Of a DNA stretch of 60,427 nt, positions 1 through 60,427 are shown piece by piece. Both the position numbers and the translations under genes were made by a program. Origin of the DNA: a virus. Position 1 is the stretch's first letter. Every line of letters starts with the position of its first letter. Location of the stretch: the IMG/VR virus record IMGVR_UViG_3300007734_000733, positions 1 through 60,427 of that record, one strand, 5' to 3'. Below the pieces are notes generated by a model. That model saw only the letters and a list, made by a program, of their open reading frames with translations, had not been told where the DNA came from and ran no database searches.

Positions 1-127
1 ATTCCGGTGACCTTATCGCCAATATCCTCAAACGCGGCACGAAGGGCTCTGCCAAGATGCCCCGCTGAACCCGTGATGAGAACCTTACGTGCTGCCATTA
101 GAAATTCTCCATATTCCATCTATACCA
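1..127. repeat. Left copy of 127-bp terminal direct repeat
   Basis: This stretch is identical to 60301-60427. Joining the two copies gives a circle of 60,300 bp. It contains the first 33 codons of the SDR gene that is intact at the right end (its ATG falls at position 98) and the last codons of the dehydratase gene ending at 85. Genes run across the junction without interruption, so it is an assembly overlap on a circular or circularly permuted molecule and not an insertion or a transcription signal. Confidence 0.93.
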
Positions 128-1002
128 GACGGAGTTACATTTTCGGTTTCGGTGAACAACTGTTCCGTTAGTCTCTCGCCGGGGCGCAGGCCGGTTATCT
201 CAATCTCAATTTCCGTTCCAGGCGTTTTGCCTGACAGTCGGATCATGTCCCGCGCTAGGTCCATGATCTTTACAGGATGGCCCATGTCCAGAATGTAAAT
301 CGCCGGTTCCCCCGTTGCGGCTTGAAGCACTAACTCAACCGCCTCATCAATCGACATGAAGTACCGCTCCATGCTCTCATGGGTCACCGTAAGCGGTCCG
401 CCTTTAATAAGCTGGCGCTCAAATAAAGGTACAACCGAGCCGGAAGAGCCAAGTACGTTTCCGAACCGCACGGCGGTATAACGGGCACGGCGGCAAATAT
501 TCTCTGCTATTTCCTTCGTCTTACCCATGTAGCTGGTCGCATTGACGGCCTTATCAGTCGATATCAGCACCATCCGGTATACTTTGTGCCTGCTACACGC
601 CTGAACGACGTTGAGCGTGCCGGTTACGTTTGTTTTGAAAGCTTCGTTAGTATTACGCTCGACCAGCGGTACATGCTTCATCGCAGCGGCATGAAACACA
701 ACTTGCTCGCTATCGCTATACATGAAGTTCTCAACAGATTCAGCATCTCTCACATCGGCATATATGGCCGTCGCGCCGGGGAGTTGCTCGCTGATCGAGT
801 ACAGATTGAACTCACAGTTATCTACCAACACTAACTCGCTAGGCTTGAAGCTGTTGACTTGGCGAGATAGCTCCGAGCCAATAGAGCCCCCAGCGCCCGT
901 GATGACGACGCGCTTTCCGTCCAGCATCTTGCTGACGGCAGCGCGGTCACGGACTACAGCACGGCGCGGCAAAAGGTCGCCTAGATCAATGGCACGGATC
1001 AT
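85..1002 (-). CDS. NAD-dependent nucleotide-sugar 4,6-dehydratase (CapD/WbpM C-terminal type, LegB-like)
   Basis: A 305-residue extended SDR enzyme. The NAD-binding glycine motif TGAGGSIGS lies at residues 35-43, preceded by the typical DLLPR segment of soluble WbpM/FlaA1/CapD catalytic domains. STDK is at 148-151 and the active-site MxxxK (Met159, Lys163) replaces the usual YxxxK, as in UDP-GlcNAc 4,6-dehydratases. There are no membrane helices, so it is the stand-alone cytosolic form. The expected reaction is UDP-GlcNAc (or GDP-GlcNAc) to the 4-keto-6-deoxy sugar, the first step toward legionaminic, pseudaminic or bacillosamine-type sugars. Its ATG overlaps the stop of the neuB-type gene by four bases (ATGA). 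The stereochemistry (LegB versus PseB) cannot be decided from sequence alone. The neighbouring 2-epimerase favours the legionaminic branch. Confidence 0.88.
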   Translation of the reverse strand: MIRAIDLGDLLPRRAVVRDRAAVSKMLDGKRVVITGAGGSIGSELSRQVNSFKPSELVLVDNCEFNLYSISEQLPGATAIYADVRDAESVENFMYSDSEQVVFHAAAMKHVPLVERNTNEAFKTNVTGTLNVVQACSRHKVYRMVLISTDKAVNATSYMGKTKEIAENICRRARYTAVRFGNVLGSSGSVVPLFERQLIKGGPLTVTHESMERYFMSIDEAVELVLQAATGEPAIYILDMGHPVKIMDLARDMIRLSGKTPGTEIEIEITGLRPGERLTEQLFTETENVTPSGIDGIWRISNGST

Positions 1003-1691
1003 ATTGAACGTATCTCCGCGACCATCTCGTTCAACTCGTTAGGCTCAATGCTGCAAATCTGATCCGGCCCGGCCAAGCGACGATCCAGGGTAAAGTGCTT
1101 CTCGATGACCTCCGCGCCGGAGGCCGCAGCAATGACAGATGCGGCAATGCCCTGCGTGTGGTCGGAGAAACCCACAGCTTTGAAATAGTCGGCAAGTTTT
1201 ACAAGTTTGCGAAAATCAATTTTATGAAGCGGCGTGGGGTATTGCGAAACGCAATACAGCGCCGTGTCGTCATAAGCGGCGCTGTTAAGAAACTCCCGCT
1301 CATTTGTCATACCATTGCTGACGATAAGCGGGAGCCCGGTAGCTCTTGCATACCGGACGAACGCCCTGTCCATGACCTTGCCGGAGGAAATCTTCAGGCG
1401 CTTCACACCAAGCTCAACAAGGAAATCCACCCACTCCTCGCTGAATGGCGTGGACATGAACTCGATCCCGAGTTTGTCGGCTTTCAACTTCAGCTTTTCG
1501 TGGTCATCTTTGGAAAGCTGCACGCTTCTCAGAAACGCGGTCAACTTCTCGTCGTAGCCAAGCGCGTCAGCCGTGAATGACTGGAACTTAACCGCGTCCG
1601 CGCCAGCATCCAGCGCAATATCAATCATCTTCAGCGCCCGGTCCAAAGACCCGCAGTGGTTGATCCCGGCCTCTGCAATGATAAATACCAT
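999..1691 (-). CDS. neuB: NeuB/LegI-type nonulosonic acid synthase, lacking the SAF domain
   Basis: A 230-residue TIM-barrel enzyme of the sialic acid synthase family, which condenses a 6-carbon N-acetyl sugar with phosphoenolpyruvate to a 9-carbon nonulosonic acid. Visible family motifs are IAEAGINH (5-12), VKFQ (34-37, PEP-contacting Lys), STPF (80-83), GFSDHT (174-179) and IEKHFT (196-201). The last two carry the metal-binding histidines. Usual NeuB proteins are about 340-350 residues with a C-terminal SAF (antifreeze-like) domain. Here the protein stops right after the barrel and the next gene starts in a four-base overlap, so no SAF domain exists. The usual GPDH signature reads GPDQ (208-211). 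Either a streamlined active enzyme or a degenerate one is possible. Conservation of the metal and PEP residues favours activity. Confidence 0.9.
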   Translation of the reverse strand: MVFIIAEAGINHCGSLDRALKMIDIALDAGADAVKFQSFTADALGYDEKLTAFLRSVQLSKDDHEKLKLKADKLGIEFMSTPFSEEWVDFLVELGVKRLKISSGKVMDRAFVRYARATGLPLIVSNGMTNEREFLNSAAYDDTALYCVSQYPTPLHKIDFRKLVKLADYFKAVGFSDHTQGIAASVIAAASGAEVIEKHFTLDRRLAGPDQICSIEPNELNEMVAEIRSI

Positions 1692-2389
1692 TACACATAT
1701 CCCTTATGATGTGCGTATTCAGCCATCTCAAGATCATGGAGCGAGTCAATCTCAATGCTGTGCCAACGGTCCATCAGCAATCCATAATTGCGAGCGCCGC
1801 CGTAAATGCTGCCGGTATCCATGAACATCTCCGTATCAAACACGTACAGCGCGCCGTTCATCGTCCACTCTTGGCGCAGGTCTTGACGGCGCAGATTACG
1901 GCCAACCCTGTCCATCTTCACAACAATGGGCGTTACAAAATCATCTGCCGGTTGCTCTGCAATGAACGTCGTGTGTGGTTCGGTGTGCTTCATGCCAACA
2001 ATCAAATGCGCGTCTTTGGCTTGCTTCATAGTCAGCGCGGTCACAATATGTTCCGGCAGCGTAAATGGCGCGCTTGGCTCCAGTAGAACAACCGTATCGT
2101 GATGCGTCTTCAACGTGGACAGCGCGTGCTTGATAACATCTGCGCTTGAGGCCGTGTCGGTCGCCAACTCGGCTGGCCGTGTAAAAGCAACCTCAACATT
2201 GTTGCGCCGGGCTTCTTTCTGAATCTCAGGGCACTCGGTAGAAATAACGATCCGGTCGTTGTTGGTGATGACTTGCTTGGCGGCATTGGCCTTCCAGGCG
2301 ACCAGCGACATACCGCCGATCTTTCTCAGGTTCTTGCCGGGGACGCCTTTAGAGCCGCCACGGGCCGTGATGAGATACAGAACGCTCAT
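1691..2389 (-). CDS. neuA: CMP-nonulosonic acid cytidylyltransferase (NeuA/LegF-type)
   Basis: 232 residues, the normal length for bacterial CMP-sialic acid synthetases. The nucleotide-binding signature ARGGSKGVPGKN is at residues 9-20. Further conserved blocks include the NGALYVF segment and the C-terminal SIEIDSLHDLEMAE segment with acidic metal ligands. It activates a nonulosonic acid with CTP, giving the CMP-sugar used by glycosyltransferases in the cytoplasm. The gene sits directly upstream of the NeuB-type synthase (a one-base overlap) and downstream of a small ribbon-helix-helix gene (TGA/ATG overlap), in one leftward operon. The sugar specificity (Neu5Ac, legionaminic or pseudaminic) is not readable from the sequence. 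The pathway context suggests legionaminic. Confidence 0.9.
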   Translation of the reverse strand: MSVLYLITARGGSKGVPGKNLRKIGGMSLVAWKANAAKQVITNNDRIVISTECPEIQKEARRNNVEVAFTRPAELATDTASSADVIKHALSTLKTHHDTVVLLEPSAPFTLPEHIVTALTMKQAKDAHLIVGMKHTEPHTTFIAEQPADDFVTPIVVKMDRVGRNLRRQDLRQEWTMNGALYVFDTEMFMDTGSIYGGARNYGLLMDRWHSIEIDSLHDLEMAEYAHHKGYV

Positions 2390-2538
2390 TTCTTGGCCTT
2401 ATCCCTGTCGATCTTCTCAACACAGGCTTCATTAAAGAACCGGCTGCGCTCATATGGCGTTACAAAATCATCAATCTTCTTCAACAAATCCGGCGTAATA
2501 GTGATGTTGATCCTTAGCTTTTTTACGTGCTTAGGCAT
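2386..2538 (-). CDS. Small ribbon-helix-helix (Arc/CopG-like) protein
   Basis: A 50-residue basic protein. A short amphipathic strand (RINITITP) is followed by two predicted helices, the pattern of Arc/MetJ/CopG-type DNA-binding dimers. Its ATG lies eight bases inside the 3' end of the acyltransferase gene and its TGA overlaps the ATG of the cytidylyltransferase, so it is translationally embedded in the sugar operon. It could autoregulate the operon. No antitoxin partner is visible next to it. Confidence 0.65.
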   Translation of the reverse strand: MPKHVKKLRINITITPDLLKKIDDFVTPYERSRFFNEACVEKIDRDKAKK

Positions 2539-3034
2539 GTTTCACCTTGAAGATATCCTTGATGACGGATCGCTCTGTTGGCTTCCAGCTACAAACGGAA
2601 CGGGTCTTGTGATCCGATTTCTTCCGTTCTTCTAAGAACGGAAACACTACAGAGTTGTCCGGTATATCGACGTTCTGCACCACCGTATTGGCGGTGATGA
2701 ATACGTTGTTGCCGATCTTGGTATTGCCCAGCACCTTCGCGCCGGGGAACAAAACGACGCCCTTACCAAGTACGGGCCGGTTGCCGTCAATGTCAGACCC
2801 GACACCCACGTTCTGGTAGACGCAAAGGTAATCACCATACGTAGCGCGTCCCAGAACCGTGCCAACGGGATGCACCAACATCACGTTCTTAGGCAACACG
2901 ACTTCGTAATAAAGCTCACAGCCGTGTTCGGCGCGGATACGCTGGTAGTAGCGTTCAGCCATTTTAAGATCGCTGTCCTTCCACATATTGTAAGCGACAC
3001 GATAAAGCTGAAGGCATTGATCGTCTAAGTGCAT
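2531..3034 (-). CDS. Hexapeptide-repeat acyltransferase (serine acetyltransferase-like fold; LegH candidate)
   Basis: 167 residues. A helical N-terminus (about 1-50) is followed by a left-handed beta-helix of imperfect hexapeptide repeats (about 55-130) and a basic tail. The repeats resemble CysE-type and sugar O-/N-acetyltransferases. In a legionaminic pathway the step after the aminotransferase is acylation of the 4-amino group by a hexapeptide enzyme, so this gene, adjacent to the DegT aminotransferase, is the natural LegH candidate. It overlaps the aminotransferase stop by ten bases. The acyl donor (acetyl-CoA presumed) and the acceptor atom are inference. Confidence 0.72.
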   Translation of the reverse strand: MHLDDQCLQLYRVAYNMWKDSDLKMAERYYQRIRAEHGCELYYEVVLPKNVMLVHPVGTVLGRATYGDYLCVYQNVGVGSDIDGNRPVLGKGVVLFPGAKVLGNTKIGNNVFITANTVVQNVDIPDNSVVFPFLEERKKSDHKTRSVCSWKPTERSVIKDIFKVKHA

Positions 3035-4113
3035 ATTTTTTCCACAGCGTCTAAGACCGCCTCCACATCGTTATCGCTCATCGTTGGATACACAGGCAGC
3101 GACAGCGTGCGTTTCCCAACCGCGTCGGCCTGGGGGCAAGGCAGGGCGTTTTTATTAAAAACCGCCTCACGGCCAATGTTGGGGCAACCACCCAACCGCG
3201 CAGCTACACCCATGTTCTGCAACTCAACCATCTTGCGGTCGCGGTCATCCACAAATGCTATGTACATATACCGGCCGTGCGAATGGCCGTGCGGGACTGG
3301 GATACCGCCGAGAATGCCGTCATATACCGCCGCAATATGATTGCGCCGGTTTACCCATTTCTCAAGTTTTGCAAGCTGCAACCGGCCAATGACGGACTGC
3401 ATCTCGGTCATACGCAGGTTTGTGCCGAACTCCTCAACCGTCCATTGGAACTGGGTCATGTCCTTAGAGCCGACCATCTGATACCGACCGTGATCGCGGC
3501 GGGCTCCCATACGACGATGCAACAGCGCGTTGTTGGTAATCACCATGCCACCCTCGCCGCCGGTACTCATGGTCTTGCCAACGCAGAATGAGAAGCAGCC
3601 GATATCGCCAAACGTACCGACATGCTGCCCGTCAATGCGCGTGCCGTGGGCGTGGGCGCAGTCTTCAATTACACGGATGTTATGCATGTCAGCCCACTTG
3701 CAGATAGCCGCCATGTCACATGGTAGCCCCGCATAATGGACGACAATCACAATCGCAGTCCGGTGGGTCCGTCTGGCTTCCAGGGCTTCAACCGTGACAT
3801 TCAATGTCGCAGGATCAATGTCCGCCAGAACAACCCGCGCATTAGCCGTAATAACCGCGCTCGCAGTCGCCATAAACGTCCGGCATGGAACGATGACTTC
3901 AGACCCGGGAACAAGCCGCAGGCCATGCAGCGCCACTTCCAGCGCCGTCGTGCCGTTGGTGACCGCGAGGGCGTGCTTCGCTCCGGTATAAACGGCGAAC
4001 TCACTCTCAAACGCTTGCCCGTGAGAGCCCGTCCAATAATTCGTCTTACCTGAGCGAAGCACGCTAGCGACGGCGCTGATTTCGTCTTCAGAGTGATGCG
4101 GCCACAGAGTCAC
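3025..4113 (-). CDS. PLP-dependent sugar aminotransferase (DegT/DnrJ/EryC1/StrS; LegC-like)
   Basis: 362 residues from a GTG start at 4113, chosen because the reading frame upstream is shared with a small zinc-ribbon gene whose TGA overlaps this GTG, and a purine-rich GGAAG lies just upstream. Family blocks are NGTTAL (53-58), IEDCAHAHG (149-157) and the PLP Schiff-base lysine in FSFCVGK (Lys180), followed by GGEGGM. These enzymes transaminate 4-keto or 3-keto nucleotide sugars using glutamate. Next to a 4,6-dehydratase, a hexapeptide acyltransferase and NeuA/NeuB homologues it most likely makes the 4-amino-6-deoxy intermediate of legionaminic acid. The sugar substrate is inferred from context. 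Confidence 0.88.
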   Translation of the reverse strand: MTLWPHHSEDEISAVASVLRSGKTNYWTGSHGQAFESEFAVYTGAKHALAVTNGTTALEVALHGLRLVPGSEVIVPCRTFMATASAVITANARVVLADIDPATLNVTVEALEARRTHRTAIVIVVHYAGLPCDMAAICKWADMHNIRVIEDCAHAHGTRIDGQHVGTFGDIGCFSFCVGKTMSTGGEGGMVITNNALLHRRMGARRDHGRYQMVGSKDMTQFQWTVEEFGTNLRMTEMQSVIGRLQLAKLEKWVNRRNHIAAVYDGILGGIPVPHGHSHGRYMYIAFVDDRDRKMVELQNMGVAARLGGCPNIGREAVFNKNALPCPQADAVGKRTLSLPVYPTMSDNDVEAVLDAVEKICT

Positions 4114-4250
4114 TTTACTTCCTTCACATAAAACGCGCCGCAGTACGGACAGCCACGGCCAGCAGACCCGGCCCACTCTCGCCCACAGCCCAAGCCCCAC
4201 CGCGCATTCTCAGGGTGTTCGCGCAGACAGATGAACTTGGCGGGGGTCAT
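4110..4250 (-). CDS. Small zinc-ribbon-like protein
   Basis: A 46-residue protein with two cysteine pairs: single cysteines near the N-terminus and centre and a clear CPYC near the C-terminus, the look of a compact zinc ribbon. Its ATG overlaps the stop of the 55-aa gene upstream (ATGA) and its TGA overlaps the GTG of the aminotransferase, so all three appear translationally coupled. No function can be assigned. The precise stop/start overlaps on both sides are the main reason for believing it is a gene. Confidence 0.6.
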   Translation of the reverse strand: MTPAKFICLREHPENARWGLGCGREWAGSAGRGCPYCGAFYVKEVK

Positions 4251-4414
4251 TTCAATTTCTCTAATTCCGAAATGGCACGGCGCAATGACTCTAACTCAGA
4301 GCCAGCGTCCATCACCCCATGCGCGTCGCGGTTTTCAAGGAACATTGCCGCCATGCCCCAAGCCGATTCTTCGCGCTTGCGGAGGGAGTCTAGTAGGTCG
4401 TCAATTGGGGTCAT
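4247..4414 (-). CDS. Small acidic helical protein of unknown function
   Basis: A 55-residue protein, predicted almost entirely helical, rich in Glu, Leu and Arg. AGAAGGA lies just upstream of its ATG, a good ribosome binding site. It is the first gene after the hairpin at 4435-4458 and its TGA overlaps the ATG of the next small gene. I do not recognise a family. Confidence 0.55.
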   Translation of the reverse strand: MTPIDDLLDSLRKREESAWGMAAMFLENRDAHGVMDAGSELESLRRAISELEKLK

Positions 4415-4434
4415 CTGTTTCCTTCTACAGTAAA

Positions 4435-4458
4435 GGGGGTGAACCGAAGCCCACCCCC
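4435..4458 (-). terminator. Hairpin terminator/attenuator between small genes of the sugar cluster
   Basis: On the minus strand the sequence folds as a perfect 7-bp stem GGGGGTG/CACCCCC with a 10-nt loop containing CTTCGG, followed by TTTACT. The T-tract is short, so it may be partial. It lies upstream of the aminotransferase-to-dehydratase gene run and downstream of the amidotransferase/HisF part, so it could set different expression for the two halves. The same stem occurs at 27988-28011. Confidence 0.55.
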
Positions 4459-4464
4459 AACCGA

Positions 4465-4599
4465 TTACTGTTTGATGTTATTCAAAGCAAGCAAAGCGTT
4501 CGCAGCGTTCAAAGCCGCTTGCGAAAACTTCATTGCTTCGTCAGCCGTCTTGGCCTCTGTCGCTTTTATAATAAGAGATTGAATGTAATCTTTAGACAT
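4465..4599 (-). CDS. Small Ala-rich helical phage protein
   Basis: A 44-residue protein, helical and rich in alanine and asparagine towards its C-terminus (EAMKFSQAALNAANALLAL). It is preceded by a purine-rich segment and followed seven bases later by a GC-rich hairpin. I know of no function. Short helical Ala-rich proteins like this are frequent in phage genomes. Confidence 0.5.
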   Translation of the reverse strand: MSKDYIQSLIIKATEAKTADEAMKFSQAALNAANALLALNNIKQ

Positions 4600-4662
4600 C
4601 GGGTTCTACCTCCGATAAATGCCGACACTTAATTCTGGCGTGTCAGCGTAGGCCAGCTACTC

Positions 4663-4887
4663 CTACTGCGGCGAGGCTGCGTCGATCATGATTTCCCAAA
4701 CGGTCGCATGAGCCTCGGTGTTACCGGCGACTACCATGCCAGCCTCACGCAGCATCTCCGTTGTCGGTGTACGCATGGCGCGGATCGCGGCGCGGGTAAT
4801 CTTCATGCCTTCTTCGGCGTTGCCAGAGTGATATTCCGATATTGCTAATAGCACTCGCAGTTCCATCTCAGTCGGTTCGCGGGTCAT
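4663..4887 (-). CDS. Conserved phage protein of unknown function
   Basis: 74 residues from the ATG at 4887, chosen over an in-frame upstream methionine because GGGAGGG lies five bases before it and because it overlaps the stop of the previous gene (ATGA). The pattern with ARAAI/RAAIRAMRTPT and a C-terminal VWEIMIDAA segment resembles a small protein seen repeatedly in phages of diverse proteobacteria. The role is unknown. Confidence 0.65.
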   Translation of the reverse strand: MTREPTEMELRVLLAISEYHSGNAEEGMKITRAAIRAMRTPTTEMLREAGMVVAGNTEAHATVWEIMIDAASPQ

Positions 4888-5093
4888 TTGCCCTCCCTGA
4901 CGGCCCGCAACGCAGCGCGCCATTTGTCCGCAAACCGTAGGTCTTGGTCTGATGCGTAAATCATCTCTGGTGTCAGATTCGTCAGAGCATCCAGAATCTG
5001 ATTCGCCGCACCACGTGGTGTGATCGTCTGACGCTGCGCTTCGCGCACAATTTTCATTATTCTAAAAATAACAGTGTTCGGCTTATGGTTCAT
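4884..5093 (-). CDS. Small phage protein of unknown function
   Basis: A 69-residue basic protein. Its ATG lies inside the last codons of the upstream 137-aa gene and its TGA overlaps the next ATG. The C-terminal half (FADKWRAALRAV) resembles helical small phage proteins. No motif decides a role. An internal methionine at residue 13 could be the true start, but neither site has a convincing ribosome binding sequence. Confidence 0.5.
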   Translation of the reverse strand: MNHKPNTVIFRIMKIVREAQRQTITPRGAANQILDALTNLTPEMIYASDQDLRFADKWRAALRAVREGK

Positions 5094-5496
5094 GATACGG
5101 CACTTGGATCAGGTTGCCGTTCGCATCAACGCCCGTGTATTGCGATAACAGCGCGTTCCAAACGTCCTTACTGTATTTGTCGGTGTTCGCAATCGGCACA
5201 CCAATATACGGATTTAACGGGTACATAATCGGCAGAAGGTCATTCACCTTCGGCATGATGTATTCAGCGTAGTAACTGCCAATCAAGCCGTTCTCGCGTA
5301 CATCAATGGTGTTCTGCCAGCCATCAGGCGTGTCCTGGTAAATCGTGCCGTCGATGATCCATCCCGCCGAAGACAAATGCCCGATTACCATCGGTTCGCC
5401 AAAGCCGCTCATATCCGGCTCATTCCAAACGCCTACGGTGTAGGGGCCGCGTGTCCAGGTGAATCCGTTACCAACCGAAGGTCCAACAACCGCCAT
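5083..5496 (-). CDS. Unknown protein within the sugar cluster
   Basis: 137 residues, rich in aromatic residues, Gly, Pro and Asn (many Tyr/Trp), with no signal peptide and no cysteine pairs. It lies between the HisF-like gene and small phage genes in the same leftward run. It does not contain the GxCxGxQ nucleophile of a HisH-type glutaminase, so it is not the missing partner of the HisF-like protein. The composition suggests a beta-rich fold. I do not recognise it. Confidence 0.6.
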   Translation of the reverse strand: MAVVGPSVGNGFTWTRGPYTVGVWNEPDMSGFGEPMVIGHLSSAGWIIDGTIYQDTPDGWQNTIDVRENGLIGSYYAEYIMPKVNDLLPIMYPLNPYIGVPIANTDKYSKDVWNALLSQYTGVDANGNLIQVPYHEP

Positions 5497-5529
5497 GTGT
5501 AGTATCTCCTGTTTAAGTTAAAGCCCGCA

Positions 5530-6183
5530 TCAAACGCTCCGAACAGAAGCGCCCTCGCTGAATAACCAGCTACGCAGCTTAATCGGTGATTTGTCGGTGA
5601 AGAAAAACATGGACGAAATCGCAACCGCGTCAGCCCCAGCTTTGAACGCCTGAAGCGCGTGATCCAATTTACCGCAGCCTCCGGCAACGATAACCGGAAC
5701 ATCCCATTTGCGCTTCAATACGTCCAAGTCGAATCCCTTGCCCATTCCGTCGCGGTCGATGTCCGTTAGCAAAACCTCACCCGCGTAGTCAGGCACATCT
5801 TCTACACACAAGGTGTGATAGTCAATAGGCCAGACCACCGCCTGCCGACCATATTTTTGGGCAATGGCTTTGCCAAGTTCGCGGTCTTTAACCACCACTT
5901 TATCCGCGCCGCAGTCTTTGATTAGTTCGTTCACTTGGCTCATAGAATGAATAGACCCAGCCACGGTAACGGGGGTGAACACATCGGCGGTCACATCCCG
6001 AATCATGGCTGGGTCAATTACGCCCAAGTCGCAGAAGTACATCTCATCGACACGTAGGTCTTCATATGTACGCGCCGTAGACACGACGTTACCGGCCGTT
6101 CGGCGGTTGGTCGTGAACTGCTTGTACTTAACGAGCTTGCCGTCCTCGATTAGAAACTTCGCAATGATACGGCGTTTCAGCAC
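5530..6183 (-). CDS. HisF-like TIM-barrel protein (WbuZ/HisF2 type), partner of sugar amidotransferase
   Basis: 217 residues from a GTG start that overlaps the preceding stop (TAGTG). The N-terminus (RRIIAKFLIEDGKLVK) matches the HisF opening strand, and a phosphate-loop-like VIVAGGCGKLDHA segment is found in the C-terminal quarter, as in imidazole-glycerol-phosphate synthase cyclases. No histidine genes surround it. Instead an N-acetyl-sugar amidotransferase lies two genes upstream. In LPS and flagellin systems (WbpG-HisH2-HisF2, PseA/LegA-type) such HisF copies channel ammonia for converting a sugar N-acetyl group to an acetamidino group. That role is inferred from pairing. Shorter than HisF (about 255 residues). 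Confidence 0.8.
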   Translation of the reverse strand: MLKRRIIAKFLIEDGKLVKYKQFTTNRRTAGNVVSTARTYEDLRVDEMYFCDLGVIDPAMIRDVTADVFTPVTVAGSIHSMSQVNELIKDCGADKVVVKDRELGKAIAQKYGRQAVVWPIDYHTLCVEDVPDYAGEVLLTDIDRDGMGKGFDLDVLKRKWDVPVIVAGGCGKLDHALQAFKAGADAVAISSMFFFTDKSPIKLRSWLFSEGASVRSV

Positions 6184-6728
6184 TACGGCGTCGGCCCACC
6201 CACCGGATCAACCGCACCGGCCGGTGATTGGGTCATCACCTCAGTACCGGCAGCAACCGCAACGCCAGTCGGGCTTTCGTTCATCGGGCCTTGGCAATCA
6301 GCCAGCTTCGCTCCGTTGACCTTCTTGGGTCGCACAGTACATGGAAAGCTGAACATATTGCTCATGCCACCACCAGCCGCTGTGGTTGTCGTGAACTTGC
6401 GGAACGCCGCCGGGGTATCAGCCCAAGTCGGCGCTTGCGGGAAGCTAGAGCGCGGCTGAAACAAGCTCCAGACTTGATTTTTGCCGGGAGCGGTGCAGGA
6501 GTTATTCATCAAGTCCATGTCGGCCAACGCAGGGCCGCGCAGTACGGGGCAGACCGAAACGCCCAACGGGAACACCTTGCCGTTGACGGTGATGGTCTGG
6601 CCGGGGACAGGGGTTGTGGGACTGGCCGCGCACAGGGCGAACTCGCCTGTGCAGACCTGAATTGTCAAAGCGTGCGCGGGGGCCGTAAACGTCAGCGCCG
6701 CAGCAATCAGTAGTTTTTTCATATCCAA
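6183..6728 (-). CDS. Secreted phage protein with Sec signal peptide
   Basis: 181 residues. A lysine pair and a hydrophobic stretch (about 4-18) end in a typical AHA cleavage site near residue 20, so the mature protein should reach the periplasm. Six cysteines in the mature part could form disulfides. Similar Gly/Pro/Thr-rich secreted proteins of this size are found in other podovirus genomes without a known role. It is embedded between the amidotransferase and the HisF-like gene and overlaps both, so it is expressed with the sugar genes. It could be a superinfection or envelope factor, but nothing in the sequence proves that. Confidence 0.72.
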   Translation of the reverse strand: MDMKKLLIAAALTFTAPAHALTIQVCTGEFALCAASPTTPVPGQTITVNGKVFPLGVSVCPVLRGPALADMDLMNNSCTAPGKNQVWSLFQPRSSFPQAPTWADTPAAFRKFTTTTAAGGGMSNMFSFPCTVRPKKVNGAKLADCQGPMNESPTGVAVAAGTEVMTQSPAGAVDPVGGPTP

Positions 6729-7855
6729 TCTTTCATGTCTGGAAGTTCTGAACCAGCCACAATGGCTGACTTATCAAAGTCCCACGGATCAACCACATGG
6801 CTCAAGGCCATCCCATAGAAGTCATCACGGGTAATCCCAACCGTCTGTAGAAACCACCCCAGGCTGGCCGGTTCTTTGCCGTCGTATTGCTGGGCTAAGG
6901 CGGCCCCCGCCGCCCGATCCATACGGCCATGCCGTATCTCAATGTTGGCCAGATGGTTCGTCCGGCCAAAACCGCGCTTGATGTACTTCAGCCAATCCCT
7001 AACGCCCTGGAACTGGCACTCAATCTTCTCGTAATCAAACTGCGGTGGGATGCCCTCGACCACATCACCCTCCCAGCCAAGGTGGTCCTTAATCAACGCC
7101 ACTTGATTGCGGGTGTCCCACCGCACGTAGTCGCCCAGACAGATGCTTTGAACGCCAAGCGCGTCTAACTCGGCCTTGGGCGGGTATGCGTGCCAGTGCA
7201 AATCGCGCCGGTCCAGGCTGGGGTTAGCGTCCTTAATGAACTCCCACATATCGTCAGCCGTCATGCCGAGATTCATCGCCCGGTTAAACCGCACCTCGTC
7301 AACATTCTCCTTCTCGGTGGGGTCGAGCCAGGATTGGTATTCCTTCAGTGACTCACCCCAGAATATAAGCGGCGTGTTGAACTTAAGCGCCATGTGCATG
7401 GGGAACGAGTAGACTCCCGTATGACAGTGCCAGCACGAATCGCCCTTACGGGAAAGTGCCTCCAGCATAGTGGCCTGGACGACCTTCCAGTTCGGCTTGA
7501 AGTCCAAGACTTCAACGCCCAACTGCTTGAACACCCGCGCATTGTTCTTCTCCAACTGTGGCCGAGTTCCCCAGTGATTGTACCGCACAACCAAAGGCCG
7601 CAACCGTAGCTGCGTCACCACATACCAAAGCTGGTAGGTGCTATCTTTGCCGCCGCTGAATGGCACGATGCAATCGTACTGGCCGTTGCGTTGACGAGCC
7701 TGGGTAATGATGGAGTGTAACTCCATCATGCGTTCGTTCCAGTCCACCGCCGTCAGCTTATGGTCTACCTGCACGCAGACAGAACACGCGCCAGCCGCGT
7801 TGAATGAAATGGTGTCGGCAGTCTCGGTGTTGAGACAGCGGGTGCAGGATTTCAT
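6719..7855 (-). CDS. N-acetyl sugar amidotransferase (WbpG/PseA/LegA family, PP-loop ATPase)
   Basis: 378 residues. CxxC pairs at residues 4-7 and 24-27 form a likely zinc knuckle, the PP-loop ATP-pyrophosphatase motif SGGKDS is at 67-72, and another Cys/His cluster (SCWHCH) follows. This is the layout of WbuX/WbpG/PseA enzymes, which adenylate a sugar acetamido group and replace oxygen with ammonia to give acetamidino (amidine) sugars such as acetamidino-legionaminic, pseudaminic or ManNAcA derivatives. A HisF-like protein is two genes downstream. The HisH-type glutaminase that normally supplies ammonia was not found in the genome. The start overlaps the previous stop (ATGA). Confidence 0.88.
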   Translation of the reverse strand: MKSCTRCLNTETADTISFNAAGACSVCVQVDHKLTAVDWNERMMELHSIITQARQRNGQYDCIVPFSGGKDSTYQLWYVVTQLRLRPLVVRYNHWGTRPQLEKNNARVFKQLGVEVLDFKPNWKVVQATMLEALSRKGDSCWHCHTGVYSFPMHMALKFNTPLIFWGESLKEYQSWLDPTEKENVDEVRFNRAMNLGMTADDMWEFIKDANPSLDRRDLHWHAYPPKAELDALGVQSICLGDYVRWDTRNQVALIKDHLGWEGDVVEGIPPQFDYEKIECQFQGVRDWLKYIKRGFGRTNHLANIEIRHGRMDRAAGAALAQQYDGKEPASLGWFLQTVGITRDDFYGMALSHVVDPWDFDKSAIVAGSELPDMKDWI

Positions 7856-8010
7856 TTGCCGCTCCTACGGGCCAGGAACTCCGCAATCTTCTTGTCCCGG
7901 TCTGGGTCAACGGGGAAATTGCGCGGTTTGGGTTTGCGGCCCTTGCGGAAGTTGAGTGACACTTTGGCGTTCGGGCCGAGCATGGCCTTCTCGGGCGGGT
8001 TGTTGGCCAT
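7852..8010 (-). CDS. Small basic protein of unknown function
   Basis: 52 residues, rich in Lys, Arg and Pro, probably nucleic-acid-binding or unstructured. Its TGA overlaps the ATG of the amidotransferase. An alternative in-frame GTG at 8028 would add six residues and directly abut the upstream gene. No family recognised. Confidence 0.55.
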   Translation of the reverse strand: MANNPPEKAMLGPNAKVSLNFRKGRKPKPRNFPVDPDRDKKIAEFLARRSGK

Positions 8011-8027
8011 CGTCTTCTTGGTCTTCA

Positions 8028-8438
8028 CTAACGGTCTTGCATCTTAATCGTCGTGATGCGGTCCTCATACTCACCCCACGGCTGCGGCTCGGTCTTGCCA
8101 AGGGCGTCGTCAACGTCCTGCATGGTGCGGGCCTCAATGTACTGACCGCCGACTCTGGTGAACTTATCGAGCCAGTCGAGTTGGTCGGGGGACAGTGGGT
8201 TCTTGGTTTTACTGAACTCCGTCTCAATGGCAAACGACTGCCCGTAGTAAAGCCAGCCGATGTAGTGGTACGGGTGATATCCGTCCGCACCGCGTACCTC
8301 CGTCTCCTTGGCACGCTTCAACTGCACGCCGCGTATTTTAGGTGCGCCGTTGTGGGTGCTGATGGATTCATCCAGCCAGATGTCCTTGCGGCTCTTTAGG
8401 GCCTTGAGAATCTGCGGGTCTAGTTTGGGTGCGGTCAT
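8028..8438 (-). CDS. VRR-NUC-like putative nuclease
   Basis: 136 residues. The segment GQSFAIETEFSKTKN, followed by LSPDQLDWLDK and GGQYIEARTMQDV, matches the order of the VRR-NUC fold (PD-(D/E)XK superfamily): a core strand with acidic residues (E-x-E in place of E-x-K), a Q near a helix, then a G-rich strand. The usual second-strand lysine is not obvious, so activity is uncertain. Stand-alone VRR-NUC proteins are common in phages and are thought to act on DNA junctions or restriction-like targets. Its ATG overlaps the stop of the MT-A70 methyltransferase (TAATG), suggesting coordinated expression. Confidence 0.68.
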   Translation of the reverse strand: MTAPKLDPQILKALKSRKDIWLDESISTHNGAPKIRGVQLKRAKETEVRGADGYHPYHYIGWLYYGQSFAIETEFSKTKNPLSPDQLDWLDKFTRVGGQYIEARTMQDVDDALGKTEPQPWGEYEDRITTIKMQDR

Positions 8439-9007
8439 TAAAACTTCTCCGTTTCGTTTCCAAACACATCCCAGCCCCGGCGGCGGGTTCGTGCGAACAT
8501 TTCTAACCTAGGGACATCCCCGTAAAGATCGATAAGCCACCCAGGCACTTCATCCGGCTTGCGGCTGTGTTCACGCCGGGGGCTGAAGAACTCCTTGCGG
8601 ATGCCGTGGTTAAGAACCGGCAAGCCCTTGCCGCGCTTAAATAGCCAGCACTCCTCACAGCCGCCACCCCGCGTGTGATAGCCCATACCGAATGATAGCT
8701 TCTCTTCCATAGGGAATAGGCGAAGCTGGCCGGGGATGTCTCCCGTCTTTAACCAGCGAAATAACACCGTGACGAACTTAAAGCCCCAAGCTTCGGCTAC
8801 AGTAATCGCATCCGGCAACATTGGGTCGTAAACCCACATAGCCAGCAACGCATCAGCGTTAGCTGATGGCTTAATGGCGCTGATGCCAGCCGTATCGAGC
8901 GTGGAGTAATGCGCGTCTGGGGCGCGGTCTAATCCGGTGGTTTGGTCATACACAGTAAAGGACCACGGCGGGTCAGCGTAGATAAGCGAATATTGCGATG
9001 ACGTCAT
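8438..9007 (-). CDS. MT-A70 family adenine-N6 DNA methyltransferase
   Basis: 189 residues from the ATG at 9007. The frame is open further upstream to 9145, but the catalytic DPPW (residues 12-15) then sits in the family's usual place near the N-terminus, and the upstream extension is low-complexity. Other family marks are LLAMWV, the FKFVTVLFRW segment and a late cluster of aromatic/charged residues. It is expected to transfer a methyl group from S-adenosylmethionine to adenine in DNA, perhaps protecting phage DNA from host restriction. It is the first gene of the long leftward run. No strong ribosome binding site is visible for either start. Confidence 0.85.
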   Translation of the reverse strand: MTSSQYSLIYADPPWSFTVYDQTTGLDRAPDAHYSTLDTAGISAIKPSANADALLAMWVYDPMLPDAITVAEAWGFKFVTVLFRWLKTGDIPGQLRLFPMEEKLSFGMGYHTRGGGCEECWLFKRGKGLPVLNHGIRKEFFSPRREHSRKPDEVPGWLIDLYGDVPRLEMFARTRRRGWDVFGNETEKF

Positions 9008-9138
9008 ACACACACACTGCATACGGAGTGTGGATGGGTCAAACCAATTTTGTAAAAAAAAAATGGGGAATGGGGGCGAGGGGGTTAACTTTAACACCGC
9101 GACCGCCGCGCCGCCGCCGAATGGCCTCCGTGGGGTCC

Positions 9139-9320
9139 ATAGCAAGCTATCCTATAGCTACCGATCCATAGTCGGCTATCCATAGCTCGCTATGCGATTT
9201 GGCGGATGCATAGCTTGCTATCCATAGCCGACCATTCAATAGCTTGCTATCCATAGCTTGCTATCCATAGCTTGCTATCCATAGCTTGCTATCCATAGCT
9301 CGCTATCCATAGCCGACCAT
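9139..9320. repeat. Array of short palindromes ATAGC-NN-GCTAT with 14-bp period
   Basis: About ten to eleven copies of the 12-bp inverted repeat ATAGCTTGCTAT, or near variants (ATAGCTCGCTAT, ATAGCAAGCTAT, ATAGTCGGCTAT, ATAGCCGACCAT). The five between 9239 and 9306 are spaced exactly 14 bp apart by CC. The block lies in the divergent gap between the leftward methyltransferase/sugar genes and the rightward MoxR gene. The symmetry and regular spacing suggest a multi-site operator or replication iterons rather than coding DNA. Confidence 0.85.
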
Positions 9321-9423
9321 GCACTCAACACGCGAGTGCCCGAGCTATGCTGCGCTGCGGGAGAAACCAGCGCACATATGCTGCACTGCGGGAGCCGGCG
9401 ATAGTGATCCCGATGCAAAACAG

Positions 9424-9484
9424 CTAACCCATTGAAATCGTTATTATATCACTTTTGATATAAGTATTCTAACCCATTGAAATC
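9424..9484. repeat. Two 16-bp direct repeats flanking a palindrome
   Basis: CTAACCCATTGAAATC occurs at 9424-9439 and 9469-9484, 45 bp apart. Between them the 8-bp arms TTATATCA and TGATATAA face each other across a 4-base spacer (9444-9463). The arrangement is typical of a regulator or initiator binding region. Confidence 0.7.
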
Positions 9485-9606
9485 ATTGCATAATTTCGAT
9501 GAGAACAAACAGTGGACAAATCGCGAGCATGGGGTGTCAGGCACAGAGGTGACACTTTGTCGCATGCTCACCCACGGGCCTCCCAGGCCATCCTAGGGCA
9601 TGCCCA

Positions 9607-9634
9607 TTGCGCGAACGAATGTTGCGCGTATAAT
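9607..9634 (+). promoter_or_regulatory. Candidate sigma70-like promoter for the MoxR operon
   Basis: A perfect TATAAT (9629-9634) is preceded by TTGCGC (9607-9612) at a 16-bp spacing. The -35 match is weak (first three bases only). Position and orientation fit the gene starting at 9794. Confidence 0.4.
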
Positions 9635-9793
9635 CCACCCGCTCGCATGCTCCCGTCGACGGCCATGCCAGCAGCACCCCTCGTCGCCCGTAACACCCCC
9701 GAAAAACATACGTACATATATATGTGTGACAACTTGCCACGTGTGATAAGATGTCACCGGGCAATACTGCCTTGAACCGAACCGGAGTCGTAA

Positions 9794-10831
9794 ATGTCGA
9801 ACGTAAACGCAACCGAACTAGCACAGGTAATCACACGTCACTGCGCACTGAACCAGCCGTGCTTCACGTGGGGCGATGCTGGCCTTGGCAAGTCCACGAT
9901 CCATCGCACTGCCGCAGCCAGCCTTGGCATGCGGTTCATCGACTATCGGCTGTCGCAAGTCGATGGAGTCGATATTGCTGGCTATAAGAGCATCGTAAAC
10001 GGCAGGACGATCAGCAGCGCCCCAGAAGGGCTGCCGGACTCTGATGATCAGACTCCCACGCTGATTCTATTTGACGAAATTAACCGCGCGAACAAGAGCG
10101 CGCTGTCAGCTGTAATGTCACTGTTTACAGAGCGCACGCTGTCGGGGGGCTATCGCCTGCCTGATGCCGTGAGACTCTTTGCAGCAGGAAACAGGCAGCA
10201 GGATGATGGCAGCGTGGCCAAGCTGTCGGTCCCGATGATCGATAGATTCGGCCACTACACGATTCTGCCTGACCTTGACTCATGGGTTAACGACTTCGCG
10301 AAGCCTGCCGGTATCGCGCATGAAGTGATCGGCTTTCACCGAGGTAATGATGGGTCCATGCTCCACATCACTGACCCCAAACGCCTGTGCCTGCCAGTGA
10401 CCACCCCCAGGGGCTGGGAGTCTGTCTCAAAGATTCTGCAAGCCTTCCCAGCTGATCAGCTGCGCAAAAAGATGATCGCGGCACGCATTGGTGATGGCCC
10501 TGCCGCAGCCTTTCAAGCGCACCTGACCCTGCTGGAAAATATGGTCACGCCATCACAAGTATTAGATAACCCTGACAGCGCACCTATCCCTGAGTCCCCT
10601 GGCGTGCTGTACACCATCGCGGAGGCCCTGGCACGCAGGTGCAGCCAAGCGCAGCAGCAGGCCCCCACAGCCCCCCGCGCGCCTGTGGCACAGGCTTGGG
10701 CTGCTGCCATGCAATACGCCCAACGCCTGCCTTCTGAGTACCGGGCTGTCATGGTCAGCAGCGCGACAGCCCTGTGTCCCGATCTCAAAAATACCGCCAC
10801 TTACATCGCCTTCGTAACGTCTAACCAGTAA
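9794..10831 (+). CDS. MoxR-type AAA+ ATPase
   Basis: 345 residues. Walker A GDAGLGKST is at 27-35 and Walker B LILFDEIN at 90-97, followed by AAGNRQQDDG (sensor 1) and PMIDRF with an arginine-finger-like residue. This is the MoxR/dynein-related AAA pattern. MoxR ATPases act with VWA proteins as chaperone or metal-insertion-like machines. The genes immediately downstream (DUF3150 and a VWA/metallopeptidase-like protein) make the same three-gene set found in some large phages and plasmids. The C-terminal third is Ala/Gln/Pro rich and less conserved. The role in phage growth is unknown. Confidence 0.86.
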   Translation: MSNVNATELAQVITRHCALNQPCFTWGDAGLGKSTIHRTAAASLGMRFIDYRLSQVDGVDIAGYKSIVNGRTISSAPEGLPDSDDQTPTLILFDEINRANKSALSAVMSLFTERTLSGGYRLPDAVRLFAAGNRQQDDGSVAKLSVPMIDRFGHYTILPDLDSWVNDFAKPAGIAHEVIGFHRGNDGSMLHITDPKRLCLPVTTPRGWESVSKILQAFPADQLRKKMIAARIGDGPAAAFQAHLTLLENMVTPSQVLDNPDSAPIPESPGVLYTIAEALARRCSQAQQQAPTAPRAPVAQAWAAAMQYAQRLPSEYRAVMVSSATALCPDLKNTATYIAFVTSNQ

Positions 10832-10848
10832 CCAAAGGAATCGGAATC

Positions 10849-11736
10849 ATGACTAAATCCAGTCTCTCAGAATCTGCGCTGCTCGTGTCTCTAACCGTGT
10901 CCATGTGGAGTGGCGTCAAGCTTGATAAGTCACTGGCCACTGAGGTCGAATTGCAACACGGCATGGGTGCGAACAGCGGGAAATACTCCAAGAATCTGCT
11001 GACAAAAGACGCGTTGAAAAACGCTATCGCAGCCAGTGGTGCGCTGCGCACGTACGTGCGCGAACAGACCAGCCCTTGGCTGGACGGTGGCGTGCGCATC
11101 TTGGCTGCCGTTAACTACGCCAAGGCGAACGAACGCATCACGAATCTCATCGATGACTTTGAAGCAGCTGCGCAGAATCTTTGCGCACGCCTGCCGGAAG
11201 AAAAGGCTGCCGCACGTGTGCGTTTGAACGGCAGCTATCGCGACTCTGATTACCCTGATGATCTGCGCGCTAAATTTAGCGCAGCTGTGCGCTATTTCCC
11301 GCTGCCCGACGAGCGCGACTTTCGAGTCCAGGCAGGCGAAAAGATCACAGCAGCAGAACGTGCGACATTGCAGGCTGGTTTTGCCAAGGGGCTACAAGAG
11401 GCCGAGTCCGCTGCCATAGCTGACATCTGGGGTAAGCTTGCTGGCCCTGTGGCTGCCATGGCTGGGAGCCTTGTGGACTACACTCCCGCGACAGCGACCA
11501 CCAAGGCTGTGGCCCCCTTCCGTGACAGCCTAGTCAGCAATATCCAAAACATTGTGGACCTGATTCCTAACCTAGACTTTAGCTCTAATCCTGACCTTGA
11601 GCGCGTGCGGCAGCAGGTACGCGATACCCTGCTGGTCTGCACGCCAGCAGCCCTGCGCGACGACTCAACCCTGCGCGCTGATGTCGCAGCCAGGGCTGCG
11701 AAGATCGCTGCTGATATCGCTGAATTGACAGCATAG
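10849..11736 (+). CDS. DUF3150 family protein
   Basis: 295 residues, mostly helical. The opening SVSMWSGVKLDK..ATEVELQHG followed by G.YSKNLL and REQTSPWLDGG matches the DUF3150 family as I remember it. It lies 17 bp after the MoxR gene and 5 bp before the VWA gene with its own purine-rich leader (AAAGGAATCGG), so the three are an operon. DUF3150 proteins have no assigned activity. Constant pairing with MoxR and VWA suggests a substrate adaptor or complex subunit. Confidence 0.75.
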   Translation: MTKSSLSESALLVSLTVSMWSGVKLDKSLATEVELQHGMGANSGKYSKNLLTKDALKNAIAASGALRTYVREQTSPWLDGGVRILAAVNYAKANERITNLIDDFEAAAQNLCARLPEEKAAARVRLNGSYRDSDYPDDLRAKFSAAVRYFPLPDERDFRVQAGEKITAAERATLQAGFAKGLQEAESAAIADIWGKLAGPVAAMAGSLVDYTPATATTKAVAPFRDSLVSNIQNIVDLIPNLDFSSNPDLERVRQQVRDTLLVCTPAALRDDSTLRADVAARAAKIAADIAELTA

Positions 11737-11741
11737 GGGCC

Positions 11742-13073
11742 ATGATCATGAACGCCTTAAGACTCACGCCTGCAATGGCCCGCTGCATCAAGATGCGGCA
11801 GCGGCTGCTGGAATCAGATTCCAACGGATTCTTTGGGCAGCTGTTGCTGAATCTAAGACTCGTGGAAGATGACTCGATACAGACAGCTGCTGTGGATATG
11901 GACCACCTATACTTCAATCCAACCTACGTGCTGGGGCTGCCCCTGCCACAGCTGATGGGGCTGCTGTGGCACGAAACACTGCACCCTGCCTTGGGGCATC
12001 TAACACGTGGCCATGATCGCGACCCTGCACAGTGGAACGAAGCCTGCGATTTTATCATTAACCAGATCGTGACCAGCCGTGGGGGGGTGCTGCCCCCTGG
12101 GGCGCTGATAGACTCACGTTATGCTGGTCTGTCGGCCGAACAGATATACAGCCGTCGAAACGGCCAGGGCCAGGGCAACAGGCAGCAGCCCCAGCCCCAG
12201 CCCCAGCAGGGCCAGCAGGGCCAGCAAGGCCAAGGCCAGGGTCAGGGCCAGGGCCAGGGCCAGGGCCAGGGTCAGCCCCAGCCCCAGCCCCAAGGCCAGC
12301 AGCCCCAGGGCCAAGGCCAAGGCCAGGGTCAGGGCCAAGGTCAGCAGGGGCCAGGGCCAGGGGGCAAGGCTGCTGGCGGCACTGTGCAGCATCAAGGCGA
12401 CAGCTGTGGCGGGTTCAAGGTGGTTGCCCAAGAAGGCACTGCCAAGGCTGCCGATGCGCAGGCTGTGTGGGTCGAACGCATTGCCAGTGCTGCGCGTGCT
12501 AGCAGCATGGCTGGCAAGCTTCCCTCTGATGTAGCCACCCTGATCCAGTCTGTACTGGCCCCCAAGGCCACGCCTGAGTCACTGATCCAGGGATTCTTTA
12601 TGGATCAGCGCAGCGACGAGTCCACGTGGTCAAGACGCAATAAGCGGGTGTCTCACATGATGCTGCCAGGGCCAGCCAGGGACGAAATGGGCTGTCTCGT
12701 GGTGGCCATCGATGTCAGCGCAAGCATCTCAGCCACAGCCCTGCGCACGTTTGCTGGCATGCTTAAGCTACTAATCGACACTGTGCAGGCTGAGGAGATT
12801 CACGTGATTACGTGTAATACCAAGGTAACAGGCTGCCGCACCTATCAGCGCAACGAAGAGATCGGCTTGGATTTTTACGGCAGTGGTGGCACAGCCTTCG
12901 GCCCTGTTTTTGAACATATTGCGCAGGCAGGCTGGCAGCCTGCTGGGCTGATATATCTGACAGACCTAGATTGCCATGATGCTCCCGCCGCTGACCCTGG
13001 TTACCCTGTATGCTGGGCCACTTATGACGCCAGCAGGCGCGCCCCCTTCGGGCTGGAAGTCAAAATAGACTAA
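11742..13073 (+). CDS. VWA-domain putative metallopeptidase (DUF2201-like), Gln/Gly-repeat linker
   Basis: 443 residues. The N-terminal domain carries a zinc-protease-like HETLH (77-81) with nearby histidines (HLTRGH) and a conserved NEACDFIIN segment. The C-terminal domain is a von Willebrand A fold with a MIDAS motif DVSAS (about 324-328). Between them lies a roughly 70-residue Gln/Gly/Pro low-complexity linker encoded by CAGGGC-type tandem repeats. Proteins of this architecture partner with MoxR ATPases. The target of the presumed protease or metal-binding activity is unknown. A strong terminator follows the stop codon. The linker repeat length is likely to vary between related phages. Confidence 0.82.
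   Translation: MIMNALRLTPAMARCIKMRQRLLESDSNGFFGQLLLNLRLVEDDSIQTAAVDMDHLYFNPTYVLGLPLPQLMGLLWHETLHPALGHLTRGHDRDPAQWNEACDFIINQIVTSRGGVLPPGALIDSRYAGLSAEQIYSRRNGQGQGNRQQPQPQPQQGQQGQQGQGQGQGQGQGQGQGQPQPQPQGQQPQGQGQGQGQGQGQQGPGPGGKAAGGTVQHQGDSCGGFKVVAQEGTAKAADAQAVWVERIASAARASSMAGKLPSDVATLIQSVLAPKATPESLIQGFFMDQRSDESTWSRRNKRVSHMMLPGPARDEMGCLVVAIDVSASISATALRTFAGMLKLLIDTVQAEEIHVITCNTKVTGCRTYQRNEEIGLDFYGSGGTAFGPVFEHIAQAGWQPAGLIYLTDLDCHDAPAADPGYPVCWATYDASRRAPFGLEVKID
12159..12366 (+). repeat. In-frame CAGGGC/CAGCCC tandem repeats coding a Gln/Gly/Pro linker
   Basis: A degenerate 6-bp repeat array (CAGGGC, CAAGGC, CAGCCC) that stays in frame and encodes alternating Gln-Gly and Gln-Pro. It forms the flexible link between the metallopeptidase-like and VWA domains. 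Confidence 0.9.
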
Positions 13074-13093
13074 CCCGCATCAGACTTAAGATG

Positions 13094-13123
13094 GGGGCCA
13101 CGCTTTGTGGCCCCTTTCTTTTG
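13094..13123 (+). terminator. Rho-independent terminator after the MoxR-VWA operon
   Basis: A perfect 8-bp stem GGGGCCAC/GTGGCCCC with a 5-nt loop is followed by TTTCTTTTG, 20 bp after the VWA stop codon. Confidence 0.88.
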
Positions 13124-13125
13124 TC

Positions 13126-13487
13126 TACTTGGACCTTGGCCTTGGGCCTTGGACCTTGGCCTAGGGCCTTGGACCTTGGACCTTGGGGCCTAGGGCCTTG
13201 GACCTAGGGCCTTGGGCCTTGGACCTTGGACCTTGGCCTAGGGCCTTGGACCTTGGACCTTGGGGCCTAGGGCCTTGGACCTAGGGCCTTGGGCCTTGGA
13301 CCTTGGGCCTAGGGCCTTGGACCTTGGACCTTGGACCTTGGGGCCTAGGGCCTAGGGCCTTGGGGCCTTTGACCTAGAGCCCTTGTGGCCTGCCTGCCTG
13401 CCTGCTGCCCTTGGCCTGCCTGCCCTTGGACCTTGGACCTTGGACCTTGGACCTTGGGCCTGCCTGCCTGCCTGCCCTGCCTGCCTG
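13126..13487. repeat. Heptamer array GG(A/G)CCT(T/A) followed by CCTG repeats
   Basis: From about 13126 to 13380 the DNA is almost entirely tandem heptamers of the types GGACCTT, GGGCCTT, GGACCTA and GGGCCTA, so CCTTGG or CCTAGG palindromes recur every 7 bp. From 13388 to about 13495 this gives way to CCTGCCTGCC tetramer repeats with another run of GGACCTT units (about 13427-13460). The open frames seen here are repeat artefacts and I see no gene. The array follows directly on the terminator of the MoxR operon. Confidence 0.88.
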
Positions 13488-13805
13488 CTATCCCTGCCAC
13501 AGGCCTGCGGCATGGCATGTCTGAATCAGGTGACTCATGGCGTGCTGGATATCAACACCAGCACGCGACCTCTTCGGATGCCGCGATCTCCAATATCCAG
13601 AATCAGGGTATAGCGACAGTAGATAAGCTATCCCATGCAATTGATTTGCCCTTAGAATCTGTATGACTCCATCCTGGCGCTGAATCACGTAGCGCCTTTC
13701 CCCTGCCGTTGTTGTTGCCTCCACAAATCCCAGGCACACGTAGACCGGCACTATTCGCTTAATAGCTACTATTTTGGATGTTTCGGACTCTAAATTTAAG
13801 CTCAT
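13488..13805 (-). CDS. Possible small protein of unknown function between repeat arrays
   Basis: 105 residues with normal protein-like composition, unlike the neighbouring repeat frames. A regular strand/helix pattern and a basic segment (YWRSRHPKRSRAG) are visible. AAGGA stands six bases before the ATG, a good ribosome binding site. Its 3' end runs to the edge of the CCTG repeats, so the last residues may be eroded. It is isolated and points opposite to its neighbours. I do not recognise a family. A regulator or origin-binding protein next to the 14-bp array would be a guess. Confidence 0.45.
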   Translation of the reverse strand: MSLNLESETSKIVAIKRIVPVYVCLGFVEATTTAGERRYVIQRQDGVIQILRANQLHGIAYLLSLYPDSGYWRSRHPKRSRAGVDIQHAMSHLIQTCHAAGLWQG

Positions 13806-13819
13806 TTTATCCTTATATC

Positions 13820-13917
13820 ATTAGTCCGGTTCCATTAGTCCGGTTCCATTAGTCCGGTTCCATTAGTCCGGTTCCATTAGTCCGGTTCCATTAGTCCGGT
13901 TCCATTAGTCCGGTCCC
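13820..13917. repeat. Seven tandem copies of ATTAGTCCGGTTCC
   Basis: Exact 14-bp units start at 13820, 13834, 13848, 13862, 13876, 13890 and 13904 (the last has a GTCCC ending). There are no unique spacers, so it is not a CRISPR array. Directly downstream lies AT-rich, hairpin-rich DNA (to 14330). Iterons next to an AT-rich segment are typical of a replication origin. The array also lies directly upstream of the minus-strand gene starting at 13805 and could act as its operator. Confidence 0.92.
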
Positions 13918-14085
13918 TTTAGCCCCCTTACCCCCTTACCCTTATTCATTACCCTTATTCATTCTAATAAGGGTACAGCAATATCAATGACTTAGACCCT
14001 TATTAGTTTTTTTAACTAAATCAAAAAAACATCACATAAACCATTGTTATAATTAACAAATTTAACAACAACTATGACATTGTGC

Positions 14086-14110
14086 GGGCTTATTAGTAGT
14101 GAATAAGCCC
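14086..14110. other. Perfect 9-bp hairpin in the candidate origin
   Basis: GGGCTTATT (14086-14094) and AATAAGCCC (14102-14110) form a perfect inverted repeat with a 7-base loop, followed by a long C-run and not by T residues, so it is not a plus-strand terminator. Confidence 0.75.
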
Positions 14111-14269
14111 CCCCCCCCACCCAGCTAACTAAAAAAACCAGTTAATATTAACACATAGAACATAAGTAGAACATCCGGGGTGACCACCTCTCTACTATTA
14201 TCTATAATAAGTATATAATAATAAAGATAGTACAGTAATCATTGAACAACTGACCCCCCCCATATCAGT

Positions 14270-14299
14270 TTGACATACCCCTTATTAAGGCACTAATAA
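14270..14299 (+). promoter_or_regulatory. Candidate promoter for the early small-gene operon
   Basis: A perfect TTGACA (14270-14275) with TAATAA (14294-14299) at an 18-bp spacing, 146 bp upstream of the first gene at 14445. The -10 element lies within the CTTATTA/TAATAAG inverted repeat, which could serve as an operator. Confidence 0.4.
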
Positions 14300-14444
14300 G
14301 CCCCCCCCTGCACAGCGTTGTTCCGCGCGCTGTAAATCCTAATAGGATAACAGCATTAAACATTACAACCACGTAATTCAATACACACTTTACACCCGCG
14401 CATGGCTATGACCTTATGACACCACTGAACCCGAACGAAGGAAA

Positions 14445-14636
14445 ATGACAATGACCACCCGCCCTTGCCCCTGCGGCTCCGGTAAAAGCTCGTCCTGGGC
14501 ACATGATGCCAGGGGAATACCCCTGTGCCGCACCTGTGACGATTGCCACGACAAAAAGATGAAGACCTACCGGCCTGATGTGCTGTCTGACCCTAACTAC
14601 TGGGCCGACGAACCCATCGAAGCCGACAACTGGTAA
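14445..14636 (+). CDS. Small Cys-rich (zinc-binding) phage protein
   Basis: 63 residues. CPCGSGKSS near the N-terminus and CRTCDDCHDKK in the middle give five cysteines and a histidine in a SEC-C/zinc-finger-like arrangement, followed by a conserved-looking YRPDVLSDPNY segment. Proteins with this pattern recur as small early genes in many phages, without a known role. AAGGAAA immediately precedes the ATG. Confidence 0.78.
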   Translation: MTMTTRPCPCGSGKSSSWAHDARGIPLCRTCDDCHDKKMKTYRPDVLSDPNYWADEPIEADNW

Positions 14637-14661
14637 ACTCTCACCACAAGGACACCCCCAC

Positions 14662-14937
14662 ATGACCACCACCACCCACACCCCCGGCCCGTGGGTCTAC
14701 ACCCGCCAAGTTGGCATCAATCACGGTATAGCCACGGTCGATGATGCAAAGTCCACCGTAGGGTGGAGGTCGGTAGCGACCGCCGCGTCAGCAGCCAACG
14801 CCCGATTGATCGCCGCCGCGCCTGAGATGCTGGCGGCTCTGGAAGATGCAAAGCTTTGGCTCGACTCAGATGATGCTGGAGACAAAGTTGTAGTTGCCAA
14901 AATTAATGCCGCCATCACCCGCGCGGGGGGTAAGTAA
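14662..14937 (+). CDS. Small conserved phage protein (HTPGPW...IAAAPEML type)
   Basis: 91 residues. The HTPGPW N-terminus and NARLIAAAPEMLAALEDA segment identify a very widespread small phage/prophage protein family of unknown function. The start chosen is the ATG just after a purine-rich CAAGGACA sequence. The region upstream in this frame overlaps the previous gene. Confidence 0.78.
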   Translation: MTTTTHTPGPWVYTRQVGINHGIATVDDAKSTVGWRSVATAASAANARLIAAAPEMLAALEDAKLWLDSDDAGDKVVVAKINAAITRAGGK

Positions 14938-14969
14938 ATGACCCTCCGCCATCACGACGACCACCCAAC

Positions 14970-15239
14970 ATGGGGAGCCTACTGAAAGTGGAAAACAAAT
15001 CTTTAGAGGCCCTGCGGGGCGAGGTCGGTGGTGTTGCCAAGTCGGCACTCAAGTTGCTGGACCGTCTCGAGCGGCACCGTGGGCTTTCCACCCGAGCGAT
15101 CTACGGGTGGGGCCAGTTGGTCCACAAGAACGGCACCACCGGAAACCGTCTCTACGAACAGTACCTGTCCAACATGGACAAGTGCGATGCCGTGGCCGCC
15201 GAACTCCGCGCCCTTTTAGGGGGCCGCTCCCATGACTGA
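14970..15239 (+). CDS. Small helical phage protein of unknown function
   Basis: 89 residues, largely helical and charged, with no recognised motif. A GTG at 14991 is a possible alternative start. It overlaps the following gene by eight bases and belongs to the rightward chain of early genes. Confidence 0.6.
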   Translation: MGSLLKVENKSLEALRGEVGGVAKSALKLLDRLERHRGLSTRAIYGWGQLVHKNGTTGNRLYEQYLSNMDKCDAVAAELRALLGGRSHD

Positions 15240-15552
15240 AGAAGCCTCCGCTCCGCTAGGACTGACCGATCTGATGAAACGCGCGATTGCCGACTACGGC
15301 CCCGGCGACAGCAACTTTGTTGATCTGTACGTCGCGCTCACAGTTGGCGAGTGCCGCGAAGTCCTTTCAGCGGTCGAGTCCAAAGGGGAACTGCGGGAGT
15401 TGCTCCGCGAATATGTCCACTTCAGCCCCGCATTTTACTCCAAGCCGATGGGTGCGCCGGGCTCAGAAATCCGTGCGGGCCAAGAATATCACATCGCCCT
15501 CGAAGAACGAGCCCGCGCCGCCATTGCCCGCGCCACAGGCGTAGCACCATGA
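15232..15552 (+). CDS. Small acidic phage protein of unknown function
   Basis: 106 residues, mostly helical, starting inside the end of the preceding gene and ending in an ATGA overlap with the next small membrane peptide. No recognised family. Confidence 0.62.
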   Translation: MTEEASAPLGLTDLMKRAIADYGPGDSNFVDLYVALTVGECREVLSAVESKGELRELLREYVHFSPAFYSKPMGAPGSEIRAGQEYHIALEERARAAIARATGVAP

Positions 15553-15635
15553 CCCCCGCCCTTCGCGCCCAACTATACCTGCGCCTAGCCCTGCTGCTGG
15601 CCCTTGTGGTTTACGCCCTACAGGCCACGCCATGA
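15549..15635 (+). CDS. 28-residue membrane peptide
   Basis: A short N-terminal charged segment followed by one hydrophobic helix (LRLALLLALVVYAL). Start and stop both overlap neighbouring genes by four bases (ATGA), which supports real translation. It could be an inner-membrane micro-protein. Confidence 0.5.
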   Translation: MTPALRAQLYLRLALLLALVVYALQATP

Positions 15636-15715
15636 CCCGCGAAATTGTCATCAGCGCCCTAGGCGCACTCGGCTTCGCCCTCCTGCTTTATATGCTGTTA
15701 GTAGTTACACCATGA
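15632..15715 (+). CDS. 27-residue membrane peptide
   Basis: A single predicted transmembrane helix (LGALGFALLLYMLLVV) after a short TREIV leader. It is the second of two consecutive micro-proteins linked by ATGA overlaps. A pair of tiny hydrophobic proteins of this kind could form a hetero-oligomer in the host membrane (inference). Confidence 0.5.
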   Translation: MTREIVISALGALGFALLLYMLLVVTP

Positions 15716-16179
15716 ATATCTTTGCCCTAGATGAGAACCCGGCCACTGCCGCTGGCTGGCACAGCGACCGGCATGTGGTGAAAATGACGTTGGAAACGGC
15801 GCAGATACTATCCACCGTCCATCACGCATTTGGAAACCCAGTCAGATATAAACCGACTCACCCAAAGCACCCCTGCACGATCTGGGCAGGCGCGTCTGTC
15901 GCCAACTACCGTTGGCTGCTGGCCCTGGGGATGGCCCTGGGGGCTGAATACACGGTGCGCTACGGCAAGACCCACGCCTGTGCCGCGCTGTTCGACGGTG
16001 AACTATCCAACCCGCCGCCGCTTTTGACGGGCGATATCCAAACACCCTTCGCGCTGGCTATGCCCGATGCGTGCAAACACACCGATCCAGTTGAATCATA
16101 TCGGGCTTACTATCAACGCAAAAAAGACGACCACGCATGGATGACTTGGAAAAGCAGCCCCCCTGCTTGGCTCGTGTGA
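15712..16179 (+). CDS. Conserved phage protein, MNIFALDENP family, unknown function
   Basis: 155 residues. The start MNIFALDENPATAA followed by DRHVVKMTLETAQILST and HPCTIWAG..NYRWL is the signature of a protein found in many phages infecting very different bacteria. The conserved His, Lys, Glu, Trp and Tyr residues look like an active site. Some homologues carry DNA-repair-type annotations, but I see no sequence proof. The ATG overlaps the previous stop (ATGA). Confidence 0.78.
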   Translation: MNIFALDENPATAAGWHSDRHVVKMTLETAQILSTVHHAFGNPVRYKPTHPKHPCTIWAGASVANYRWLLALGMALGAEYTVRYGKTHACAALFDGELSNPPPLLTGDIQTPFALAMPDACKHTDPVESYRAYYQRKKDDHAWMTWKSSPPAWLV

Positions 16180-16313
16180 CCTCTTGTATGACCTATTGAC
16201 ACCGTGACGTTCTGCGCTTACTCGTTGTACATATTGTAAATTGGTTTGTCGCCCATTGCACAGTTATCGCTGTGCAATAAGAGACAAATTAAAACCCAAA
16301 CGGAGCAAAAATC
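16180..16313. promoter_or_regulatory. Leader region of the paralogous pair, with perfect hairpin
   Basis: A gap between the early chain and the first of two related genes. TTGCACAG (16256-16263) and CTGTGCAA (16270-16277) form a perfect 8-bp hairpin with a 6-nt loop in what would be the 5' leader of the 16314 gene. A TTGACA at about 16195 is a possible -35 element but has no good -10. Confidence 0.5.
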
Positions 16314-16742
16314 ATGAGCACACAAATCAACGGATTGCCGATTTTTAATGCCACAAGAAAATTATTTCTGAACATCACGAAGACCGACATCAAACGCTCT
16401 AAAGTAAAGCGTCCTGATTGCTGTGCTGTCGCCCAAGCATGCAAACGCCAACTTAACGCCAAAGAAGTCCGAGTACATTTGTCGCGTTTATATGTGCGGC
16501 TGGACTCAAAAAAGTGGCTTCGCTTTGAAACTCCCTCCGCGCTGCGCGACGAGATTGTTGCATTTGACCGAGGTGGTTCGTTCTCTGAAGGCCGGTTTAT
16601 CATAAACCCGCCAACCGACACGCGATATCTAACTGGCAAGAAACAAAGCCATTCGGCTGATGGTGATCGTACCAAGCACCGCAAGCGGAGCGGCCAACCG
16701 AACAAGATTCTAACGGATGTTCGTGCCGCTTCGCACTACTAG
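16314..16742 (+). CDS. Unknown basic protein, first of a tandem paralogous pair
   Basis: 142 residues, pI clearly basic. It aligns over most of its length with the next gene: shared blocks include CAVAQACKRQLNAKEVRVHL versus CVVAKACKRSLHAKEVRVHL, KWLR and EI.AFDRGGSF. The C-terminal 35 residues are Lys/Arg/Ser-rich and diverge. The basic tail and conserved core suggest a nucleic-acid-binding protein. No known family was recognised. A GGAGC box lies upstream. Confidence 0.72.
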   Translation: MSTQINGLPIFNATRKLFLNITKTDIKRSKVKRPDCCAVAQACKRQLNAKEVRVHLSRLYVRLDSKKWLRFETPSALRDEIVAFDRGGSFSEGRFIINPPTDTRYLTGKKQSHSADGDRTKHRKRSGQPNKILTDVRAASHY

Positions 16743-16752
16743 ATATTCACTC

Positions 16753-16779
16753 AATGGCTCGTTTCAACAACGAGCCATT
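16753..16779. other. Perfect 11-bp hairpin between the two paralogues
   Basis: AATGGCTCGTT and AACGAGCCATT face each other across a 5-base loop, 11 bp after the stop of the first paralogue. There is no T-run on either side, so it is more likely an mRNA-processing or stability element than a simple terminator. Confidence 0.7.
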
Positions 16780-16816
16780 ACGAGAAAATCTAGAAACCTA
16801 AACAGGAGTATACAAA

Positions 16817-17242
16817 ATGTGTGTCACTAAAATTTCCAACATGCCCGTCATCAACGCCGTGAAAAATTTCATTCTGCATATCACCAAAGAAGATGTGCGG
16901 GGTGCTGATACAAAAAAACCCAATTCGTGCGTTGTCGCCAAAGCATGCAAGCGGTCCTTACATGCCAAGGAGGTCCGAGTTCATTTAGGGCGGGTATATG
17001 TCAATACCAACAACAAAAACTGGTTGCGTTATTTGACTCCAGGCTCGTTGCGTTCTGAGATAATTGCGTTTGACCGGGGTGGCTCTTTCACACTCGGTAA
17101 ACATGTTCTTGGTGCAATCGGTCCCCGCAAGTCCAGCGGCAAACGCCAAGGAACCAATAAAGACGTACCACGCGACCAGCACAAGAAGCGTAAGGGTGTT
17201 CGCCATGTGGTCAAGAATGTTCGCACCGGCCCAGCTTGTTAA
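16817..17242 (+). CDS. Unknown basic protein, second of a tandem paralogous pair
   Basis: 141 residues and a clear paralogue of the preceding gene (same CKR..AKEVRVHL and IAFDRGGSF core, similar basic tail). AGGAG lies ten bases upstream of the ATG. Both copies keep the single conserved Cys in ACKR. The two copies differ greatly at the DNA level, so the duplication is old or one copy was acquired separately. Function unknown. Confidence 0.72.
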   Translation: MCVTKISNMPVINAVKNFILHITKEDVRGADTKKPNSCVVAKACKRSLHAKEVRVHLGRVYVNTNNKNWLRYLTPGSLRSEIIAFDRGGSFTLGKHVLGAIGPRKSSGKRQGTNKDVPRDQHKKRKGVRHVVKNVRTGPAC

Positions 17243-17271
17243 TAATCACAACTAGGCAAGGGAAAAACATT

Positions 17272-17448
17272 ATGTCTTACCTAGACCAGTACCTGGAAAA
17301 CCAAAGCAAACTAAGCGCACTCAGATGGCACCTTCACTACATCAAGGGTGTTCTCGAAGCGGAGAAAACCAACCCCTCTCCACAAGTGACAATCGACCTG
17401 ATTCAAGAGCGTATTGAAGAAGCCTTCAAACAGTGGGACGGAAAATGA
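17272..17448 (+). CDS. Small helical protein of unknown function
   Basis: 58 residues, predicted to be one or two long helices with heptad-like leucines. The start is the ATG after GCAAGGGAA. It ends in an ATGA overlap with the next gene. Confidence 0.6.
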   Translation: MSYLDQYLENQSKLSALRWHLHYIKGVLEAEKTNPSPQVTIDLIQERIEEAFKQWDGK

Positions 17449-17756
17449 AACTCACATACAAAACCACACACTCGTTCGACGGCGAGAACGATGTCGAGCT
17501 TTCCATCTTGTACGAATATACAGCCCCCTCACCGGCACGCGGCCCGTCCTACGACTGTGCCGGTGAACCGGCTGAGTACACCGAGGTCGATGTGTTGGGC
17601 GTGATGGTGGATGACATCGCCGCAAGACCAGACCAGTGGGACGATGTGATTGAGTGCGAACGGCTGTACGAAGCAATGGAAAACCACGGCGCTGACTGTA
17701 TCGCAGACGAACGCGCTGCGGCTGCTGAATACCGCGCCGAACTGAGGAGAGACTAA
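17445..17756 (+). CDS. Small acidic protein of unknown function
   Basis: 103 residues, strongly acidic, with a beta-rich N-terminal half and a helical C-terminal half. A small charged protein of this kind in the early region could be a host-takeover or DNA-mimic factor, but there is no motif to support that. Similar small acidic proteins are found in other phages. Confidence 0.62.
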   Translation: MKLTYKTTHSFDGENDVELSILYEYTAPSPARGPSYDCAGEPAEYTEVDVLGVMVDDIAARPDQWDDVIECERLYEAMENHGADCIADERAAAAEYRAELRRD

Positions 17757-17757
17757 C

Positions 17758-17820
17758 ATGCGCGACATCCTCACCACCGCCACGACCACGCTCTTTTACG
17801 CGCTGCTCATCATCCTATGA
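17758..17820 (+). CDS. 20-residue membrane peptide
   Basis: A minimal peptide with one hydrophobic segment (LFYALLIIL). AGGAG lies nine bases upstream and the TGA overlaps the next ATG, which suggests translation. Confidence 0.42.
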   Translation: MRDILTTATTTLFYALLIIL

Positions 17821-18050
17821 CCCGCACCCTTGCGCTAATCATCGACGCGGCACTGATTGCGTTCACGCCGTTCCCACTCGCATGGCTGGTCGCGCAATGC
17901 CTGCGCCCGTTCGTCGACATCCTGCCCGGCATCGCCAACGACGCCGCACCACTGCTTTGGGCTGAGGCCGTTTTGCAGTGGTGGCTGTTCGCAATCGGGC
18001 TGGGCTTGGTCGGCTACGGGATCGCAAACTGGAACAGGAACGGAAAATGA
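17817..18050 (+). CDS. Small two-helix membrane protein
   Basis: 77 residues with two predicted transmembrane helices (about 4-27 and 47-68) separated by a Pro/Asp-containing loop. It is linked by ATGA overlaps to both neighbours. It resembles a holin in topology, but the lysis genes are elsewhere, so an early envelope function is as likely. Confidence 0.58.
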   Translation: MTRTLALIIDAALIAFTPFPLAWLVAQCLRPFVDILPGIANDAAPLLWAEAVLQWWLFAIGLGLVGYGIANWNRNGK

Positions 18051-18214
18051 AAGACCGCACCGCAATTCAATGCGATTTATCGCCCGAGCTATTCAAACGC
18101 TTCGCCGCGCTACGCAATCGGCTGGGCATGGGCAACCGCGCCTTGCTGGAACGCATACTCATTGAGGCGTTGCCGCGCTGGGAAAACGTAACACTACCTG
18201 GAGATGCCAGATGA
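18047..18214 (+). CDS. Small ribbon-helix-helix-like protein
   Basis: 55 residues. An AIQCDLSPELFKRFAALRN stretch followed by GNRALLERILIEAL fits the strand-helix-helix pattern of Arc/CopG proteins. The start is the ATG that overlaps the previous stop. Probably a DNA-binding regulator of the early region. Confidence 0.6.
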   Translation: MKDRTAIQCDLSPELFKRFAALRNRLGMGNRALLERILIEALPRWENVTLPGDAR

Positions 18215-18372
18215 AAAAACTATATGAACGCTTACTTGATCGGCTGGCTGAACGGCTGCGCGGCCCCTGGCCGGATGCGAAGCCGCTCCCGGCGCACGTT
18301 GCCAACCTGAAGCTGGACCCACAACTGCTGCTGGTGCATCTGATTAAAACAACAAACGGAACTGGGCGATGA
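18211..18372 (+). CDS. Small basic protein of unknown function
   Basis: 53 residues, amphipathic N-terminal helix rich in Leu and Arg. Joined by ATGA overlaps to both neighbours. No motif. Confidence 0.5.
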   Translation: MKKLYERLLDRLAERLRGPWPDAKPLPAHVANLKLDPQLLLVHLIKTTNGTGR

Positions 18373-18605
18373 AAATGAAAATAACCAAGGCAACGACTGA
18401 ACAAAAGTATTTCCGTGAATGGTGTGAATCCAATCCTGACATAACGAGAGGTAAATCAGGTGATTTGTTTGGTATTGATCTAAGAACAGTGCATAGATAC
18501 TTATCGTGCAAGACACAGCCACATGGCGGCGTTATCAGACTTATGGAAGCGTTCAAAAAATTTCCAGAAGTACAAGCCTATATGATTAAGCGTCATATAA
18601 CTTAA
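18369..18605 (+). CDS. HTH-type small DNA-binding protein
   Basis: 78 residues. The segment from about 24 to 47 (GKSGDLFGIDLRTVHRYLSC) reads as a helix-turn-helix of the Cro/KorB-like type. Last gene of the rightward early chain. It faces the convergent primase gene with only 7 bp between stops. Possibly the regulator that shuts off early transcription (inference). Confidence 0.62.
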   Translation: MKMKITKATTEQKYFREWCESNPDITRGKSGDLFGIDLRTVHRYLSCKTQPHGGVIRLMEAFKKFPEVQAYMIKRHIT

Positions 18606-18612
18606 TACGGCG

Positions 18613-20973
18613 TTATTGCTGAGATTCACTCAGCCGGTAGACCATTTTTGGTCTGCCGGTTGTTTGTATAATTTCTTTGTACAATAGACCTGATTCCTCA
18701 AGGGCTTTGAGGGTATTATCACGGTCCCTCCCCAAGAATAGTGTTCGAGCATACAGCGCCGACTTAGTAATCTCGGCGTTCTTTGACTTCCTAACAACCT
18801 CCACCACACGCTTGGCTAAGTTCTCGGCGTTGTTGTCCGACACAAACCGTTCAACGCCCTGAATCATTAGCTTGATGCTACGGTCTGTGATTGCAAGACC
18901 GAAGGCAACATCATCTAAATCAATAATAGGGTCTTCTGGATTACGGCCTATGGCATGAATCATGGCTACTTTAATAGTATGTTCCTGCCGACGCGCCCAG
19001 AACCCGGTAAACGGGGTTCCTTCAAACTTGCGAAGCTTATCCAGGGTTACGCTTCCAATGACACGAAGCTCTGACGCTGCGGCGGGAGAGTACCCGACAG
19101 TCAACAGATCAGGAATGAGCGTTCCATACCCGCCCATATTACTACCGCTAAGTGGATTGCAAATGCGGGATAACAAATCAATAAGATCAAGCGGGACAAC
19201 TTGCTGTGATGGTATTTTATCGTCTGGATAGTTAACATCAGTCTCAAGTACTAAAAACCGAGCCAGAGAACCATCTACTGCGCTATTGGTTTCCAGAGCC
19301 TTCCAGAAGTTACTTGGCACGGTGGTCCCATAGACTGACACACACGGCTGTACAATCTCCTGCCGAGGACGTTCTCTCTGATTGGCGTACTCTGTTCCTC
19401 TAAACGTCTTATTGGACGTTGTGAAAAGCTGAGTGAGATTGTTTAAGATTTCTATTAAATGTGGAGGAGCCTTGTAACGATTGGCAATGGCTTGAAGAAA
19501 AGCTCCAAACTCATCAAGCTGAAACAAAATGGCTGGGTTTCGAGTGACCGCTGATAGCAACCCTGCGCCGCTGGCAATTTTATCCCCTCCAAGTCGGCCT
19601 CCGCATCCGAGAATATCTGCGAATAACCTGTCAATAACGGTACGGGCATGATCTTTACCAGCGCCGCTGTCTGCGAGGCTAACAAGATATATATTTGTGC
19701 GAAGGTCGGTTGGGCTTCTGTATTTTCTGCCAGCCAGGGTGCCAAGGGCACAAATCGCCGCACCCAACGCCAAAATGGGCTGAGAACGAATAGATGTGGC
19801 GTTGATGTGGTCGCATAGCTTGGCTAAAGCCCCCATTGCTGGCGGGATTCCCCCCATTAACGGGACCGGAGGGGATGCCTTGACGGCTGTTCTGCGCCAC
19901 GGCTGCTTGGGTTGCGCGTTGGCGGCTTGAGCGGCAACTTGTTGAGCGGCAACTTGTTGAGCGGTTACTTGGGGGACCACATCAACCACGGCCAAGTCGC
20001 TCTGTGTTGGCTCAAGATCGGGCTGGAATACGGTCTTTATAACTATTCCCAGGGCGTCTTTAAGCCAATCTACCGCGACATCTAAGTCCCCTCCTGTAGC
20101 CTTCATCACAAGGTCTATAGCTGAAAGCCCCTCGCCTGTACCAAAATCCACTATCCCCTTAGAATTTATACTTAATTTGTGTGTTTTCTTAGTAATACCA
20201 CGCCAATCTGGGTTGACTCTATAGCCACCACCAGCGCCTGGAATAGCGTCTGGAAACAATTTTGGAATCCATTTTTCAAGATTTGATATTGCAGTTTGAT
20301 TGATATCATTCCAATAGCTATCATACCCGTTAGTTGACTGAACACCGTTGCTATCATTCGGATCACTTACGTAATGTCTTTTTCTTTCAATGTTTTGAAT
20401 GGGTTGCGTTTGATGCTTAGAAATGACCTCGGCCACTTTATCATGGTAATCAAGAGGTATTTCTGGCAATTCACCAACAGAGGTGTTTTCCATAGTCTTG
20501 TCTGTAAGCCACCTGTAATTCATCCCTTCTGGGTGGAGGGACGGCGGCAAAACGGTTTGTTTGCCGTGTGCTAGAAGCTCAACCACGACCACCCCGTTAC
20601 AAATGTACTTCTTAGAAGTGTGTTTGAATCCTCTGTAAAAGTCCGTAAACCCCTTGGCACCCATTTTTCGGCAGGGGGATGATGGCAGCAAAGCCACCAG
20701 TTCAGCCCTAAGTTCCTCAGAACCGTAGTCGTAATCAATTGCCGTAATGTTGCTTGCACGACCCAAGGCCATACAGATCGACGGCTTGGGCCATTTGGCC
20801 CACATATCCATCTCAAATTTAGTAGGTGATCGGTCACAATACCGCTGCCACTGGGACATCCCTACCCACTGGTTGCCCCTGAACTCGCCGGGGCGCTTTT
20901 CATTGGGGATGATCGGGATGACCGAGTAGCCCCGCTCAATCAGGCGGCTTGCCGTCGTAATAAAGTCGGTCAT
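18613..20973 (-). CDS. Bifunctional primase/polymerase fused to DUF3987-type helicase domain
   Basis: 786 residues. The N-terminal domain (about 1-190) is an archaeo-eukaryotic primase-like Prim-Pol: GYSVIPIIPNEKRP opening, the acidic metal motif AIDYDYG and CRKMGAKGFTDFYRG. The C-terminal half (from about 360) resembles DUF3987 ATPase/helicases with ILALGAAICALGTLAGRKYR, an NTP-binding loop reading ADSGAGKD and a DEFG Walker B. Between them lies an Ala/Gln-rich linker. It should prime, and perhaps extend and unwind, DNA at the phage origin. The final Walker A Ser/Thr is replaced by Asp, which is unusual. No other replicative polymerase was recognised in the genome. The ATG overlaps the RusA stop. 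Confidence 0.84.
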   Translation of the reverse strand: MTDFITTASRLIERGYSVIPIIPNEKRPGEFRGNQWVGMSQWQRYCDRSPTKFEMDMWAKWPKPSICMALGRASNITAIDYDYGSEELRAELVALLPSSPCRKMGAKGFTDFYRGFKHTSKKYICNGVVVVELLAHGKQTVLPPSLHPEGMNYRWLTDKTMENTSVGELPEIPLDYHDKVAEVISKHQTQPIQNIERKRHYVSDPNDSNGVQSTNGYDSYWNDINQTAISNLEKWIPKLFPDAIPGAGGGYRVNPDWRGITKKTHKLSINSKGIVDFGTGEGLSAIDLVMKATGGDLDVAVDWLKDALGIVIKTVFQPDLEPTQSDLAVVDVVPQVTAQQVAAQQVAAQAANAQPKQPWRRTAVKASPPVPLMGGIPPAMGALAKLCDHINATSIRSQPILALGAAICALGTLAGRKYRSPTDLRTNIYLVSLADSGAGKDHARTVIDRLFADILGCGGRLGGDKIASGAGLLSAVTRNPAILFQLDEFGAFLQAIANRYKAPPHLIEILNNLTQLFTTSNKTFRGTEYANQRERPRQEIVQPCVSVYGTTVPSNFWKALETNSAVDGSLARFLVLETDVNYPDDKIPSQQVVPLDLIDLLSRICNPLSGSNMGGYGTLIPDLLTVGYSPAAASELRVIGSVTLDKLRKFEGTPFTGFWARRQEHTIKVAMIHAIGRNPEDPIIDLDDVAFGLAITDRSIKLMIQGVERFVSDNNAENLAKRVVEVVRKSKNAEITKSALYARTLFLGRDRDNTLKALEESGLLYKEIIQTTGRPKMVYRLSESQQ
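18634..18666 (+). terminator. Terminator for early operon, inside the 3' end of the primase gene
   Basis: CCGGTAGACC/GGTCTGCCGG gives a 10-bp stem (one G-U pair) with an ATTTTT loop, followed on the plus strand by TTGTTTG. It stops rightward transcripts just past the 18605 stop codon while lying in the last codons of the opposing gene. Confidence 0.7.
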
Positions 20974-21389
20974 TCTTGCCCTATGACACTTACAATCAAT
21001 TGTGGGATTTCGGCGTACCGCTTGGTAGCCGTCAGCTTAACGATCTGCGAGTCATCGACGACGACAATGCCGTTCATGCCGTCGAGGGCTTTGACGATGT
21101 TGTCTAGGTCAGGCTTAGTGATCGGCTTGATTTGTCCCGCAATGGCCGACAACCGCTTCTTCAACGACCATGAGGCTGGCACCACCATAAACGCCTGGAC
21201 AACAACTTCAACAGGTCCACCTATTGGCGGCTTACCGCGCATTGCTTCGGCTGCGTATGCCGACACCTGATTCTCATAGCGGCGCGTTTTCTCTGGCGTG
21301 TACGAACGCACATGACCACCATATGTAGATATTCTGGCGCGGCCCTTCGCTACAGGTTGTCCTGGGACGGTGAAGGTAACGACTCTCAC
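20970..21389 (-). CDS. rusA: RusA-family Holliday junction resolvase
   Basis: 139 residues. The FTVPGQPVAKGRAR opening and the catalytic block TKPDLDNIVKALDG, with aspartates at 94 and 96 and further ones at 112-113 (VVDDSQI), are the RusA signature. It cuts four-way DNA junctions that arise during phage recombination and replication, before packaging. It is translationally coupled to the regulator upstream and the primase downstream by ATGA overlaps. A normal-length and apparently intact family member. Confidence 0.92.
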   Translation of the reverse strand: MRVVTFTVPGQPVAKGRARISTYGGHVRSYTPEKTRRYENQVSAYAAEAMRGKPPIGGPVEVVVQAFMVVPASWSLKKRLSAIAGQIKPITKPDLDNIVKALDGMNGIVVVDDSQIVKLTATKRYAEIPQLIVSVIGQE

Positions 21390-21580
21390 GAATAGAAGTC
21401 CTGCGGTTTTACTTTACCCCCAGTAGCCTTCTCGATTGCCCTGATGCATTCAGGTCTCGGCATTCGTTTCCCATCGTCCGTAGCCGTCCACCTGTGTATC
21501 GCACTTTCCGAAACGCCAAGCATCTTGGCGAACTCACGATTGGTGAGCCGTTGTTTTTCAAGCCAATTCCTTAACTTCAT
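21386..21580 (-). CDS. Cro-like HTH regulator
   Basis: 64 residues from the ATG at 21580, chosen over an in-frame upstream ATG (21616) because GGAG stands seven bases before it. Helix-turn-helix: TNREFAKMLGVSESAIHRW, as in YdaS/Cro-type proteins. It heads the RusA-primase operon and faces the divergent recombination operon. A symmetric TTTGACA/TGTCAAA pair in between is the obvious place for it to bind. With no integrase or CI-like partner seen, it is probably an early/late timing switch and not a lysogeny control. Confidence 0.8.
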   Translation of the reverse strand: MKLRNWLEKQRLTNREFAKMLGVSESAIHRWTATDDGKRMPRPECIRAIEKATGGKVKPQDFYS

Positions 21581-21608
21581 TTTATTCTCCGTGGATGAGA
21601 AAAATACA

Positions 21609-21651
21609 TTTGACACAATGGCTGGCGTTTGGCAATCTCCGAATTGTCAAA
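21609..21651. promoter_or_regulatory. Divergent promoter/operator region with TTTGACA inverted repeat
   Basis: TTTGACA (21609-21615) and TGTCAAA (21645-21651) form an inverted repeat between the Cro-like gene and the divergent 21681 gene. Each arm contains TTGACA, a perfect -35 box, one per strand. The matching -10 boxes are poor, so this may be an operator as much as a promoter. Confidence 0.5.
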
Positions 21652-21680
21652 GCCGCAAAACATTTAACAACGAGGAAACC

Positions 21681-22085
21681 ATGAACTTCAAACCAAAAAT
21701 GTTTTCTAATCGTACTGTTGAAGATGCTGCGTCAGAATGGATGGACGCGAAGAACGAAGAGATCGCGGCAAACAAGCGCCGCATTGAAATCGAGGAGGAG
21801 CTTCTCTCCTTCCTCACATCAAAGACTGAAGGCAGCGAGTCCCATCAGGTCGGACCATACAAGGTCACGCTCACTGGCCGCCTTAACCGCAAGGTTGACT
21901 GGGATATGTTGCCAAAGCTTGGCATCCCCGAAGACATGCTGCCGCTGAAACACAAACCCGAACTGGACTTGAGAGGACTGCGCTACCTGGAAAGCAATGA
22001 ACCAGAAACCTACAACACCTTTTGCAAAGCCCTAACTATCGAACCTGCTAAAACATCCGTAACCGTCATTAGGACAGAGAAGTAA
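21681..22085 (+). CDS. Phage protein upstream of Sak4 ATPase (Gp157-like), unknown function
   Basis: 134 residues. An N-terminal coiled-coil-like helical half (about 12-50, Glu/Lys-rich) is followed by a beta-rich C-terminal half. It is the first gene of the rightward recombination operon, with a ACGAGGAAACC leader directly before the ATG and one base between it and the ATPase gene. Small proteins in this position in Sak4/DUF669 modules are common but uncharacterised. Confidence 0.72.
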   Translation: MNFKPKMFSNRTVEDAASEWMDAKNEEIAANKRRIEIEEELLSFLTSKTEGSESHQVGPYKVTLTGRLNRKVDWDMLPKLGIPEDMLPLKHKPELDLRGLRYLESNEPETYNTFCKALTIEPAKTSVTVIRTEK

Positions 22086-22086
22086 A

Positions 22087-22848
22087 ATGGCAATTGACCT
22101 AAAATCATTACGAAAATCTAGTATAGCAAGACCTCCTCGCATAGTTCTGTATGGGACTCACGGCGTCGGTAAATCCACATTCGCGGCGCAGTCCGAGAAC
22201 CCCGTATTCATCCAAACCGAAGAAGGTTTGGATGCTCTAAACGTAACGGCCTTCCCACTGGCGCGGTCATATGATGAGGTAATGGAGGCTATTCAAGCAC
22301 TGTATAATGAGGAACACGATTTTCAAACCGTCTGCCTAGACTCAGTTGATTGGCTTGAGCAGTTGATATGGAAAAAGGTGGCTACCAATAATAAGGTGAC
22401 GAACATTGAAGATATTGGTTACGGCAAGGGCTACATATTTGCGCTTGAACTCTGGCACAGTATTCTTGAGGGATTTGATTTACTGCGTAACGAAAAAAAC
22501 ATGCAGGTAATCTTTCTAGCACACAGCCAAATCAAACGCTTTGACGATCCTTTGACTGATAGTTATGACAGATATCAACTTGACCTTCACAAAGGAGGTG
22601 CTGCAACAATATCAGAGTGGTGTGACATTCTAGCTTTCGCAAACTACACTGTTAATACGATAAAGTCTGACGTAGGTTTCAACCAGAAAAAAACCCGTGC
22701 GGTTGGTGCCGGGACTCGCGCCTTGCATACCCAAGAAAGGCCAGGGTGGGTTGCTAAATCACGCTGGCCTCTACCAGACACAATTTCTATGGATTATTCT
22801 GCATTCTCAAACGCCCTTGCAACCGCAATGGAATCACAAAAAACCTAA
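22087..22848 (+). CDS. Sak4-type RecA-like recombination ATPase
   Basis: 253 residues. Walker A GTHGVGKST is at 23-31, a Walker B-like TVCLDSVDW follows, and LAHSQIKRFDDP resembles the later sensor region. This is the pattern of phage Sak4/AAA_24 NTPases, reduced RecA relatives that help anneal single-stranded DNA. The direct neighbour encodes a DUF669 protein, which usually accompanies Sak4 and acts as a single-strand-binding partner. It probably promotes recombination-dependent replication and repair of phage DNA. Intact and of usual length. Confidence 0.82.
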   Translation: MAIDLKSLRKSSIARPPRIVLYGTHGVGKSTFAAQSENPVFIQTEEGLDALNVTAFPLARSYDEVMEAIQALYNEEHDFQTVCLDSVDWLEQLIWKKVATNNKVTNIEDIGYGKGYIFALELWHSILEGFDLLRNEKNMQVIFLAHSQIKRFDDPLTDSYDRYQLDLHKGGAATISEWCDILAFANYTVNTIKSDVGFNQKKTRAVGAGTRALHTQERPGWVAKSRWPLPDTISMDYSAFSNALATAMESQKT

Positions 22849-22860
22849 AGGAAAAAACAA

Positions 22861-23340
22861 ATGGCTGATCTTGATTTTGTCTTTCTCGCAAGTGAAGTAC
22901 CTGAACGCCCAGACTTCAGCCTGTTCCCAGTTGGTGAGTACATCGCTGAAGTGACAGCCAGCGACTACAAGCCCACCAAGTCCGGCAACGGCAAATACAT
23001 TGAGCTTGAGTTCATCATTCTCGATGGCGAATACGCTGGCCGTAAATACTGGGACCGCCTCAATGTTCAGCATGAAAATAAAACTGCAATGGACATTGCC
23101 AATAGCAGTCTCAGGGACTTGTTAGAAGCCACTGGTCTATCAAGCCAGCCGTTTAGCAAGACGATTACGCTTCATAATATCCCCGTGAAGCTTAAAATCG
23201 GAATTAGCAAACGGAAGGACAACGGAGAAGAGCAAAACACCGTTAGATATAAAAGTGTTGACAGTACTTCCCCAAAAATTTCCTTGAAGGTTGTGGGCAA
23301 CACTTCCGATGGTCCGAAAAAGAAGCCCTGGGAAAAGTAG
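22861..23340 (+). CDS. DUF669 protein (putative single-stranded DNA-binding partner)
   Basis: 159 residues. The sequence PERPDFSLFPVGEYIAEVTA, then GKYIELEFIILDGEYAGR and the LRDLLEATGL segment are typical of DUF669, a beta-barrel family linked with Sak-type recombinases. It ends in a Lys/Pro tail (KKKPWEK) instead of the acidic tail of classic SSB. AAGGAAAA stands just before the ATG. Its role is inferred from the neighbour and the family. Confidence 0.82.
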   Translation: MADLDFVFLASEVPERPDFSLFPVGEYIAEVTASDYKPTKSGNGKYIELEFIILDGEYAGRKYWDRLNVQHENKTAMDIANSSLRDLLEATGLSSQPFSKTITLHNIPVKLKIGISKRKDNGEEQNTVRYKSVDSTSPKISLKVVGNTSDGPKKKPWEK

Positions 23341-23496
23341 GATAAATAGTGACCCGATTTAATTCGGGCGCTTAACTGGGCCTAACGATCTGAGTTAATT
23401 CAGACGTATCAATACACCCAGCAGTCATCGCAAATGTTAGGATAGTGATGATTCTTTTTTAGGATTGGCGCGGGGTGTAATGCCCCCGGTTTTATC
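23341..23496. promoter_or_regulatory. Intergenic segment with twin small hairpins
   Basis: CCCGA-TTTAAT-TCGGG (23353-23368) and TCTGA-GTTAAT-TCAGA (23389-23404) are two five-base-pair hairpins with nearly identical six-base loops. No T-run follows, so neither is a classical terminator. The gene at 23497 starts shortly after a G/C-rich inverted segment. Confidence 0.45.
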
Positions 23497-23964
23497 ATGA
23501 TTAATGTGACTCTTACTCCAGACGAAATTTTCCTTGCCGCGAGTCATGGAATTTTTAGGCGTGTGAAGTTTCATGAAGGAAAGCGCGAGGATCGTGAACA
23601 AAAAGAACGATCAACCTGGGATAATGAGATTGAAGGAGCCTGTGCCGAATTGGCTTGGTGTAAATATTGGAATAATTACTGGACCGGTCTTACTGGTATT
23701 AGAAAAATAGATGGAGCGGGGGTTGAGGTTAAGTGGACCCGCCACGCCAACGGCGGGGTTATTCTTAAAAGAAACTCAGATAACGATAAGATACACGTTC
23801 TGGCTAGAGGGTTTGCTCCAAGTTTTATTTTTGTTGGCTGGATTACCGCTAAAGAGGGAAAAAAACACGCAATAAATACTTCTTTCGGATTATTGGTCCC
23901 GGCTGAATTTTTGAACTCATTTGAAGAACCAGCCCAACAGGAATTGATGCTGTGTCTACCGTAA
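23497..23964 (+). CDS. Unknown protein of the recombination block
   Basis: 155 residues. A helical N-terminal half with a conserved-looking WDNEIEGACAELAWCKY segment is followed by strands (VEVKWTRHANGGVIL, FIFVGWI). The E...VEVKW pattern recalls a PD-(D/E)XK-like core, but the evidence is weak. Located between DUF669 and the Cas4-like nuclease. Function not recognised. Confidence 0.68.
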   Translation: MINVTLTPDEIFLAASHGIFRRVKFHEGKREDREQKERSTWDNEIEGACAELAWCKYWNNYWTGLTGIRKIDGAGVEVKWTRHANGGVILKRNSDNDKIHVLARGFAPSFIFVGWITAKEGKKHAINTSFGLLVPAEFLNSFEEPAQQELMLCLP

Positions 23965-24339
23965 TAAAGCCCGAGAACGACTTAACTACTGTTGTAATAA
24001 TAGTTACGAAGCCTAGTCAGCTAACACTGTTCGACGAAGCCGAATCACAACGGCGTAGAGATGAAGGAATTGATCTAGTCGGAGAAAAAAGTTCTGGATG
24101 GCACGACCGCGCCATGTGAGTAATTTGGCGACCCCCCCCTTGGTTGGAAGGGGATTGGGGAAGACATTCGCAAGCTGGTGCTAGAATCAGGCGCTGGACC
24201 GCCGCACCATCCCAATTGTTGGGGTTCATTAATCATGTACGCAACAAGGTGTAACATAATAAAGCGCACTGGCGAAATGAGGAATGCTAGATCGGTAAAA
24301 TCACATGCAAGCACTTACCCTATTGTTGAGAGAATTTAG
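23952..24339 (+). pseudogene. Frameshifted conserved phage protein
   Basis: The frame opening at GTG 23952 encodes 55 residues (…LFDEAESQRRRDEGI…SSGWHDRAM) and stops at 24119. From about 24124 another frame carries WKGIGEDIRKLVLESGAG, GPPHHPNCWGSLI, TGEMRNARSVKSHAS and ends at 24339. The two parts together match a common phage protein architecture (LFD..EA..RRDEG…W…DI…G.P.HPNAWGA…I..TG..R…SHA). They are split by stops and an eight-C run at 24132-24139. Either the gene is broken, the assembly has an indel error here, or expression needs frameshifting. Confidence 0.6.
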
Positions 24340-25293
24340 ATGACTACTGTAACGCTCCCCGACCAAACATTAGCGGCTATGAACGAAGCACTTGTTAACA
24401 ACTATCAAGATGAACGGCGCGGCTATATTGGAGCGTCAGGAATTGGCACGGCTTGTGAGCGTCGATTGTGGAATCAATTCCATTGGATTGACAACGAAAG
24501 AATGTCTTCAAAATCTATCAAGGCCATTGAGGACGGTCATCATAGTGAAGGCGTAATGATTAACCGTCTAAGAATGGTAAATGGAGTTGAACTTCAAACC
24601 GAAGATTCGGATGGAAGGCAGTTTAGCTTTAAAGACGGCCATATCGGCGGGAGTCTGGACGGTATTATTCTAGGCACCGCACATGAGCCTGATGATCCGC
24701 ACATCTGGGAACATAAATGTATTAACGAAAAGAAATTTAACGCGCTGGTAAAGTTAGTGGTGAATGATGAATCCACCGCGCTGTTTAATTGGGACGAGCA
24801 GTATTATGCACAAGCCCAAGTATATATGCTGTATTTCAAGTTTAAGTGGCATTACCTAACGGCGTGTATGCCAGGAAGTAGAGATGAAATATCTTGTATC
24901 ACGGCCTTCAATGCCGAGGCTGCGGAGTTTTATAAAGAACGCGCAATACGAGTGATAAATTCCTCTCGTCCTCCTCCGCGCATATCAGAGAATGCAGCTT
25001 GGTTTCAATGCAAGATGTGTCCGTTTACAGATAATTGTCACGGCAACAAACTGCCACTAACTAACTGTAGAACTTGCATTAATTCCACATCCAACATGGA
25101 TGGCACTTGGACCTGTGAGTTGTTTGCCACAAAGATTACGGATGATGTCCAGCGTTCCGGCTGCGGGAAGCACCTGTATAACCCCGGCTTGGTGCCGGGT
25201 ACGCAGACTGACGCTGGTTCAGACTGGGTTGAGTACAAAATGAAAGATGGAACTTTAATTAGGAACGAAAATGCAAAGGTGGAAACATTATGA
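24340..25293 (+). CDS. PD-(D/E)XK nuclease, Cas4/RecB-like
   Basis: 317 residues. A conserved early YIGASGIGTACERRLW motif with a cysteine, then the core GHIGGSLDGI (catalytic Asp), HIWEHKC (E-x-K variant, Glu and Lys in separate positions), QYYAQAQVYML (QxxxY motif) and a C-terminal cysteine cluster (CKMC..C, CRTC, CELF) form the Cas4/AddB-type exonuclease layout with a possible iron-sulfur or zinc site. It probably resects DNA ends for the Sak4/DUF669 recombination module. The ATG follows one base after the preceding stop. Confidence 0.82.
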   Translation: MTTVTLPDQTLAAMNEALVNNYQDERRGYIGASGIGTACERRLWNQFHWIDNERMSSKSIKAIEDGHHSEGVMINRLRMVNGVELQTEDSDGRQFSFKDGHIGGSLDGIILGTAHEPDDPHIWEHKCINEKKFNALVKLVVNDESTALFNWDEQYYAQAQVYMLYFKFKWHYLTACMPGSRDEISCITAFNAEAAEFYKERAIRVINSSRPPPRISENAAWFQCKMCPFTDNCHGNKLPLTNCRTCINSTSNMDGTWTCELFATKITDDVQRSGCGKHLYNPGLVPGTQTDAGSDWVEYKMKDGTLIRNENAKVETL

Positions 25294-25415
25294 GTTGGAT
25301 AGGCGGGCTGGCTGAATGGGTTGAAGGTGACACGGCATATCTGTCGGTCGCGTTATATAGACGATCACAAAAAACACGCGAGAAGTACGACGATCAGCAA
25401 GGATTGTTTATCTGA
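25290..25415 (+). CDS. Small phage protein of unknown function
   Basis: 41 residues (MSWIGGLAEW..YLSVALYRRSQKTREKY). Its ATG overlaps the nuclease stop and its TGA overlaps the helicase ATG. The tight coupling suggests it is expressed with both, perhaps as an adaptor. No family recognised. Confidence 0.6.
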   Translation: MSWIGGLAEWVEGDTAYLSVALYRRSQKTREKYDDQQGLFI

Positions 25416-27043
25416 TGCTCACATTACGACCATACCAGCAGCAGGCGGTTAACGCCGTATTCGAGTGGTTTGAGGGTGACGGTCATTCCTCCAACCCGCT
25501 GATCGTGCTGCCCACCGGCACGGGCAAGAGCATTGTATTGTCCGATATATGCCGCCGGTCCATTGCCGAATACGGCGAGATGAAGATCGTCGTCATCACG
25601 CATGTCATGGAACTGATTAAGCAGAATCATGATGAGATGCTAGCCCTATGGCCCCAAGCCCCAATTGGAATCTATAGCGCCGGGATTGGTCGCCGCGAAC
25701 ATCGGGCCGCTATTACTTTTTGTGGGATACAATCGGTCTATTCCAAAGCACACCTGTTCCAGAAGGTAGACTTCGTAATCGTGGACGAGGCGCACCTGAT
25801 CCCGCGCAAGGTCAACACGATGTACCAGAAGTTTCTCAATAGCCTTCGCATAGCCAACCCTCACATCAAGATCATCGGGCTGACGGCCACGCCGTACCGC
25901 ATGGACAGCGGGATGCTGCATACGGGTGATGGCGCTTTATTTGATGATATTTGCTACGACTACAGCGTCCTTGACGCAATTAAGGAAGGCCACCTCTGCA
26001 ACCTGATTACTAAGAACACAAAGCTAGGTCTGGATACTCAAGCGGTCCATGTGCGCGGAGGAGAATTTATTGCCTCAGAGTTACAAGACGCAGTTGATAT
26101 TGACGAGATTAACGAAGCTGCTGTGGAAGAGATTATAGAGTGGTCCGAAGGCCGGAAGTCATGGCTGGTATTCGGGTCTGGCGTGAATCATAGCCAGAAT
26201 CTTTGCAATCGGCTGATAGCAAAGGGTATTAATGCTAGGTGCATCTTTGGGGATACCCCAAAAGACGAAAGAGCCGAGATCATCACAGCATTTAAACGCG
26301 GTGAGATTCGCGCCCTTTGCTCGATGGGTGTTCTAACCACGGGGTTTAATGCCCCCAACGTGGACTTGATTGCCGTATTACGGCCTACTCAGTCCCCTGG
26401 CTTGTATGTACAGATTATCGGGCGCGGGATGAGAAACGCCCCTGACAAAAAAGACTGCATTATTTTGGACTTTGCCAGAAACATTCAGCGCCACGGCCCT
26501 GTTGATACAGTTAGGCTTAAGAAGCTTCCTTATAAAGAAAAGATAGATGAAAAAACTGGACCTCTCGTTAAAACCTGTCCAGCTTGCAAGAGTGTTGTTC
26601 ATCTGTCGGTTATGCAGTGTCTTGATTGCGGATATGAGTTTCCGCAAGAGATTAAGCTTGTATCCAGCGCCGCTGATCTACCTGTGTTGTCAACAGGTGC
26701 TACATCATATTGGGTTAATGTGGATTCGGTGCGATACAGTGTTCACACCAAGGAAGGAAAACCGCCAAGTTTTAAGGCAACTTATATCTGCGGGTTTTTA
26801 AAATATCACGACTGGGTTTGTTTTCAGCACGGAGGTTACGCCAGCACAAAAGCGTCTTCATGGTGGATACGCCGTACAGGAACTTCTGTGCCGTCCACGG
26901 TAGCCGAAGCGATTGCGCGGCAACATGAGTTAAATGTTCCACAGGCCATAGAGGTTATTCGCAAGGGCAACTTTGATGAAGTCGTTAAATACAAGTTTGA
27001 TGTGCTACGTGTGTCACAGGGAGAGTCGAGGCTTTCGGTTTGA
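25415..27043 (+). CDS. DEAH-box superfamily 2 DNA helicase (RadD/UvsW-like)
   Basis: 542 residues. Motif I LPTGTGKS is at 32-39, motif II VDEAH at 123-127, motif III LTATP, then the second RecA-like domain with TTGFNAPNVD and QIIGRGMR (motif VI). A C-terminal CPAC..CLDCG zinc ribbon follows, as in RadD-like proteins. It is an ATP-driven double-strand DNA translocase or helicase of the type used in phage recombination-dependent replication and branch migration. Full length and apparently intact. The last 68 bp overlap the next gene. Confidence 0.9.
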   Translation: MLTLRPYQQQAVNAVFEWFEGDGHSSNPLIVLPTGTGKSIVLSDICRRSIAEYGEMKIVVITHVMELIKQNHDEMLALWPQAPIGIYSAGIGRREHRAAITFCGIQSVYSKAHLFQKVDFVIVDEAHLIPRKVNTMYQKFLNSLRIANPHIKIIGLTATPYRMDSGMLHTGDGALFDDICYDYSVLDAIKEGHLCNLITKNTKLGLDTQAVHVRGGEFIASELQDAVDIDEINEAAVEEIIEWSEGRKSWLVFGSGVNHSQNLCNRLIAKGINARCIFGDTPKDERAEIITAFKRGEIRALCSMGVLTTGFNAPNVDLIAVLRPTQSPGLYVQIIGRGMRNAPDKKDCIILDFARNIQRHGPVDTVRLKKLPYKEKIDEKTGPLVKTCPACKSVVHLSVMQCLDCGYEFPQEIKLVSSAADLPVLSTGATSYWVNVDSVRYSVHTKEGKPPSFKATYICGFLKYHDWVCFQHGGYASTKASSWWIRRTGTSVPSTVAEAIARQHELNVPQAIEVIRKGNFDEVVKYKFDVLRVSQGESRLSV

Positions 27044-27332
27044 CCCGAAAATCAGGGGATTGTTTGGCCCGGTGCTGCACTTTTGTTCAATGAGATGTAT
27101 GGGGGACCGTATGATTGATCCTACGGCAAACGAAAAGAAGGCAATGGAAATGTCCAGCGAACGGGCTGGGGAATACCTTGGCTGGTTGAAGAAGACCGAC
27201 ATGGCTGAGTTCAGCCAGAAGGAGTGGTCCGATCTTATCGAGGTGATCGTGACCGGCTACTTTGAGGGGATGCAGAATTTGGCTGAGAAGGCGCTGGAGA
27301 TTGAGCCAATACCATATTTCTCAAAACCCTAG
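26976..27332 (+). CDS. DUF6511-like zinc-finger protein
   Basis: 118 residues from the ATG at 26976, with AAGGG eight bases before it. CYVC..GFRFDP and FCSMRC give a four-cysteine zinc site near the N-terminus. The following MIDPTANEKKAM and EYLGWL..TDMAEFSQKEW are what I associate with the DUF6511 phage family. It overlaps the helicase gene by 68 bp, suggesting the two act together in the recombination block. The start could be the downstream ATG at 27000. Confidence 0.68.
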   Translation: MKSLNTSLMCYVCHRESRGFRFDPKIRGLFGPVLHFCSMRCMGDRMIDPTANEKKAMEMSSERAGEYLGWLKKTDMAEFSQKEWSDLIEVIVTGYFEGMQNLAEKALEIEPIPYFSKP

Positions 27333-27597
27333 TTTTAAAAAATAGTTGAGCCTAGTTTCATTGACTCAACATTTTGAAAAGCTCGATTTCAGCCATCACT
27401 TAGGCCCGAAACGCCTAATGTCAAATCGCAAAAATTAAAAAGTTGTTCAAGCGGGCGTGAAGCGTTTGACGCACTTGGCCCCGAACCGCCGAAAAGCGCG
27501 GACCCCACTTGCTATGCTTCTCTTGTCGCGCCACTTGGGGTGACACCCGGCGCTTGAACGCCGGGGTCTTTGACATCGTGAAGAAGGAATAGACATC
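27333..27597. promoter_or_regulatory. Intergenic region before the last rightward gene
   Basis: No gene seen. It begins with an inverted repeat GTTGAG/CTCAAC that could form a weak terminator after the DUF6511-like gene. A strong hairpin CCCGGCG-CTTGAA-CGCCGGG follows at about 27547-27566, then GTCTTTG, which may work as a terminator or a 5'-leader element of the gene at 27598. No clear sigma70 promoter found. Confidence 0.45.
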
Positions 27598-27981
27598 ATG
27601 GCACAAGCCAAGGTGAAGGACTACCTCGCGTACTGTCCAATCGGGGGCGGGTCAAGTTGGTGTCAAGATAGCGACATCCTCAAGGCTATCGCGGGAGTTG
27701 AGAAGCAAGCCCCAAAAGACTGGGGCCACTTGTTCGCGTTCCCCGATGGCCTCAACATCTACATCTACGATGTGACCGGCTGCGACGGTTGGCACGCCAC
27801 CGACGAAGGCGTGTTTCCGACCTACAAGGATCAGCCTAAAGCCTGGACGGTCGTTAACGGTGAGTCGATTGAGGATGAAGAAAAGCCCCTCACGAGAATC
27901 GCGAGGAAGGTCAGCACTTACTATGATAAAGCAACCCACAAGGTGGTAAGGGTTGCAAAGCCGGTCTTGGAATACGCATAA
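27598..27981 (+). CDS. Unknown soluble protein, last rightward gene
   Basis: 127 residues, with several aromatic residues and a Lys/Arg/Val-rich C-terminal tail. GAAGGAATAG just before the ATG is a good ribosome binding site. It is isolated from the recombination genes by 265 bp and has its own downstream terminator, suggesting separate, possibly high, expression. No family recognised. Confidence 0.68.
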   Translation: MAQAKVKDYLAYCPIGGGSSWCQDSDILKAIAGVEKQAPKDWGHLFAFPDGLNIYIYDVTGCDGWHATDEGVFPTYKDQPKAWTVVNGESIEDEEKPLTRIARKVSTYYDKATHKVVRVAKPVLEYA

Positions 27982-27987
27982 CCTCTC

Positions 27988-28017
27988 GGGGGTGGGCTTA
28001 GGCTCACCCCCTTTTTT
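27988..28017. terminator. Terminator between convergent operons
   Basis: GGGGGTG-(10 nt)-CACCCCC followed by TTTTTT ends the rightward operon. The leftward structural operon ends at 28024 just beyond, and the same hairpin read on the minus strand could contribute to its termination, though without a T-run. It shares stem and loop pattern with 4435-4458. Confidence 0.9.
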
Positions 28018-28023
28018 AGCCAA

Positions 28024-28452
28024 TCATTTAAGACCAAATAACTTTGCACCAAGCGCCCGTTGGTGGACTGCGCCGCCGCGTGCCTTCGCAATGTCGGGGT
28101 TGATTGGTGGTAAAATTAACTTTGATGTTGGTTCTTCTCTTTTAAAATAATCCTGAAGTTTATCAATACCACCAGCATTTTTTATGTTTGTTGGAGAAGC
28201 ATAAAACGTCCAACCTGTTTTATCAGACCCATCCCAACGGCCCGGTGGAGGTGAATCTGGTTCATTGGCATGAACACTATCATATGAATAAGTAATGTGA
28301 TTAGGAAGTTTAAATTGTGAAGTTAAATGTCCACGACTATCTGGAATAGCCCCGGCGTTAAACGCGGCTTTAAGATCGTAGTCTGAGGATTCTTTAATTT
28401 TGTATTTTTGAATCCAAGAACGGAATTTATCATCGTTATTTTCTTCACTCAT
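28024..28452 (-). CDS. Small virion-associated protein of unknown function
   Basis: 142 residues from the ATG at 28452 (ATGA overlap with the spanin-like gene). The C-terminal ARGGAVHQRALGAKLFGLK carries the GGxV-type motif seen in several other virion proteins of this genome. The middle (about 80-125) is Pro/Gly-rich. Probably a late virion or ejection-associated component. No known family. Confidence 0.62.
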   Translation of the reverse strand: MSEENNDDKFRSWIQKYKIKESSDYDLKAAFNAGAIPDSRGHLTSQFKLPNHITYSYDSVHANEPDSPPPGRWDGSDKTGWTFYASPTNIKNAGGIDKLQDYFKREEPTSKLILPPINPDIAKARGGAVHQRALGAKLFGLK

Positions 28453-28661
28453 CACCCACACCCCAGCCGCTCAGACCACACGACGGCGTAGTCCATCATC
28501 CACTTAGTTGGGCTCTCTAGGTCAGGCGACGGGATCAGTAGGCACACTCGGTTTGGGTCCGTACTTGGCTTGGAGACGGTTCCACACGCGGCTACGGTCA
28601 GCGTCGGTAATAGGCACAGCAACCTTAGCAATGACGTCCACCGTTTCTTGTGCATTTTCAA
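28452..28661 (-). CDS. Putative outer-membrane spanin lipoprotein (Rz1-like)
   Basis: 69 residues. A basic start is followed by a hydrophobic stretch ending in a lipobox TVAAC (Cys about residue 26), so the mature protein would be a small outer-membrane lipoprotein. Its start lies within the preceding i-spanin-like gene in another frame, the classic Rz/Rz1 overlap. It would bridge the periplasm with the Rz-like partner in the last lysis step of a Gram-negative host. Confidence 0.7.
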   Translation of the reverse strand: MKMHKKRWTSLLRLLCLLPTLTVAACGTVSKPSTDPNRVCLLIPSPDLESPTKWMMDYAVVWSERLGCG

Positions 28662-28761
28662 AGGCTTGTTCCGACCGGCCAGCGTTGATTAGCTGGCGGT
28701 CCCTGAAGTACCCGAAGACCGCCCCGAGTGCCCCAAGGACCGCCTTAATCAAACCAATCAT
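28522..28761 (-). CDS. Putative inner-membrane spanin (Rz-like)
   Basis: 79 residues. One N-terminal hydrophobic helix (about 3-18) is followed by a charged helical periplasmic region. The lipoprotein gene starts inside it, and holin and lysozyme genes lie immediately upstream in transcription order. Shorter than lambda Rz (153 residues), so the assignment rests on topology and overlap rather than sequence identity. Confidence 0.6.
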   Translation of the reverse strand: MIGLIKAVLGALGAVFGYFRDRQLINAGRSEQAFENAQETVDVIAKVAVPITDADRSRVWNRLQAKYGPKPSVPTDPVA

Positions 28762-28949
28762 TTAACGATGGCGGTCTTGGTGACCAACCGAAGGGCGATA
28801 TTAACCAGCGCCAGGATGGTCGTCACCACGGTCGCCTGGACTTCAGGCGTCAGGCCGAGGTCGATCTTGAACCCACCGGCTAGAGTGGCGACGGTGGCGA
28901 CTACGTTAATCCACAGGGTCTTGCTGGCATAAAATTTGGTTGTATTCAT
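28758..28949 (-). CDS. Putative holin
   Basis: 63 residues with two predicted transmembrane helices (about 12-27 and 39-57) and a lysine-containing C-terminus, a typical small class II holin profile. It sits between lysozyme and spanin-like genes. It would form the membrane lesion that releases the endolysin. Confidence 0.68.
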   Translation of the reverse strand: MNTTKFYASKTLWINVVATVATLAGGFKIDLGLTPEVQATVVTTILALVNIALRLVTKTAIVK

Positions 28950-29354
28950 TTAAGCCTCCTTGAGTAGATCAGTTACACGCTTCGCGCGTTGCGGCGTCTG
29001 CTTAGCCCAGTCGCTATCCAGGGCTTCTCTACGGGCTGCATTGTAGTCTCGGGCTTGCAGAGCAGCGAGCATCTTCTGGAACTTCAGCAGCGCACCTATG
29101 CCCATCTGAAAGGTCATATTGGCTATGGCTCGTTGAACGTCTGGGGGCTTGGTTTCTAGCCAGGGTAGGGCCTTGGCAAGCTGGGCCTTGACCCGCTCGA
29201 TGTCGTTATCGAGCATCTCCATAGCCTCGTCCTGGGTAATGCCTACGTCGTCCAGGTTGCGTCCAACGCCAATGGTGGTCTTACCGGCTGGGCACAGGTA
29301 TGGCTTGAGCCGGATGCCCTCCTCGGCAATCAGGTCTTCCCTTAGCCCCCCCAC
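28950..29354 (-). CDS. T4-type lysozyme endolysin (GH24), Cys variant of the catalytic triad
   Basis: 134 residues from a GTG. The catalytic block is Glu12, Cys21 and Thr27 within EEGIRLKPYLCPAGKTTIGVG-like sequence, matching the E-8-(D/C)-5-T spacing of T4 lysozyme, with the aspartate position occupied by Cys as in a known subgroup of phage lysozymes. It cleaves peptidoglycan glycan strands. No signal peptide or SAR anchor, so release depends on the holin. Followed by a holin-like gene in the lysis cassette. Confidence 0.88.
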   Translation of the reverse strand: MGGLREDLIAEEGIRLKPYLCPAGKTTIGVGRNLDDVGITQDEAMEMLDNDIERVKAQLAKALPWLETKPPDVQRAIANMTFQMGIGALLKFQKMLAALQARDYNAARREALDSDWAKQTPQRAKRVTDLLKEA

Positions 29355-29533
29355 GGCACGCCGTTAACCAGTAGCCAGCCCACCATCGCAATCAAAATTC
29401 CCATCAGGCCCCACATGATCTTATCCAGCCGGTTGTGGATGGTCTTGAAGACTTCTTTGATTTCACCATACCGTTCAGCGCAAATCTGCTCATGGAGGCT
29501 GAGGCGCACTTCGGTAACTGTGGGGTCGGTCAT
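29342..29533 (-). CDS. Small membrane protein (XhlA-like, possible second holin or antiholin)
   Basis: 63 residues. A helical, charged N-terminus (about 10-38, coiled-coil-like) is followed by one C-terminal transmembrane helix (about 41-57), as in XhlA-type cell-lysis accessory proteins. It overlaps the lysozyme start and the ejection-protein stop. It may cooperate with or inhibit the holin. Confidence 0.62.
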   Translation of the reverse strand: MTDPTVTEVRLSLHEQICAERYGEIKEVFKTIHNRLDKIMWGLMGILIAMVGWLLVNGVPWGG

Positions 29534-32500
29534 CGGGCAAGGCTCCGCATGGCGCGTTTAGCGCGAATGGATGAAATGGTTGGATGCGTGTAAACGGGGC
29601 CACCGGAGGCGTAGGTGTTAGCAGAAACTTTTCTCGGCATTAATTTAGCAACGTAATTCTGAGTTTCTGGTGTCATAAAACTAATCCAGGGTTTTCCCGA
29701 AGATTCTGATTTTTTAATCGCAGTTTTAAGTCTACCAATGCCACCGTTGTACGCAGCGGCAGCAAGAATTGGGTCGCCAAATTCTTTAAGAAGCATTTCG
29801 TAATAAGCACCACCTAGTGCTTTGTTGTATTCTTCATCTCCATAAAGACGATCACGATCATATTCCAAACCAGCAAGTGCAGCAGCTTCTGGCGCGGTAT
29901 CTTCCATAATTTGAGCAGCACCAACAGCCCCAACTGGGGATATGACGGTCTTGCCATTTTTATCAAATTGCCCAGTAGCACTTTCAATCCCTAACATTTT
30001 TTGAAATGTGGGATTTAAGTTCGCGGTGTCTAGTGGCTGCGCTTCAATGCCGCCTGTGTTTACGGGCGCAGACGGGGAGGTGTTAATATTTATGCGAGAG
30101 ATTGGCTTGTCTTCAGGAATTTGAACAGAACCTGGAATAGAAGCATCAGGAATTTGAACAGAACCTGGGATAGAAGCATCAAGCCATTTTTGTATTTTTG
30201 GAAAATTTGCTGGCGTTACTTCAGTCTTAAGCAATTTTGCCGTCGCACCATTGGGATCAAGAAGTGCATCTTCAATTAATTTTCTTTTAGCTTCGTTGGG
30301 GATACCCTGAAACATATCTATAGCGCCTATAGCCATCCTTGCTGGGTAGTATCCAATCTTTGTTTTTAAAAGGGTCATAAGCAAAGCGCCCACAAGAGGT
30401 TTTGCTGCGCCTTCTTCAACAACGGCTCCTTTTACGTTTTTCGCGGCGGATATTGTTTTTGAACCTGCGGAAAACATATCAAGAAGCTCTTGTTCTTCTT
30501 TACTTATAAATAAATTGTTTAATTTTTCACGGTTTTTATCTATAAAATCATGCGCTGTAAGGTGGTCGGCACCTCTCGCTTTAGGATCGGTTATCATGTC
30601 TGTAATTATGCGTTTTGCGCCACTTACAGAATCATCAGATTTTCCAACAGCATCCATAAATGTATTCATAGCATTAGGGTCGCGGTCCCTCAGAACCTCG
30701 TTCATCTTTGCGTAAATCTGTTTTGGATCAGTCGGGTTGGAAGGAAGAAACCTGTTCTTCTCTGGCATGTTGACAAGATTTGGCTCAGCAACATTACGTG
30801 GCAATATTGCATCTTGAGCGGCTTTTATTTCTTTAGCCCTAGCTTTTGCGCTAGTTTCTGAAACTACTTTAAAAAATGATTTATTGGCTCTACCAAGGTT
30901 TCCAAAGTCAGCCCTTAGCTCTGGAAATTTTTCAAAAATGTAGCTATTTGAATTTATCCATTTTGGAATAGTAGACTTTGCGCCCAATCCCTCTCCCATT
31001 TTTTCGGAAAGGTCATGTCCTAACCACTGACGCAAGTTTTCTACAACAACTCCACGGTCCGCAGACTTTGAATTAGCAAATTGGTCAAGCTTATCTATGC
31101 TTTCTTTGCTTCCTGTAAACTGCGGGATTGATTTAGACGGAAGAGCGGCGGCTGTTCCAGTTGTAAACGCCGCTCGTACCGTGGGAACTTCTTGTGGCAA
31201 CCATTTTTTGTAAAAGTTTTTAGTCCCCTCGATATTTGACATCCATTGTTTATATTCAGGCGTAGTTATACGCCCTTTTGAAGCATTCAATACTTGAATT
31301 CTTAATTTTTTGGCTACTCTGGCTACATTGGCTTCCGTCGTATCTCTGCCTAATGCAGCAAGATCACTTCCTATTTGTTGAATTTGTTCTAGCGTGACGG
31401 GTTTTAATCTTCCTTTAGAGTCAACAAACGTACCAACTTTTGTTATGTCATTTATAATTGATGGATTAAGTATAGAAATTTCCGTATCGCTAAGGCCGTT
31501 AAAAGCGTTTTGTGAAAATGTTCCTCTTTTGCCTATTTTGCCATCCCTAAACAAAACTTTTTCAGGAGCCGACGCTTTCCACGCCCCTGCCTGATCTGCG
31601 TATTCTATATTCTTAACTCTCTCCAACTCAGCTTTAAGACCTGTAGAAGCAACTGTTTTATTTATGCTATTTGATGCCGCTGCTCCTGTTGCCGCTTTAC
31701 CAGTTTCCAGTTTGAAGGCTGCTTTAGCTTCTTCTTCAGCCTTATCTTTCGCGGCATCTATTTGAGCTTTGATTTGAGCTTTTTTTACAAGAACTTCTTC
31801 ACTTGAAGCAGCCAAATCCTTTTGGGACGCAGCTTTTGCAGATTCATTAGCTCTTTTTGTAGCTTCAATATTTGCCTCAAATGCATTTACACCTCTAACG
31901 GTAGGAGCAGATATTTCACCCGAAGGTCTTGGTGCATTTGCTAAAGCAGCTTCTTGTTCAGCAATTCTGGCCGCGTAGCTTTCGGGCGCGATGTTTTGCA
32001 AAACACCCTTAGCTTCATCTCCTTTAGGAAGAGTTGGCATCCCTGGGATAAGGGACTTTTCAGCTTCTACACCTTGTGGAAATAATCTTTGAAATTGTTC
32101 TTTTGCTCTGGTTGTCTGATCTTTTATAAAAGGAGCAATTATCCGTTGGCCTAATCTTGTTCCGCCAATGAGCAATTCTCCAGCACCGTGCAGACCCGCC
32201 CCAAAGACTGCTCCGGCAGGAATTGCCTTAACAGCTTCCTCAAGCTGTTGCCCTTTTTCAGCCTCTCCCGATGCTGTTAAAGCAGAATATCCCGCGCCCA
32301 ACCCTGCGGCTTTAGCCATGCGTCCACCGAATTCCGCCGCTCTTCCAGCAAGAGGAACGGCTTCAATCGCGCTTGTAACGGGAACGCCAGCTTCAATAGC
32401 CGCAGCACGAGCCGCATTTGCGGCCCTAGCAGACCGAGCGGCTTGCACTACTTTAGGAACGTATTTTAATTTATTGGCTGCTGCGGCAAGAGCCGTAACT

Positions 32501-32898
32501 GCGGCTATTTCAGGCGCGGCACCAGCCACTGCCGTGCCTATTGTCGTAGCAATAAGGGGAGAAGCTACGCCCCCTACAACCTCTCCTATAGTATTTAAAT
32601 AGTAAGGATTTTCTTGAGATGCTTGTTCTTGTTTTTTATTTAACCTTTTTCCCGGTGTATCACCGGTGACAAGATCAGAAAGATTTCTCTTTTGAATTAA
32701 ATCTGCAATATCATCTTCGCGCCCAAAAGTTCCGCCGTGCATAACGCCACGGCCAAAAGCTTCTAAACCACTCATGGATTCTTGTTTCGGTGTTGAAGCG
32801 CCGTAATGTTTAGACAAAGCACCCTTTATTATTTCCTGGCTTGTTTCATCAGGAAAATTAAAAGTTGAGCCGTCCGGACCTGTTACTGAAATTGTCAT
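29530..32898 (-). CDS. Large internal virion/ejection protein with C-terminal lytic transglycosylase domain
   Basis: 1122 residues, the largest gene. The N-terminal and central parts (Ala/Lys/Glu-rich, long helices) resemble podovirus ejection proteins. The C-terminal about 150 residues hold an SLT-like domain: GIESATGQ (catalytic Glu), GAVGAAQIM and AAAYNGGIGR. It is probably injected with DNA and locally digests peptidoglycan. A tandem duplication of an 11-residue ASIPGSVQIP-type unit precedes the enzyme domain (DNA 30115-30180). The extreme C-terminus carries ASGGPVYTHP, a GGxV motif also seen in other virion proteins here. Confidence 0.86.
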   Translation of the reverse strand: MTISVTGPDGSTFNFPDETSQEIIKGALSKHYGASTPKQESMSGLEAFGRGVMHGGTFGREDDIADLIQKRNLSDLVTGDTPGKRLNKKQEQASQENPYYLNTIGEVVGGVASPLIATTIGTAVAGAAPEIAAVTALAAAANKLKYVPKVVQAARSARAANAARAAAIEAGVPVTSAIEAVPLAGRAAEFGGRMAKAAGLGAGYSALTASGEAEKGQQLEEAVKAIPAGAVFGAGLHGAGELLIGGTRLGQRIIAPFIKDQTTRAKEQFQRLFPQGVEAEKSLIPGMPTLPKGDEAKGVLQNIAPESYAARIAEQEAALANAPRPSGEISAPTVRGVNAFEANIEATKRANESAKAASQKDLAASSEEVLVKKAQIKAQIDAAKDKAEEEAKAAFKLETGKAATGAAASNSINKTVASTGLKAELERVKNIEYADQAGAWKASAPEKVLFRDGKIGKRGTFSQNAFNGLSDTEISILNPSIINDITKVGTFVDSKGRLKPVTLEQIQQIGSDLAALGRDTTEANVARVAKKLRIQVLNASKGRITTPEYKQWMSNIEGTKNFYKKWLPQEVPTVRAAFTTGTAAALPSKSIPQFTGSKESIDKLDQFANSKSADRGVVVENLRQWLGHDLSEKMGEGLGAKSTIPKWINSNSYIFEKFPELRADFGNLGRANKSFFKVVSETSAKARAKEIKAAQDAILPRNVAEPNLVNMPEKNRFLPSNPTDPKQIYAKMNEVLRDRDPNAMNTFMDAVGKSDDSVSGAKRIITDMITDPKARGADHLTAHDFIDKNREKLNNLFISKEEQELLDMFSAGSKTISAAKNVKGAVVEEGAAKPLVGALLMTLLKTKIGYYPARMAIGAIDMFQGIPNEAKRKLIEDALLDPNGATAKLLKTEVTPANFPKIQKWLDASIPGSVQIPDASIPGSVQIPEDKPISRININTSPSAPVNTGGIEAQPLDTANLNPTFQKMLGIESATGQFDKNGKTVISPVGAVGAAQIMEDTAPEAAALAGLEYDRDRLYGDEEYNKALGGAYYEMLLKEFGDPILAAAAYNGGIGRLKTAIKKSESSGKPWISFMTPETQNYVAKLMPRKVSANTYASGGPVYTHPTISSIRAKRAMRSLAR
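30115..30180 (-). repeat. 33-bp tandem duplication within the ejection-protein gene
   Basis: Two nearly identical consecutive copies (one or two differences) encode two ASIPGSVQIP units in frame. A recent local duplication in a linker region. Confidence 0.85.
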
Positions 32899-34721
32899 TG
32901 GAGAATCATCTCCCCAGTTTTTAAATCGTATTTATAATTTCCTGGTTTGGGTGCTGTGCCAGAATTCCCTGACGGGTTCTTGTCATACTCAACGCCGGGG
33001 ACAGAAACTTGGCTAAGATAATTTTTCATAAATGACGGATATGAAGTTCCTTGCTTTACGTCAATCCCGCTTATATTTAAGTCTCGTTTGGTAACGCCCA
33101 TATCTCTATTTTTGCTAAGAAATTCTGCATTTGCATAAGACAATTCAGATTCATATTTTTTTAACTTGGCGTGTCCACGCAACCATTGTGCAATAATTTT
33201 TGGATCGGCTGTATCAGGTAAGAAACCTGCTGATGCAAAAACAACATCTTTGTCTGATGCTGCTCCCTTTGGAAGAAAAGAAATAATTCCTGTATTTTTA
33301 AAATGAGTGTATTCGTTTCTTAATTGAGAAACGTAATCTTCATTACCAGTAAATTGTTTCCAAACTTTCCCCATGCCGCCAAAAAAACCAGAAGATGGAG
33401 TTTCTGTTTCAAACCTATTAGCCAAATTTTCGGCGCTTATAGCTTCAGCATTAGAGTTCATGCCAGTTTGTGTATAGGTTTGTACCGCACCTTCCATTTT
33501 AGAAGACATTTTAGGGTTATCTAATTTTTCTTTTGCCGCAGCAGCCGCTGCCTCTTTTGCCGCCTGAGCAGAATCCGCATTTTGTTGGGCTATTAAAGCT
33601 AATGGTGCGCCCAAGGTAATCCGAGTTTGATTTGCTTCATCTGCTCTTTCACCAGCCGCATCTCTGTTAAACTTACCCTCTTCTTTACGAAAATTTATAT
33701 CGTCAACTTTTTCTTCTTTCCTCTGCGCCAAAGCAGCAGCCGCCGCTTCCGAAGCCTCTTGGCGTCCGGCCAGCGTCCCGTACAGCGTCATCTTCTTCAT
33801 TCTGTCCTGGGCGCGGGCGGCTCTGGCTTCTTCCAGACCTTTAACGCCCATCAATCCGCCTTGGCCGATTGATCCAAGGAACTTCGCCCCCGGCTGTGAA
33901 GCAGCCGCCATCGTTGCCAACCCAGCCTGGAGAAGCGCCATGTACTTATCTTTTTTCGAGGCTTCTCCGTCGTCGCCCTCTTCGGCCATCTTTTCAAGAA
34001 GAGCGTAATAGTCCTTGCCACCAGTACGCGCTGGTTTTTTCTGTCCAGCCGTTGGGTCGGGTTTAGTCTGATCAATATTTACCTCCGGCACGAAAGGTAA
34101 TTGCACATCAAAGTTCTGCATAGGCGCTGGCGGTGGCCGCATAGCCTCTGGCGCTGATTGAGCAACCTCTTGAAGTGGGGAGACATCGCTCGGAGGCGCG
34201 GCCTGACCACGCATGGCGTCTAAGGCTCTCTTAGCCCTTAATCTTCTGACCGAATCGTATGATGTAGTAGCAATCCTAAACAATTCAGTCGGGTTTGGCG
34301 GGAGGTCAGCTTGATAACTACTCGGATCATTTCCATCCGTGCCGTTAAGGTAATGTCTCACCGCCCCGCCATGAGCCATCGCCGCTACACGGCTGGCATC
34401 AGCCGCGCCCGACATCAGGGCTGCGGTTGACGATTCCTGCGGCGCTTCCGGCGCGGCCTGACGTTGCGGGATTTCGGGCTGCTCTTCTGGTCCCTGGCCC
34501 ATCATTTCCTGGCGCACAGCGGCCATAAACGCCGGGCTCATTTGGCTAACGCCCGTGCTGTCGCCGGTCATCTGCGGCGGCTGTGGGGCGTTAGCCCCGC
34601 CCCTCATAGTGTTCAATGCCGACATCGCAGCCATGCGCTGCTGCGGCGTAGCGCGGGGGTCGGTCATCATCGCCATCAGCATGTCGGGCGACTGCTGCTG
34701 TTGCATCGGATTGAACGCCAT
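32895..34721 (-). CDS. Internal virion/ejection protein
   Basis: 608 residues, low-complexity N-terminus (Gln/Met/Pro), long helical central region with Ala/Glu/Lys repeats (about 240-400) and a C-terminal region with PKPGNYKYDLKTGEMI. It contains AHGGAVRHYLNG near residue 117. Gene order next to the transglycosylase protein suggests the second ejection protein (gp15-like). No enzyme motif. Start overlaps the previous stop by one base. Confidence 0.72.
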   Translation of the reverse strand: MAFNPMQQQQSPDMLMAMMTDPRATPQQRMAAMSALNTMRGGANAPQPPQMTGDSTGVSQMSPAFMAAVRQEMMGQGPEEQPEIPQRQAAPEAPQESSTAALMSGAADASRVAAMAHGGAVRHYLNGTDGNDPSSYQADLPPNPTELFRIATTSYDSVRRLRAKRALDAMRGQAAPPSDVSPLQEVAQSAPEAMRPPPAPMQNFDVQLPFVPEVNIDQTKPDPTAGQKKPARTGGKDYYALLEKMAEEGDDGEASKKDKYMALLQAGLATMAAASQPGAKFLGSIGQGGLMGVKGLEEARAARAQDRMKKMTLYGTLAGRQEASEAAAAALAQRKEEKVDDINFRKEEGKFNRDAAGERADEANQTRITLGAPLALIAQQNADSAQAAKEAAAAAAKEKLDNPKMSSKMEGAVQTYTQTGMNSNAEAISAENLANRFETETPSSGFFGGMGKVWKQFTGNEDYVSQLRNEYTHFKNTGIISFLPKGAASDKDVVFASAGFLPDTADPKIIAQWLRGHAKLKKYESELSYANAEFLSKNRDMGVTKRDLNISGIDVKQGTSYPSFMKNYLSQVSVPGVEYDKNPSGNSGTAPKPGNYKYDLKTGEMILQ

Positions 34722-36403
34722 TATGAAGCCCTTGCAAACATACCAAGCCCACGGCTAGGGAGTTTACCGTAGCTGGATTTCTTCAACGAACCCTTCTTGA
34801 TTGCGCCGCCCTTTGCCTTGCTGGCCAGCATCCCGCCAGCAATAGTAGCACCGGCCCCGAGCAACTGACCCGACAGACTTCCCTGGGGAACCGAGCTTGT
34901 CGTGGTCGCGCTTGTCGGGCCAGGAGGCGCAGCAGACGCCGCACTAAGCGCCCTGTTCAATGGGTCATACAGGGCGGCAGTCCGATTGGTGACGTTTCCC
35001 TGTTTAGCCGCAATCTGGCGGTCTTGGTACGCCTGCTCCGATTCTCCCAGCCCACGCTGCGCCCCGATTTGCTGCATCGTGCTATTTTGCGCGGCATTGG
35101 CGAGGTTGATGTTACCAGTACCCACGGCAAGCTGACCCGCCTGATTGGCCTGCGTTAGGTTACCAAGTCCAGCGCCGACACCGGCCATGCCTTGACCAGC
35201 CGCAAGGGTGCGCGCCAAGTCGGCCTGACTAGCCTGGATGTTGGCCTGTCCGATGCTTTGAATGCCCTGGGCGGCCTGTAGACCACGATTGGCGTCCGCT
35301 CCGGTCAGGTTGGCTGCTGTCGATCCAAGAGCCGCTTGAGAAGTGCCGAGATTGCCAATGCCAGCGCCGACATTGCCATATCCACCAGCGGCACCCTGTA
35401 GAATCTGCTGCTGCTGCGTACCCAAACCGCCAGCCGTACCGGCAAGTTGCGCCTGACGGGCTAGGTCGGACTGGGAGGCCCCGAGGGCCTGCCCGTATCC
35501 AGATTGCAAGGCTTGGGTCTGCTGATTAAGGATGCTGGCTTGTGTATCCCTCGCGGCACGCCCCACCAGATCGCGCTGCCGAGTTGATCCATATCCACCA
35601 GCCTTAATAAAGTCGCTGCTAATCTGCGGGAGTATATTCTCCGACAGGTTACGTGCGCCCATCTCGGCAATTTGATCCGTCACGGCCCTATTGTACGGGT
35701 TCATGTACTCGCCAACCTGTTGAGCAGACGACTGCCCAGCCGCTTGCAAATACGGAGACGCAGAGGACAGCCCTAGAGCGCCCGTTGATTGACCATAAAG
35801 GTTTGCGGCCTGACCGTACTGGCCAGCGGCCTGCCCGTATGCGCCCTGCGCCTGGGCCGCGTAGGGGTTAAACACATCGGCGGTGTTTGTATTGGCGGCC
35901 TTTTCGTACATGCCGGTGGCTTCATTGAACTGCGCCTGCCCCGCTAGGCCAGATTGTCCGGCTGACGCTTGCCCGTAGTAATCGGCTGCCTGCCCATATG
36001 CAGGCGCGCCAGCGCCGTAGATGTCCATGCCTCCAGCGTTACCTAGTGCGCTTTGGGCATTGGTGAACGTCTGCTTCTGACCGTCTTGCAGCGCCCTGAT
36101 TCTTTGAGCAGACGTATCAAGATCGTAGTTCGAGCCCGCCGTTAGGGGTTCGTCGGCATTAGTATCCCAACCGCCCATTTCGTAAACGGGCTGGCCGTCT
36201 TGGTCTAGGATAGGCTTTCCATCAAAACCATACCTTTGTGGGCCTTGTTTATTTGGATTCCAAGTAGACCCGTAAACCGTCGGCGTGCGGGCCGACAAAA
36301 CCCCAAGACTAGCTAAGGTCTTGTCCCTTAGCGCCTGCGTAGCTGGGTCTGGTAGAGTGGTTACGGTTGAAACTGAGGTGTCGTAGTTGGTGTTGGTAGC
36401 CAT
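34721..36403 (-). CDS. Ala/Gly/Gln-rich internal virion or ejection protein
   Basis: 560 residues, dominated by Ala, Gly, Gln and Tyr with repeated YGQA(A/S) and related units. The C-terminus has AKGGAIKKGSLKKSS, another GGx-type motif. Predicted mostly helical. Repetitive proteins like this next to ejection proteins are common in podoviruses of environmental proteobacteria. Function inferred from position only. Confidence 0.68.
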   Translation of the reverse strand: MATNTNYDTSVSTVTTLPDPATQALRDKTLASLGVLSARTPTVYGSTWNPNKQGPQRYGFDGKPILDQDGQPVYEMGGWDTNADEPLTAGSNYDLDTSAQRIRALQDGQKQTFTNAQSALGNAGGMDIYGAGAPAYGQAADYYGQASAGQSGLAGQAQFNEATGMYEKAANTNTADVFNPYAAQAQGAYGQAAGQYGQAANLYGQSTGALGLSSASPYLQAAGQSSAQQVGEYMNPYNRAVTDQIAEMGARNLSENILPQISSDFIKAGGYGSTRQRDLVGRAARDTQASILNQQTQALQSGYGQALGASQSDLARQAQLAGTAGGLGTQQQQILQGAAGGYGNVGAGIGNLGTSQAALGSTAANLTGADANRGLQAAQGIQSIGQANIQASQADLARTLAAGQGMAGVGAGLGNLTQANQAGQLAVGTGNINLANAAQNSTMQQIGAQRGLGESEQAYQDRQIAAKQGNVTNRTAALYDPLNRALSAASAAPPGPTSATTTSSVPQGSLSGQLLGAGATIAGGMLASKAKGGAIKKGSLKKSSYGKLPSRGLGMFARAS

Positions 36404-36412
36404 GATAAGCTC

Positions 36413-37738
36413 CTACGCCTGGGCGCTTTTTAGCAAAGAGCCGAAGCCCTTTTGCTTAGGCGACGCTTTGTTGGGATTCTTACGGCCTGCGCTACTGCGA
36501 ATCTTTTGTTTGATCTTTTCAATTCGCTGCTGGCCAATGTCGTTGTCGCCGTTCCCAAGATCGGACACCGTGGCGGCGTCGATTACATGCTCTCCGTTTG
36601 AAAGCATCGCGGGGATGTCGTCGCTCTTGCCGTCGCCAGGGCCGTGGATTTGGCCGCCAGTACGCGCGTTCAAATAACCCCACTGAGCAGCCGACATAAG
36701 CTGCGGCATGGCCGCAGACGGCGGCAACCCGATCCCAGGGGCGCTGCCATCGGCAGCAGCGGTGCCGCCATCGGCATATCCCTGCATGTTATTTTGGTAA
36801 ATATCGGTAGGCGTAAAGTTTTGAAAATTGCTCGCGGGCGATGCCATCAAGCGGCGCGTCTTAGCATCCGCTCCATAGGCAGGATTCAGCCACGGGAAAA
36901 CGTTGCTTTGGTCAAACGGAGTTGTTGGCGCGGGCGGAGGCAGGCCGCCGCCGCTATCTTGGAACGATTCCATAATTGGAGGCGTGGCCATGCCGATGGC
37001 AGTAACGGGATTCATCCTGGCAAAAGTACCGGCGTTTTGGATCGTCTGCATAAATGTTGGGTTAAACGTAGAGCCAGCGCCTTTCGTAGCCGCTTCCATA
37101 GCAGAGCCGGACACCGTTAATGGATTGGCTTTCGCAACGGAAGCTAGGCCGGTAACCGGCGCAGAGACTGCGGCAGGTGCAGCAGCGGGAGCAGCGGCTG
37201 CCGCTGGCGCGGCTGCGGCTGGCGCAGCGGCTGCTACTGCACCATCAGAAATTGCAGCGGCGGGAGCGGCGGCTCCGGCTTCTGATGCGGCGGCTGCGGG
37301 TGCGGCGGTAGATAACGCCCCCGCCGCCGCAGCCTTCCCAACTATCTCATTGCCGGTGGTTGTCGCTATGTTTCCCAGCCCCCGTGTGCCCGCAGCGTAG
37401 CTGCCTAGCCCCGCCGTTAGACCTGAGATAGCGCCAGTAGTTAGAGCGCCCTTCCAAGAGTCGCCCGTCAGCTTAGACACAGCCGCGCTTGCAGCAGCCG
37501 CGCCAAGGGGGCCGCCGTACATAAATCCAACCGTTGACGCGCCAATTTTGGCTACGGCCTTCAGGATTTTCCCAAACAGACTATACTCAGCCAACCCGGT
37601 CACAGGATTGGTGCGGCGACCGCCCTGCATGTAATCCAGCATTGCGGATTCATCGGGTGAAATGTGCGCCAGACTTTTGTCGGGTCCGCGCCCCTGTTGC
37701 TCAATCTGTCGAGCAGCGTGTACCAATCCCATAGTCAT
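36413..37738 (-). CDS. Virion protein with GPGDGKSDDIPAMLSNGEHV motif
   Basis: 441 residues. An Ala-rich hydrophobic middle (about 60-230) is followed by a C-terminal module, GPGDGKSDDIPAML then SNGEHVIDAATV, that recurs in many phage virion proteins next to tail genes. It also has YADGGTAA. Possible ejection or tail-associated protein. Function not established. Confidence 0.68.
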   Translation of the reverse strand: MTMGLVHAARQIEQQGRGPDKSLAHISPDESAMLDYMQGGRRTNPVTGLAEYSLFGKILKAVAKIGASTVGFMYGGPLGAAAASAAVSKLTGDSWKGALTTGAISGLTAGLGSYAAGTRGLGNIATTTGNEIVGKAAAAGALSTAAPAAAASEAGAAAPAAAISDGAVAAAAPAAAAPAAAAAPAAAPAAVSAPVTGLASVAKANPLTVSGSAMEAATKGAGSTFNPTFMQTIQNAGTFARMNPVTAIGMATPPIMESFQDSGGGLPPPAPTTPFDQSNVFPWLNPAYGADAKTRRLMASPASNFQNFTPTDIYQNNMQGYADGGTAAADGSAPGIGLPPSAAMPQLMSAAQWGYLNARTGGQIHGPGDGKSDDIPAMLSNGEHVIDAATVSDLGNGDNDIGQQRIEKIKQKIRSSAGRKNPNKASPKQKGFGSLLKSAQA

Positions 37739-37980
37739 GGCTTACTCGCTAATATTTCAATAAAGCGTTGCGCCCAGGTATTAAAGTCCAAAAAATCATA
37801 CGGATTGGGCAAAACTATACCATTTAATGAGGGTATAAGTAGCGCCGCCGAAGCCCAGATTTTCCAGTCTTCCGGTTTTTGGATAGACGGCAAAATGCCA
37901 AATTTATCCATATACATGGCCATAGCGCCAGTCCATTCCACGGCATTAAGCCCCTGGGGGGATATGACATGGATGCCCAT
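37735..37980 (-). CDS. Small late protein of unknown function
   Basis: 81 residues with aromatic-rich segments, between the P22 gp10-like protein and the 441-residue virion protein. ATGA overlap at its 3' end and a one-base overlap at its 5' end. No family recognised; possibly an assembly factor. Confidence 0.62.
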   Translation of the reverse strand: MGIHVISPQGLNAVEWTGAMAMYMDKFGILPSIQKPEDWKIWASAALLIPSLNGIVLPNPYDFLDFNTWAQRFIEILASKP

Positions 37981-39821
37981 TAAGAGGTGATCCTACCATC
38001 GGCTGGCCTGACCTGGGCAACCGTGTCGCCCATCTCGTAGTTGCCGCCCACGACGTTGCTTTCAAACTTAAACCGCATCTGACGGCGCTGCTCACGGATG
38101 TACACAACCTGATCTTCCGCCGAGGTGGCTGTCGCCGGAAAAGATATGGGGTCGCTGGTCGCCTGTGGCGCACGGGCGTTGGAATACGAGCCAGCAACTT
38201 GGACGGTCATATCCCCAGACTGCACAAAGTCAGGCTCAAAGTAATCCACGTACAGACCCCGGTTGCTGCTGCCCTGCATTTCGGCTGGCCAAATCGCGTT
38301 GGTTTCAAAATACGACTGTACCGCCAAGGTTTTAATACCATCCACGCTGTCTGTGCCAAACTCCTGTTGCCATAGTTTGTATTTCGGTGCGCCGGTATTA
38401 ACTGTGCTAAATGTTCCTGCGGCGGGAGTAGCGGCACCAGATTGACTCAGGCTGTACAAGCCTGACTTCTCTCCAGTTGTAGCAGATGTAAAAATAACAG
38501 ATTCGGCATTTTGTACCGCTGTCCAACCAGGATAAGTGCCAGCCGCGATTTCCTGAGCCGTAGTTGTCAACGAGCCGTTGTTGGTAGCCGTAACATTAAC
38601 GGCCGTCGCGCCGTTAAGGACAATGTTGTAGCTAAAGGTGGATGTGCTGGCTGTCGTTACCGACAAAGACACAACGGCTGCATTCGGCGTCGGGTCAACA
38701 CCAGTCATCAGCGGCGAACGAAACACACGCGCGAACTGGCCGCTGGAACGGCCATCGTTCGGAAGCTCGGTGTCGTACCAAACCGCATAACCAAGAATGC
38801 GTGACAGACGCACATTGTAAATTACAGCGTGAGTGCATTCGGTGGCATTGCCACGCGGATAACACCACCAAATTTCGCCCCAACGCGGAACCTTAAAAGC
38901 AAACACCTTCTGAGACTGGCTGTAATTCAAATTGTCGTAGAACCAGTTAAGGTTCATACCGTTTTCGACTTCTTGGATAACACCGTTAAAGCTCAAGAAG
39001 TGATCTATGCCAGCCCAATAATAGATGCCGTCATATTCAATGATGGATTGAGAAGACAGCAGACTGTAAGCGGATGTGATGTTGTCAAAATTGAACAACG
39101 TAGTGCCGCCCACATACGTCATACGCACCAGTGATTCGATGCCCCAAATCAGGCCAGAGGGTCCATTACCCGCACCGGCACGTACAGGCAACCCATACAC
39201 CAGTTTAGAAGCGGTCGGCCTGTACGAGTTCGGCCACGCCGTTACGACATCATTCTCTATACTTACGTTTACGATGCCATCGTTTCCGTAGCTGACAGCA
39301 AACGGATTAAGAGAGAACACGCCGCCAGATACTGGGGGTGAGCCGGTGGCTGCTAAAGAGCCTGAACCGAGAACGTCACCATAATAAACATCAGAGTCTG
39401 TGGTCGCGGCTATGTCGGCTAAGTTTGCTCCCGAGTGAGCAAGCAAAACTGAAGCTGTGGTAGCTCCATCATATAGCGTATCAAACTGCCAAAGATTGTT
39501 TGCATCAACCACAAAGCCAACTGGCGTTCTATCTGCAATCGCAGATACGTTACCGCTCTGACTCAAAACAAATCGCTGTATACCGTCTGACCAGCCGGAG
39601 TGGGAGTACGTGTCCAGGTCGCTGTTAAAGACGTTCAGGCCCCTGGAGATGCCATATAGTTCAGCCGTTAGACGGCGATATCCGCCCATCTTACGCGGCA
39701 AGCCCTTGCGTAGCTGGAAACGGCACCACTGCGTATCGACATAATTATCTCCCTCCAGAAGTGTACCGTCACGTTTACACCCCGGTTGGGAGGCAATCTT
39801 TAATGGAGTGAGGTCGGCCAT
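37980..39821 (-). CDS. P22 gp10-like tail hub / DNA-stabilisation protein
   Basis: 613 residues, beta-rich throughout. Segments such as WRTAR-like RGLNVFN, DGIYYWAGIDHFLSFNG, VPRWGEIWWCYPRG and a C-terminal REQRRQMRFKFES resemble the gp10/propeller proteins that close the portal after DNA packaging and carry tail spikes. The neighbouring gp4-like gene (44690) agrees with a P22-like short tail. Assignment is by architecture; sequence similarity is likely distant. Confidence 0.68.
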   Translation of the reverse strand: MADLTPLKIASQPGCKRDGTLLEGDNYVDTQWCRFQLRKGLPRKMGGYRRLTAELYGISRGLNVFNSDLDTYSHSGWSDGIQRFVLSQSGNVSAIADRTPVGFVVDANNLWQFDTLYDGATTASVLLAHSGANLADIAATTDSDVYYGDVLGSGSLAATGSPPVSGGVFSLNPFAVSYGNDGIVNVSIENDVVTAWPNSYRPTASKLVYGLPVRAGAGNGPSGLIWGIESLVRMTYVGGTTLFNFDNITSAYSLLSSQSIIEYDGIYYWAGIDHFLSFNGVIQEVENGMNLNWFYDNLNYSQSQKVFAFKVPRWGEIWWCYPRGNATECTHAVIYNVRLSRILGYAVWYDTELPNDGRSSGQFARVFRSPLMTGVDPTPNAAVVSLSVTTASTSTFSYNIVLNGATAVNVTATNNGSLTTTAQEIAAGTYPGWTAVQNAESVIFTSATTGEKSGLYSLSQSGAATPAAGTFSTVNTGAPKYKLWQQEFGTDSVDGIKTLAVQSYFETNAIWPAEMQGSSNRGLYVDYFEPDFVQSGDMTVQVAGSYSNARAPQATSDPISFPATATSAEDQVVYIREQRRQMRFKFESNVVGGNYEMGDTVAQVRPADGRITS

Positions 39822-40978
39822 TAACTGAACATCTGCACATAAGCAAATGCGTCTAGTGTGCTTGGCACATTAAGATTAGTCCGCGCTCCAGAAGCTGTAG
39901 ACGCGCCCGTGCCGCCCTGCGAAATCGGTATCGGCGTTCCGAGGCCCAACGTCTCGGCAAGGATTACATCAGTTCCATTAGAATAAAGAATTGATCTGGT
40001 CGATGAATTTGTTATCGAAACGCCGGGAGTTGCCTGAGTTACTGTCCTAACGCCGAACACAAAAGCGCCGGTCGTGGAGTTATCAACCCAATACTGCTGC
40101 ACAGTAGACGGCACGATAATGTCAAGGTTGCCAGCCAAGGCCCCCGTGAACTTGATCGCCGTCTTATTAAGCTCAAGACCACTTAAGGTGTAAGTGCCGC
40201 TCAACCCAGCAACATTGATGCTCAAATAACTAAACGAAAAAACCGGGCTTTGGCCGAACCCGATTGTATACATATTGCTACCGTCAGTAATGACAATAAC
40301 CGTATCACCCGGATTCAACGTCTTAGTCGCTCCGCCGTCAATCGTGCCGCTCGGCGGCGTAAGCACAAGCGTGCCAGTGCCCTGGTTGGTGATGTTGCAG
40401 AACCAGCCGCTCGTAAGCGTAGCCAGGGCGCTAAAGTTGAATATACCGGCTCCGCCAGTCCAAATCACAAGCGCGGCACGCTGTGCCGTCGTCATGGTCT
40501 GCGGCGTTGAACTGTAAGAGAACCCGCATGGGTACTCTTGGTTCAGCGTAGTGGTGATGGCCTTGATACCAAGGCCAGCCAGTGCGCTGGGAGTTGCCGA
40601 CGATGTGCCAGCGCCCATTTGGTACGTGCGGTAATTGCCGGAGGCGGTCGTGTTATCAGTTACATATGCTGACCAAGCCGCACCAGTCGTCGCCGTAAGG
40701 ACGGTGTTGCCAGCGTTATCAAGAATCGTGAAGGCATTGCTGCCGACGTTGTTGAAGAGCGAGTTGTAACCGACCGACACCTGATTGGCTGGAGGCAACT
40801 TAAACGTCAGCGAACCAGCGGTGAAGCTAATGTCATTGATAGCAGCAACGACGTTCTGGCTAGTTGACGCCTCAATAGGCCATACGGACGTAATGCTGGT
40901 AGACGCCGTATAAGCTTTATAGCTGGGCTGCGCTGGGTCTAGCGTTCCGCCGCCGAATACTTGTGTAAAGCTGGTCAC
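39821..40978 (-). CDS. Tail fibre/spike-type protein
   Basis: 385 residues, almost entirely beta-strand-forming, Thr/Gly/Asn/Ser-rich. The C-terminal QGGTGASTASGARTNLNV matches the repeated GGTGA motif of phage tail fibres. It probably contacts the host surface or forms a fibre attached to the tail hub (product of the next gene). Starts with an ATGA overlap with the adaptor gene. Confidence 0.74.
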   Translation of the reverse strand: MTSFTQVFGGGTLDPAQPSYKAYTASTSITSVWPIEASTSQNVVAAINDISFTAGSLTFKLPPANQVSVGYNSLFNNVGSNAFTILDNAGNTVLTATTGAAWSAYVTDNTTASGNYRTYQMGAGTSSATPSALAGLGIKAITTTLNQEYPCGFSYSSTPQTMTTAQRAALVIWTGGAGIFNFSALATLTSGWFCNITNQGTGTLVLTPPSGTIDGGATKTLNPGDTVIVITDGSNMYTIGFGQSPVFSFSYLSINVAGLSGTYTLSGLELNKTAIKFTGALAGNLDIIVPSTVQQYWVDNSTTGAFVFGVRTVTQATPGVSITNSSTRSILYSNGTDVILAETLGLGTPIPISQGGTGASTASGARTNLNVPSTLDAFAYVQMFS

Positions 40979-41637
40979 GCCGTATTCCTTTTCTGAGCGC
41001 GGTCGAGAATCTTCTGCAAGTCCTCGCTATTTAATCCTGACATATCTCTGTCGTAAGCCTGCGACCACGCGGCTGCTTGCTCAGGGTTCTTAAGATACGT
41101 GAACGCCTCAACCAGCGTGCCGTGGAGAAGGGCGTTAGGTGCGTACTCAGTCAGCCAATTCGTTTGCGTTGTGTCATCGAGCAACGGGAGAAGTTGCCAG
41201 TAATTGATCTCATACGGAAATGTAGTAGATGGCGTCGGAGCAAAAATAAGGTGATTGTAGTCGTAGTCCGCGTAATATTTCGGCGTCCCAGTCTGTGTGT
41301 CGTCCGGCCAGTAGCTGCGAATATATTCATATGAACGTGGTAGCAACGTAACGCGGGTATTAAACGTAGTGGCTGTGCCAATGTTTGTACCAACATTAAT
41401 GCTGACGGTTTCGCGCCACCGATCCGGCTTCTGAACAACACCAACAGATGTTGTAAAAGCCGTGTTGACGTTATTGATAAAACCTTGAATTTTAAGCTCA
41501 CGCGCAATCTGGCGCTCTTTCAGATTGATGAACCCAGGAAGTTGAGTATTAAACTGAGTATCAACTGACGAGCCGCCGCGTTCGCAGTAGCTGCGAACGT
41601 CGCTTTGCAAACTCGTAAACGTCATCGCGGTCGGCAC
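40975..41637 (-). CDS. Head-tail adaptor (gp6-like phage adaptor)
   Basis: 220 residues. The N-terminal helices (QSDVRSYCERGGSS, LINLKERQIARELK) followed by TVSIN..strand, the LPRSYEYIRSYWP segment and a C-terminal helical stretch with AFTYLKNPEQAAAW fit the adaptor proteins that sit under the portal ring. P22-like phages have comparable proteins. Its 3' end is joined to the tail-fibre-type gene by an ATGA overlap. Confidence 0.7.
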   Translation of the reverse strand: MPTAMTFTSLQSDVRSYCERGGSSVDTQFNTQLPGFINLKERQIARELKIQGFINNVNTAFTTSVGVVQKPDRWRETVSINVGTNIGTATTFNTRVTLLPRSYEYIRSYWPDDTQTGTPKYYADYDYNHLIFAPTPSTTFPYEINYWQLLPLLDDTTQTNWLTEYAPNALLHGTLVEAFTYLKNPEQAAAWSQAYDRDMSGLNSEDLQKILDRAQKRNTA

Positions 41638-41640
41638 GAA

Positions 41641-42123
41641 TTACACCTGCGGCCAGTTGTTGTCTATGGCGTTGATTTCAGCAGTCGTAACGGCGCTACC
41701 GGCCGGAAGTGCTGCCGTCTTCATGGCGTTCAGCAGCTTCTTGGTCGGCTGACGCCGCCCAGGCTCGGCGGTGAACTTGGCAAACTTCGTAGCCACGGTC
41801 GGGTCTGTCGTGCCTTTTGCCGCGAGCAGGATCGTGCCGTAGCGGGTGTCACCGGCCGCGCCGTTGCCGAGTTGTCCCGTCACGTAGTCGATGAGGTCGT
41901 TTTCATTAAGCACCCTATCGATCAGAGAGACTGGGGGCGGTGAGGGATTCGTGAACGTGCCATTGCCGTTATCCAGCGCCCCGTGGAGAGTCCCGTCCGG
42001 CACGATGACGAATGGATTCTTCGCCAGCCACTCAGGATGAAATCGCGTGGCGAGAACTTCGATGCTGCTTGCCGTCTGGCAGTCGACCGCGTACCCACCA
42101 ACGATGCGTGCGAATGTTGTCAT
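41641..42123 (-). CDS. Tail-associated protein (possible fibre chaperone)
   Basis: 160 residues from the ATG at 42123, which overlaps the stop of the Gly-rich protein (ATGA). Its N-terminus (FARIVGGYAVDCQT) resembles tail-fibre assembly-type proteins, and a helical C-terminus follows. The position directly after the Gly-rich tip protein suggests it folds or caps it. Weak evidence. Confidence 0.58.
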   Translation of the reverse strand: MTTFARIVGGYAVDCQTASSIEVLATRFHPEWLAKNPFVIVPDGTLHGALDNGNGTFTNPSPPPVSLIDRVLNENDLIDYVTGQLGNGAAGDTRYGTILLAAKGTTDPTVATKFAKFTAEPGRRQPTKKLLNAMKTAALPAGSAVTTAEINAIDNNWPQV

Positions 42124-43151
42124 GGAGTATCGACCCACGTTATGAGTACGTAGCCCGCGCCGCCTGCACCGCCTTGGTATCCAAGTAGGGTCGTTGAGGT
42201 GCCAACACTGCCCCCGCCTCCACCACGGCCACCAGCACCGCCAGCGCCCTGGCTGCTGTTACCACCGCCACCGCCCCCGCCAAAGCCGCCGCCGCCGCCG
42301 TTACCAGCGCCACCGCCAGCGCCATTCCCGCCGCCGCCGAATGGCCCGCCGCCGCCACTTACGGCACCGCCGGGAGCGCCCGTGACCTGAAACGGCGACG
42401 TGAAAACGAACGGCATTGACGTAAGAATCGGAGCCACGGTCGCTGACAACGCTAGGCCGTTGTTAACGAGCGATTGATTCATAATCCCGGTGTATGCGGT
42501 AATTTGGCCCGTTGCGGCAACAAACGTAACTGGCCCTGCGGCTCCGGCTGCTGATGCAGTTGAACCTCCTGACGCAACCCATGCCGCTCCCGAAGACCCG
42601 CCGCTTGTAGAAAGAGAGGCTGCATTTGCTGGGCCTCCGGCCGCCCCAGCACCGTATGGGCTTCCGGAAGACCCCCCGCCAGCGCCGCCAGCAGTAGAGG
42701 CGGTTGTAATGCCGACGCCTCCGTTACCTCCCGACGCCGCGAATACTCCACCGCTACCACCTGACCCACCGGCCGCTGCCGTTGTAGCTACTTGTCCGCC
42801 TGCGCCAGCGGCGGCGGTAATCAAAGAACCAACTGAGGTCGTGCCGCCCGCACCGCCTGCCGAAGTTGGGAATCCAGCAGCCCCTGCGGCACCGACCGTC
42901 ACCGTCTGGCTCGTGCCGATGGCCATAGAAACCCAGCCAGCGCGGTACTCGCCGCCCGCGCCCGCGCCATTGGCTGAGACTGCGAAACTCGCTCCAGCGC
43001 CACCGCCTGCACCGCCGATGCAAACGACGTAGTGAGGACCCGTGTACTGAGGAACAAACGTGTAAGACCCGGCTCGATCCCACTGAGCGAACCGTTCCAC
43101 GCCGGGCTTGACGCTCGACGCGGGAAAATTTGGTGCTGGAGGTCCGGGCAT
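42120..43151 (-). CDS. Glycine-rich tail tip/receptor-binding protein
   Basis: 343 residues, more than one third glycine, with repeated GGAGG, GGGGGFGGGG and GAAG segments, a polyglycine-II-type adhesin core as found in phage receptor-binding tips. The N-terminal about 60 residues are less repetitive (QWDRAGSYTF) and probably attach to the virion. The glycine repeats and strand composition suggest a fast-evolving host-binding part. Confidence 0.75.
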   Translation of the reverse strand: MPGPPAPNFPASSVKPGVERFAQWDRAGSYTFVPQYTGPHYVVCIGGAGGGAGASFAVSANGAGAGGEYRAGWVSMAIGTSQTVTVGAAGAAGFPTSAGGAGGTTSVGSLITAAAGAGGQVATTAAAGGSGGSGGVFAASGGNGGVGITTASTAGGAGGGSSGSPYGAGAAGGPANAASLSTSGGSSGAAWVASGGSTASAAGAAGPVTFVAATGQITAYTGIMNQSLVNNGLALSATVAPILTSMPFVFTSPFQVTGAPGGAVSGGGGPFGGGGNGAGGGAGNGGGGGFGGGGGGGNSSQGAGGAGGRGGGGGSVGTSTTLLGYQGGAGGAGYVLITWVDTP

Positions 43152-43156
43152 GTTCT

Positions 43157-43552
43157 TTACGCCGTTGCTGTATAGACACGTGAAACGACGCCGGTCACGT
43201 ATAGTCCGGCTGTAGCGGTACTCCAGAATCCGAAGATGCCGGATTTCGACATGCCAACGTCGTAGCTGTAGGCAGTCGTGAACGCGCCCCCGGCCACCGC
43301 GAACTGTCGATTTCCGGTCGTGGCCGTCGAGCCGATCTGTCCGTAGACAGTGATGGAAGCCGCGCTGACGTTGCTGATAACGATGTACGGCATATCGAGC
43401 GCATTAGCGTCGCAGGTATGCGCCACCGTCTGAGCGGCGGCCGTTGTGGCCGTGACTAGGATTGCCGGGGAAGAAGCGGTTGCTCCAGACAGCGGAAACA
43501 GGTCCGAGGCTGGACCAGAATTTACGCCTCTGCCGATAGCTCCGTAGCTCAT
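43157..43552 (-). CDS. Small structural protein, beta-rich
   Basis: 131 residues, Ala/Thr/Ser/Gly-rich beta-sandwich-like composition, one of a run of small structural genes between the head and tail-tip genes. Similar composition to the next gene. Likely head decoration or tail component. No family recognised. Confidence 0.62.
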   Translation of the reverse strand: MSYGAIGRGVNSGPASDLFPLSGATASSPAILVTATTAAAQTVAHTCDANALDMPYIVISNVSAASITVYGQIGSTATTGNRQFAVAGGAFTTAYSYDVGMSKSGIFGFWSTATAGLYVTGVVSRVYTATA

Positions 43553-43553
43553 G

Positions 43554-43898
43554 TTACGTTACCTCGATAACTGTAAGCACCGCCGTCACGCCGGTCGTGG
43601 CGTAGGGCGTCACCTGTACCGCTCCACCAGTCGGCAACGAGTGCTTCTGGAACCCTTCCGCAACCAACATACCGCCTGGATAAAGCGGAGCCTTTTTAAG
43701 CAGAGTGTATGCAGTCGAGCCGTCGTACAGAGCTACATCGGCATATGCGATTACGTTTGTAGTCGCTGAGTTGGCCAGTGTAAGCGCGATGATTTGCCCC
43801 GTCGTAGCGGCGGGGACAGTGTATGCACCGACCGTTGTCACGGCGGTCGATGTGACCAACGAGGCTTTGAAAATCCATTGAGTTGCCGTGAAGGCCAT
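43554..43898 (-). CDS. Small structural protein, beta-rich
   Basis: 114 residues, Thr/Ala/Val-rich (VVTSTAVTTVGAYTVP type start), predicted all-beta. Member of the late small-structural-gene run. Function unknown. Confidence 0.6.
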   Translation of the reverse strand: MAFTATQWIFKASLVTSTAVTTVGAYTVPAATTGQIIALTLANSATTNVIAYADVALYDGSTAYTLLKKAPLYPGGMLVAEGFQKHSLPTGGAVQVTPYATTGVTAVLTVIEVT

Positions 43899-43905
43899 AA
43901 TTCAC

Positions 43906-44298
43906 CTATGTCAGAGATACGCCGCGCCAGCCGCCAGTCGCGGCGTAAACCCAGAGCTTGTTATTCGTCGTGTCGAATTGAATCGGAATATTACCAACGC
44001 CAAACCCCACAGGCACGCCCGTGGGCGTACCGGCGCACGATGTAATCATTATATATCCAACAGTCGCATTAGTCGCTAAGGCCACGCCCGCGCCCAAAGA
44101 AATATTGCCTGCGCTTTTAACGGACGCGCCGGAGGCCAAAACAATGCCGGTCGCAAGAGAGGTTTGCATAACCCAATTCACGACTTGCGTAGCCGTGCAA
44201 TAATCAGCAGGCGGCCCAGCAGCGTGCTGAACCAGAAAGATGTCACCAGTTGCAAGCGCCGGAGATAGGTCTAATTCGCTGATGAGGACGTTAGGCAT
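43906..44298 (-). CDS. Small structural protein of unknown function
   Basis: 130 residues, LISELDLSPALATGDIFLVQH start followed by Gly/Ala-rich strands and a C-terminal DTTNNKLWVYAATGGWRGV segment. The latter resembles pectin-lyase- or fibre-tip-type small domains. The gene overlaps the adjacent gene by one base. Confidence 0.6.
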   Translation of the reverse strand: MPNVLISELDLSPALATGDIFLVQHAAGPPADYCTATQVVNWVMQTSLATGIVLASGASVKSAGNISLGAGVALATNATVGYIMITSCAGTPTGVPVGFGVGNIPIQFDTTNNKLWVYAATGGWRGVSLT

Positions 44299-44693
44299 TA
44301 CGGATTATTCCCGCACAGGAAGTTAAAACCACCGTTTGTTGCGTCTTGCGGGTTCTTGCCGGTAATGATGGGCGTGTCGTAATCTGCAATAATGAAATAC
44401 ATAGGTTCCGGGTTAAGCGCGTAGTTCTCTGGCCGGGGGTTCTTGATGGGAACCGGATCAGGCGGCAGAACCAATTTAGAATAATATGGGTTTGGAACGT
44501 CATCGCAAACGCCGCAGACGTACAGCTTGGTCCCCACCGGCACAGACCCGCCGCGATACTCCATTTTCTCAACCAAATGGGCGTGCATCGTCCACATGCC
44601 GCAGCCGTCGCAAACGGCGACGGAGCGAGGGCTTTTGACATCAATATCAATCGGTGCCCTAGAACGGCGATGAAGCGGCGATAACCGGCTCAT
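44298..44693 (-). CDS. Zinc-finger late protein of unknown function
   Basis: 131 residues from the ATG at 44693 (ATGA overlap with the gp4-like gene). CDGCGMW and CGVCDD are two CxxC pairs about 34 residues apart that can bind one zinc. The rest is Pro/Tyr/Asn-rich. Similar zinc proteins accompany P22-gp4-like genes in some podoviruses. Function unknown. Confidence 0.65.
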   Translation of the reverse strand: MSRLSPLHRRSRAPIDIDVKSPRSVAVCDGCGMWTMHAHLVEKMEYRGGSVPVGTKLYVCGVCDDVPNPYYSKLVLPPDPVPIKNPRPENYALNPEPMYFIIADYDTPIITGKNPQDATNGGFNFLCGNNP

Positions 44694-45382
44694 GCCCACC
44701 TACCCGATAACAAACTGGGTTTAATGACCGTGGGCACCTTCTCCCGGTCCTCCGCAGCGGCAGCTTGGTAGGCTATATCAGCCAGTCCATGCAACGGCGC
44801 AGCGCGTTCTGGAGCCCACTTCACGGCTAGTCTAGCAGCCATTCCGGCTGCCATGGCATCAAACCAACGCTGCGGTACATCCAGCGTATTGGTCGGGTTG
44901 CCGGGGTCTTGGGTGAAATTCATGGTGTAGTAGTACAGCGTGTAGGCCGAGCTATCCGGCGTCGGCCATAGGTACATTGTCGGCGTAATGGTGCGCTCAA
45001 AGTAGTACTGAGTCGGCGGGGCTTGCTGCTGCTTGTTGGGGATAGACGCATAATCCGCCCTACTGATGGGCGAAAGCATAATGTCCGTGTTGATGCCGCC
45101 GCTGGTTGTGCGGCGGTAAACCTGGAAGACTTCCACGTTCTTTGAATTTAACGTCAGGCTCTGCTGGCCTTGAGTTAGGGCTGAGTTGTTAAGGGTAACC
45201 TCCCAAAGGTTGACCCCCTTATTAGCCCATTCAGAACATAGGTAACTAAGGCTACGAATGGCGCTTTGTACGTCATTAGCCGACAGGTCTGAAGCCTCAC
45301 GGCCCATACGCTCGTAAGCCTCGACGATTACGCTATCAAGTTCGGTGTTTACGCCAAAGTCATACGTGCCGGTAAGCGTCAT
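44690..45382 (-). CDS. P22 gp4-like head completion/adaptor protein
   Basis: 230 residues. ELDSVIVEAYERMGREASDL followed by AIRSLSYLCSEWANKGVNLW is the gp4 signature (helix, RSLN-type helix, then W..G.NLW). It caps the portal after packaging and connects to the tail. Family context agrees with the gp10-like gene downstream. Confidence 0.78.
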   Translation of the reverse strand: MTLTGTYDFGVNTELDSVIVEAYERMGREASDLSANDVQSAIRSLSYLCSEWANKGVNLWEVTLNNSALTQGQQSLTLNSKNVEVFQVYRRTTSGGINTDIMLSPISRADYASIPNKQQQAPPTQYYFERTITPTMYLWPTPDSSAYTLYYYTMNFTQDPGNPTNTLDVPQRWFDAMAAGMAARLAVKWAPERAAPLHGLADIAYQAAAAEDREKVPTVIKPSLLSGRWA

Positions 45383-45637
45383 TTAACAAGCCCACCTTTT
45401 GCGAGCGGCTTTTCCACGTTCGCCAGTCCACCCCTGCGACCTAGCACAAAAACTTTTTTTACGGCCAGACTCCGCCTCACTTTTGGGGTGTGGCGCTGGG
45501 GGCTTTAGATTGCTTCCCGTGCGCCGATTGATGGACGCCCTACCCTTGGCAGTCAAACCAGCGCCTTTAGCCACAGACAGCTTGTAGCCGCCTGAAACCG
45601 TCATCCCGCGCATCTGGTCTTTCTTGCCACGGGCCAT
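45383..45637 (-). CDS. Small basic DUF6321-like protein
   Basis: 84 residues, rich in Lys, Arg and Gly. The blocks LTAKGRASINRRTGSNL and RKKSFCARSQGWTGERGKA are those of a small basic family frequent in environmental phages (DUF6321-like). Two related basic proteins lie beside the terminase. Possibly DNA-binding and virion-associated; unproven. Confidence 0.68.
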   Translation of the reverse strand: MARGKKDQMRGMTVSGGYKLSVAKGAGLTAKGRASINRRTGSNLKPPAPHPKSEAESGRKKSFCARSQGWTGERGKAARKRWAC

Positions 45638-45642
45638 AGGGG

Positions 45643-46299
45643 TTAGTACCCTGATTGGTTAAAGTTGACGTTCATTGTGCCAGTAGCTGTAGTGCTGGCA
45701 AGGAAGATGGCGCGATACGCTGTGGCGTTGTCCGAGTAAGTAAGGCTGGTTGAAGTTCCAATCGCAGACAAGCCAGCGGCGGTAACTGCAACAGGAGTTG
45801 TGGTCGTAGAAATTGGATCAAAAGTGCGTTGAATTGTAACCAAAGAAGTTGTGGCTGTATTCATAGTGATTGCCACGGACACAGCTACAGGATTCTGGAA
45901 AGTATCAACTATAGCCCAGCGGCTGGTGCCGGTAATACCGACACCAACCGTGAATGAACTACTTGCTAAAGTCCCAACTGAGATTGCCGTGACTTTGAAG
46001 AACTCAGCCACAGTAGTGGCTGTAGCATTATTTGGCCCAGTAAGCGTTGTAGATACAGCATACCCAGACGTATCAATGCCCGTGATCGTAAAGGTCGCCG
46101 TGCTGATATTGCCGGTTGATGTGACCGTAAGTGTCCGTTGAAGGCCGGGCGCTACAGTCACCGCAAAGGGCGTTACACCAGCGTTAAAATTAGATAGCGA
46201 CCCATTAAGAACAAGGGACTGATCTGTGGCCGTAGTCGTTTGCGTAGCGCAAACGCCATTAACCGTTTGTGTGGGGAAGTTGAATATTACTGGGCGCAT
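45643..46299 (-). CDS. Ser/Thr-rich beta-sandwich virion protein, paralogue A
   Basis: 218 residues, more than 35 percent Thr plus Ser, all-beta. A block of about 50 residues (TVTSTGNISTATFTITG.D, then TTLTGP..) is clearly related to one in the gene at 47240. The DUF115-like gene is inserted between these two paralogues, and the 5' end of this gene overlaps it by 41 bp. Candidate head-decoration protein, and, if the phage glycosylates its virion, a plausible acceptor (inference). Confidence 0.68.
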   Translation of the reverse strand: MRPVIFNFPTQTVNGVCATQTTTATDQSLVLNGSLSNFNAGVTPFAVTVAPGLQRTLTVTSTGNISTATFTITGIDTSGYAVSTTLTGPNNATATTVAEFFKVTAISVGTLASSSFTVGVGITGTSRWAIVDTFQNPVAVSVAITMNTATTSLVTIQRTFDPISTTTTPVAVTAAGLSAIGTSTSLTYSDNATAYRAIFLASTTATGTMNVNFNQSGY

Positions 46300-47167
46300 T
46301 TGCTACTCCAAGAGAAGTGTCATGGCCGTTTGTTAATGGGAGTGGCCCCCCCAACATAGCGTCGTAAAGTTTATGTTCTCCGCCAATTCCAGCCGCCTGG
46401 GGAGCGGCAATCGGTTGGATAATGGAAGGAGTAGACACCTGAATGGTCTGGAACTGAGCGGCCAGTTTGGGTGGGTTACGGACACGTTCTTCGTGTACCA
46501 GAATCTGTTGTGCGGTCATAATCTTGCCGCCCATTCCAGGCGGATGATTGGGGTCGGAGAACCAACCGTAGGGCTGCTGGCGGTTGTATATATCCATCAG
46601 GGTCGAGTTCTGGGCAACGGCAAATCTGATGCCACGCTGGGTTCCGATACCCATGTAAAACTCACAACACGCCCGGCCAGATTCGGCCAGATGCACATCT
46701 GGATACGAAAAATCGCAGCCAAACAGGCCGATTTCGTTAAAGCCATCAGCCATTGCCAGCGCAATAGCGTAAGAAACGCTGGTATTGAAATAAGTAATGC
46801 CGCCAAACGAAGCCATAACCCGAGCGAACGGGTAAACGACATGGTTCGGATAACGGGGGTGCGGCCACGATGTATAGAACGGGGTGTTGTCCTTCAGCGC
46901 GTATTCGCACATATCGCGGACAACGGGGTGGCCCAAATAGGGGTGAACGGGGTCAACGTGGATAATGCGGTCGCAGCGAATCTGTGCGCCCATATAGTTA
47001 ATGCACCACGTTTCTGCATTCTGAAGAATTTCAGGGCGGCCTTCCATAAGCTGCGCCTGGAAGAAGTCCTGTCGGCTAGAACCCATAGCAACGATATTGA
47101 CCGCCTTACGGGCCGGGGCGTGCATGATCGCTGTAGGTGCTGCTTGTGCTAGATGAGCTTCTGTCAC
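46259..47167 (-). CDS. DUF115-like protein, distant relative of Maf/sialyltransferase-type enzymes
   Basis: 302 residues. An opening VNIVAMGSS nucleotide-loop-like motif, a central WCINYMGAQIRCDRIIHVDP block and then ITYFNTSVSYAIALAMADGF, EIGLFGCDFSYPDVHLAE, GRACCEF and MGIGTQRGIRF resemble the DUF115 core as found in Maf flagellin glycosyltransferases and, more distantly, GT42 sialyltransferases. The conserved D-F-S, H and Cys residues could be active-site parts. Phage members are usually left unannotated and found near head genes. Here it stands between two Ser/Thr-rich virion proteins and in a genome that makes a CMP-nonulosonic acid, which makes a glycosyltransferase role attractive but unproven. 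Confidence 0.6.
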   Translation of the reverse strand: MTEAHLAQAAPTAIMHAPARKAVNIVAMGSSRQDFFQAQLMEGRPEILQNAETWCINYMGAQIRCDRIIHVDPVHPYLGHPVVRDMCEYALKDNTPFYTSWPHPRYPNHVVYPFARVMASFGGITYFNTSVSYAIALAMADGFNEIGLFGCDFSYPDVHLAESGRACCEFYMGIGTQRGIRFAVAQNSTLMDIYNRQQPYGWFSDPNHPPGMGGKIMTAQQILVHEERVRNPPKLAAQFQTIQVSTPSIIQPIAAPQAAGIGGEHKLYDAMLGGPLPLTNGHDTSLGVANAPSNIQLPHTNG

Positions 47168-47196
47168 GGGTTATTTCCTTGCCTAGTTACCGTCAA

Positions 47197-47230
47197 TAAG
47201 AAACACCGGGGCATGACGGACATGCCCCGG
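47197..47230 (-). terminator. Terminator after virion paralogue B
   Basis: A perfect 10-bp stem CCGGGGCATG/CATGCCCCGG with a 5-base loop, followed on the minus strand by TGTTTCTTATT. Placed between 47240 (stop) and the DUF115-like gene, so it separates high-level head transcription from the downstream tail genes. Confidence 0.88.
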
Positions 47231-47239
47231 CGATTAACA

Positions 47240-47992
47240 TTAAGCAGAATACGGCGTTACGCCATACGTATTTTCTTTGGTGTCGTTACCAGCCAGAGTC
47301 CCGTCGTTCGGGGTAACAAACTGGAAGGTGACGTACCTGGAGCCGTTAGCCAGCACAGTCGTAGCCAATGCAACCGTTCCGCGAACATCAGCGGTGGTCG
47401 CCGTAGCAACGCCCGTAGCAGCAAAACCAGCGGTATAAGTCGGAGCAACTGACGCCGAGCCACCGTTGATATAAGCCCCAAGACCTTCGCCCACGTTAGT
47501 AAGGCGATAAGGCAAGCCGTAGGTATCCGATGTACCAATCGCCAAAAGGCCAGTGGCCGCGCCATTCGCAGATGCGGTGGTGACGGTCTTAAAAGCCGAA
47601 AGCGTAGTAACAACAGAACCAGAATTGCCGAAGGTATTGCCGGTCGGGCCGGTGAGGGATGCAGTAAGCGACGCACCATACGCATCCGTACCTTGGAAGG
47701 TAAATGTCGTCGTTGACATATTGCTGGAAGCCGTAATGGACACGCAACGCGGAACGTCAAAGGTAGCAACGCCGCTGCTGACCAAGGCACCCGTGCTGGT
47801 CAGCGTACCAGCAATTGCCGAAGACGCATAAAACACGCCGCTGGCCAAAGAAGTAGACGCTGTACCGAGTTGGTAAACGTAAGTCTGAGTCAGTGGGACG
47901 CCATAAATTTCGTCCTCAGCATACCCACTCGGGACGGTAGCGCGGTTGTAAGACGCACGCCCCATTTTGACGCTATCAAAAAAAGTTGTCAT
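47240..47992 (-). CDS. Ser/Thr-rich beta-sandwich virion protein, paralogue B
   Basis: 250 residues, beta-rich, Thr/Ser/Ala/Gly-rich. It shares the SITASSNMSTTTFTFQG.D..TASLTGPTG block with paralogue A at 45643. Flanked by terminators on both sides, so it is a separately punctuated, probably abundant, capsid component, for example a decoration protein. No enzyme motif. Confidence 0.7.
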   Translation of the reverse strand: MTTFFDSVKMGRASYNRATVPSGYAEDEIYGVPLTQTYVYQLGTASTSLASGVFYASSAIAGTLTSTGALVSSGVATFDVPRCVSITASSNMSTTTFTFQGTDAYGASLTASLTGPTGNTFGNSGSVVTTLSAFKTVTTASANGAATGLLAIGTSDTYGLPYRLTNVGEGLGAYINGGSASVAPTYTAGFAATGVATATTADVRGTVALATTVLANGSRYVTFQFVTPNDGTLAGNDTKENTYGVTPYSA

Positions 47993-48016
47993 AATGACGC
48001 CTCACTATTTTGTTGT

Positions 48017-48057
48017 GAAAAGGGCCACCGCGCCTATTTTTCGCGGCACGATGGCCC
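48017..48057 (-). terminator. Strong terminator after the major capsid gene
   Basis: A 13-bp stem (48022-48034 pairing with 48045-48057, two G-U pairs) and a 10-base loop, followed on the minus strand by TTTTC. Typical attenuator behind the most highly expressed capsid gene. Confidence 0.88.
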
Positions 48058-48083
48058 CATTCTCTATTCAAAAATCGGGGTTA

Positions 48084-48989
48084 TTAGGTAGCGCCCGAGC
48101 TACCATAAGCACCGCGAGAGTTCGACCAGCCGAACGAGTACCGTTCGATGGCCTTCGCCAACAGGTTGTCGCTCGTAAAGTCAGTGAAAACGTCAGTCTC
48201 AAGAGCTTCACGGACGTAGTGTTTCAAGCCGTTGGGGGCGTCGGTCATAAGGAACCAAGCGTTCGTGTCAGTCAGGAAGTGATTGACGCGATAACCCTGC
48301 GGCACGGCACCAATGTTATAGATCGCATTGATGTCGTTGTTCGCGGTGCCGGTGCGGAACTGCGAGTGCAGGATACGATCAGCCGTAAACTGAAGCTGCG
48401 GCGGAACGATCAGTTTGGTGGGCTTCGTCATCGTGATGAGGCCCGCTTGGTCGCGGAACTGCGAGATGGTCACAATGGCGTCTTGCAGCGACGATTCGTT
48501 CAGATCGACCTGAACGCTCGGCGTGTTGGCAAACGTGCCGGTGTCAATCGGGTGCGCCGTCGAGAACAGAGAAACACCGTCGCCGCCGGGGAACGAGGTC
48601 GAGAAGCCGTTGTTCAGCACCGAAGCGCCGTTGACTTCTTTGCTCTGCAACATCGAGTTACGCAGCGACTGAGCCTGCTGCGGGAACTGCGACTCGTAAA
48701 GGTTATCCTTCATCGCTTGGCGGGTAATCATAAAGCCAACGCTGGTATAGCGATGGTAGTAGGTGCTGATGACGCGCTGTCCCATGTCTTGAAACTGCGT
48801 CGGAGCGCCTTCACCCTTAATCGAAGCGAGGCCCAACAGCTTCATTTCGACTTCGATTTCAACAGCCTTGTCGGAGGTATGGGTGCTGAAAATCTCAGTG
48901 TATTCTGCCGGGTACATCGGATAGTCGCCGAAAACTTCTGCCAAGCCGGGGCGAAGAAGCTGCTGAATCGAACTGGTATTAATGGTCAT
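48084..48989 (-). CDS. Major capsid protein (HK97-like fold inferred)
   Basis: 301 residues. Motifs EYTEIFSTHTSDKAVEIEVE, GQRVISTYYHRYTSVGFMITRQAM and the LFSTAHP/FLTDTNAWFL segments are typical of the phage Mu-gpT-like and related coat proteins, and the size is normal. The order terminase, portal, scaffold, decoration-like and then this gene fits a coat gene, and a strong terminator follows. No protease gene was found, so maturation is probably non-proteolytic (inference). Confidence 0.8.
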   Translation of the reverse strand: MTINTSSIQQLLRPGLAEVFGDYPMYPAEYTEIFSTHTSDKAVEIEVEMKLLGLASIKGEGAPTQFQDMGQRVISTYYHRYTSVGFMITRQAMKDNLYESQFPQQAQSLRNSMLQSKEVNGASVLNNGFSTSFPGGDGVSLFSTAHPIDTGTFANTPSVQVDLNESSLQDAIVTISQFRDQAGLITMTKPTKLIVPPQLQFTADRILHSQFRTGTANNDINAIYNIGAVPQGYRVNHFLTDTNAWFLMTDAPNGLKHYVREALETDVFTDFTSDNLLAKAIERYSFGWSNSRGAYGSSGAT

Positions 48990-49013
48990 GTGTTTTTTCC
49001 TAGGCCAAAAGCG

Positions 49014-49613
49014 TTACGGACGCGGCGTTCCAGCAGAACGCTGGCCATTGTTGATCTGAACAACCCAGTTGGCGAACGCGCCAACGGCGTTGCCAACACG
49101 CGGATCAAGCGACGTAATTCGCATGTTCAGGCCAGACGCAGTACTCGCAGTGGCATTATTCAACGTAACGGCAGATAGACCCGTGCGAGTGCTGCCAGCC
49201 GTGTAAACGAAGTTCGCATTAAGGCCCGGAGCCGCAGAGGTGAGCGGAGTGCCCGCAGCGCCCGTAGAATCGCCCTCAGTCATCGTGTATTGCGCCATCG
49301 GATCGTCGATAACCAACGCGATGGGGGTGTTGCCCGTAAGGACGTTACCAGTCGCACCAGCCCACTGATTCGTGAACTGCCATACGCCGCTGGCGTCCTG
49401 GTATTTGCAGCCCTGGAAAGCGCCCAGGACCGGAGAGGTCGCCGCACCGCGAACGATGATGCCCACGGTGGAAAGCGCCACCGGGTCGTTCTGGAAGATC
49501 GACTGGCCGCCCGTCGCCGGGAGGTTGTACTGGTTGGTGATACCATTGAAGGTAACGCCGTTACCGCTATTAAGCGGCTGGAGGCCGAAGCCACCGCTTG
49601 CGCCGTAAGCCAT
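49014..49613 (-). CDS. Putative capsid decoration/head protein
   Basis: 199 residues, all-beta and Thr/Ala/Gly/Asn-rich, immediately upstream of the major capsid gene in transcription order. Position and composition match head decoration or minor capsid proteins. It does not share the paralogue block of 45643/47240. Its ATG lies just after the regulatory gap 49614-49899. Confidence 0.7.
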   Translation of the reverse strand: MAYGASGGFGLQPLNSGNGVTFNGITNQYNLPATGGQSIFQNDPVALSTVGIIVRGAATSPVLGAFQGCKYQDASGVWQFTNQWAGATGNVLTGNTPIALVIDDPMAQYTMTEGDSTGAAGTPLTSAAPGLNANFVYTAGSTRTGLSAVTLNNATASTASGLNMRITSLDPRVGNAVGAFANWVVQINNGQRSAGTPRP

Positions 49614-49899
49614 GTTTTGCTCCTGTCAGATGCACGGGAAAAGTGCGAAAAATACTGATTGCCGTTGCGACGGCACGGAGCAGATACGTGACTGCACTTC
49701 GATAACGGGTCTGATAACCCGGCCAAGTACGTGATTGGCGTCGATAACCCAAGCCTGGGATCGTTATATGTTTCTACATTACCATAATTTTTAGAATATG
49801 TAAGTCCCGAATTATGGTGGGGTGGCCAGGATGGCCCCTTCACTCCTCCGGCAAGGGAAAGGTGGGCCGGGGCCATTATAACCCCAGCCACCCCGTACT
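49614..49899. promoter_or_regulatory. Non-coding regulatory gap upstream of capsid genes
   Basis: No gene supported; a long open frame here overlaps the head gene and has repeat-like composition. On the minus strand there is first a G/C-rich imperfect hairpin (about 49851-49895) that could terminate the upstream gene, then an inverted repeat CCATAATT/AATTATGG (49785-49820), and an AT-rich segment with TTACAT and TAATGT 16 bp apart that could be a late promoter. Leader of about 170 nt. Confidence 0.45.
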
Positions 49900-50397
49900 T
49901 TAATCTTTGAACTGGGTAACGTGCCCAAATTCAGTTTTAGATTCATCAAAACGCGGCAGGGTTTGGGCAAACGGATTAGTACCAGAACTCTGAGTCCAAT
50001 TGGTGCCTTCCATCAACTTCCGGGCTCGCGCTTCAACGATATCCCGGTCCCTTTTTACGTCTACTGACGGCTTTTCACAAAGAATAAGGCCGCCTTCGTT
50101 AATATACTTATCGTCGTCGGTGCCAAAACCAATATTCGGTACTGGCGGGAACAATTCTGGGTGACGATCACGCGGAACCGGACGCCAGCCGGAACGATAC
50201 TTGTTGTTCCAGTTGTCTTTATTGTACGTGCCGGAGTTATCGAAGGCTACCGCTACCCAGGCGTAGGTCATCCCGCGAGGGATAACTTCTGCGGGGATGT
50301 GAAAACGGGATTCGTGTGTACTTTTGTGGACTTTACGTGTTTCCGCCGTGCGCGAATTACTATCGCGTGTTTCGGAATTGCGAGGCTTACGGCCCAT
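49900..50397 (-). CDS. Late protein of unknown function
   Basis: 165 residues. A basic, Ser/Arg-rich N-terminus (about 1-35) is followed by RFHIPAEVIPRGMTYAWV and SGWRPVPRDRHPE, then an acidic/Lys-rich helical C-terminus. A conserved-looking protein between scaffold and capsid genes; possibly a virion or assembly component. No family recognised. Confidence 0.66.
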   Translation of the reverse strand: MGRKPRNSETRDSNSRTAETRKVHKSTHESRFHIPAEVIPRGMTYAWVAVAFDNSGTYNKDNWNNKYRSGWRPVPRDRHPELFPPVPNIGFGTDDDKYINEGGLILCEKPSVDVKRDRDIVEARARKLMEGTNWTQSSGTNPFAQTLPRFDESKTEFGHVTQFKD

Positions 50398-50408
50398 AGT
50401 TAATAATC

Positions 50409-51533
50409 CTACTGATTGTTGTTTTTCATAAGGCGACGAGCATAACTAACCTTGGCATCGTCAAAATTCATGGGTTGAAACGCCCTTGAGTGACCCTGCG
50501 GGTACTTTGGACCACCACCATTATCAACCATCTTTTTAACAAACCTAAGTTGATCTCCAGTCAGCTTGAATTTAGTCGGGCTTCCGGTTGCTTGGCCTCC
50601 AGAAGACATAGAGCGGGTCGGTGAAGCTACGGGAGAAGCCTTTCTGGTCTGCTGTTTGGGCTGCTCTTGTTCTTCTTCACCGAAATAATCGGGAAATTGA
50701 TCCCGCATATGCTCTTCGACTTCCCTAAAATACTCAGGTGACGACACTTTATAATTAAGGCGACCGTCTGCAATTTTACGTTCAAGGTTTGTGGCAAACA
50801 AAGTTGCCTCAGTATGCATAGCATCGTCATATTCTGGGTTTTTTAGAGGCCGACCCGACCTATCAAAAACAACACCGCCGCTATCATCTCGTTGGATAGA
50901 ATCGAAATAGCGGTTTTCCATAACCCAGTCTTTAACGGGTTCTGGCAATTCTGGGATATTAACAGCCACCCGCTGTTGTGCAGCTTGCTGTTGGCGCGGC
51001 TGCTCAACGGTCTTGGACTTTTCAGACTTTTTCCACGCCTCAACATCGTCCATCGTCGCTTTAGAAGATGCCAACTGCTCAGACGCCTCGGTAATCCTGG
51101 CCGGGTCGCCGCTTTCAATAGCCGCCGAAAGGGATGAGCGGGCATCACGCAAATCAGACTCAGCCTTAGCCGCGTAACTGTGCATCGCTACGTTTGATGC
51201 CTCGTTAGCCTTAGCCTCAAACTCAGAAGCACGCTGCCGTTCACGTTCCAATTCGGCCTGGAGTTGACTGGCATACCCACGCGCCTCATCACGCTCATGG
51301 GTCAGCGTTGCGTAACGCTTCGGCCCTCTGCGCTTAAAGATTTTCTGCGTATCTTCCGTAACTTCAACGGCTTCGGTTTTAGCTGGCTCCGCACCGTCTT
51401 CGTTCGGAAGTTCAATGTCTTCATCTACAAACTCCTCCTGACCAGTAAGGTTGCTGGGCGTAGGCGCTGACTCTTGTGTAGAGCCGCCTTCAGAGCCCTC
51501 CGGCGCGTAATTAGGCGTTTGAATGATTTTCAT
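50409..51533 (-). CDS. Putative capsid scaffolding protein
   Basis: 374 residues. Acidic, disordered N-terminus (Glu/Ser/Thr-rich, about 1-60), a long coiled-coil core (about 75-165, Glu/Ala/Arg heptads), and a basic C-terminus (MKNNNQ end) fit phage scaffolds, which have a helical core and a positively charged C-terminal tail. Located between the GroES-like and capsid genes. No protease domain is fused to it. Confidence 0.72.
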   Translation of the reverse strand: MKIIQTPNYAPEGSEGGSTQESAPTPSNLTGQEEFVDEDIELPNEDGAEPAKTEAVEVTEDTQKIFKRRGPKRYATLTHERDEARGYASQLQAELERERQRASEFEAKANEASNVAMHSYAAKAESDLRDARSSLSAAIESGDPARITEASEQLASSKATMDDVEAWKKSEKSKTVEQPRQQQAAQQRVAVNIPELPEPVKDWVMENRYFDSIQRDDSGGVVFDRSGRPLKNPEYDDAMHTEATLFATNLERKIADGRLNYKVSSPEYFREVEEHMRDQFPDYFGEEEQEQPKQQTRKASPVASPTRSMSSGGQATGSPTKFKLTGDQLRFVKKMVDNGGGPKYPQGHSRAFQPMNFDDAKVSYARRLMKNNNQ

Positions 51534-51544
51534 AATCTTGCCTA

Positions 51545-52030
51545 TCAGATTTTGGGGGCCATATAGACTGAAGTTACTTCAGTCGGGCCTTTGATGACTG
51601 CGATTACTTTGTCATCGGGAAGAAGGGCCATCGCTACATGATTGTAGTGACAAATAAACGACGACTGGCGCGGAATTACAATCCAGTCACCAACCCTGCA
51701 CCACGGTCCTTCGGGGTAGCGCACAGTTCCATCTGGGTTAAATCCCTTATAAGCCTGCGGCCCAACGGCGCAAACCAATGCAGAGACTGATTCAAACTTG
51801 TCTTGGTTTTTAGTAACTTCCGGCGTCCAAAGCGTTTGCTTTGTGCCATCCGGCATATCGACAACAAGCAATTCATCGGGACGAATGTAAATCTTTGCCG
51901 CAATCATGTACCCAGCGGGGCGAAGCTCGAATGGCTTTTGTGTAATTTCGATAAACTGCTTGTTAATGAGATCGGTTGCTTCGGAGATTTCGCTCTCTTC
52001 TACAAACGGCAGACTTTTAACTTTATCCAT
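51545..52030 (-). CDS. GroES-like co-chaperonin protein
   Basis: 161 residues. The segment RPAGYMIAAKIYIRPDEL followed by SVSALVCAVGPQAYKG, RVGDWIVIPRQS and DDKVIAVIKGP has the order of the GroES beta-barrel (R-P-x-x-x, V-x-A-V-G, G-D-x-V, d-x-a-V-I). A phage co-chaperonin would help host GroEL fold the capsid protein. It has an N-terminal extension (about 40 residues) absent from typical GroES. Located in the capsid operon next to the scaffold gene, consistent with that job. Fold-level call; not certain. Confidence 0.66.
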   Translation of the reverse strand: MDKVKSLPFVEESEISEATDLINKQFIEITQKPFELRPAGYMIAAKIYIRPDELLVVDMPDGTKQTLWTPEVTKNQDKFESVSALVCAVGPQAYKGFNPDGTVRYPEGPWCRVGDWIVIPRQSSFICHYNHVAMALLPDDKVIAVIKGPTEVTSVYMAPKI

Positions 52031-52313
52031 AACTTATCCTTGCCTGTTGAGTGTTTTCTTTGTCCGGTTGATCCGAACTGGTAATTTTTTTGTATTCTTC
52101 CTCAATCATTAAAATGACCATGTTAATGGCATCTATGGTTGAGTTTGTGTCGATTGCAAAAAAAGCGATTTCTTCCGCCGTAGCGGCGGGAACCGCCGCG
52201 CCCTCGACAACCATCGGGGCGCGGGGTTTGCATCTTCGGAGTGCGTTTATCTTGTCTTCCCGAATTTCACGTAGTCGTGCCGTGACCTTCCTTGCCAGCA
52301 GGTCTGCACTCAT
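52023..52313 (-). CDS. Small late protein of unknown function
   Basis: 96 residues, helical N-terminus (TARLREIREDKINALRR) and an Ala-rich central segment. Its ATG overlaps the stop of the 21-residue micro-gene (TAATG) and its end overlaps the GroES-like gene. Probably co-expressed with both. Function unknown. Confidence 0.65.
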   Translation of the reverse strand: MSADLLARKVTARLREIREDKINALRRCKPRAPMVVEGAAVPAATAEEIAFFAIDTNSTIDAINMVILMIEEEYKKITSSDQPDKENTQQARISYG

Positions 52314-52378
52314 TACTTACCTTTGCCTTTCTTTACGGCGGTCGGCTTCAGACGGATGTTTTTTACAGGACGCGACAT
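52313..52378 (-). CDS. 21-residue basic micro-protein
   Basis: A very small basic peptide (MSRPVKNIRLKPTAVKKGKGK). GGGAGG stands just before the ATG, a strong ribosome binding site, and its TAA overlaps the ATG of the next gene (TAATG). Lys-rich C-terminus; may be a nucleic-acid-binding or charge-neutralising virion peptide. Confidence 0.55.
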   Translation of the reverse strand: MSRPVKNIRLKPTAVKKGKGK

Positions 52379-52379
52379 A

Positions 52380-53399
52380 TCAACCTCCCTTTCCGTAAAG
52401 CATCATTTTGATCTTATCGGGCATCGGTGACTTCTTGCGGAGTTTGGCAGCGCCGCCAGCGGCCTTCTTCATGACCTTGCCGCCGTGCTTCATCGGGGGA
52501 GCCATTTGCGGAGCCATCGGGGGAGCCATGCCGAGGCCAGCCATGCGCGTGCCGGGCATCGGGGTCGCAGGACGGCGCACCTTCTTCAAGGCGCTCATCA
52601 AGGCGTTGGCCTCTCCAACAGTCCCCATGACTTTCTTTTTGTCGCCTTTGACCTTGCCGCCTTTTTTGTAGCCTTCTTCTTTAAGGCCCGTTCTAAATGA
52701 TTCTTTTCTTTTAGCGCGTTCTTTAAGGCCAATATTTTTTGAGATAGCAACATCGGCATCATCTAGTTTGTCTTTGATGTAATCTTTTCCACGATTAGCG
52801 TATGCACTTAATGCGTTGTCTTTTTTTGCTTTAGCTTGCCTATTTCTTCCGGCCAATTTTCCGCTGTAATAAGCATCTGTATCTCCAACGCCGGGTACAG
52901 GGCTCATCCCCTCAAAAGCATCAATTTCACCCGGGTTAGTCTTTCCACCATCAGCATACTTCTTCACCATCCCGCCGTTCATCAGCTTGGACTTCTGGCC
53001 GGGGTGCATGAGTTTATTGTGGCGTTCCATCAAGGCGCGGTCTTGCTTCTTGTCTTTTACTTCGCCGCCTTTGGCGTACTTGGGCTCTTTGTCCTTAGCC
53101 TTGTCTTGTGCAGCCGACTTGTCGGGAGTCTTCGGCGGGAACCGTTTCTGAATCTCCTTGCTGGCGTCTTTGGCTTCCTTATCACTCATTGGGCCAAGGC
53201 CCTGAGTGCGGTCGCTGCCATACGGGTCTTTCATCTTCCCGCCATCGGCCTTTTTGATCGGGCCGCCTTTTGCAAAAGCAGTCACGTTGCTCACGCCGCG
53301 TGCCGGTTGGTTGTTGTTCTTCAGGCCCGTGTCCGGCTTCTTATTCAGAGCCATAATATGCGGCATCATTTTCTGAGCATTGCGGCGCATTGAGTCCAT
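52380..53399 (-). CDS. Lys/Gly-rich virion protein with repeated GGx motifs
   Basis: 339 residues, very basic. It contains at least five (A/K/H)xGGx(V/I/A)K-type motifs (FAKGGPIKKADGG, YAKGGEVKDKK, MNGGMVKKYADGG, YKKGGKVKGDKK, MKHGGKVMKK) spread along its length, plus alternating acidic/basic helical segments. Between portal and capsid-block genes, it is probably a DNA-binding or head-internal virion protein. No family recognised beyond similar phage proteins. Confidence 0.66.
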   Translation of the reverse strand: MDSMRRNAQKMMPHIMALNKKPDTGLKNNNQPARGVSNVTAFAKGGPIKKADGGKMKDPYGSDRTQGLGPMSDKEAKDASKEIQKRFPPKTPDKSAAQDKAKDKEPKYAKGGEVKDKKQDRALMERHNKLMHPGQKSKLMNGGMVKKYADGGKTNPGEIDAFEGMSPVPGVGDTDAYYSGKLAGRNRQAKAKKDNALSAYANRGKDYIKDKLDDADVAISKNIGLKERAKRKESFRTGLKEEGYKKGGKVKGDKKKVMGTVGEANALMSALKKVRRPATPMPGTRMAGLGMAPPMAPQMAPPMKHGGKVMKKAAGGAAKLRKKSPMPDKIKMMLYGKGG

Positions 53400-55819
53400 T
53401 AGAATTTGCTCCTTGTCCCGAAGGTCTTTGGTTGGGAAATTTGTTTCTGCCTGTCTTTTTCGTAATTCAACATGGCAATACGCTCACGGGTCAGGCGGTC
53501 CTCGCGGCTGGATTTGAGCTTGAGCGTTTCCGTAAACGCCTTGCTGCTAGTGTTGGCTTGTATTTCTTGCAACTTGGCCTGGACCTTCGCGGCCTCGACT
53601 TTAAGCTGCTCCATAGCAATCTGACCGGGGGTGGGGTCTTCGCCACCCTGCGGCTTAGCAATTTGCTGCATTGCCTTAGCAACCAAGACAGCAATCTGGT
53701 TTTCAACTTCAGGCGGCAACTGCTGGCCTTCGGGCGGCAATTGTTGTCCCAGAATCTGCTCAACCTGAACCCGCATCTTGGCGGCTTCATGCTCGGCAAT
53801 GTGCGCCGGAACCGTTACCAACTCAGGCTTCTGCTGCATCAAAACCGTGTGAGCGGCAATATGGGCATCATGCTCTTGATAAGCGCCAACTTTGACCGGC
53901 TTGCCGTTGAGCAGGTTCTGATTCTCAGTCAACGGGTCTAGCGGCTGGGCTTCTTTCTTTGGCGGCAGAAGCGCCGAAATCCGCGCCTCGTCGATGCCCA
54001 TTTCGACGTACATTTGACGGAACGCCTGATACTGGTCATGTAAATCAGGCGCTTGAGTAGCAAACCGCAACAACGCTTCGGCACGCATCATGCGCTGGGC
54101 AGAAGACGTAATATTGGGATCGCTGACCGGGATAACGTCAACTTTATCCGAGAAATCAGCGCGCATCACCATGTTGGGGCCACCGGCCACCGGCCAGGGG
54201 TAGGGCTCTTCGGGCAGGAACTGGCCAAACAGGGCGGCAATCAGCCTGAACTCCCGCCTGTAAGCCCTGTGCGCGGCCTTGAGGGTAGCGGACTGTACGC
54301 GGTTGGATGCTTCTAAAAGGGCCACTGTGGTGCCTACAGGGGCGTCCTGGCGGCCTTCCCCGACAGCCACCTCAGTCATGCCGCCTAGGCGTTCGCCGTT
54401 CTCGCGGGTGGCCTTCCAAAGCTCCATCGACACAGGCGACGGCCCTTTGTAGGGCATCGTCATAATGGCTTGCTGAATTGGCATCCCGCCGGTATCGAGT
54501 TCGCGGAACTCGCACGGACCGATCATAATGTTGTTGTCGTCGCCCCTCATGCCCTTAACTTTTAGGCCGCCGGGGAACATTTCCAACGTAGCTGCATCAA
54601 TCATCTGACGCTGTAGGGAGGTCGCGCCTTTGGCCGTATTGCCGAGGATGTGGGCGTAGCCAATGCCGTAAAAGCCAAGGCCGGGGACAAACTTAAAGTG
54701 TGTAAAATATTGAATCTTTGCGTAAGTCTGGTCTTCTTCTTTCCAGTTACGGCGGATCGACAAAATCTTTTTGGAACCCGTCTCAACCGCGACAATGTAT
54801 GGCAACGGCAAGCCAGTCTCGGTCGGGTCTTCGTCCTCAGCCTCGCTGTCTGGGTTGGCCTCCGTATGCTCAAAGCCTTTTAGATTGAGGTCGATATGAC
54901 ATTCAAAAACCTCATACGGAGCCTCATCTGAATCCGTAGGTTTCTTCAGGCCCTGGGTATAGGTGGACTTATCGCCCAATGGCGAATTTTCGTCGTCCAG
55001 GTAATCCGGCTCTTTGAGGTCAATATCGCTATAAAAACCACTGAGTTGGCGCATCTTCATGTCTTTGGGGGACATTGAGACGACATGGGTGGCACGCGGA
55101 CATGTCTCCAAATCGTTCGTGCTAAACGAAACGATGAAGTCCTGCGGCAGAATAAACGGGCTAACAACCCGATTGAGAATAGGGTCTTGATAGGTCTTTT
55201 TGAAAGTACAGCCAACGAGCGGTAGCCAGAACAGCATTTGATCGTTCTGTTCAACCCACTCTGGCGCACCCTCCATCAGGTAGTAATTCATAAACTCTTT
55301 AACGCGAGAAGCCTGTGCTTCCGTTTCCGGCGTAGCCTGCCCAATAACCTGGGTTTTTACCGGCCCGCTGGCAGGCATCAATTCGGCGCTGGCTGTCGCG
55401 TGCCAGCGGATTACGGCTTCCAGCAGAATGGGGTCAAACACGCCAGCCGCGCCGGAAAACGGAATAGACCGATCCTCGATCTTTAGGCCGAGATACGTCA
55501 GACCTTGAGACAGCATACTTTCCCAATCTGCACGGGATTCGCGGTCTTCTTTCACATATTCAAGAATATCGTTGGCGATGGCCTGTAGGTCTTTTTCGTC
55601 CATATGCTCAGCTAGGTTGTCGTCATGCGCGACAGGCCCAGCACTTTCGCTATCAGGAGCGAAATCTATGGTTTCTCCGCCATCTTCTTCCGGCGTGATG
55701 GATGCGCCGTCAGCAAACGTGAGTTCGTCTTGAGGAACAGCCACATCTTCGCCACCGGAATCTCCTCCGGTAATATCATTAAGGCCAAGTACAGAAGCCG
55801 TTGCTCGATCAATAGCCAT
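53399..55819 (-). CDS. Portal protein (podovirus type, large)
   Basis: 806 residues. The N-terminal domain contains IANDILEYVKEDRESRADW, GAAGVFDPILLEAVIRWHA and the FWLPLVGCTFKKTYQDP segment; the stem/clip region with LWKATRENGERLGG and the long C-terminal helical barrel rich in Gln/Glu/Lys (about 680-790) are typical of big portal proteins in P22/podovirus-like phages. It forms the dodecameric DNA channel in the head. Located immediately downstream of terminase, the normal packaging order. Confidence 0.85.
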   Translation of the reverse strand: MAIDRATASVLGLNDITGGDSGGEDVAVPQDELTFADGASITPEEDGGETIDFAPDSESAGPVAHDDNLAEHMDEKDLQAIANDILEYVKEDRESRADWESMLSQGLTYLGLKIEDRSIPFSGAAGVFDPILLEAVIRWHATASAELMPASGPVKTQVIGQATPETEAQASRVKEFMNYYLMEGAPEWVEQNDQMLFWLPLVGCTFKKTYQDPILNRVVSPFILPQDFIVSFSTNDLETCPRATHVVSMSPKDMKMRQLSGFYSDIDLKEPDYLDDENSPLGDKSTYTQGLKKPTDSDEAPYEVFECHIDLNLKGFEHTEANPDSEAEDEDPTETGLPLPYIVAVETGSKKILSIRRNWKEEDQTYAKIQYFTHFKFVPGLGFYGIGYAHILGNTAKGATSLQRQMIDAATLEMFPGGLKVKGMRGDDNNIMIGPCEFRELDTGGMPIQQAIMTMPYKGPSPVSMELWKATRENGERLGGMTEVAVGEGRQDAPVGTTVALLEASNRVQSATLKAAHRAYRREFRLIAALFGQFLPEEPYPWPVAGGPNMVMRADFSDKVDVIPVSDPNITSSAQRMMRAEALLRFATQAPDLHDQYQAFRQMYVEMGIDEARISALLPPKKEAQPLDPLTENQNLLNGKPVKVGAYQEHDAHIAAHTVLMQQKPELVTVPAHIAEHEAAKMRVQVEQILGQQLPPEGQQLPPEVENQIAVLVAKAMQQIAKPQGGEDPTPGQIAMEQLKVEAAKVQAKLQEIQANTSSKAFTETLKLKSSREDRLTRERIAMLNYEKDRQKQISQPKTFGTRSKF

Positions 55820-55854
55820 TTAAGCTTGCCTAAAATACAAGAAGAAGTTCTATG

Positions 55855-57399
55855 TTAACCGTAAAGCGCCCCGTTTGCACGTTCCGTTATACGGAACGGC
55901 TCTTCTTCCATAGCATCAAGACTATTCTTAATCCAACCGCTGGTCTTCATTCGAATGATAGCTTGGCTGGTTGCGTCGGCATCATCTCGGGAATCTGAAG
56001 CCGGGAACGACATCAGAGAATTTACATACTCTTCGGCCCACCGCCTCGGAAGTGTGTAATTTGGTGGCTGACCGGGGACGTAAAACCGCCCGTTTTCAAA
56101 GATGTCGGTTGTTAGCAAAAGGCGGGCGTTCTTGTCGCCGTGTTTGTTTGGATTGAACCGTGTTGCAGCAATACCGGCCCGGCTCAAGTCGGCAATCAAA
56201 GGCTCGCCCGTTGCCTTGGCCTCGATAAGGATAACATCTGGTGGCTTTCTGCGGTTCCCGCTCATAGGAACCTCCAGATTATCATCCAGGTAATTAACTG
56301 CTAGGCGCTGAGCCATTTTACGCAATTCTGGATAATCAACCCTGCCCCGCCAACGGGATAGCAAGATAACGGACGGCAAATCCGTCTTGTCCTCTTTGAA
56401 AATACCAAACGTCAGGCAAACCGAAAATGCGCTCTTATTCTTGGACGTAATGGCCGTGTCCCAGCTTTGCAGGATGAAGCTGCATTTTGGGGGCTCTTTC
56501 TGGTTCCATATCTTAATCCAGTCACGCTTGATTACGTTACCGGACTCAAGAACTGGGCTTTGCTGGTACAAGCTCTCCCATTGCCGGGCCGTCATGGATG
56601 GCTGTGCCCGCCTACGGGCCAGGGCAGTCTTGTCTTCCCACTCCGGCCAGAGGGCTTCCCCGACCTTACGGCCTAGCGGGTCTTTCTCTTTAGCCAGCGC
56701 GGGCAGGATAACCTTGTCCCACTTATCGCCGCCTTTCTGCTTCTCAGCCGCCATGACGCGGCCAATGATGTCATCTAAGTGCCAGCGCGTTCCAATAATC
56801 ACCATCACGCCGCTGGGTTTCAAACGGGTTGATAAGTCAGAACCCCACCAATCCCACATGTTATCGCGCACGGTTTTTGATTCTGCGTCATCGACGCCTT
56901 TGAGCAAATCGTCGCAGATCACGCAATCAGCGCGCCTGCCCGTCACCGTACCGCCAACGCCAGTCGCGTAGTACGAGCCGCCTTGCTTCAAATCCCACCG
57001 GCCAGCGGAGCGGCTGTCATCCGACACTTCAATCTCTGGGAACAACATCTTGTACTCGTCCGACAACATAATGTTGCGGACCTTACGGCCCCACTGTTCC
57101 GCAAACGATTCGGTGTGGCTAACCGTTATGATGTTGTGCGTCGGGTTTCTTGATAAATAGAACGCCGGGTAATACAGCGACGACACCGTACTTTTGCCGT
57201 GGCCCGGTGGAAAGCACACCAGCAGACGGTCGCCCTTTCGGGTCATCTTGTCTTGCAGCTTATTACATAGAAATTCCATATGACGCGGCGGAGCCTTACC
57301 GTGCATGTACGTCATGAAGTCTGAGAAGTTTTCACGCGCCTGACGGCGACGAATCACTTCCGCAGCGGCTTGGTCAAGTGTCAGTTCTTGCAGGGACAA
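55855..57399 (-). CDS. Terminase large subunit
   Basis: 514 residues. ATPase: Walker A PPGHGKST (64-71), Walker B CVICDD (159-164) and the coupling region WWGSDLSTRLKPSG. Nuclease domain: SWDTA (first catalytic Asp), VILIEAKATG (Glu) and the C-terminal DSRDDADATSQAIIR cluster (Asp residues). It drives DNA packaging into the prohead and cuts concatemers. Full length with all motifs, so functional. A gene for a small-subunit-like protein lies about 440 bp upstream, after two short basic genes. Confidence 0.93.
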   Translation of the reverse strand: MSLQELTLDQAAAEVIRRRQARENFSDFMTYMHGKAPPRHMEFLCNKLQDKMTRKGDRLLVCFPPGHGKSTVSSLYYPAFYLSRNPTHNIITVSHTESFAEQWGRKVRNIMLSDEYKMLFPEIEVSDDSRSAGRWDLKQGGSYYATGVGGTVTGRRADCVICDDLLKGVDDAESKTVRDNMWDWWGSDLSTRLKPSGVMVIIGTRWHLDDIIGRVMAAEKQKGGDKWDKVILPALAKEKDPLGRKVGEALWPEWEDKTALARRRAQPSMTARQWESLYQQSPVLESGNVIKRDWIKIWNQKEPPKCSFILQSWDTAITSKNKSAFSVCLTFGIFKEDKTDLPSVILLSRWRGRVDYPELRKMAQRLAVNYLDDNLEVPMSGNRRKPPDVILIEAKATGEPLIADLSRAGIAATRFNPNKHGDKNARLLLTTDIFENGRFYVPGQPPNYTLPRRWAEEYVNSLMSFPASDSRDDADATSQAIIRMKTSGWIKNSLDAMEEEPFRITERANGALYG

Positions 57400-57408
57400 T
57401 TAATTTAA

Positions 57409-57642
57409 CTATCTATAACCGGACGTTTTTCTAGCAATCTTCGGAGGTTGCGCTACAAACTGCTTACCTTCAGCTTTGCCTTTTCGCTTGGCCCTTGTCG
57501 TTGAAGCGTACTCTTGCGGAGACAGCGCCTTAATAGCTGCCTTTGGCAAATAACGCTCACCCGTATCTGACGACCGCTTGCCAGACTTTGTAGTCCACTC
57601 TTGCTTAGTCCAGTTCTTAAGAGAGAGTTGTGGTTTTTTCAT
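57409..57642 (-). CDS. Small basic phage protein of the terminase region
   Basis: 77 residues, Lys/Arg-rich, with RYLPKAAIKALSPQEYASTTRAKR and KGKQFVAQPPKIARKT, a combination frequent in small phage proteins next to the terminase. Possibly binds DNA at the packaging start. Function unknown. Confidence 0.68.
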   Translation of the reverse strand: MKKPQLSLKNWTKQEWTTKSGKRSSDTGERYLPKAAIKALSPQEYASTTRAKRKGKAEGKQFVAQPPKIARKTSGYR

Positions 57643-57644
57643 AA

Positions 57645-57827
57645 CTAATCCTTATAGCCTCCGCCTTTAGCCTTATATTCCTTAGCAAGAAGCTGCGCCT
57701 TGCGCCCACTCCATTGCCCCGCGCCAGTGCCCTGGGTGGACTTTGCTTTGATCTGATTAAAAAGTGTCTTACGCATTCCAGGCTTAGTGTAGTTGCCCGC
57801 AGCGTTTACTTTTGATTTTGCCACCAT
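57645..57827 (-). CDS. Small basic DUF5872-like protein
   Basis: 60 residues. GTGAGQWSGRKAQLLAKEYKAKGGGY is a signature of DUF5872, a small basic family in phages. It lies between the terminase-small-like and large-subunit genes. Function not known; packaging or DNA binding is a guess. Confidence 0.7.
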   Translation of the reverse strand: MVAKSKVNAAGNYTKPGMRKTLFNQIKAKSTQGTGAGQWSGRKAQLLAKEYKAKGGGYKD

Positions 57828-57838
57828 AATGAATTTTC

Positions 57839-58339
57839 CTAAATTTTTGTTATCGCAGGGCCATTAATCTGACTCAATCCAGTCGGAGTTATGTCAATCA
57901 TGTTCAAGTCTTCTTGTTTTGATTTCAAAGCAATGAACTTCATCAACTGGTCATCAGTCATGCGGGTCACATCCATCTTGTGAGTGACTTGAACAGTTTC
58001 CTGCAACACGCCCATAAGCTGCGCTTGTAACTTCTTAGCCGCAATGGCTGGCGTGTAGTCCTTGTCAATCATGGCTGACTGATGGATTGCGTCCAGATCG
58101 GAAATGATGCTTTCCCGCGTAATGTCTACAGACGCTGGCTTCTTGGCTTTGGACTCTTTTGCGACCTTAATGGCTTCTTGAATATCGCAACGGTCCAGCA
58201 AATATTCCGCAACCGTGCGGTCGTCGTAACCGTTAATGATAAAGCCAGCGCGTTTACACGCATCCAGACCATCGCCTGTCTGTAAATATATTTTTACAAA
58301 TATGGCATCTCGTTCAACGTCTGGCGGAATATTAAGCAT
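57839..58339 (-). CDS. Putative terminase small subunit
   Basis: 166 residues. N-terminal helix-turn-helix-like part (about 8-50, with DGLDACKRAGF...) resembles terminase DNA-recognition domains, followed by a coiled-coil-like helical middle and a beta-like C-terminus. Position upstream of the large subunit fits. The gap just upstream (58340-58441) would be the expected neighbourhood of the pac or cos site. Confidence 0.68.
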   Translation of the reverse strand: MLNIPPDVERDAIFVKIYLQTGDGLDACKRAGFIINGYDDRTVAEYLLDRCDIQEAIKVAKESKAKKPASVDITRESIISDLDAIHQSAMIDKDYTPAIAAKKLQAQLMGVLQETVQVTHKMDVTRMTDDQLMKFIALKSKQEDLNMIDITPTGLSQINGPAITKI

Positions 58340-58441
58340 CTTGCTTTCCTAAAGGCGTGACCGAGAGGCGGTGCGGAGTGGGGCAACGCCCTGCCCCTCG
58401 GTCTGCCTAGAGCGCGACGGCGGGGCACGAACGCTCAGGCA
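58340..58441. promoter_or_regulatory. GC-rich gap upstream of terminase; possible packaging site
   Basis: No gene. ACCGAG...CTCGGT arms (about 58359-58402) enclose a GGGGCA/TGCCCC hairpin. It looks superficially like a structured RNA but no tRNA cloverleaf can be drawn. Location between the sugar cluster and the terminase small gene is where pac/cos sites and late promoters commonly are. Confidence 0.4.
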
Positions 58442-58702
58442 TTAAGATTCACCGAGACATAAATAATCAGAGTCATGCCAATGAGAGATCATCGCAATGC
58501 GATGAGCGTGCGCGCTGCAAACACACCACTCCCAAACATCACCTTGGCTATCTGCGTCCCCGAATAGAAAATTGTAATTTGGGTAGAACTCAATGCAGCA
58601 CACCATGCGCCCCGAAGGGGTGTAGCCTGCCAACAGGCCATCCGGCAGAGCGTCATTAATTTTTATTACTGGAATTTTTTTATAATTTGATGCTGGCAAC
58701 AT
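58442..58702 (-). CDS. Unknown small protein
   Basis: 86 residues with a CVCSAHAHR cysteine/histidine cluster, possibly metal-binding. Its ATG overlaps the end of the ribbon-helix-helix gene. Last gene of the sugar cluster before the terminase block. Function unknown. Confidence 0.62.
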   Translation of the reverse strand: MLPASNYKKIPVIKINDALPDGLLAGYTPSGRMVCCIEFYPNYNFLFGDADSQGDVWEWCVCSAHAHRIAMISHWHDSDYLCLGES

Positions 58703-58862
58703 TTGTAACCTTATTCTTTTCGGAGGTTAAAAATCTGCGTATCGCTAATTCAATGACATACTTTTTGTACAGCAATTTATCATCGCAAAACTTATCCAAT
58801 TCGTCGATCAAATCACTGGCAATTCTAATGTTCAATTGAGACAGATTGTTTTTAGTTTTCAT
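58680..58862 (-). CDS. Small ribbon-helix-helix protein
   Basis: 60 residues. LNIRIASDLIDELDKFCDDK and KKYVIELAIRRFL read as the strand-helix-helix of Arc/MetJ repressors. It overlaps the 2-epimerase gene by 11 bp. With the similar gene at 2386-2538, the sugar cluster has two of these candidate regulators. Confidence 0.66.
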   Translation of the reverse strand: MKTKNNLSQLNIRIASDLIDELDKFCDDKLLYKKYVIELAIRRFLTSEKNKVTNVASIKL

Positions 58863-59808
58863 TAAGCCACTTCAGAATGCTCGCGGATATAACATCAGCC
58901 GCGCCGCCTTGGTAGATCGGGTTCCAGCCGTTGGAGAGCGTTAGGGCATACTCAATGTCATCAACGGAACCAAACACAGACTGAGCCATTGGGCGTCCCA
59001 GTTGTCGGTTGCCGATATTGATGGACGGCACTCCAACCCAAGGCGCTTCAATCACGCCCGCCGAAGAGTTGCCGACGACCAAAGACGCACGCTGCATCGC
59101 CTGGATGTACTCAGAATGGGAGAGTGTCTTAACAACCTTAGCAAACGGTCGTTGCTCGCAGAAGATTTGAATCAGTTCGCCAATCTCTTCGCCACCGGGA
59201 TCGTTGTTAACGCCTGTGAATAGGATGTTATATCCCGCCGTGTACCATGTACTAAGTGCCGCCAGCATCTGTTCACACTGGCCTACGCCACGGTCTGGCA
59301 ACCGCGTCTCGGGATGATATGTAACCAGCATCTCTTTCGTATCTCTCCTGGCCGTGTCTCCGCCAACACCATCCAATCCAGGCGCGCCGCTAACTGTGAT
59401 GCTATCTGGATCAATGCCCATGCCTTTCAACTTACTGGAAAAGTCATCTGTAGCCACAAAATGCAACGTCGCCATGTGACTAATACTGTGACGCATGGCA
59501 TTATCAAAAGCGCCAGTAGTGGTTTCCCCACCATGAATATGGGCCACGGGTATGCCGATAAACATAGCCGCCAACGCAGCCGCCAGCGTCTCATAACGAT
59601 CCCCTAATACAACGACAAGTTTCGGATTGCTGGATTTGTATACAACAGTGAAAAATGTCATTGCCCGCGCAACAGCAACATCGGGGGACATGCCATCGGA
59701 TACAAAGCGCGAGACGGAACACCCCGGCATGGCTTTGATAACAGACTCCAACGGCCCGTCTTCGGCGCGCGAGTTGCTGACAACGACTACATCTGAAAAA
59801 TCTACCAC
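58852..59808 (-). CDS. neuC: UDP-GlcNAc 2-epimerase (hydrolysing), NeuC/LegG-type
   Basis: 318 residues. LGDRYE (68-73), HIHGGETTTGA (90-100), RHSISHM (106-112, usual RHaitKms) and a C-terminal VGNSSAGVIEAPWVGVPSINIGNRQ are typical of hydrolysing 2-epimerases making ManNAc or its legionaminic analogue. It is shorter than common NeuC (about 370-390), mostly from a compact N-terminus. In the six-step legionaminic route this enzyme (LegG) supplies the synthase (NeuB-type) substrate. It overlaps the SDR gene upstream by seven bases. Confidence 0.88.
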   Translation of the reverse strand: MVDFSDVVVVSNSRAEDGPLESVIKAMPGCSVSRFVSDGMSPDVAVARAMTFFTVVYKSSNPKLVVVLGDRYETLAAALAAMFIGIPVAHIHGGETTTGAFDNAMRHSISHMATLHFVATDDFSSKLKGMGIDPDSITVSGAPGLDGVGGDTARRDTKEMLVTYHPETRLPDRGVGQCEQMLAALSTWYTAGYNILFTGVNNDPGGEEIGELIQIFCEQRPFAKVVKTLSHSEYIQAMQRASLVVGNSSAGVIEAPWVGVPSINIGNRQLGRPMAQSVFGSVDDIEYALTLSNGWNPIYQGGAADVISASILKWLNEN

Positions 59809-60398
59809 GCGCTCAAACCCCCATCCACCATCAACACTTGGCCGGTGATGTACCGGGCCGCATCGCTACACAGAAACAACACCGGGCCTACAATGTCGTC
59901 TTCCGTAGCCATTCGATTAAGCGGAACCCGCCAGGAGTAACGATCAACAAAAGCCCGTCCCTGGCCGCGCTCAATGCCGCCGGGACACACACAGTTCACA
60001 CGCACAGGAGCCAACGTCGTGGCCTGATGGCGCGTCAGAGCGACCATTGCGCCCTTAGAAGCCACGTACCATTCCGGCGTCTGTTTAACGCTGGTGTCTT
60101 TATAAAGGCGCGCATCACTGCCCAACGTGCCGTAAATGCTGCCAATGTTGACGGCGCACATTTTAGCAGAGGTGACCAGCGTATGATGGGCTGACCACTC
60201 TTCTACTTTGGCATTACAGATAACGACATCGTAATTATCGGGGAGAATGATTTTTTCCACAAAATCCAAGTCACAATTAATCTCTGCATCTTTCAAATCA
60301 ATTCCGGTGACCTTATCGCCAATATCCTCAAACGCGGCACGAAGGGCTCTGCCAAGATGCCCCGCTGAACCCGTGATGAGAACCTTACGTGCTGCCAT
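59802..60398 (-). CDS. Short-chain dehydrogenase (PtmA-like, sugar cluster)
   Basis: 198 residues from the ATG at 60398 (equal to position 98), chosen over one at 60419 because GGAG stands eight bases before it. TGSAGHLG (9-16) is the NAD-binding loop, NIGSIYG contains the active Ser, and Tyr111-Lys115 (YVASK) the catalytic pair. The C-terminal ITGQVLMVDGGLSAW is typical. In Campylobacter, PtmA of this type belongs to the legionaminic acid/flagellin modification pathway. It lies in the duplicated terminal sequence, so part of it appears at both ends of the window. Confidence 0.84.
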   Translation of the reverse strand: MAARKVLITGSAGHLGRALRAAFEDIGDKVTGIDLKDAEINCDLDFVEKIILPDNYDVVICNAKVEEWSAHHTLVTSAKMCAVNIGSIYGTLGSDARLYKDTSVKQTPEWYVASKGAMVALTRHQATTLAPVRVNCVCPGGIERGQGRAFVDRYSWRVPLNRMATEDDIVGPVLFLCSDAARYITGQVLMVDGGLSAW

Positions 60399-60427
60399 TA
60401 GAAATTCTCCATATTCCATCTATACCA
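60301..60427. repeat. Right copy of 127-bp terminal direct repeat
   Basis: Identical to 1-127. Joining the two copies gives a circular map of 60,300 bp in which the SDR gene and the dehydratase gene overlap by 14 bases, exactly as neighbouring genes do elsewhere in this operon. Confidence 0.93.

Follow-up and report, generated by a model that had tools for sequence, protein, structure and literature searches.

A compact GT42/DUF115-fold protein, putatively a virion-protein glycosyltransferase, in the structural module of a phage carrying nonulosonate genes

In the DNA of a freshwater phage analysed here (IMG/VR record IMGVR_UViG_3300007734_000733, all 60,427 nucleotides, hereafter the window), a gene for a 302-aa protein lies between two genes for Ser/Thr-rich proteins, in a trio that comes immediately after the major capsid gene, and the same genome carries a set of genes for synthesis of a CMP-activated nonulosonic acid (Table 1). 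The question raised by this locus is whether the phage glycosylates its own particle, as an earlier note had suggested. The reading that we prefer, for which we would claim slightly less than an even chance, is that the protein is a stand-alone GT42/DUF115-fold glycosyltransferase, made late in infection, whose role would be to link a CMP-activated ulosonic acid to hydroxyls of a virion protein.

Table 1. Coordinates of the window genes discussed in the text.
Feature	Position	Strand	Remark
UDP-sugar 4,6-dehydratase, PF02719, nonulosonate cassette	85..1002	-	
NeuB-family nonulosonate synthase, short form, 230 aa	999..1691	-	
NeuA/PseF-like CMP-sugar cytidylyltransferase, PF02348	1691..2389	-	
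Hexapeptide acetyltransferase	2531..3034	-	
DegT/PseC/LegC-like aminotransferase	3025..4200	-	
WbuZ/HisF-like protein, sugar amidation	5530..6183	-	
WbuX N-acetyl sugar amidotransferase	6719..7855	-	above NCBIfam cut-off
Second SU10-adaptor-like protein	40975..41637	-	
SU10-type adaptor protein	44690..45382	-	
84-aa DUF6321 protein, conserved neighbour	45383..45637	-	
218-aa Ser/Thr-rich putative virion protein, paralogue 2	45643..46299	-	
302-aa GT42/DUF115-fold protein, stand-alone, putative glycosyltransferase	46259..47167	-	GTG start
250-aa Ser/Thr-rich putative virion protein, paralogue 1, adjoins major capsid gene	47240..47992	-	
Major capsid protein, Mu gpT-like / phrog_371	48084..48989	-	
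199-aa conserved head-module protein, phrog_37556	49014..49613	-	
NeuC-type hydrolysing UDP-GlcNAc 2-epimerase	58852..59808	-	above NCBIfam cut-off
Short-chain dehydrogenase/reductase (SDR) of cassette	59802..60419	-	

Fold, conserved residues and distribution of the 302-aa protein

The three open reading frames of the locus are all present, and the central one is under purifying selection (dN/dS 0.07-0.16 between the window and its relatives), which identifies it as a real protein gene. Its core comprises residues ~20-215, followed by a variable, low-confidence C-terminal tail. The resemblance to DUF115 proposed in the earlier note was weak by sequence and clear by fold. PF01973 (MptE-like/DUF115) scored 15.3 bits against the protein (E 0.017), under its curated gathering threshold of 34.6 bits, and the genome search gave it 16.6 bits, with E 2.3e-4 calculated for a single genome; PF06002 (Pfam CST-I) did not match at E <= 1, and no second Pfam domain was found. 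Sequence searches of the PDB alone were not significant (E 0.6-3.5), although nearly all of the rows that they returned were CstI or CstII. A PHROG named alpha-2,3-sialyltransferase was matched weakly by one relative, and the enzyme domain of distant members gave nothing significant in Pfam or PHROGs.

The AlphaFold model, for which an alignment of 36 family members was supplied (relatives 29-92% identical to the window protein), has a confident core, with pLDDT of 87-96 in most core blocks. In a Foldseek search of the PDB with this model, the GT42 sialyltransferase CstII was the top match (E 2.6e-5, probability 1.00), all 11 matches at E <= 1e-3 were CstII chains (E 2.6e-5 to 7.9e-4), and MptE of Methanocaldococcus jannaschii, an archaeal DUF115 protein (8sd5), came next (E 1.9e-3, probability 1.00); TM-scores to CstII were moderate (0.37-0.50). 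A DUF115-named mimivirus protein was matched in BFVD (E 1.2e-4). Profile-profile comparison of the family gave P 2.9e-6 for GT42 and P 9e-4 for Maf, against a best value of only P 0.008 among ten control alignments of other proteins from the same phages. As modelled, the 302-aa protein has the GT42/DUF115 fold, the core shared by CstII and Maf; the comparison with GT42 and Maf folds that the earlier note proposed as a check thus returned a related sialyltransferase fold, and the model suggests that the protein is a glycosyltransferase.

Residues G28, D71, P95, Y125, Y132, G149, D151, E161, G163-C166, E168, F169, D191, Y199 and G200 are shared in the family alignment, and an E-x-G-R-A-C-x-E-F signature that is absent from CstII is nearly invariant. 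In the window's lineage H158 stands ten residues ahead of E168-F169, the H-x9-E-F spacing of a CstII helix, and this spacing makes it a candidate catalytic base, the catalytic histidine of CstII being H188. The D-to-H distance is 7 residues in the phage enzyme and ~34 in CstII, and the stretch from GxDF to the histidine position is ~27 residues shorter than in CstII. Among 66 family members, histidine occupies the position in 17 and N, A, S, K or G in 49, mostly marine; some members may therefore rely on a different base or have a function other than glycosyl transfer.

A conserved-core search found relatives of the enzyme encoded in at least 561 IMG/VR viral stretches; they belong to hundreds of uncultured aquatic phages, freshwater and marine, usually without sugar genes. 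Among 50,697 deposited phage records, a relative could be recognised in just one: a gene of a Microcystis phage that adjoins the terminase genes and bears the annotation methyltransferase. One metagenomic relative (L057, 7050-8399) is fused to a type-11 methyltransferase domain. A search of 84,980 bacterial and archaeal genomes with the enzyme alignment, made through two short peptide patterns, found no relative, and the open-access literature searched contained no report of a phage DUF115/GT42 virion enzyme.

The structural module and the Ser/Thr-rich neighbours

The flanking genes are homologous and Ser/Thr-rich, as had been proposed. BLASTP aligned the two proteins at 30% identity over 103 aa; the pair scored 119, modestly above all of 500 shuffles (maximum 114), and with relatives added the profile-profile comparison reached E 1.2e-8 (probability 95.6%). 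Their Ser/Thr contents, 32.1% and 28.4%, were the top two of 26 late genes measured, followed by 26.2%, 24.4% and 22.8% in other structural genes of the window phage, so that Ser/Thr richness is not unique to the pair. The AlphaFold model of the 250-aa paralogue was unusable (pLDDT 43.5), and position and homology are what suggest that the pair are virion proteins.

The trio of paralogue, enzyme and paralogue follows the capsid gene directly, the start of the 218-aa paralogue overlapping the end of the enzyme gene by 41 nt, and the order capsid, 250-aa paralogue, enzyme, 218-aa paralogue was constant in the window's lineage wherever a contig reached that far, including relatives whose enzyme is just 49-63% identical. 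The structural module of the window carries two proteins of the SU10-adaptor family (Table 1). Marine relatives have the same structural module, but in them the enzyme comes after an SU10-adaptor-like gene, and both paralogue profiles, where detected, match one single ORF. The adaptor-like gene directly upstream of the enzyme in most marine relatives is a homologue of the one at 40975-41637 in the window. It is present at 52 of 59 distant loci, one of which (L053) has the window-type order; in the 51 spacings tabulated, adaptor and enzyme genes lie within 40 nt of each other in 48, and in 28 they overlap by four bases. Four relatives (L055, L056, L057 and L107) carry the enzyme in another kind of phage module, from which all of these neighbours are missing; in most relatives with readable flanks it is placed among capsid and adaptor genes.

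The earlier picture of a glycosyltransferase beside its Ser/Thr-rich acceptors therefore stood as regards the fixed gene order of the window's lineage and did not extend to marine relatives, where the enzyme lies outside the pair. What the enzyme follows from phage to phage is the structural module rather than the Ser/Thr-rich pair itself, and its place beside the supposed acceptors is not conserved. The two paralogues may be regarded as candidate acceptors, which is the weakest element of the proposal.

The nonulosonate cassette and its co-occurrence with the enzyme

The same 127 bases stand at both ends of the window (1-127 and 60301-60427) as a direct repeat; this terminal redundancy makes it probable that the record is a complete genome, assembled as a circle, and that the cassette is contiguous across the ends. 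The cassette shares its strand with the late genes, and the terminase follows closely. In agreement with the claim that this genome makes a CMP-nonulosonic acid, we found a nearly complete cassette of CMP-legionaminate type, with all six gene types of that pathway (dehydratase, aminotransferase, acetyltransferase, hydrolysing 2-epimerase, synthase and cytidylyltransferase). Of the six, NeuC alone exceeded its NCBIfam cut-off, as did the accessory WbuX. Given also the shortness of the synthase, the genes do not prove exactly which sugar is made. The synthase matches positions 1-254 of the 329-position NeuB model and thus seems to be without the usual C-terminal domain; the NeuB frames of relatives are comparably short (235-256 aa). 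It fits NeuB better than PseI, and this fit together with the NeuC-type epimerase favours a product of legionaminate rather than pseudaminate type, which WbuX and WbuZ suggest is amidinated.

Between WbuZ and WbuX, at 6183-6728, lies a gene for a 181-aa protein with an apparent N-terminal signal peptide and no family match; its assignment as WbuY was rejected, there being no WbuY match. The gene is conserved in two close relatives (G007 and G008) and was not found in a third (G015). A row of genes on the plus strand at 9794-13073, encoding a MoxR-like ATPase, a possible DUF3150 protein and a DUF2201 VWA/metallopeptidase-like protein, was found neither in these three relatives nor in the 62.7-kb genome G026. 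The closest bacterial relatives of WbuX (L128-L133, 56-59%) come from Rhodospirillaceae and other alphaproteobacterial MAGs and have WbuZ nearby, usually with a similar acetyltransferase; these loci are a lead to the donor of the cassette or to the host. PF01973 was not found in the six bacterial genomes carrying them, and no tRNAs were found in the window as a clue to the host.

Cassette and enzyme occur together in all four ~60-kb genomes of a genus-like group, the window and three others, and the cassette is partly visible at the end of a further record (G025). The whole cassette is absent from G026, which keeps the capsid-paralogue-enzyme-paralogue order, and none of 27 distant enzyme-bearing records, most of them fragments, has NeuB. 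The earlier note had held that many phages with the gene and no sugar pathway would refute virion glycosylation, and at the level of the family this is the pattern observed. Scans for other cassette-bearing phages reached only close relatives of the window itself. The ~60-kb group is too closely related for functional linkage to be separated from shared descent; co-occurrence is a genus-level fact that cannot by itself link cassette to enzyme. One metagenome yielded both a 27.3-kb cassette fragment (L165, IMGVR_UViG_3300009180_002325) and a 32.6-kb enzyme-bearing fragment (L013), which could derive from a single ~60-kb genome.

Possible functions and comparison with known systems

On the preferred reading, the enzyme would be made late in infection alongside the head and neck proteins and would move a CMP-activated ulosonic acid onto hydroxyl groups of a virion protein, the most likely acceptor by analogy with Maf and mycobacteriophage glycosylation. 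The window phage and its close relatives would obtain the donor, a sugar of legionaminic-acid type that may bear an amidino group, from their own cassette; relatives without the cassette would draw on a CMP-sugar of the host, for example CMP-Kdo or a host nonulosonate. Virion glycosylation, as proposed in the earlier note, is supported by the fold, by the pathway in the genome, by placement in the structural module and by the lack of a second recognisable glycosyltransferase in the part of the window proteome that was scanned (not all of the small ORFs); the missing NeuB of distant records, the unconserved adjacency to acceptors and the loss of the candidate histidine in most marine members count against it.

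Alternatively, the enzyme could use a common host nucleotide sugar on the virion while the cassette independently feeds or remodels a host-surface polysaccharide through host transferases, serving receptor masking or superinfection exclusion. Such a division of labour, which we regard as rather unlikely, would account for the distant records without NeuB and for G026, with its identical local gene order and no cassette, and it suits the likeness of WbuX/WbuZ and the acetyltransferase to Rhodospirillaceae-like bacterial loci; it sits less well with a cassette that immediately precedes the terminase, reads in the direction of the late genes and accompanies the enzyme in all four ~60-kb relatives, although that group is too close to set descent aside.

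If the enzyme is not a glycosyltransferase at all, it might share the fold but be a nucleotide-binding enzyme of another kind, an MptE-like pyrophosphotransferase or one of uncharacterised activity, that aids virion assembly or modifies a small molecule. We consider this unlikely: CstII outranks MptE by fold, GT42 outranks Maf/DUF115 by profile, and the methyltransferase fusion in L057 fits glycan modification, even though MptE is the next-best solved structure, the candidate histidine is unconserved and the family has its own nearly invariant signature that CstII lacks. Improbable, in our view, is a catalytically dead GT-fold protein that serves the virion as a structural part or as a chaperone; the compact size of the protein, its location in the structural module of most relatives and the histidine lost in marine members would agree with this, whereas the invariant polar cluster (D71, D151, E161, R164, E168 and D191) and the low dN/dS suit an active site.

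Extended beyond the window, the preferred reading of a late virion-protein glycosyltransferase would describe a large, so far undescribed family of compact GT42-fold ulosonyl/sialyl transferases for virion proteins, encoded in the head/neck module of uncultured aquatic phages, with one freshwater phage lineage making its own CMP-legionaminate-type donor and so coating its particles with a sialic-acid-like sugar; this wider proposal is tentative, and we think it somewhat more doubtful than credible. Glycosylation of phage virions is known from few systems, notably mycobacteriophages. The enzyme is missing from nearly all sequenced isolates. If the proposal is true, sugar-coated phage particles are common in nature, and the window's lineage, with a donor pathway of its own, is self-sufficient. 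A free-standing GT42/DUF115 enzyme of this small size is also a candidate for structural and glycoengineering work.

Among known systems, the GT42 enzymes CstI and CstII of Campylobacter jejuni are closest, by fold match, by a GxGxS-like N-terminal loop, by a YFN..(T/S)..Y..A.A...G..EI.L.G.DF block and, in the window's lineage, by the H-x9-E-F spacing. The phage enzyme differs in standing alone among capsid genes, in its ~18% identity in the fold alignment, in a much shorter GxDF-His region and in the histidine lost from many relatives, and the acceptor of the Cst enzymes is lipooligosaccharide. MptE, an archaeal 6-hydroxymethyl-7,8-dihydropterin pyrophosphokinase, has the Pfam family and fold in common with the phage enzyme, but its fold match is weaker than that of CstII and no pterin context was seen around the phage gene.

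Maf (PF01973) enzymes O-glycosylate Ser/Thr of flagellin with nonulosonates; in their core they are similar to CstII, and one of them can use CMP-Kdo (PMC11339370). The phage enzyme shares this core fold, with weak profile similarity, and the feature likened here is the transfer of nonulosonates onto Ser/Thr of a self-assembling filament protein. The Maf ORFs retrieved were mostly 800-900 aa with extra domains, whereas the phage protein is far more compact and below the PF01973 cut-off, and no flagellin is involved. In mycobacteriophages Che8, Corndog and Myrna, the phages' own glycosyltransferases modify capsid and tail proteins (Freeman et al. 2023, as cited in PMC12363180); the citing account mentions neither GT42/DUF115 enzymes nor nonulosonates, and the likeness lies in the precedent that it provides for phage-encoded virion glycosyltransferases.
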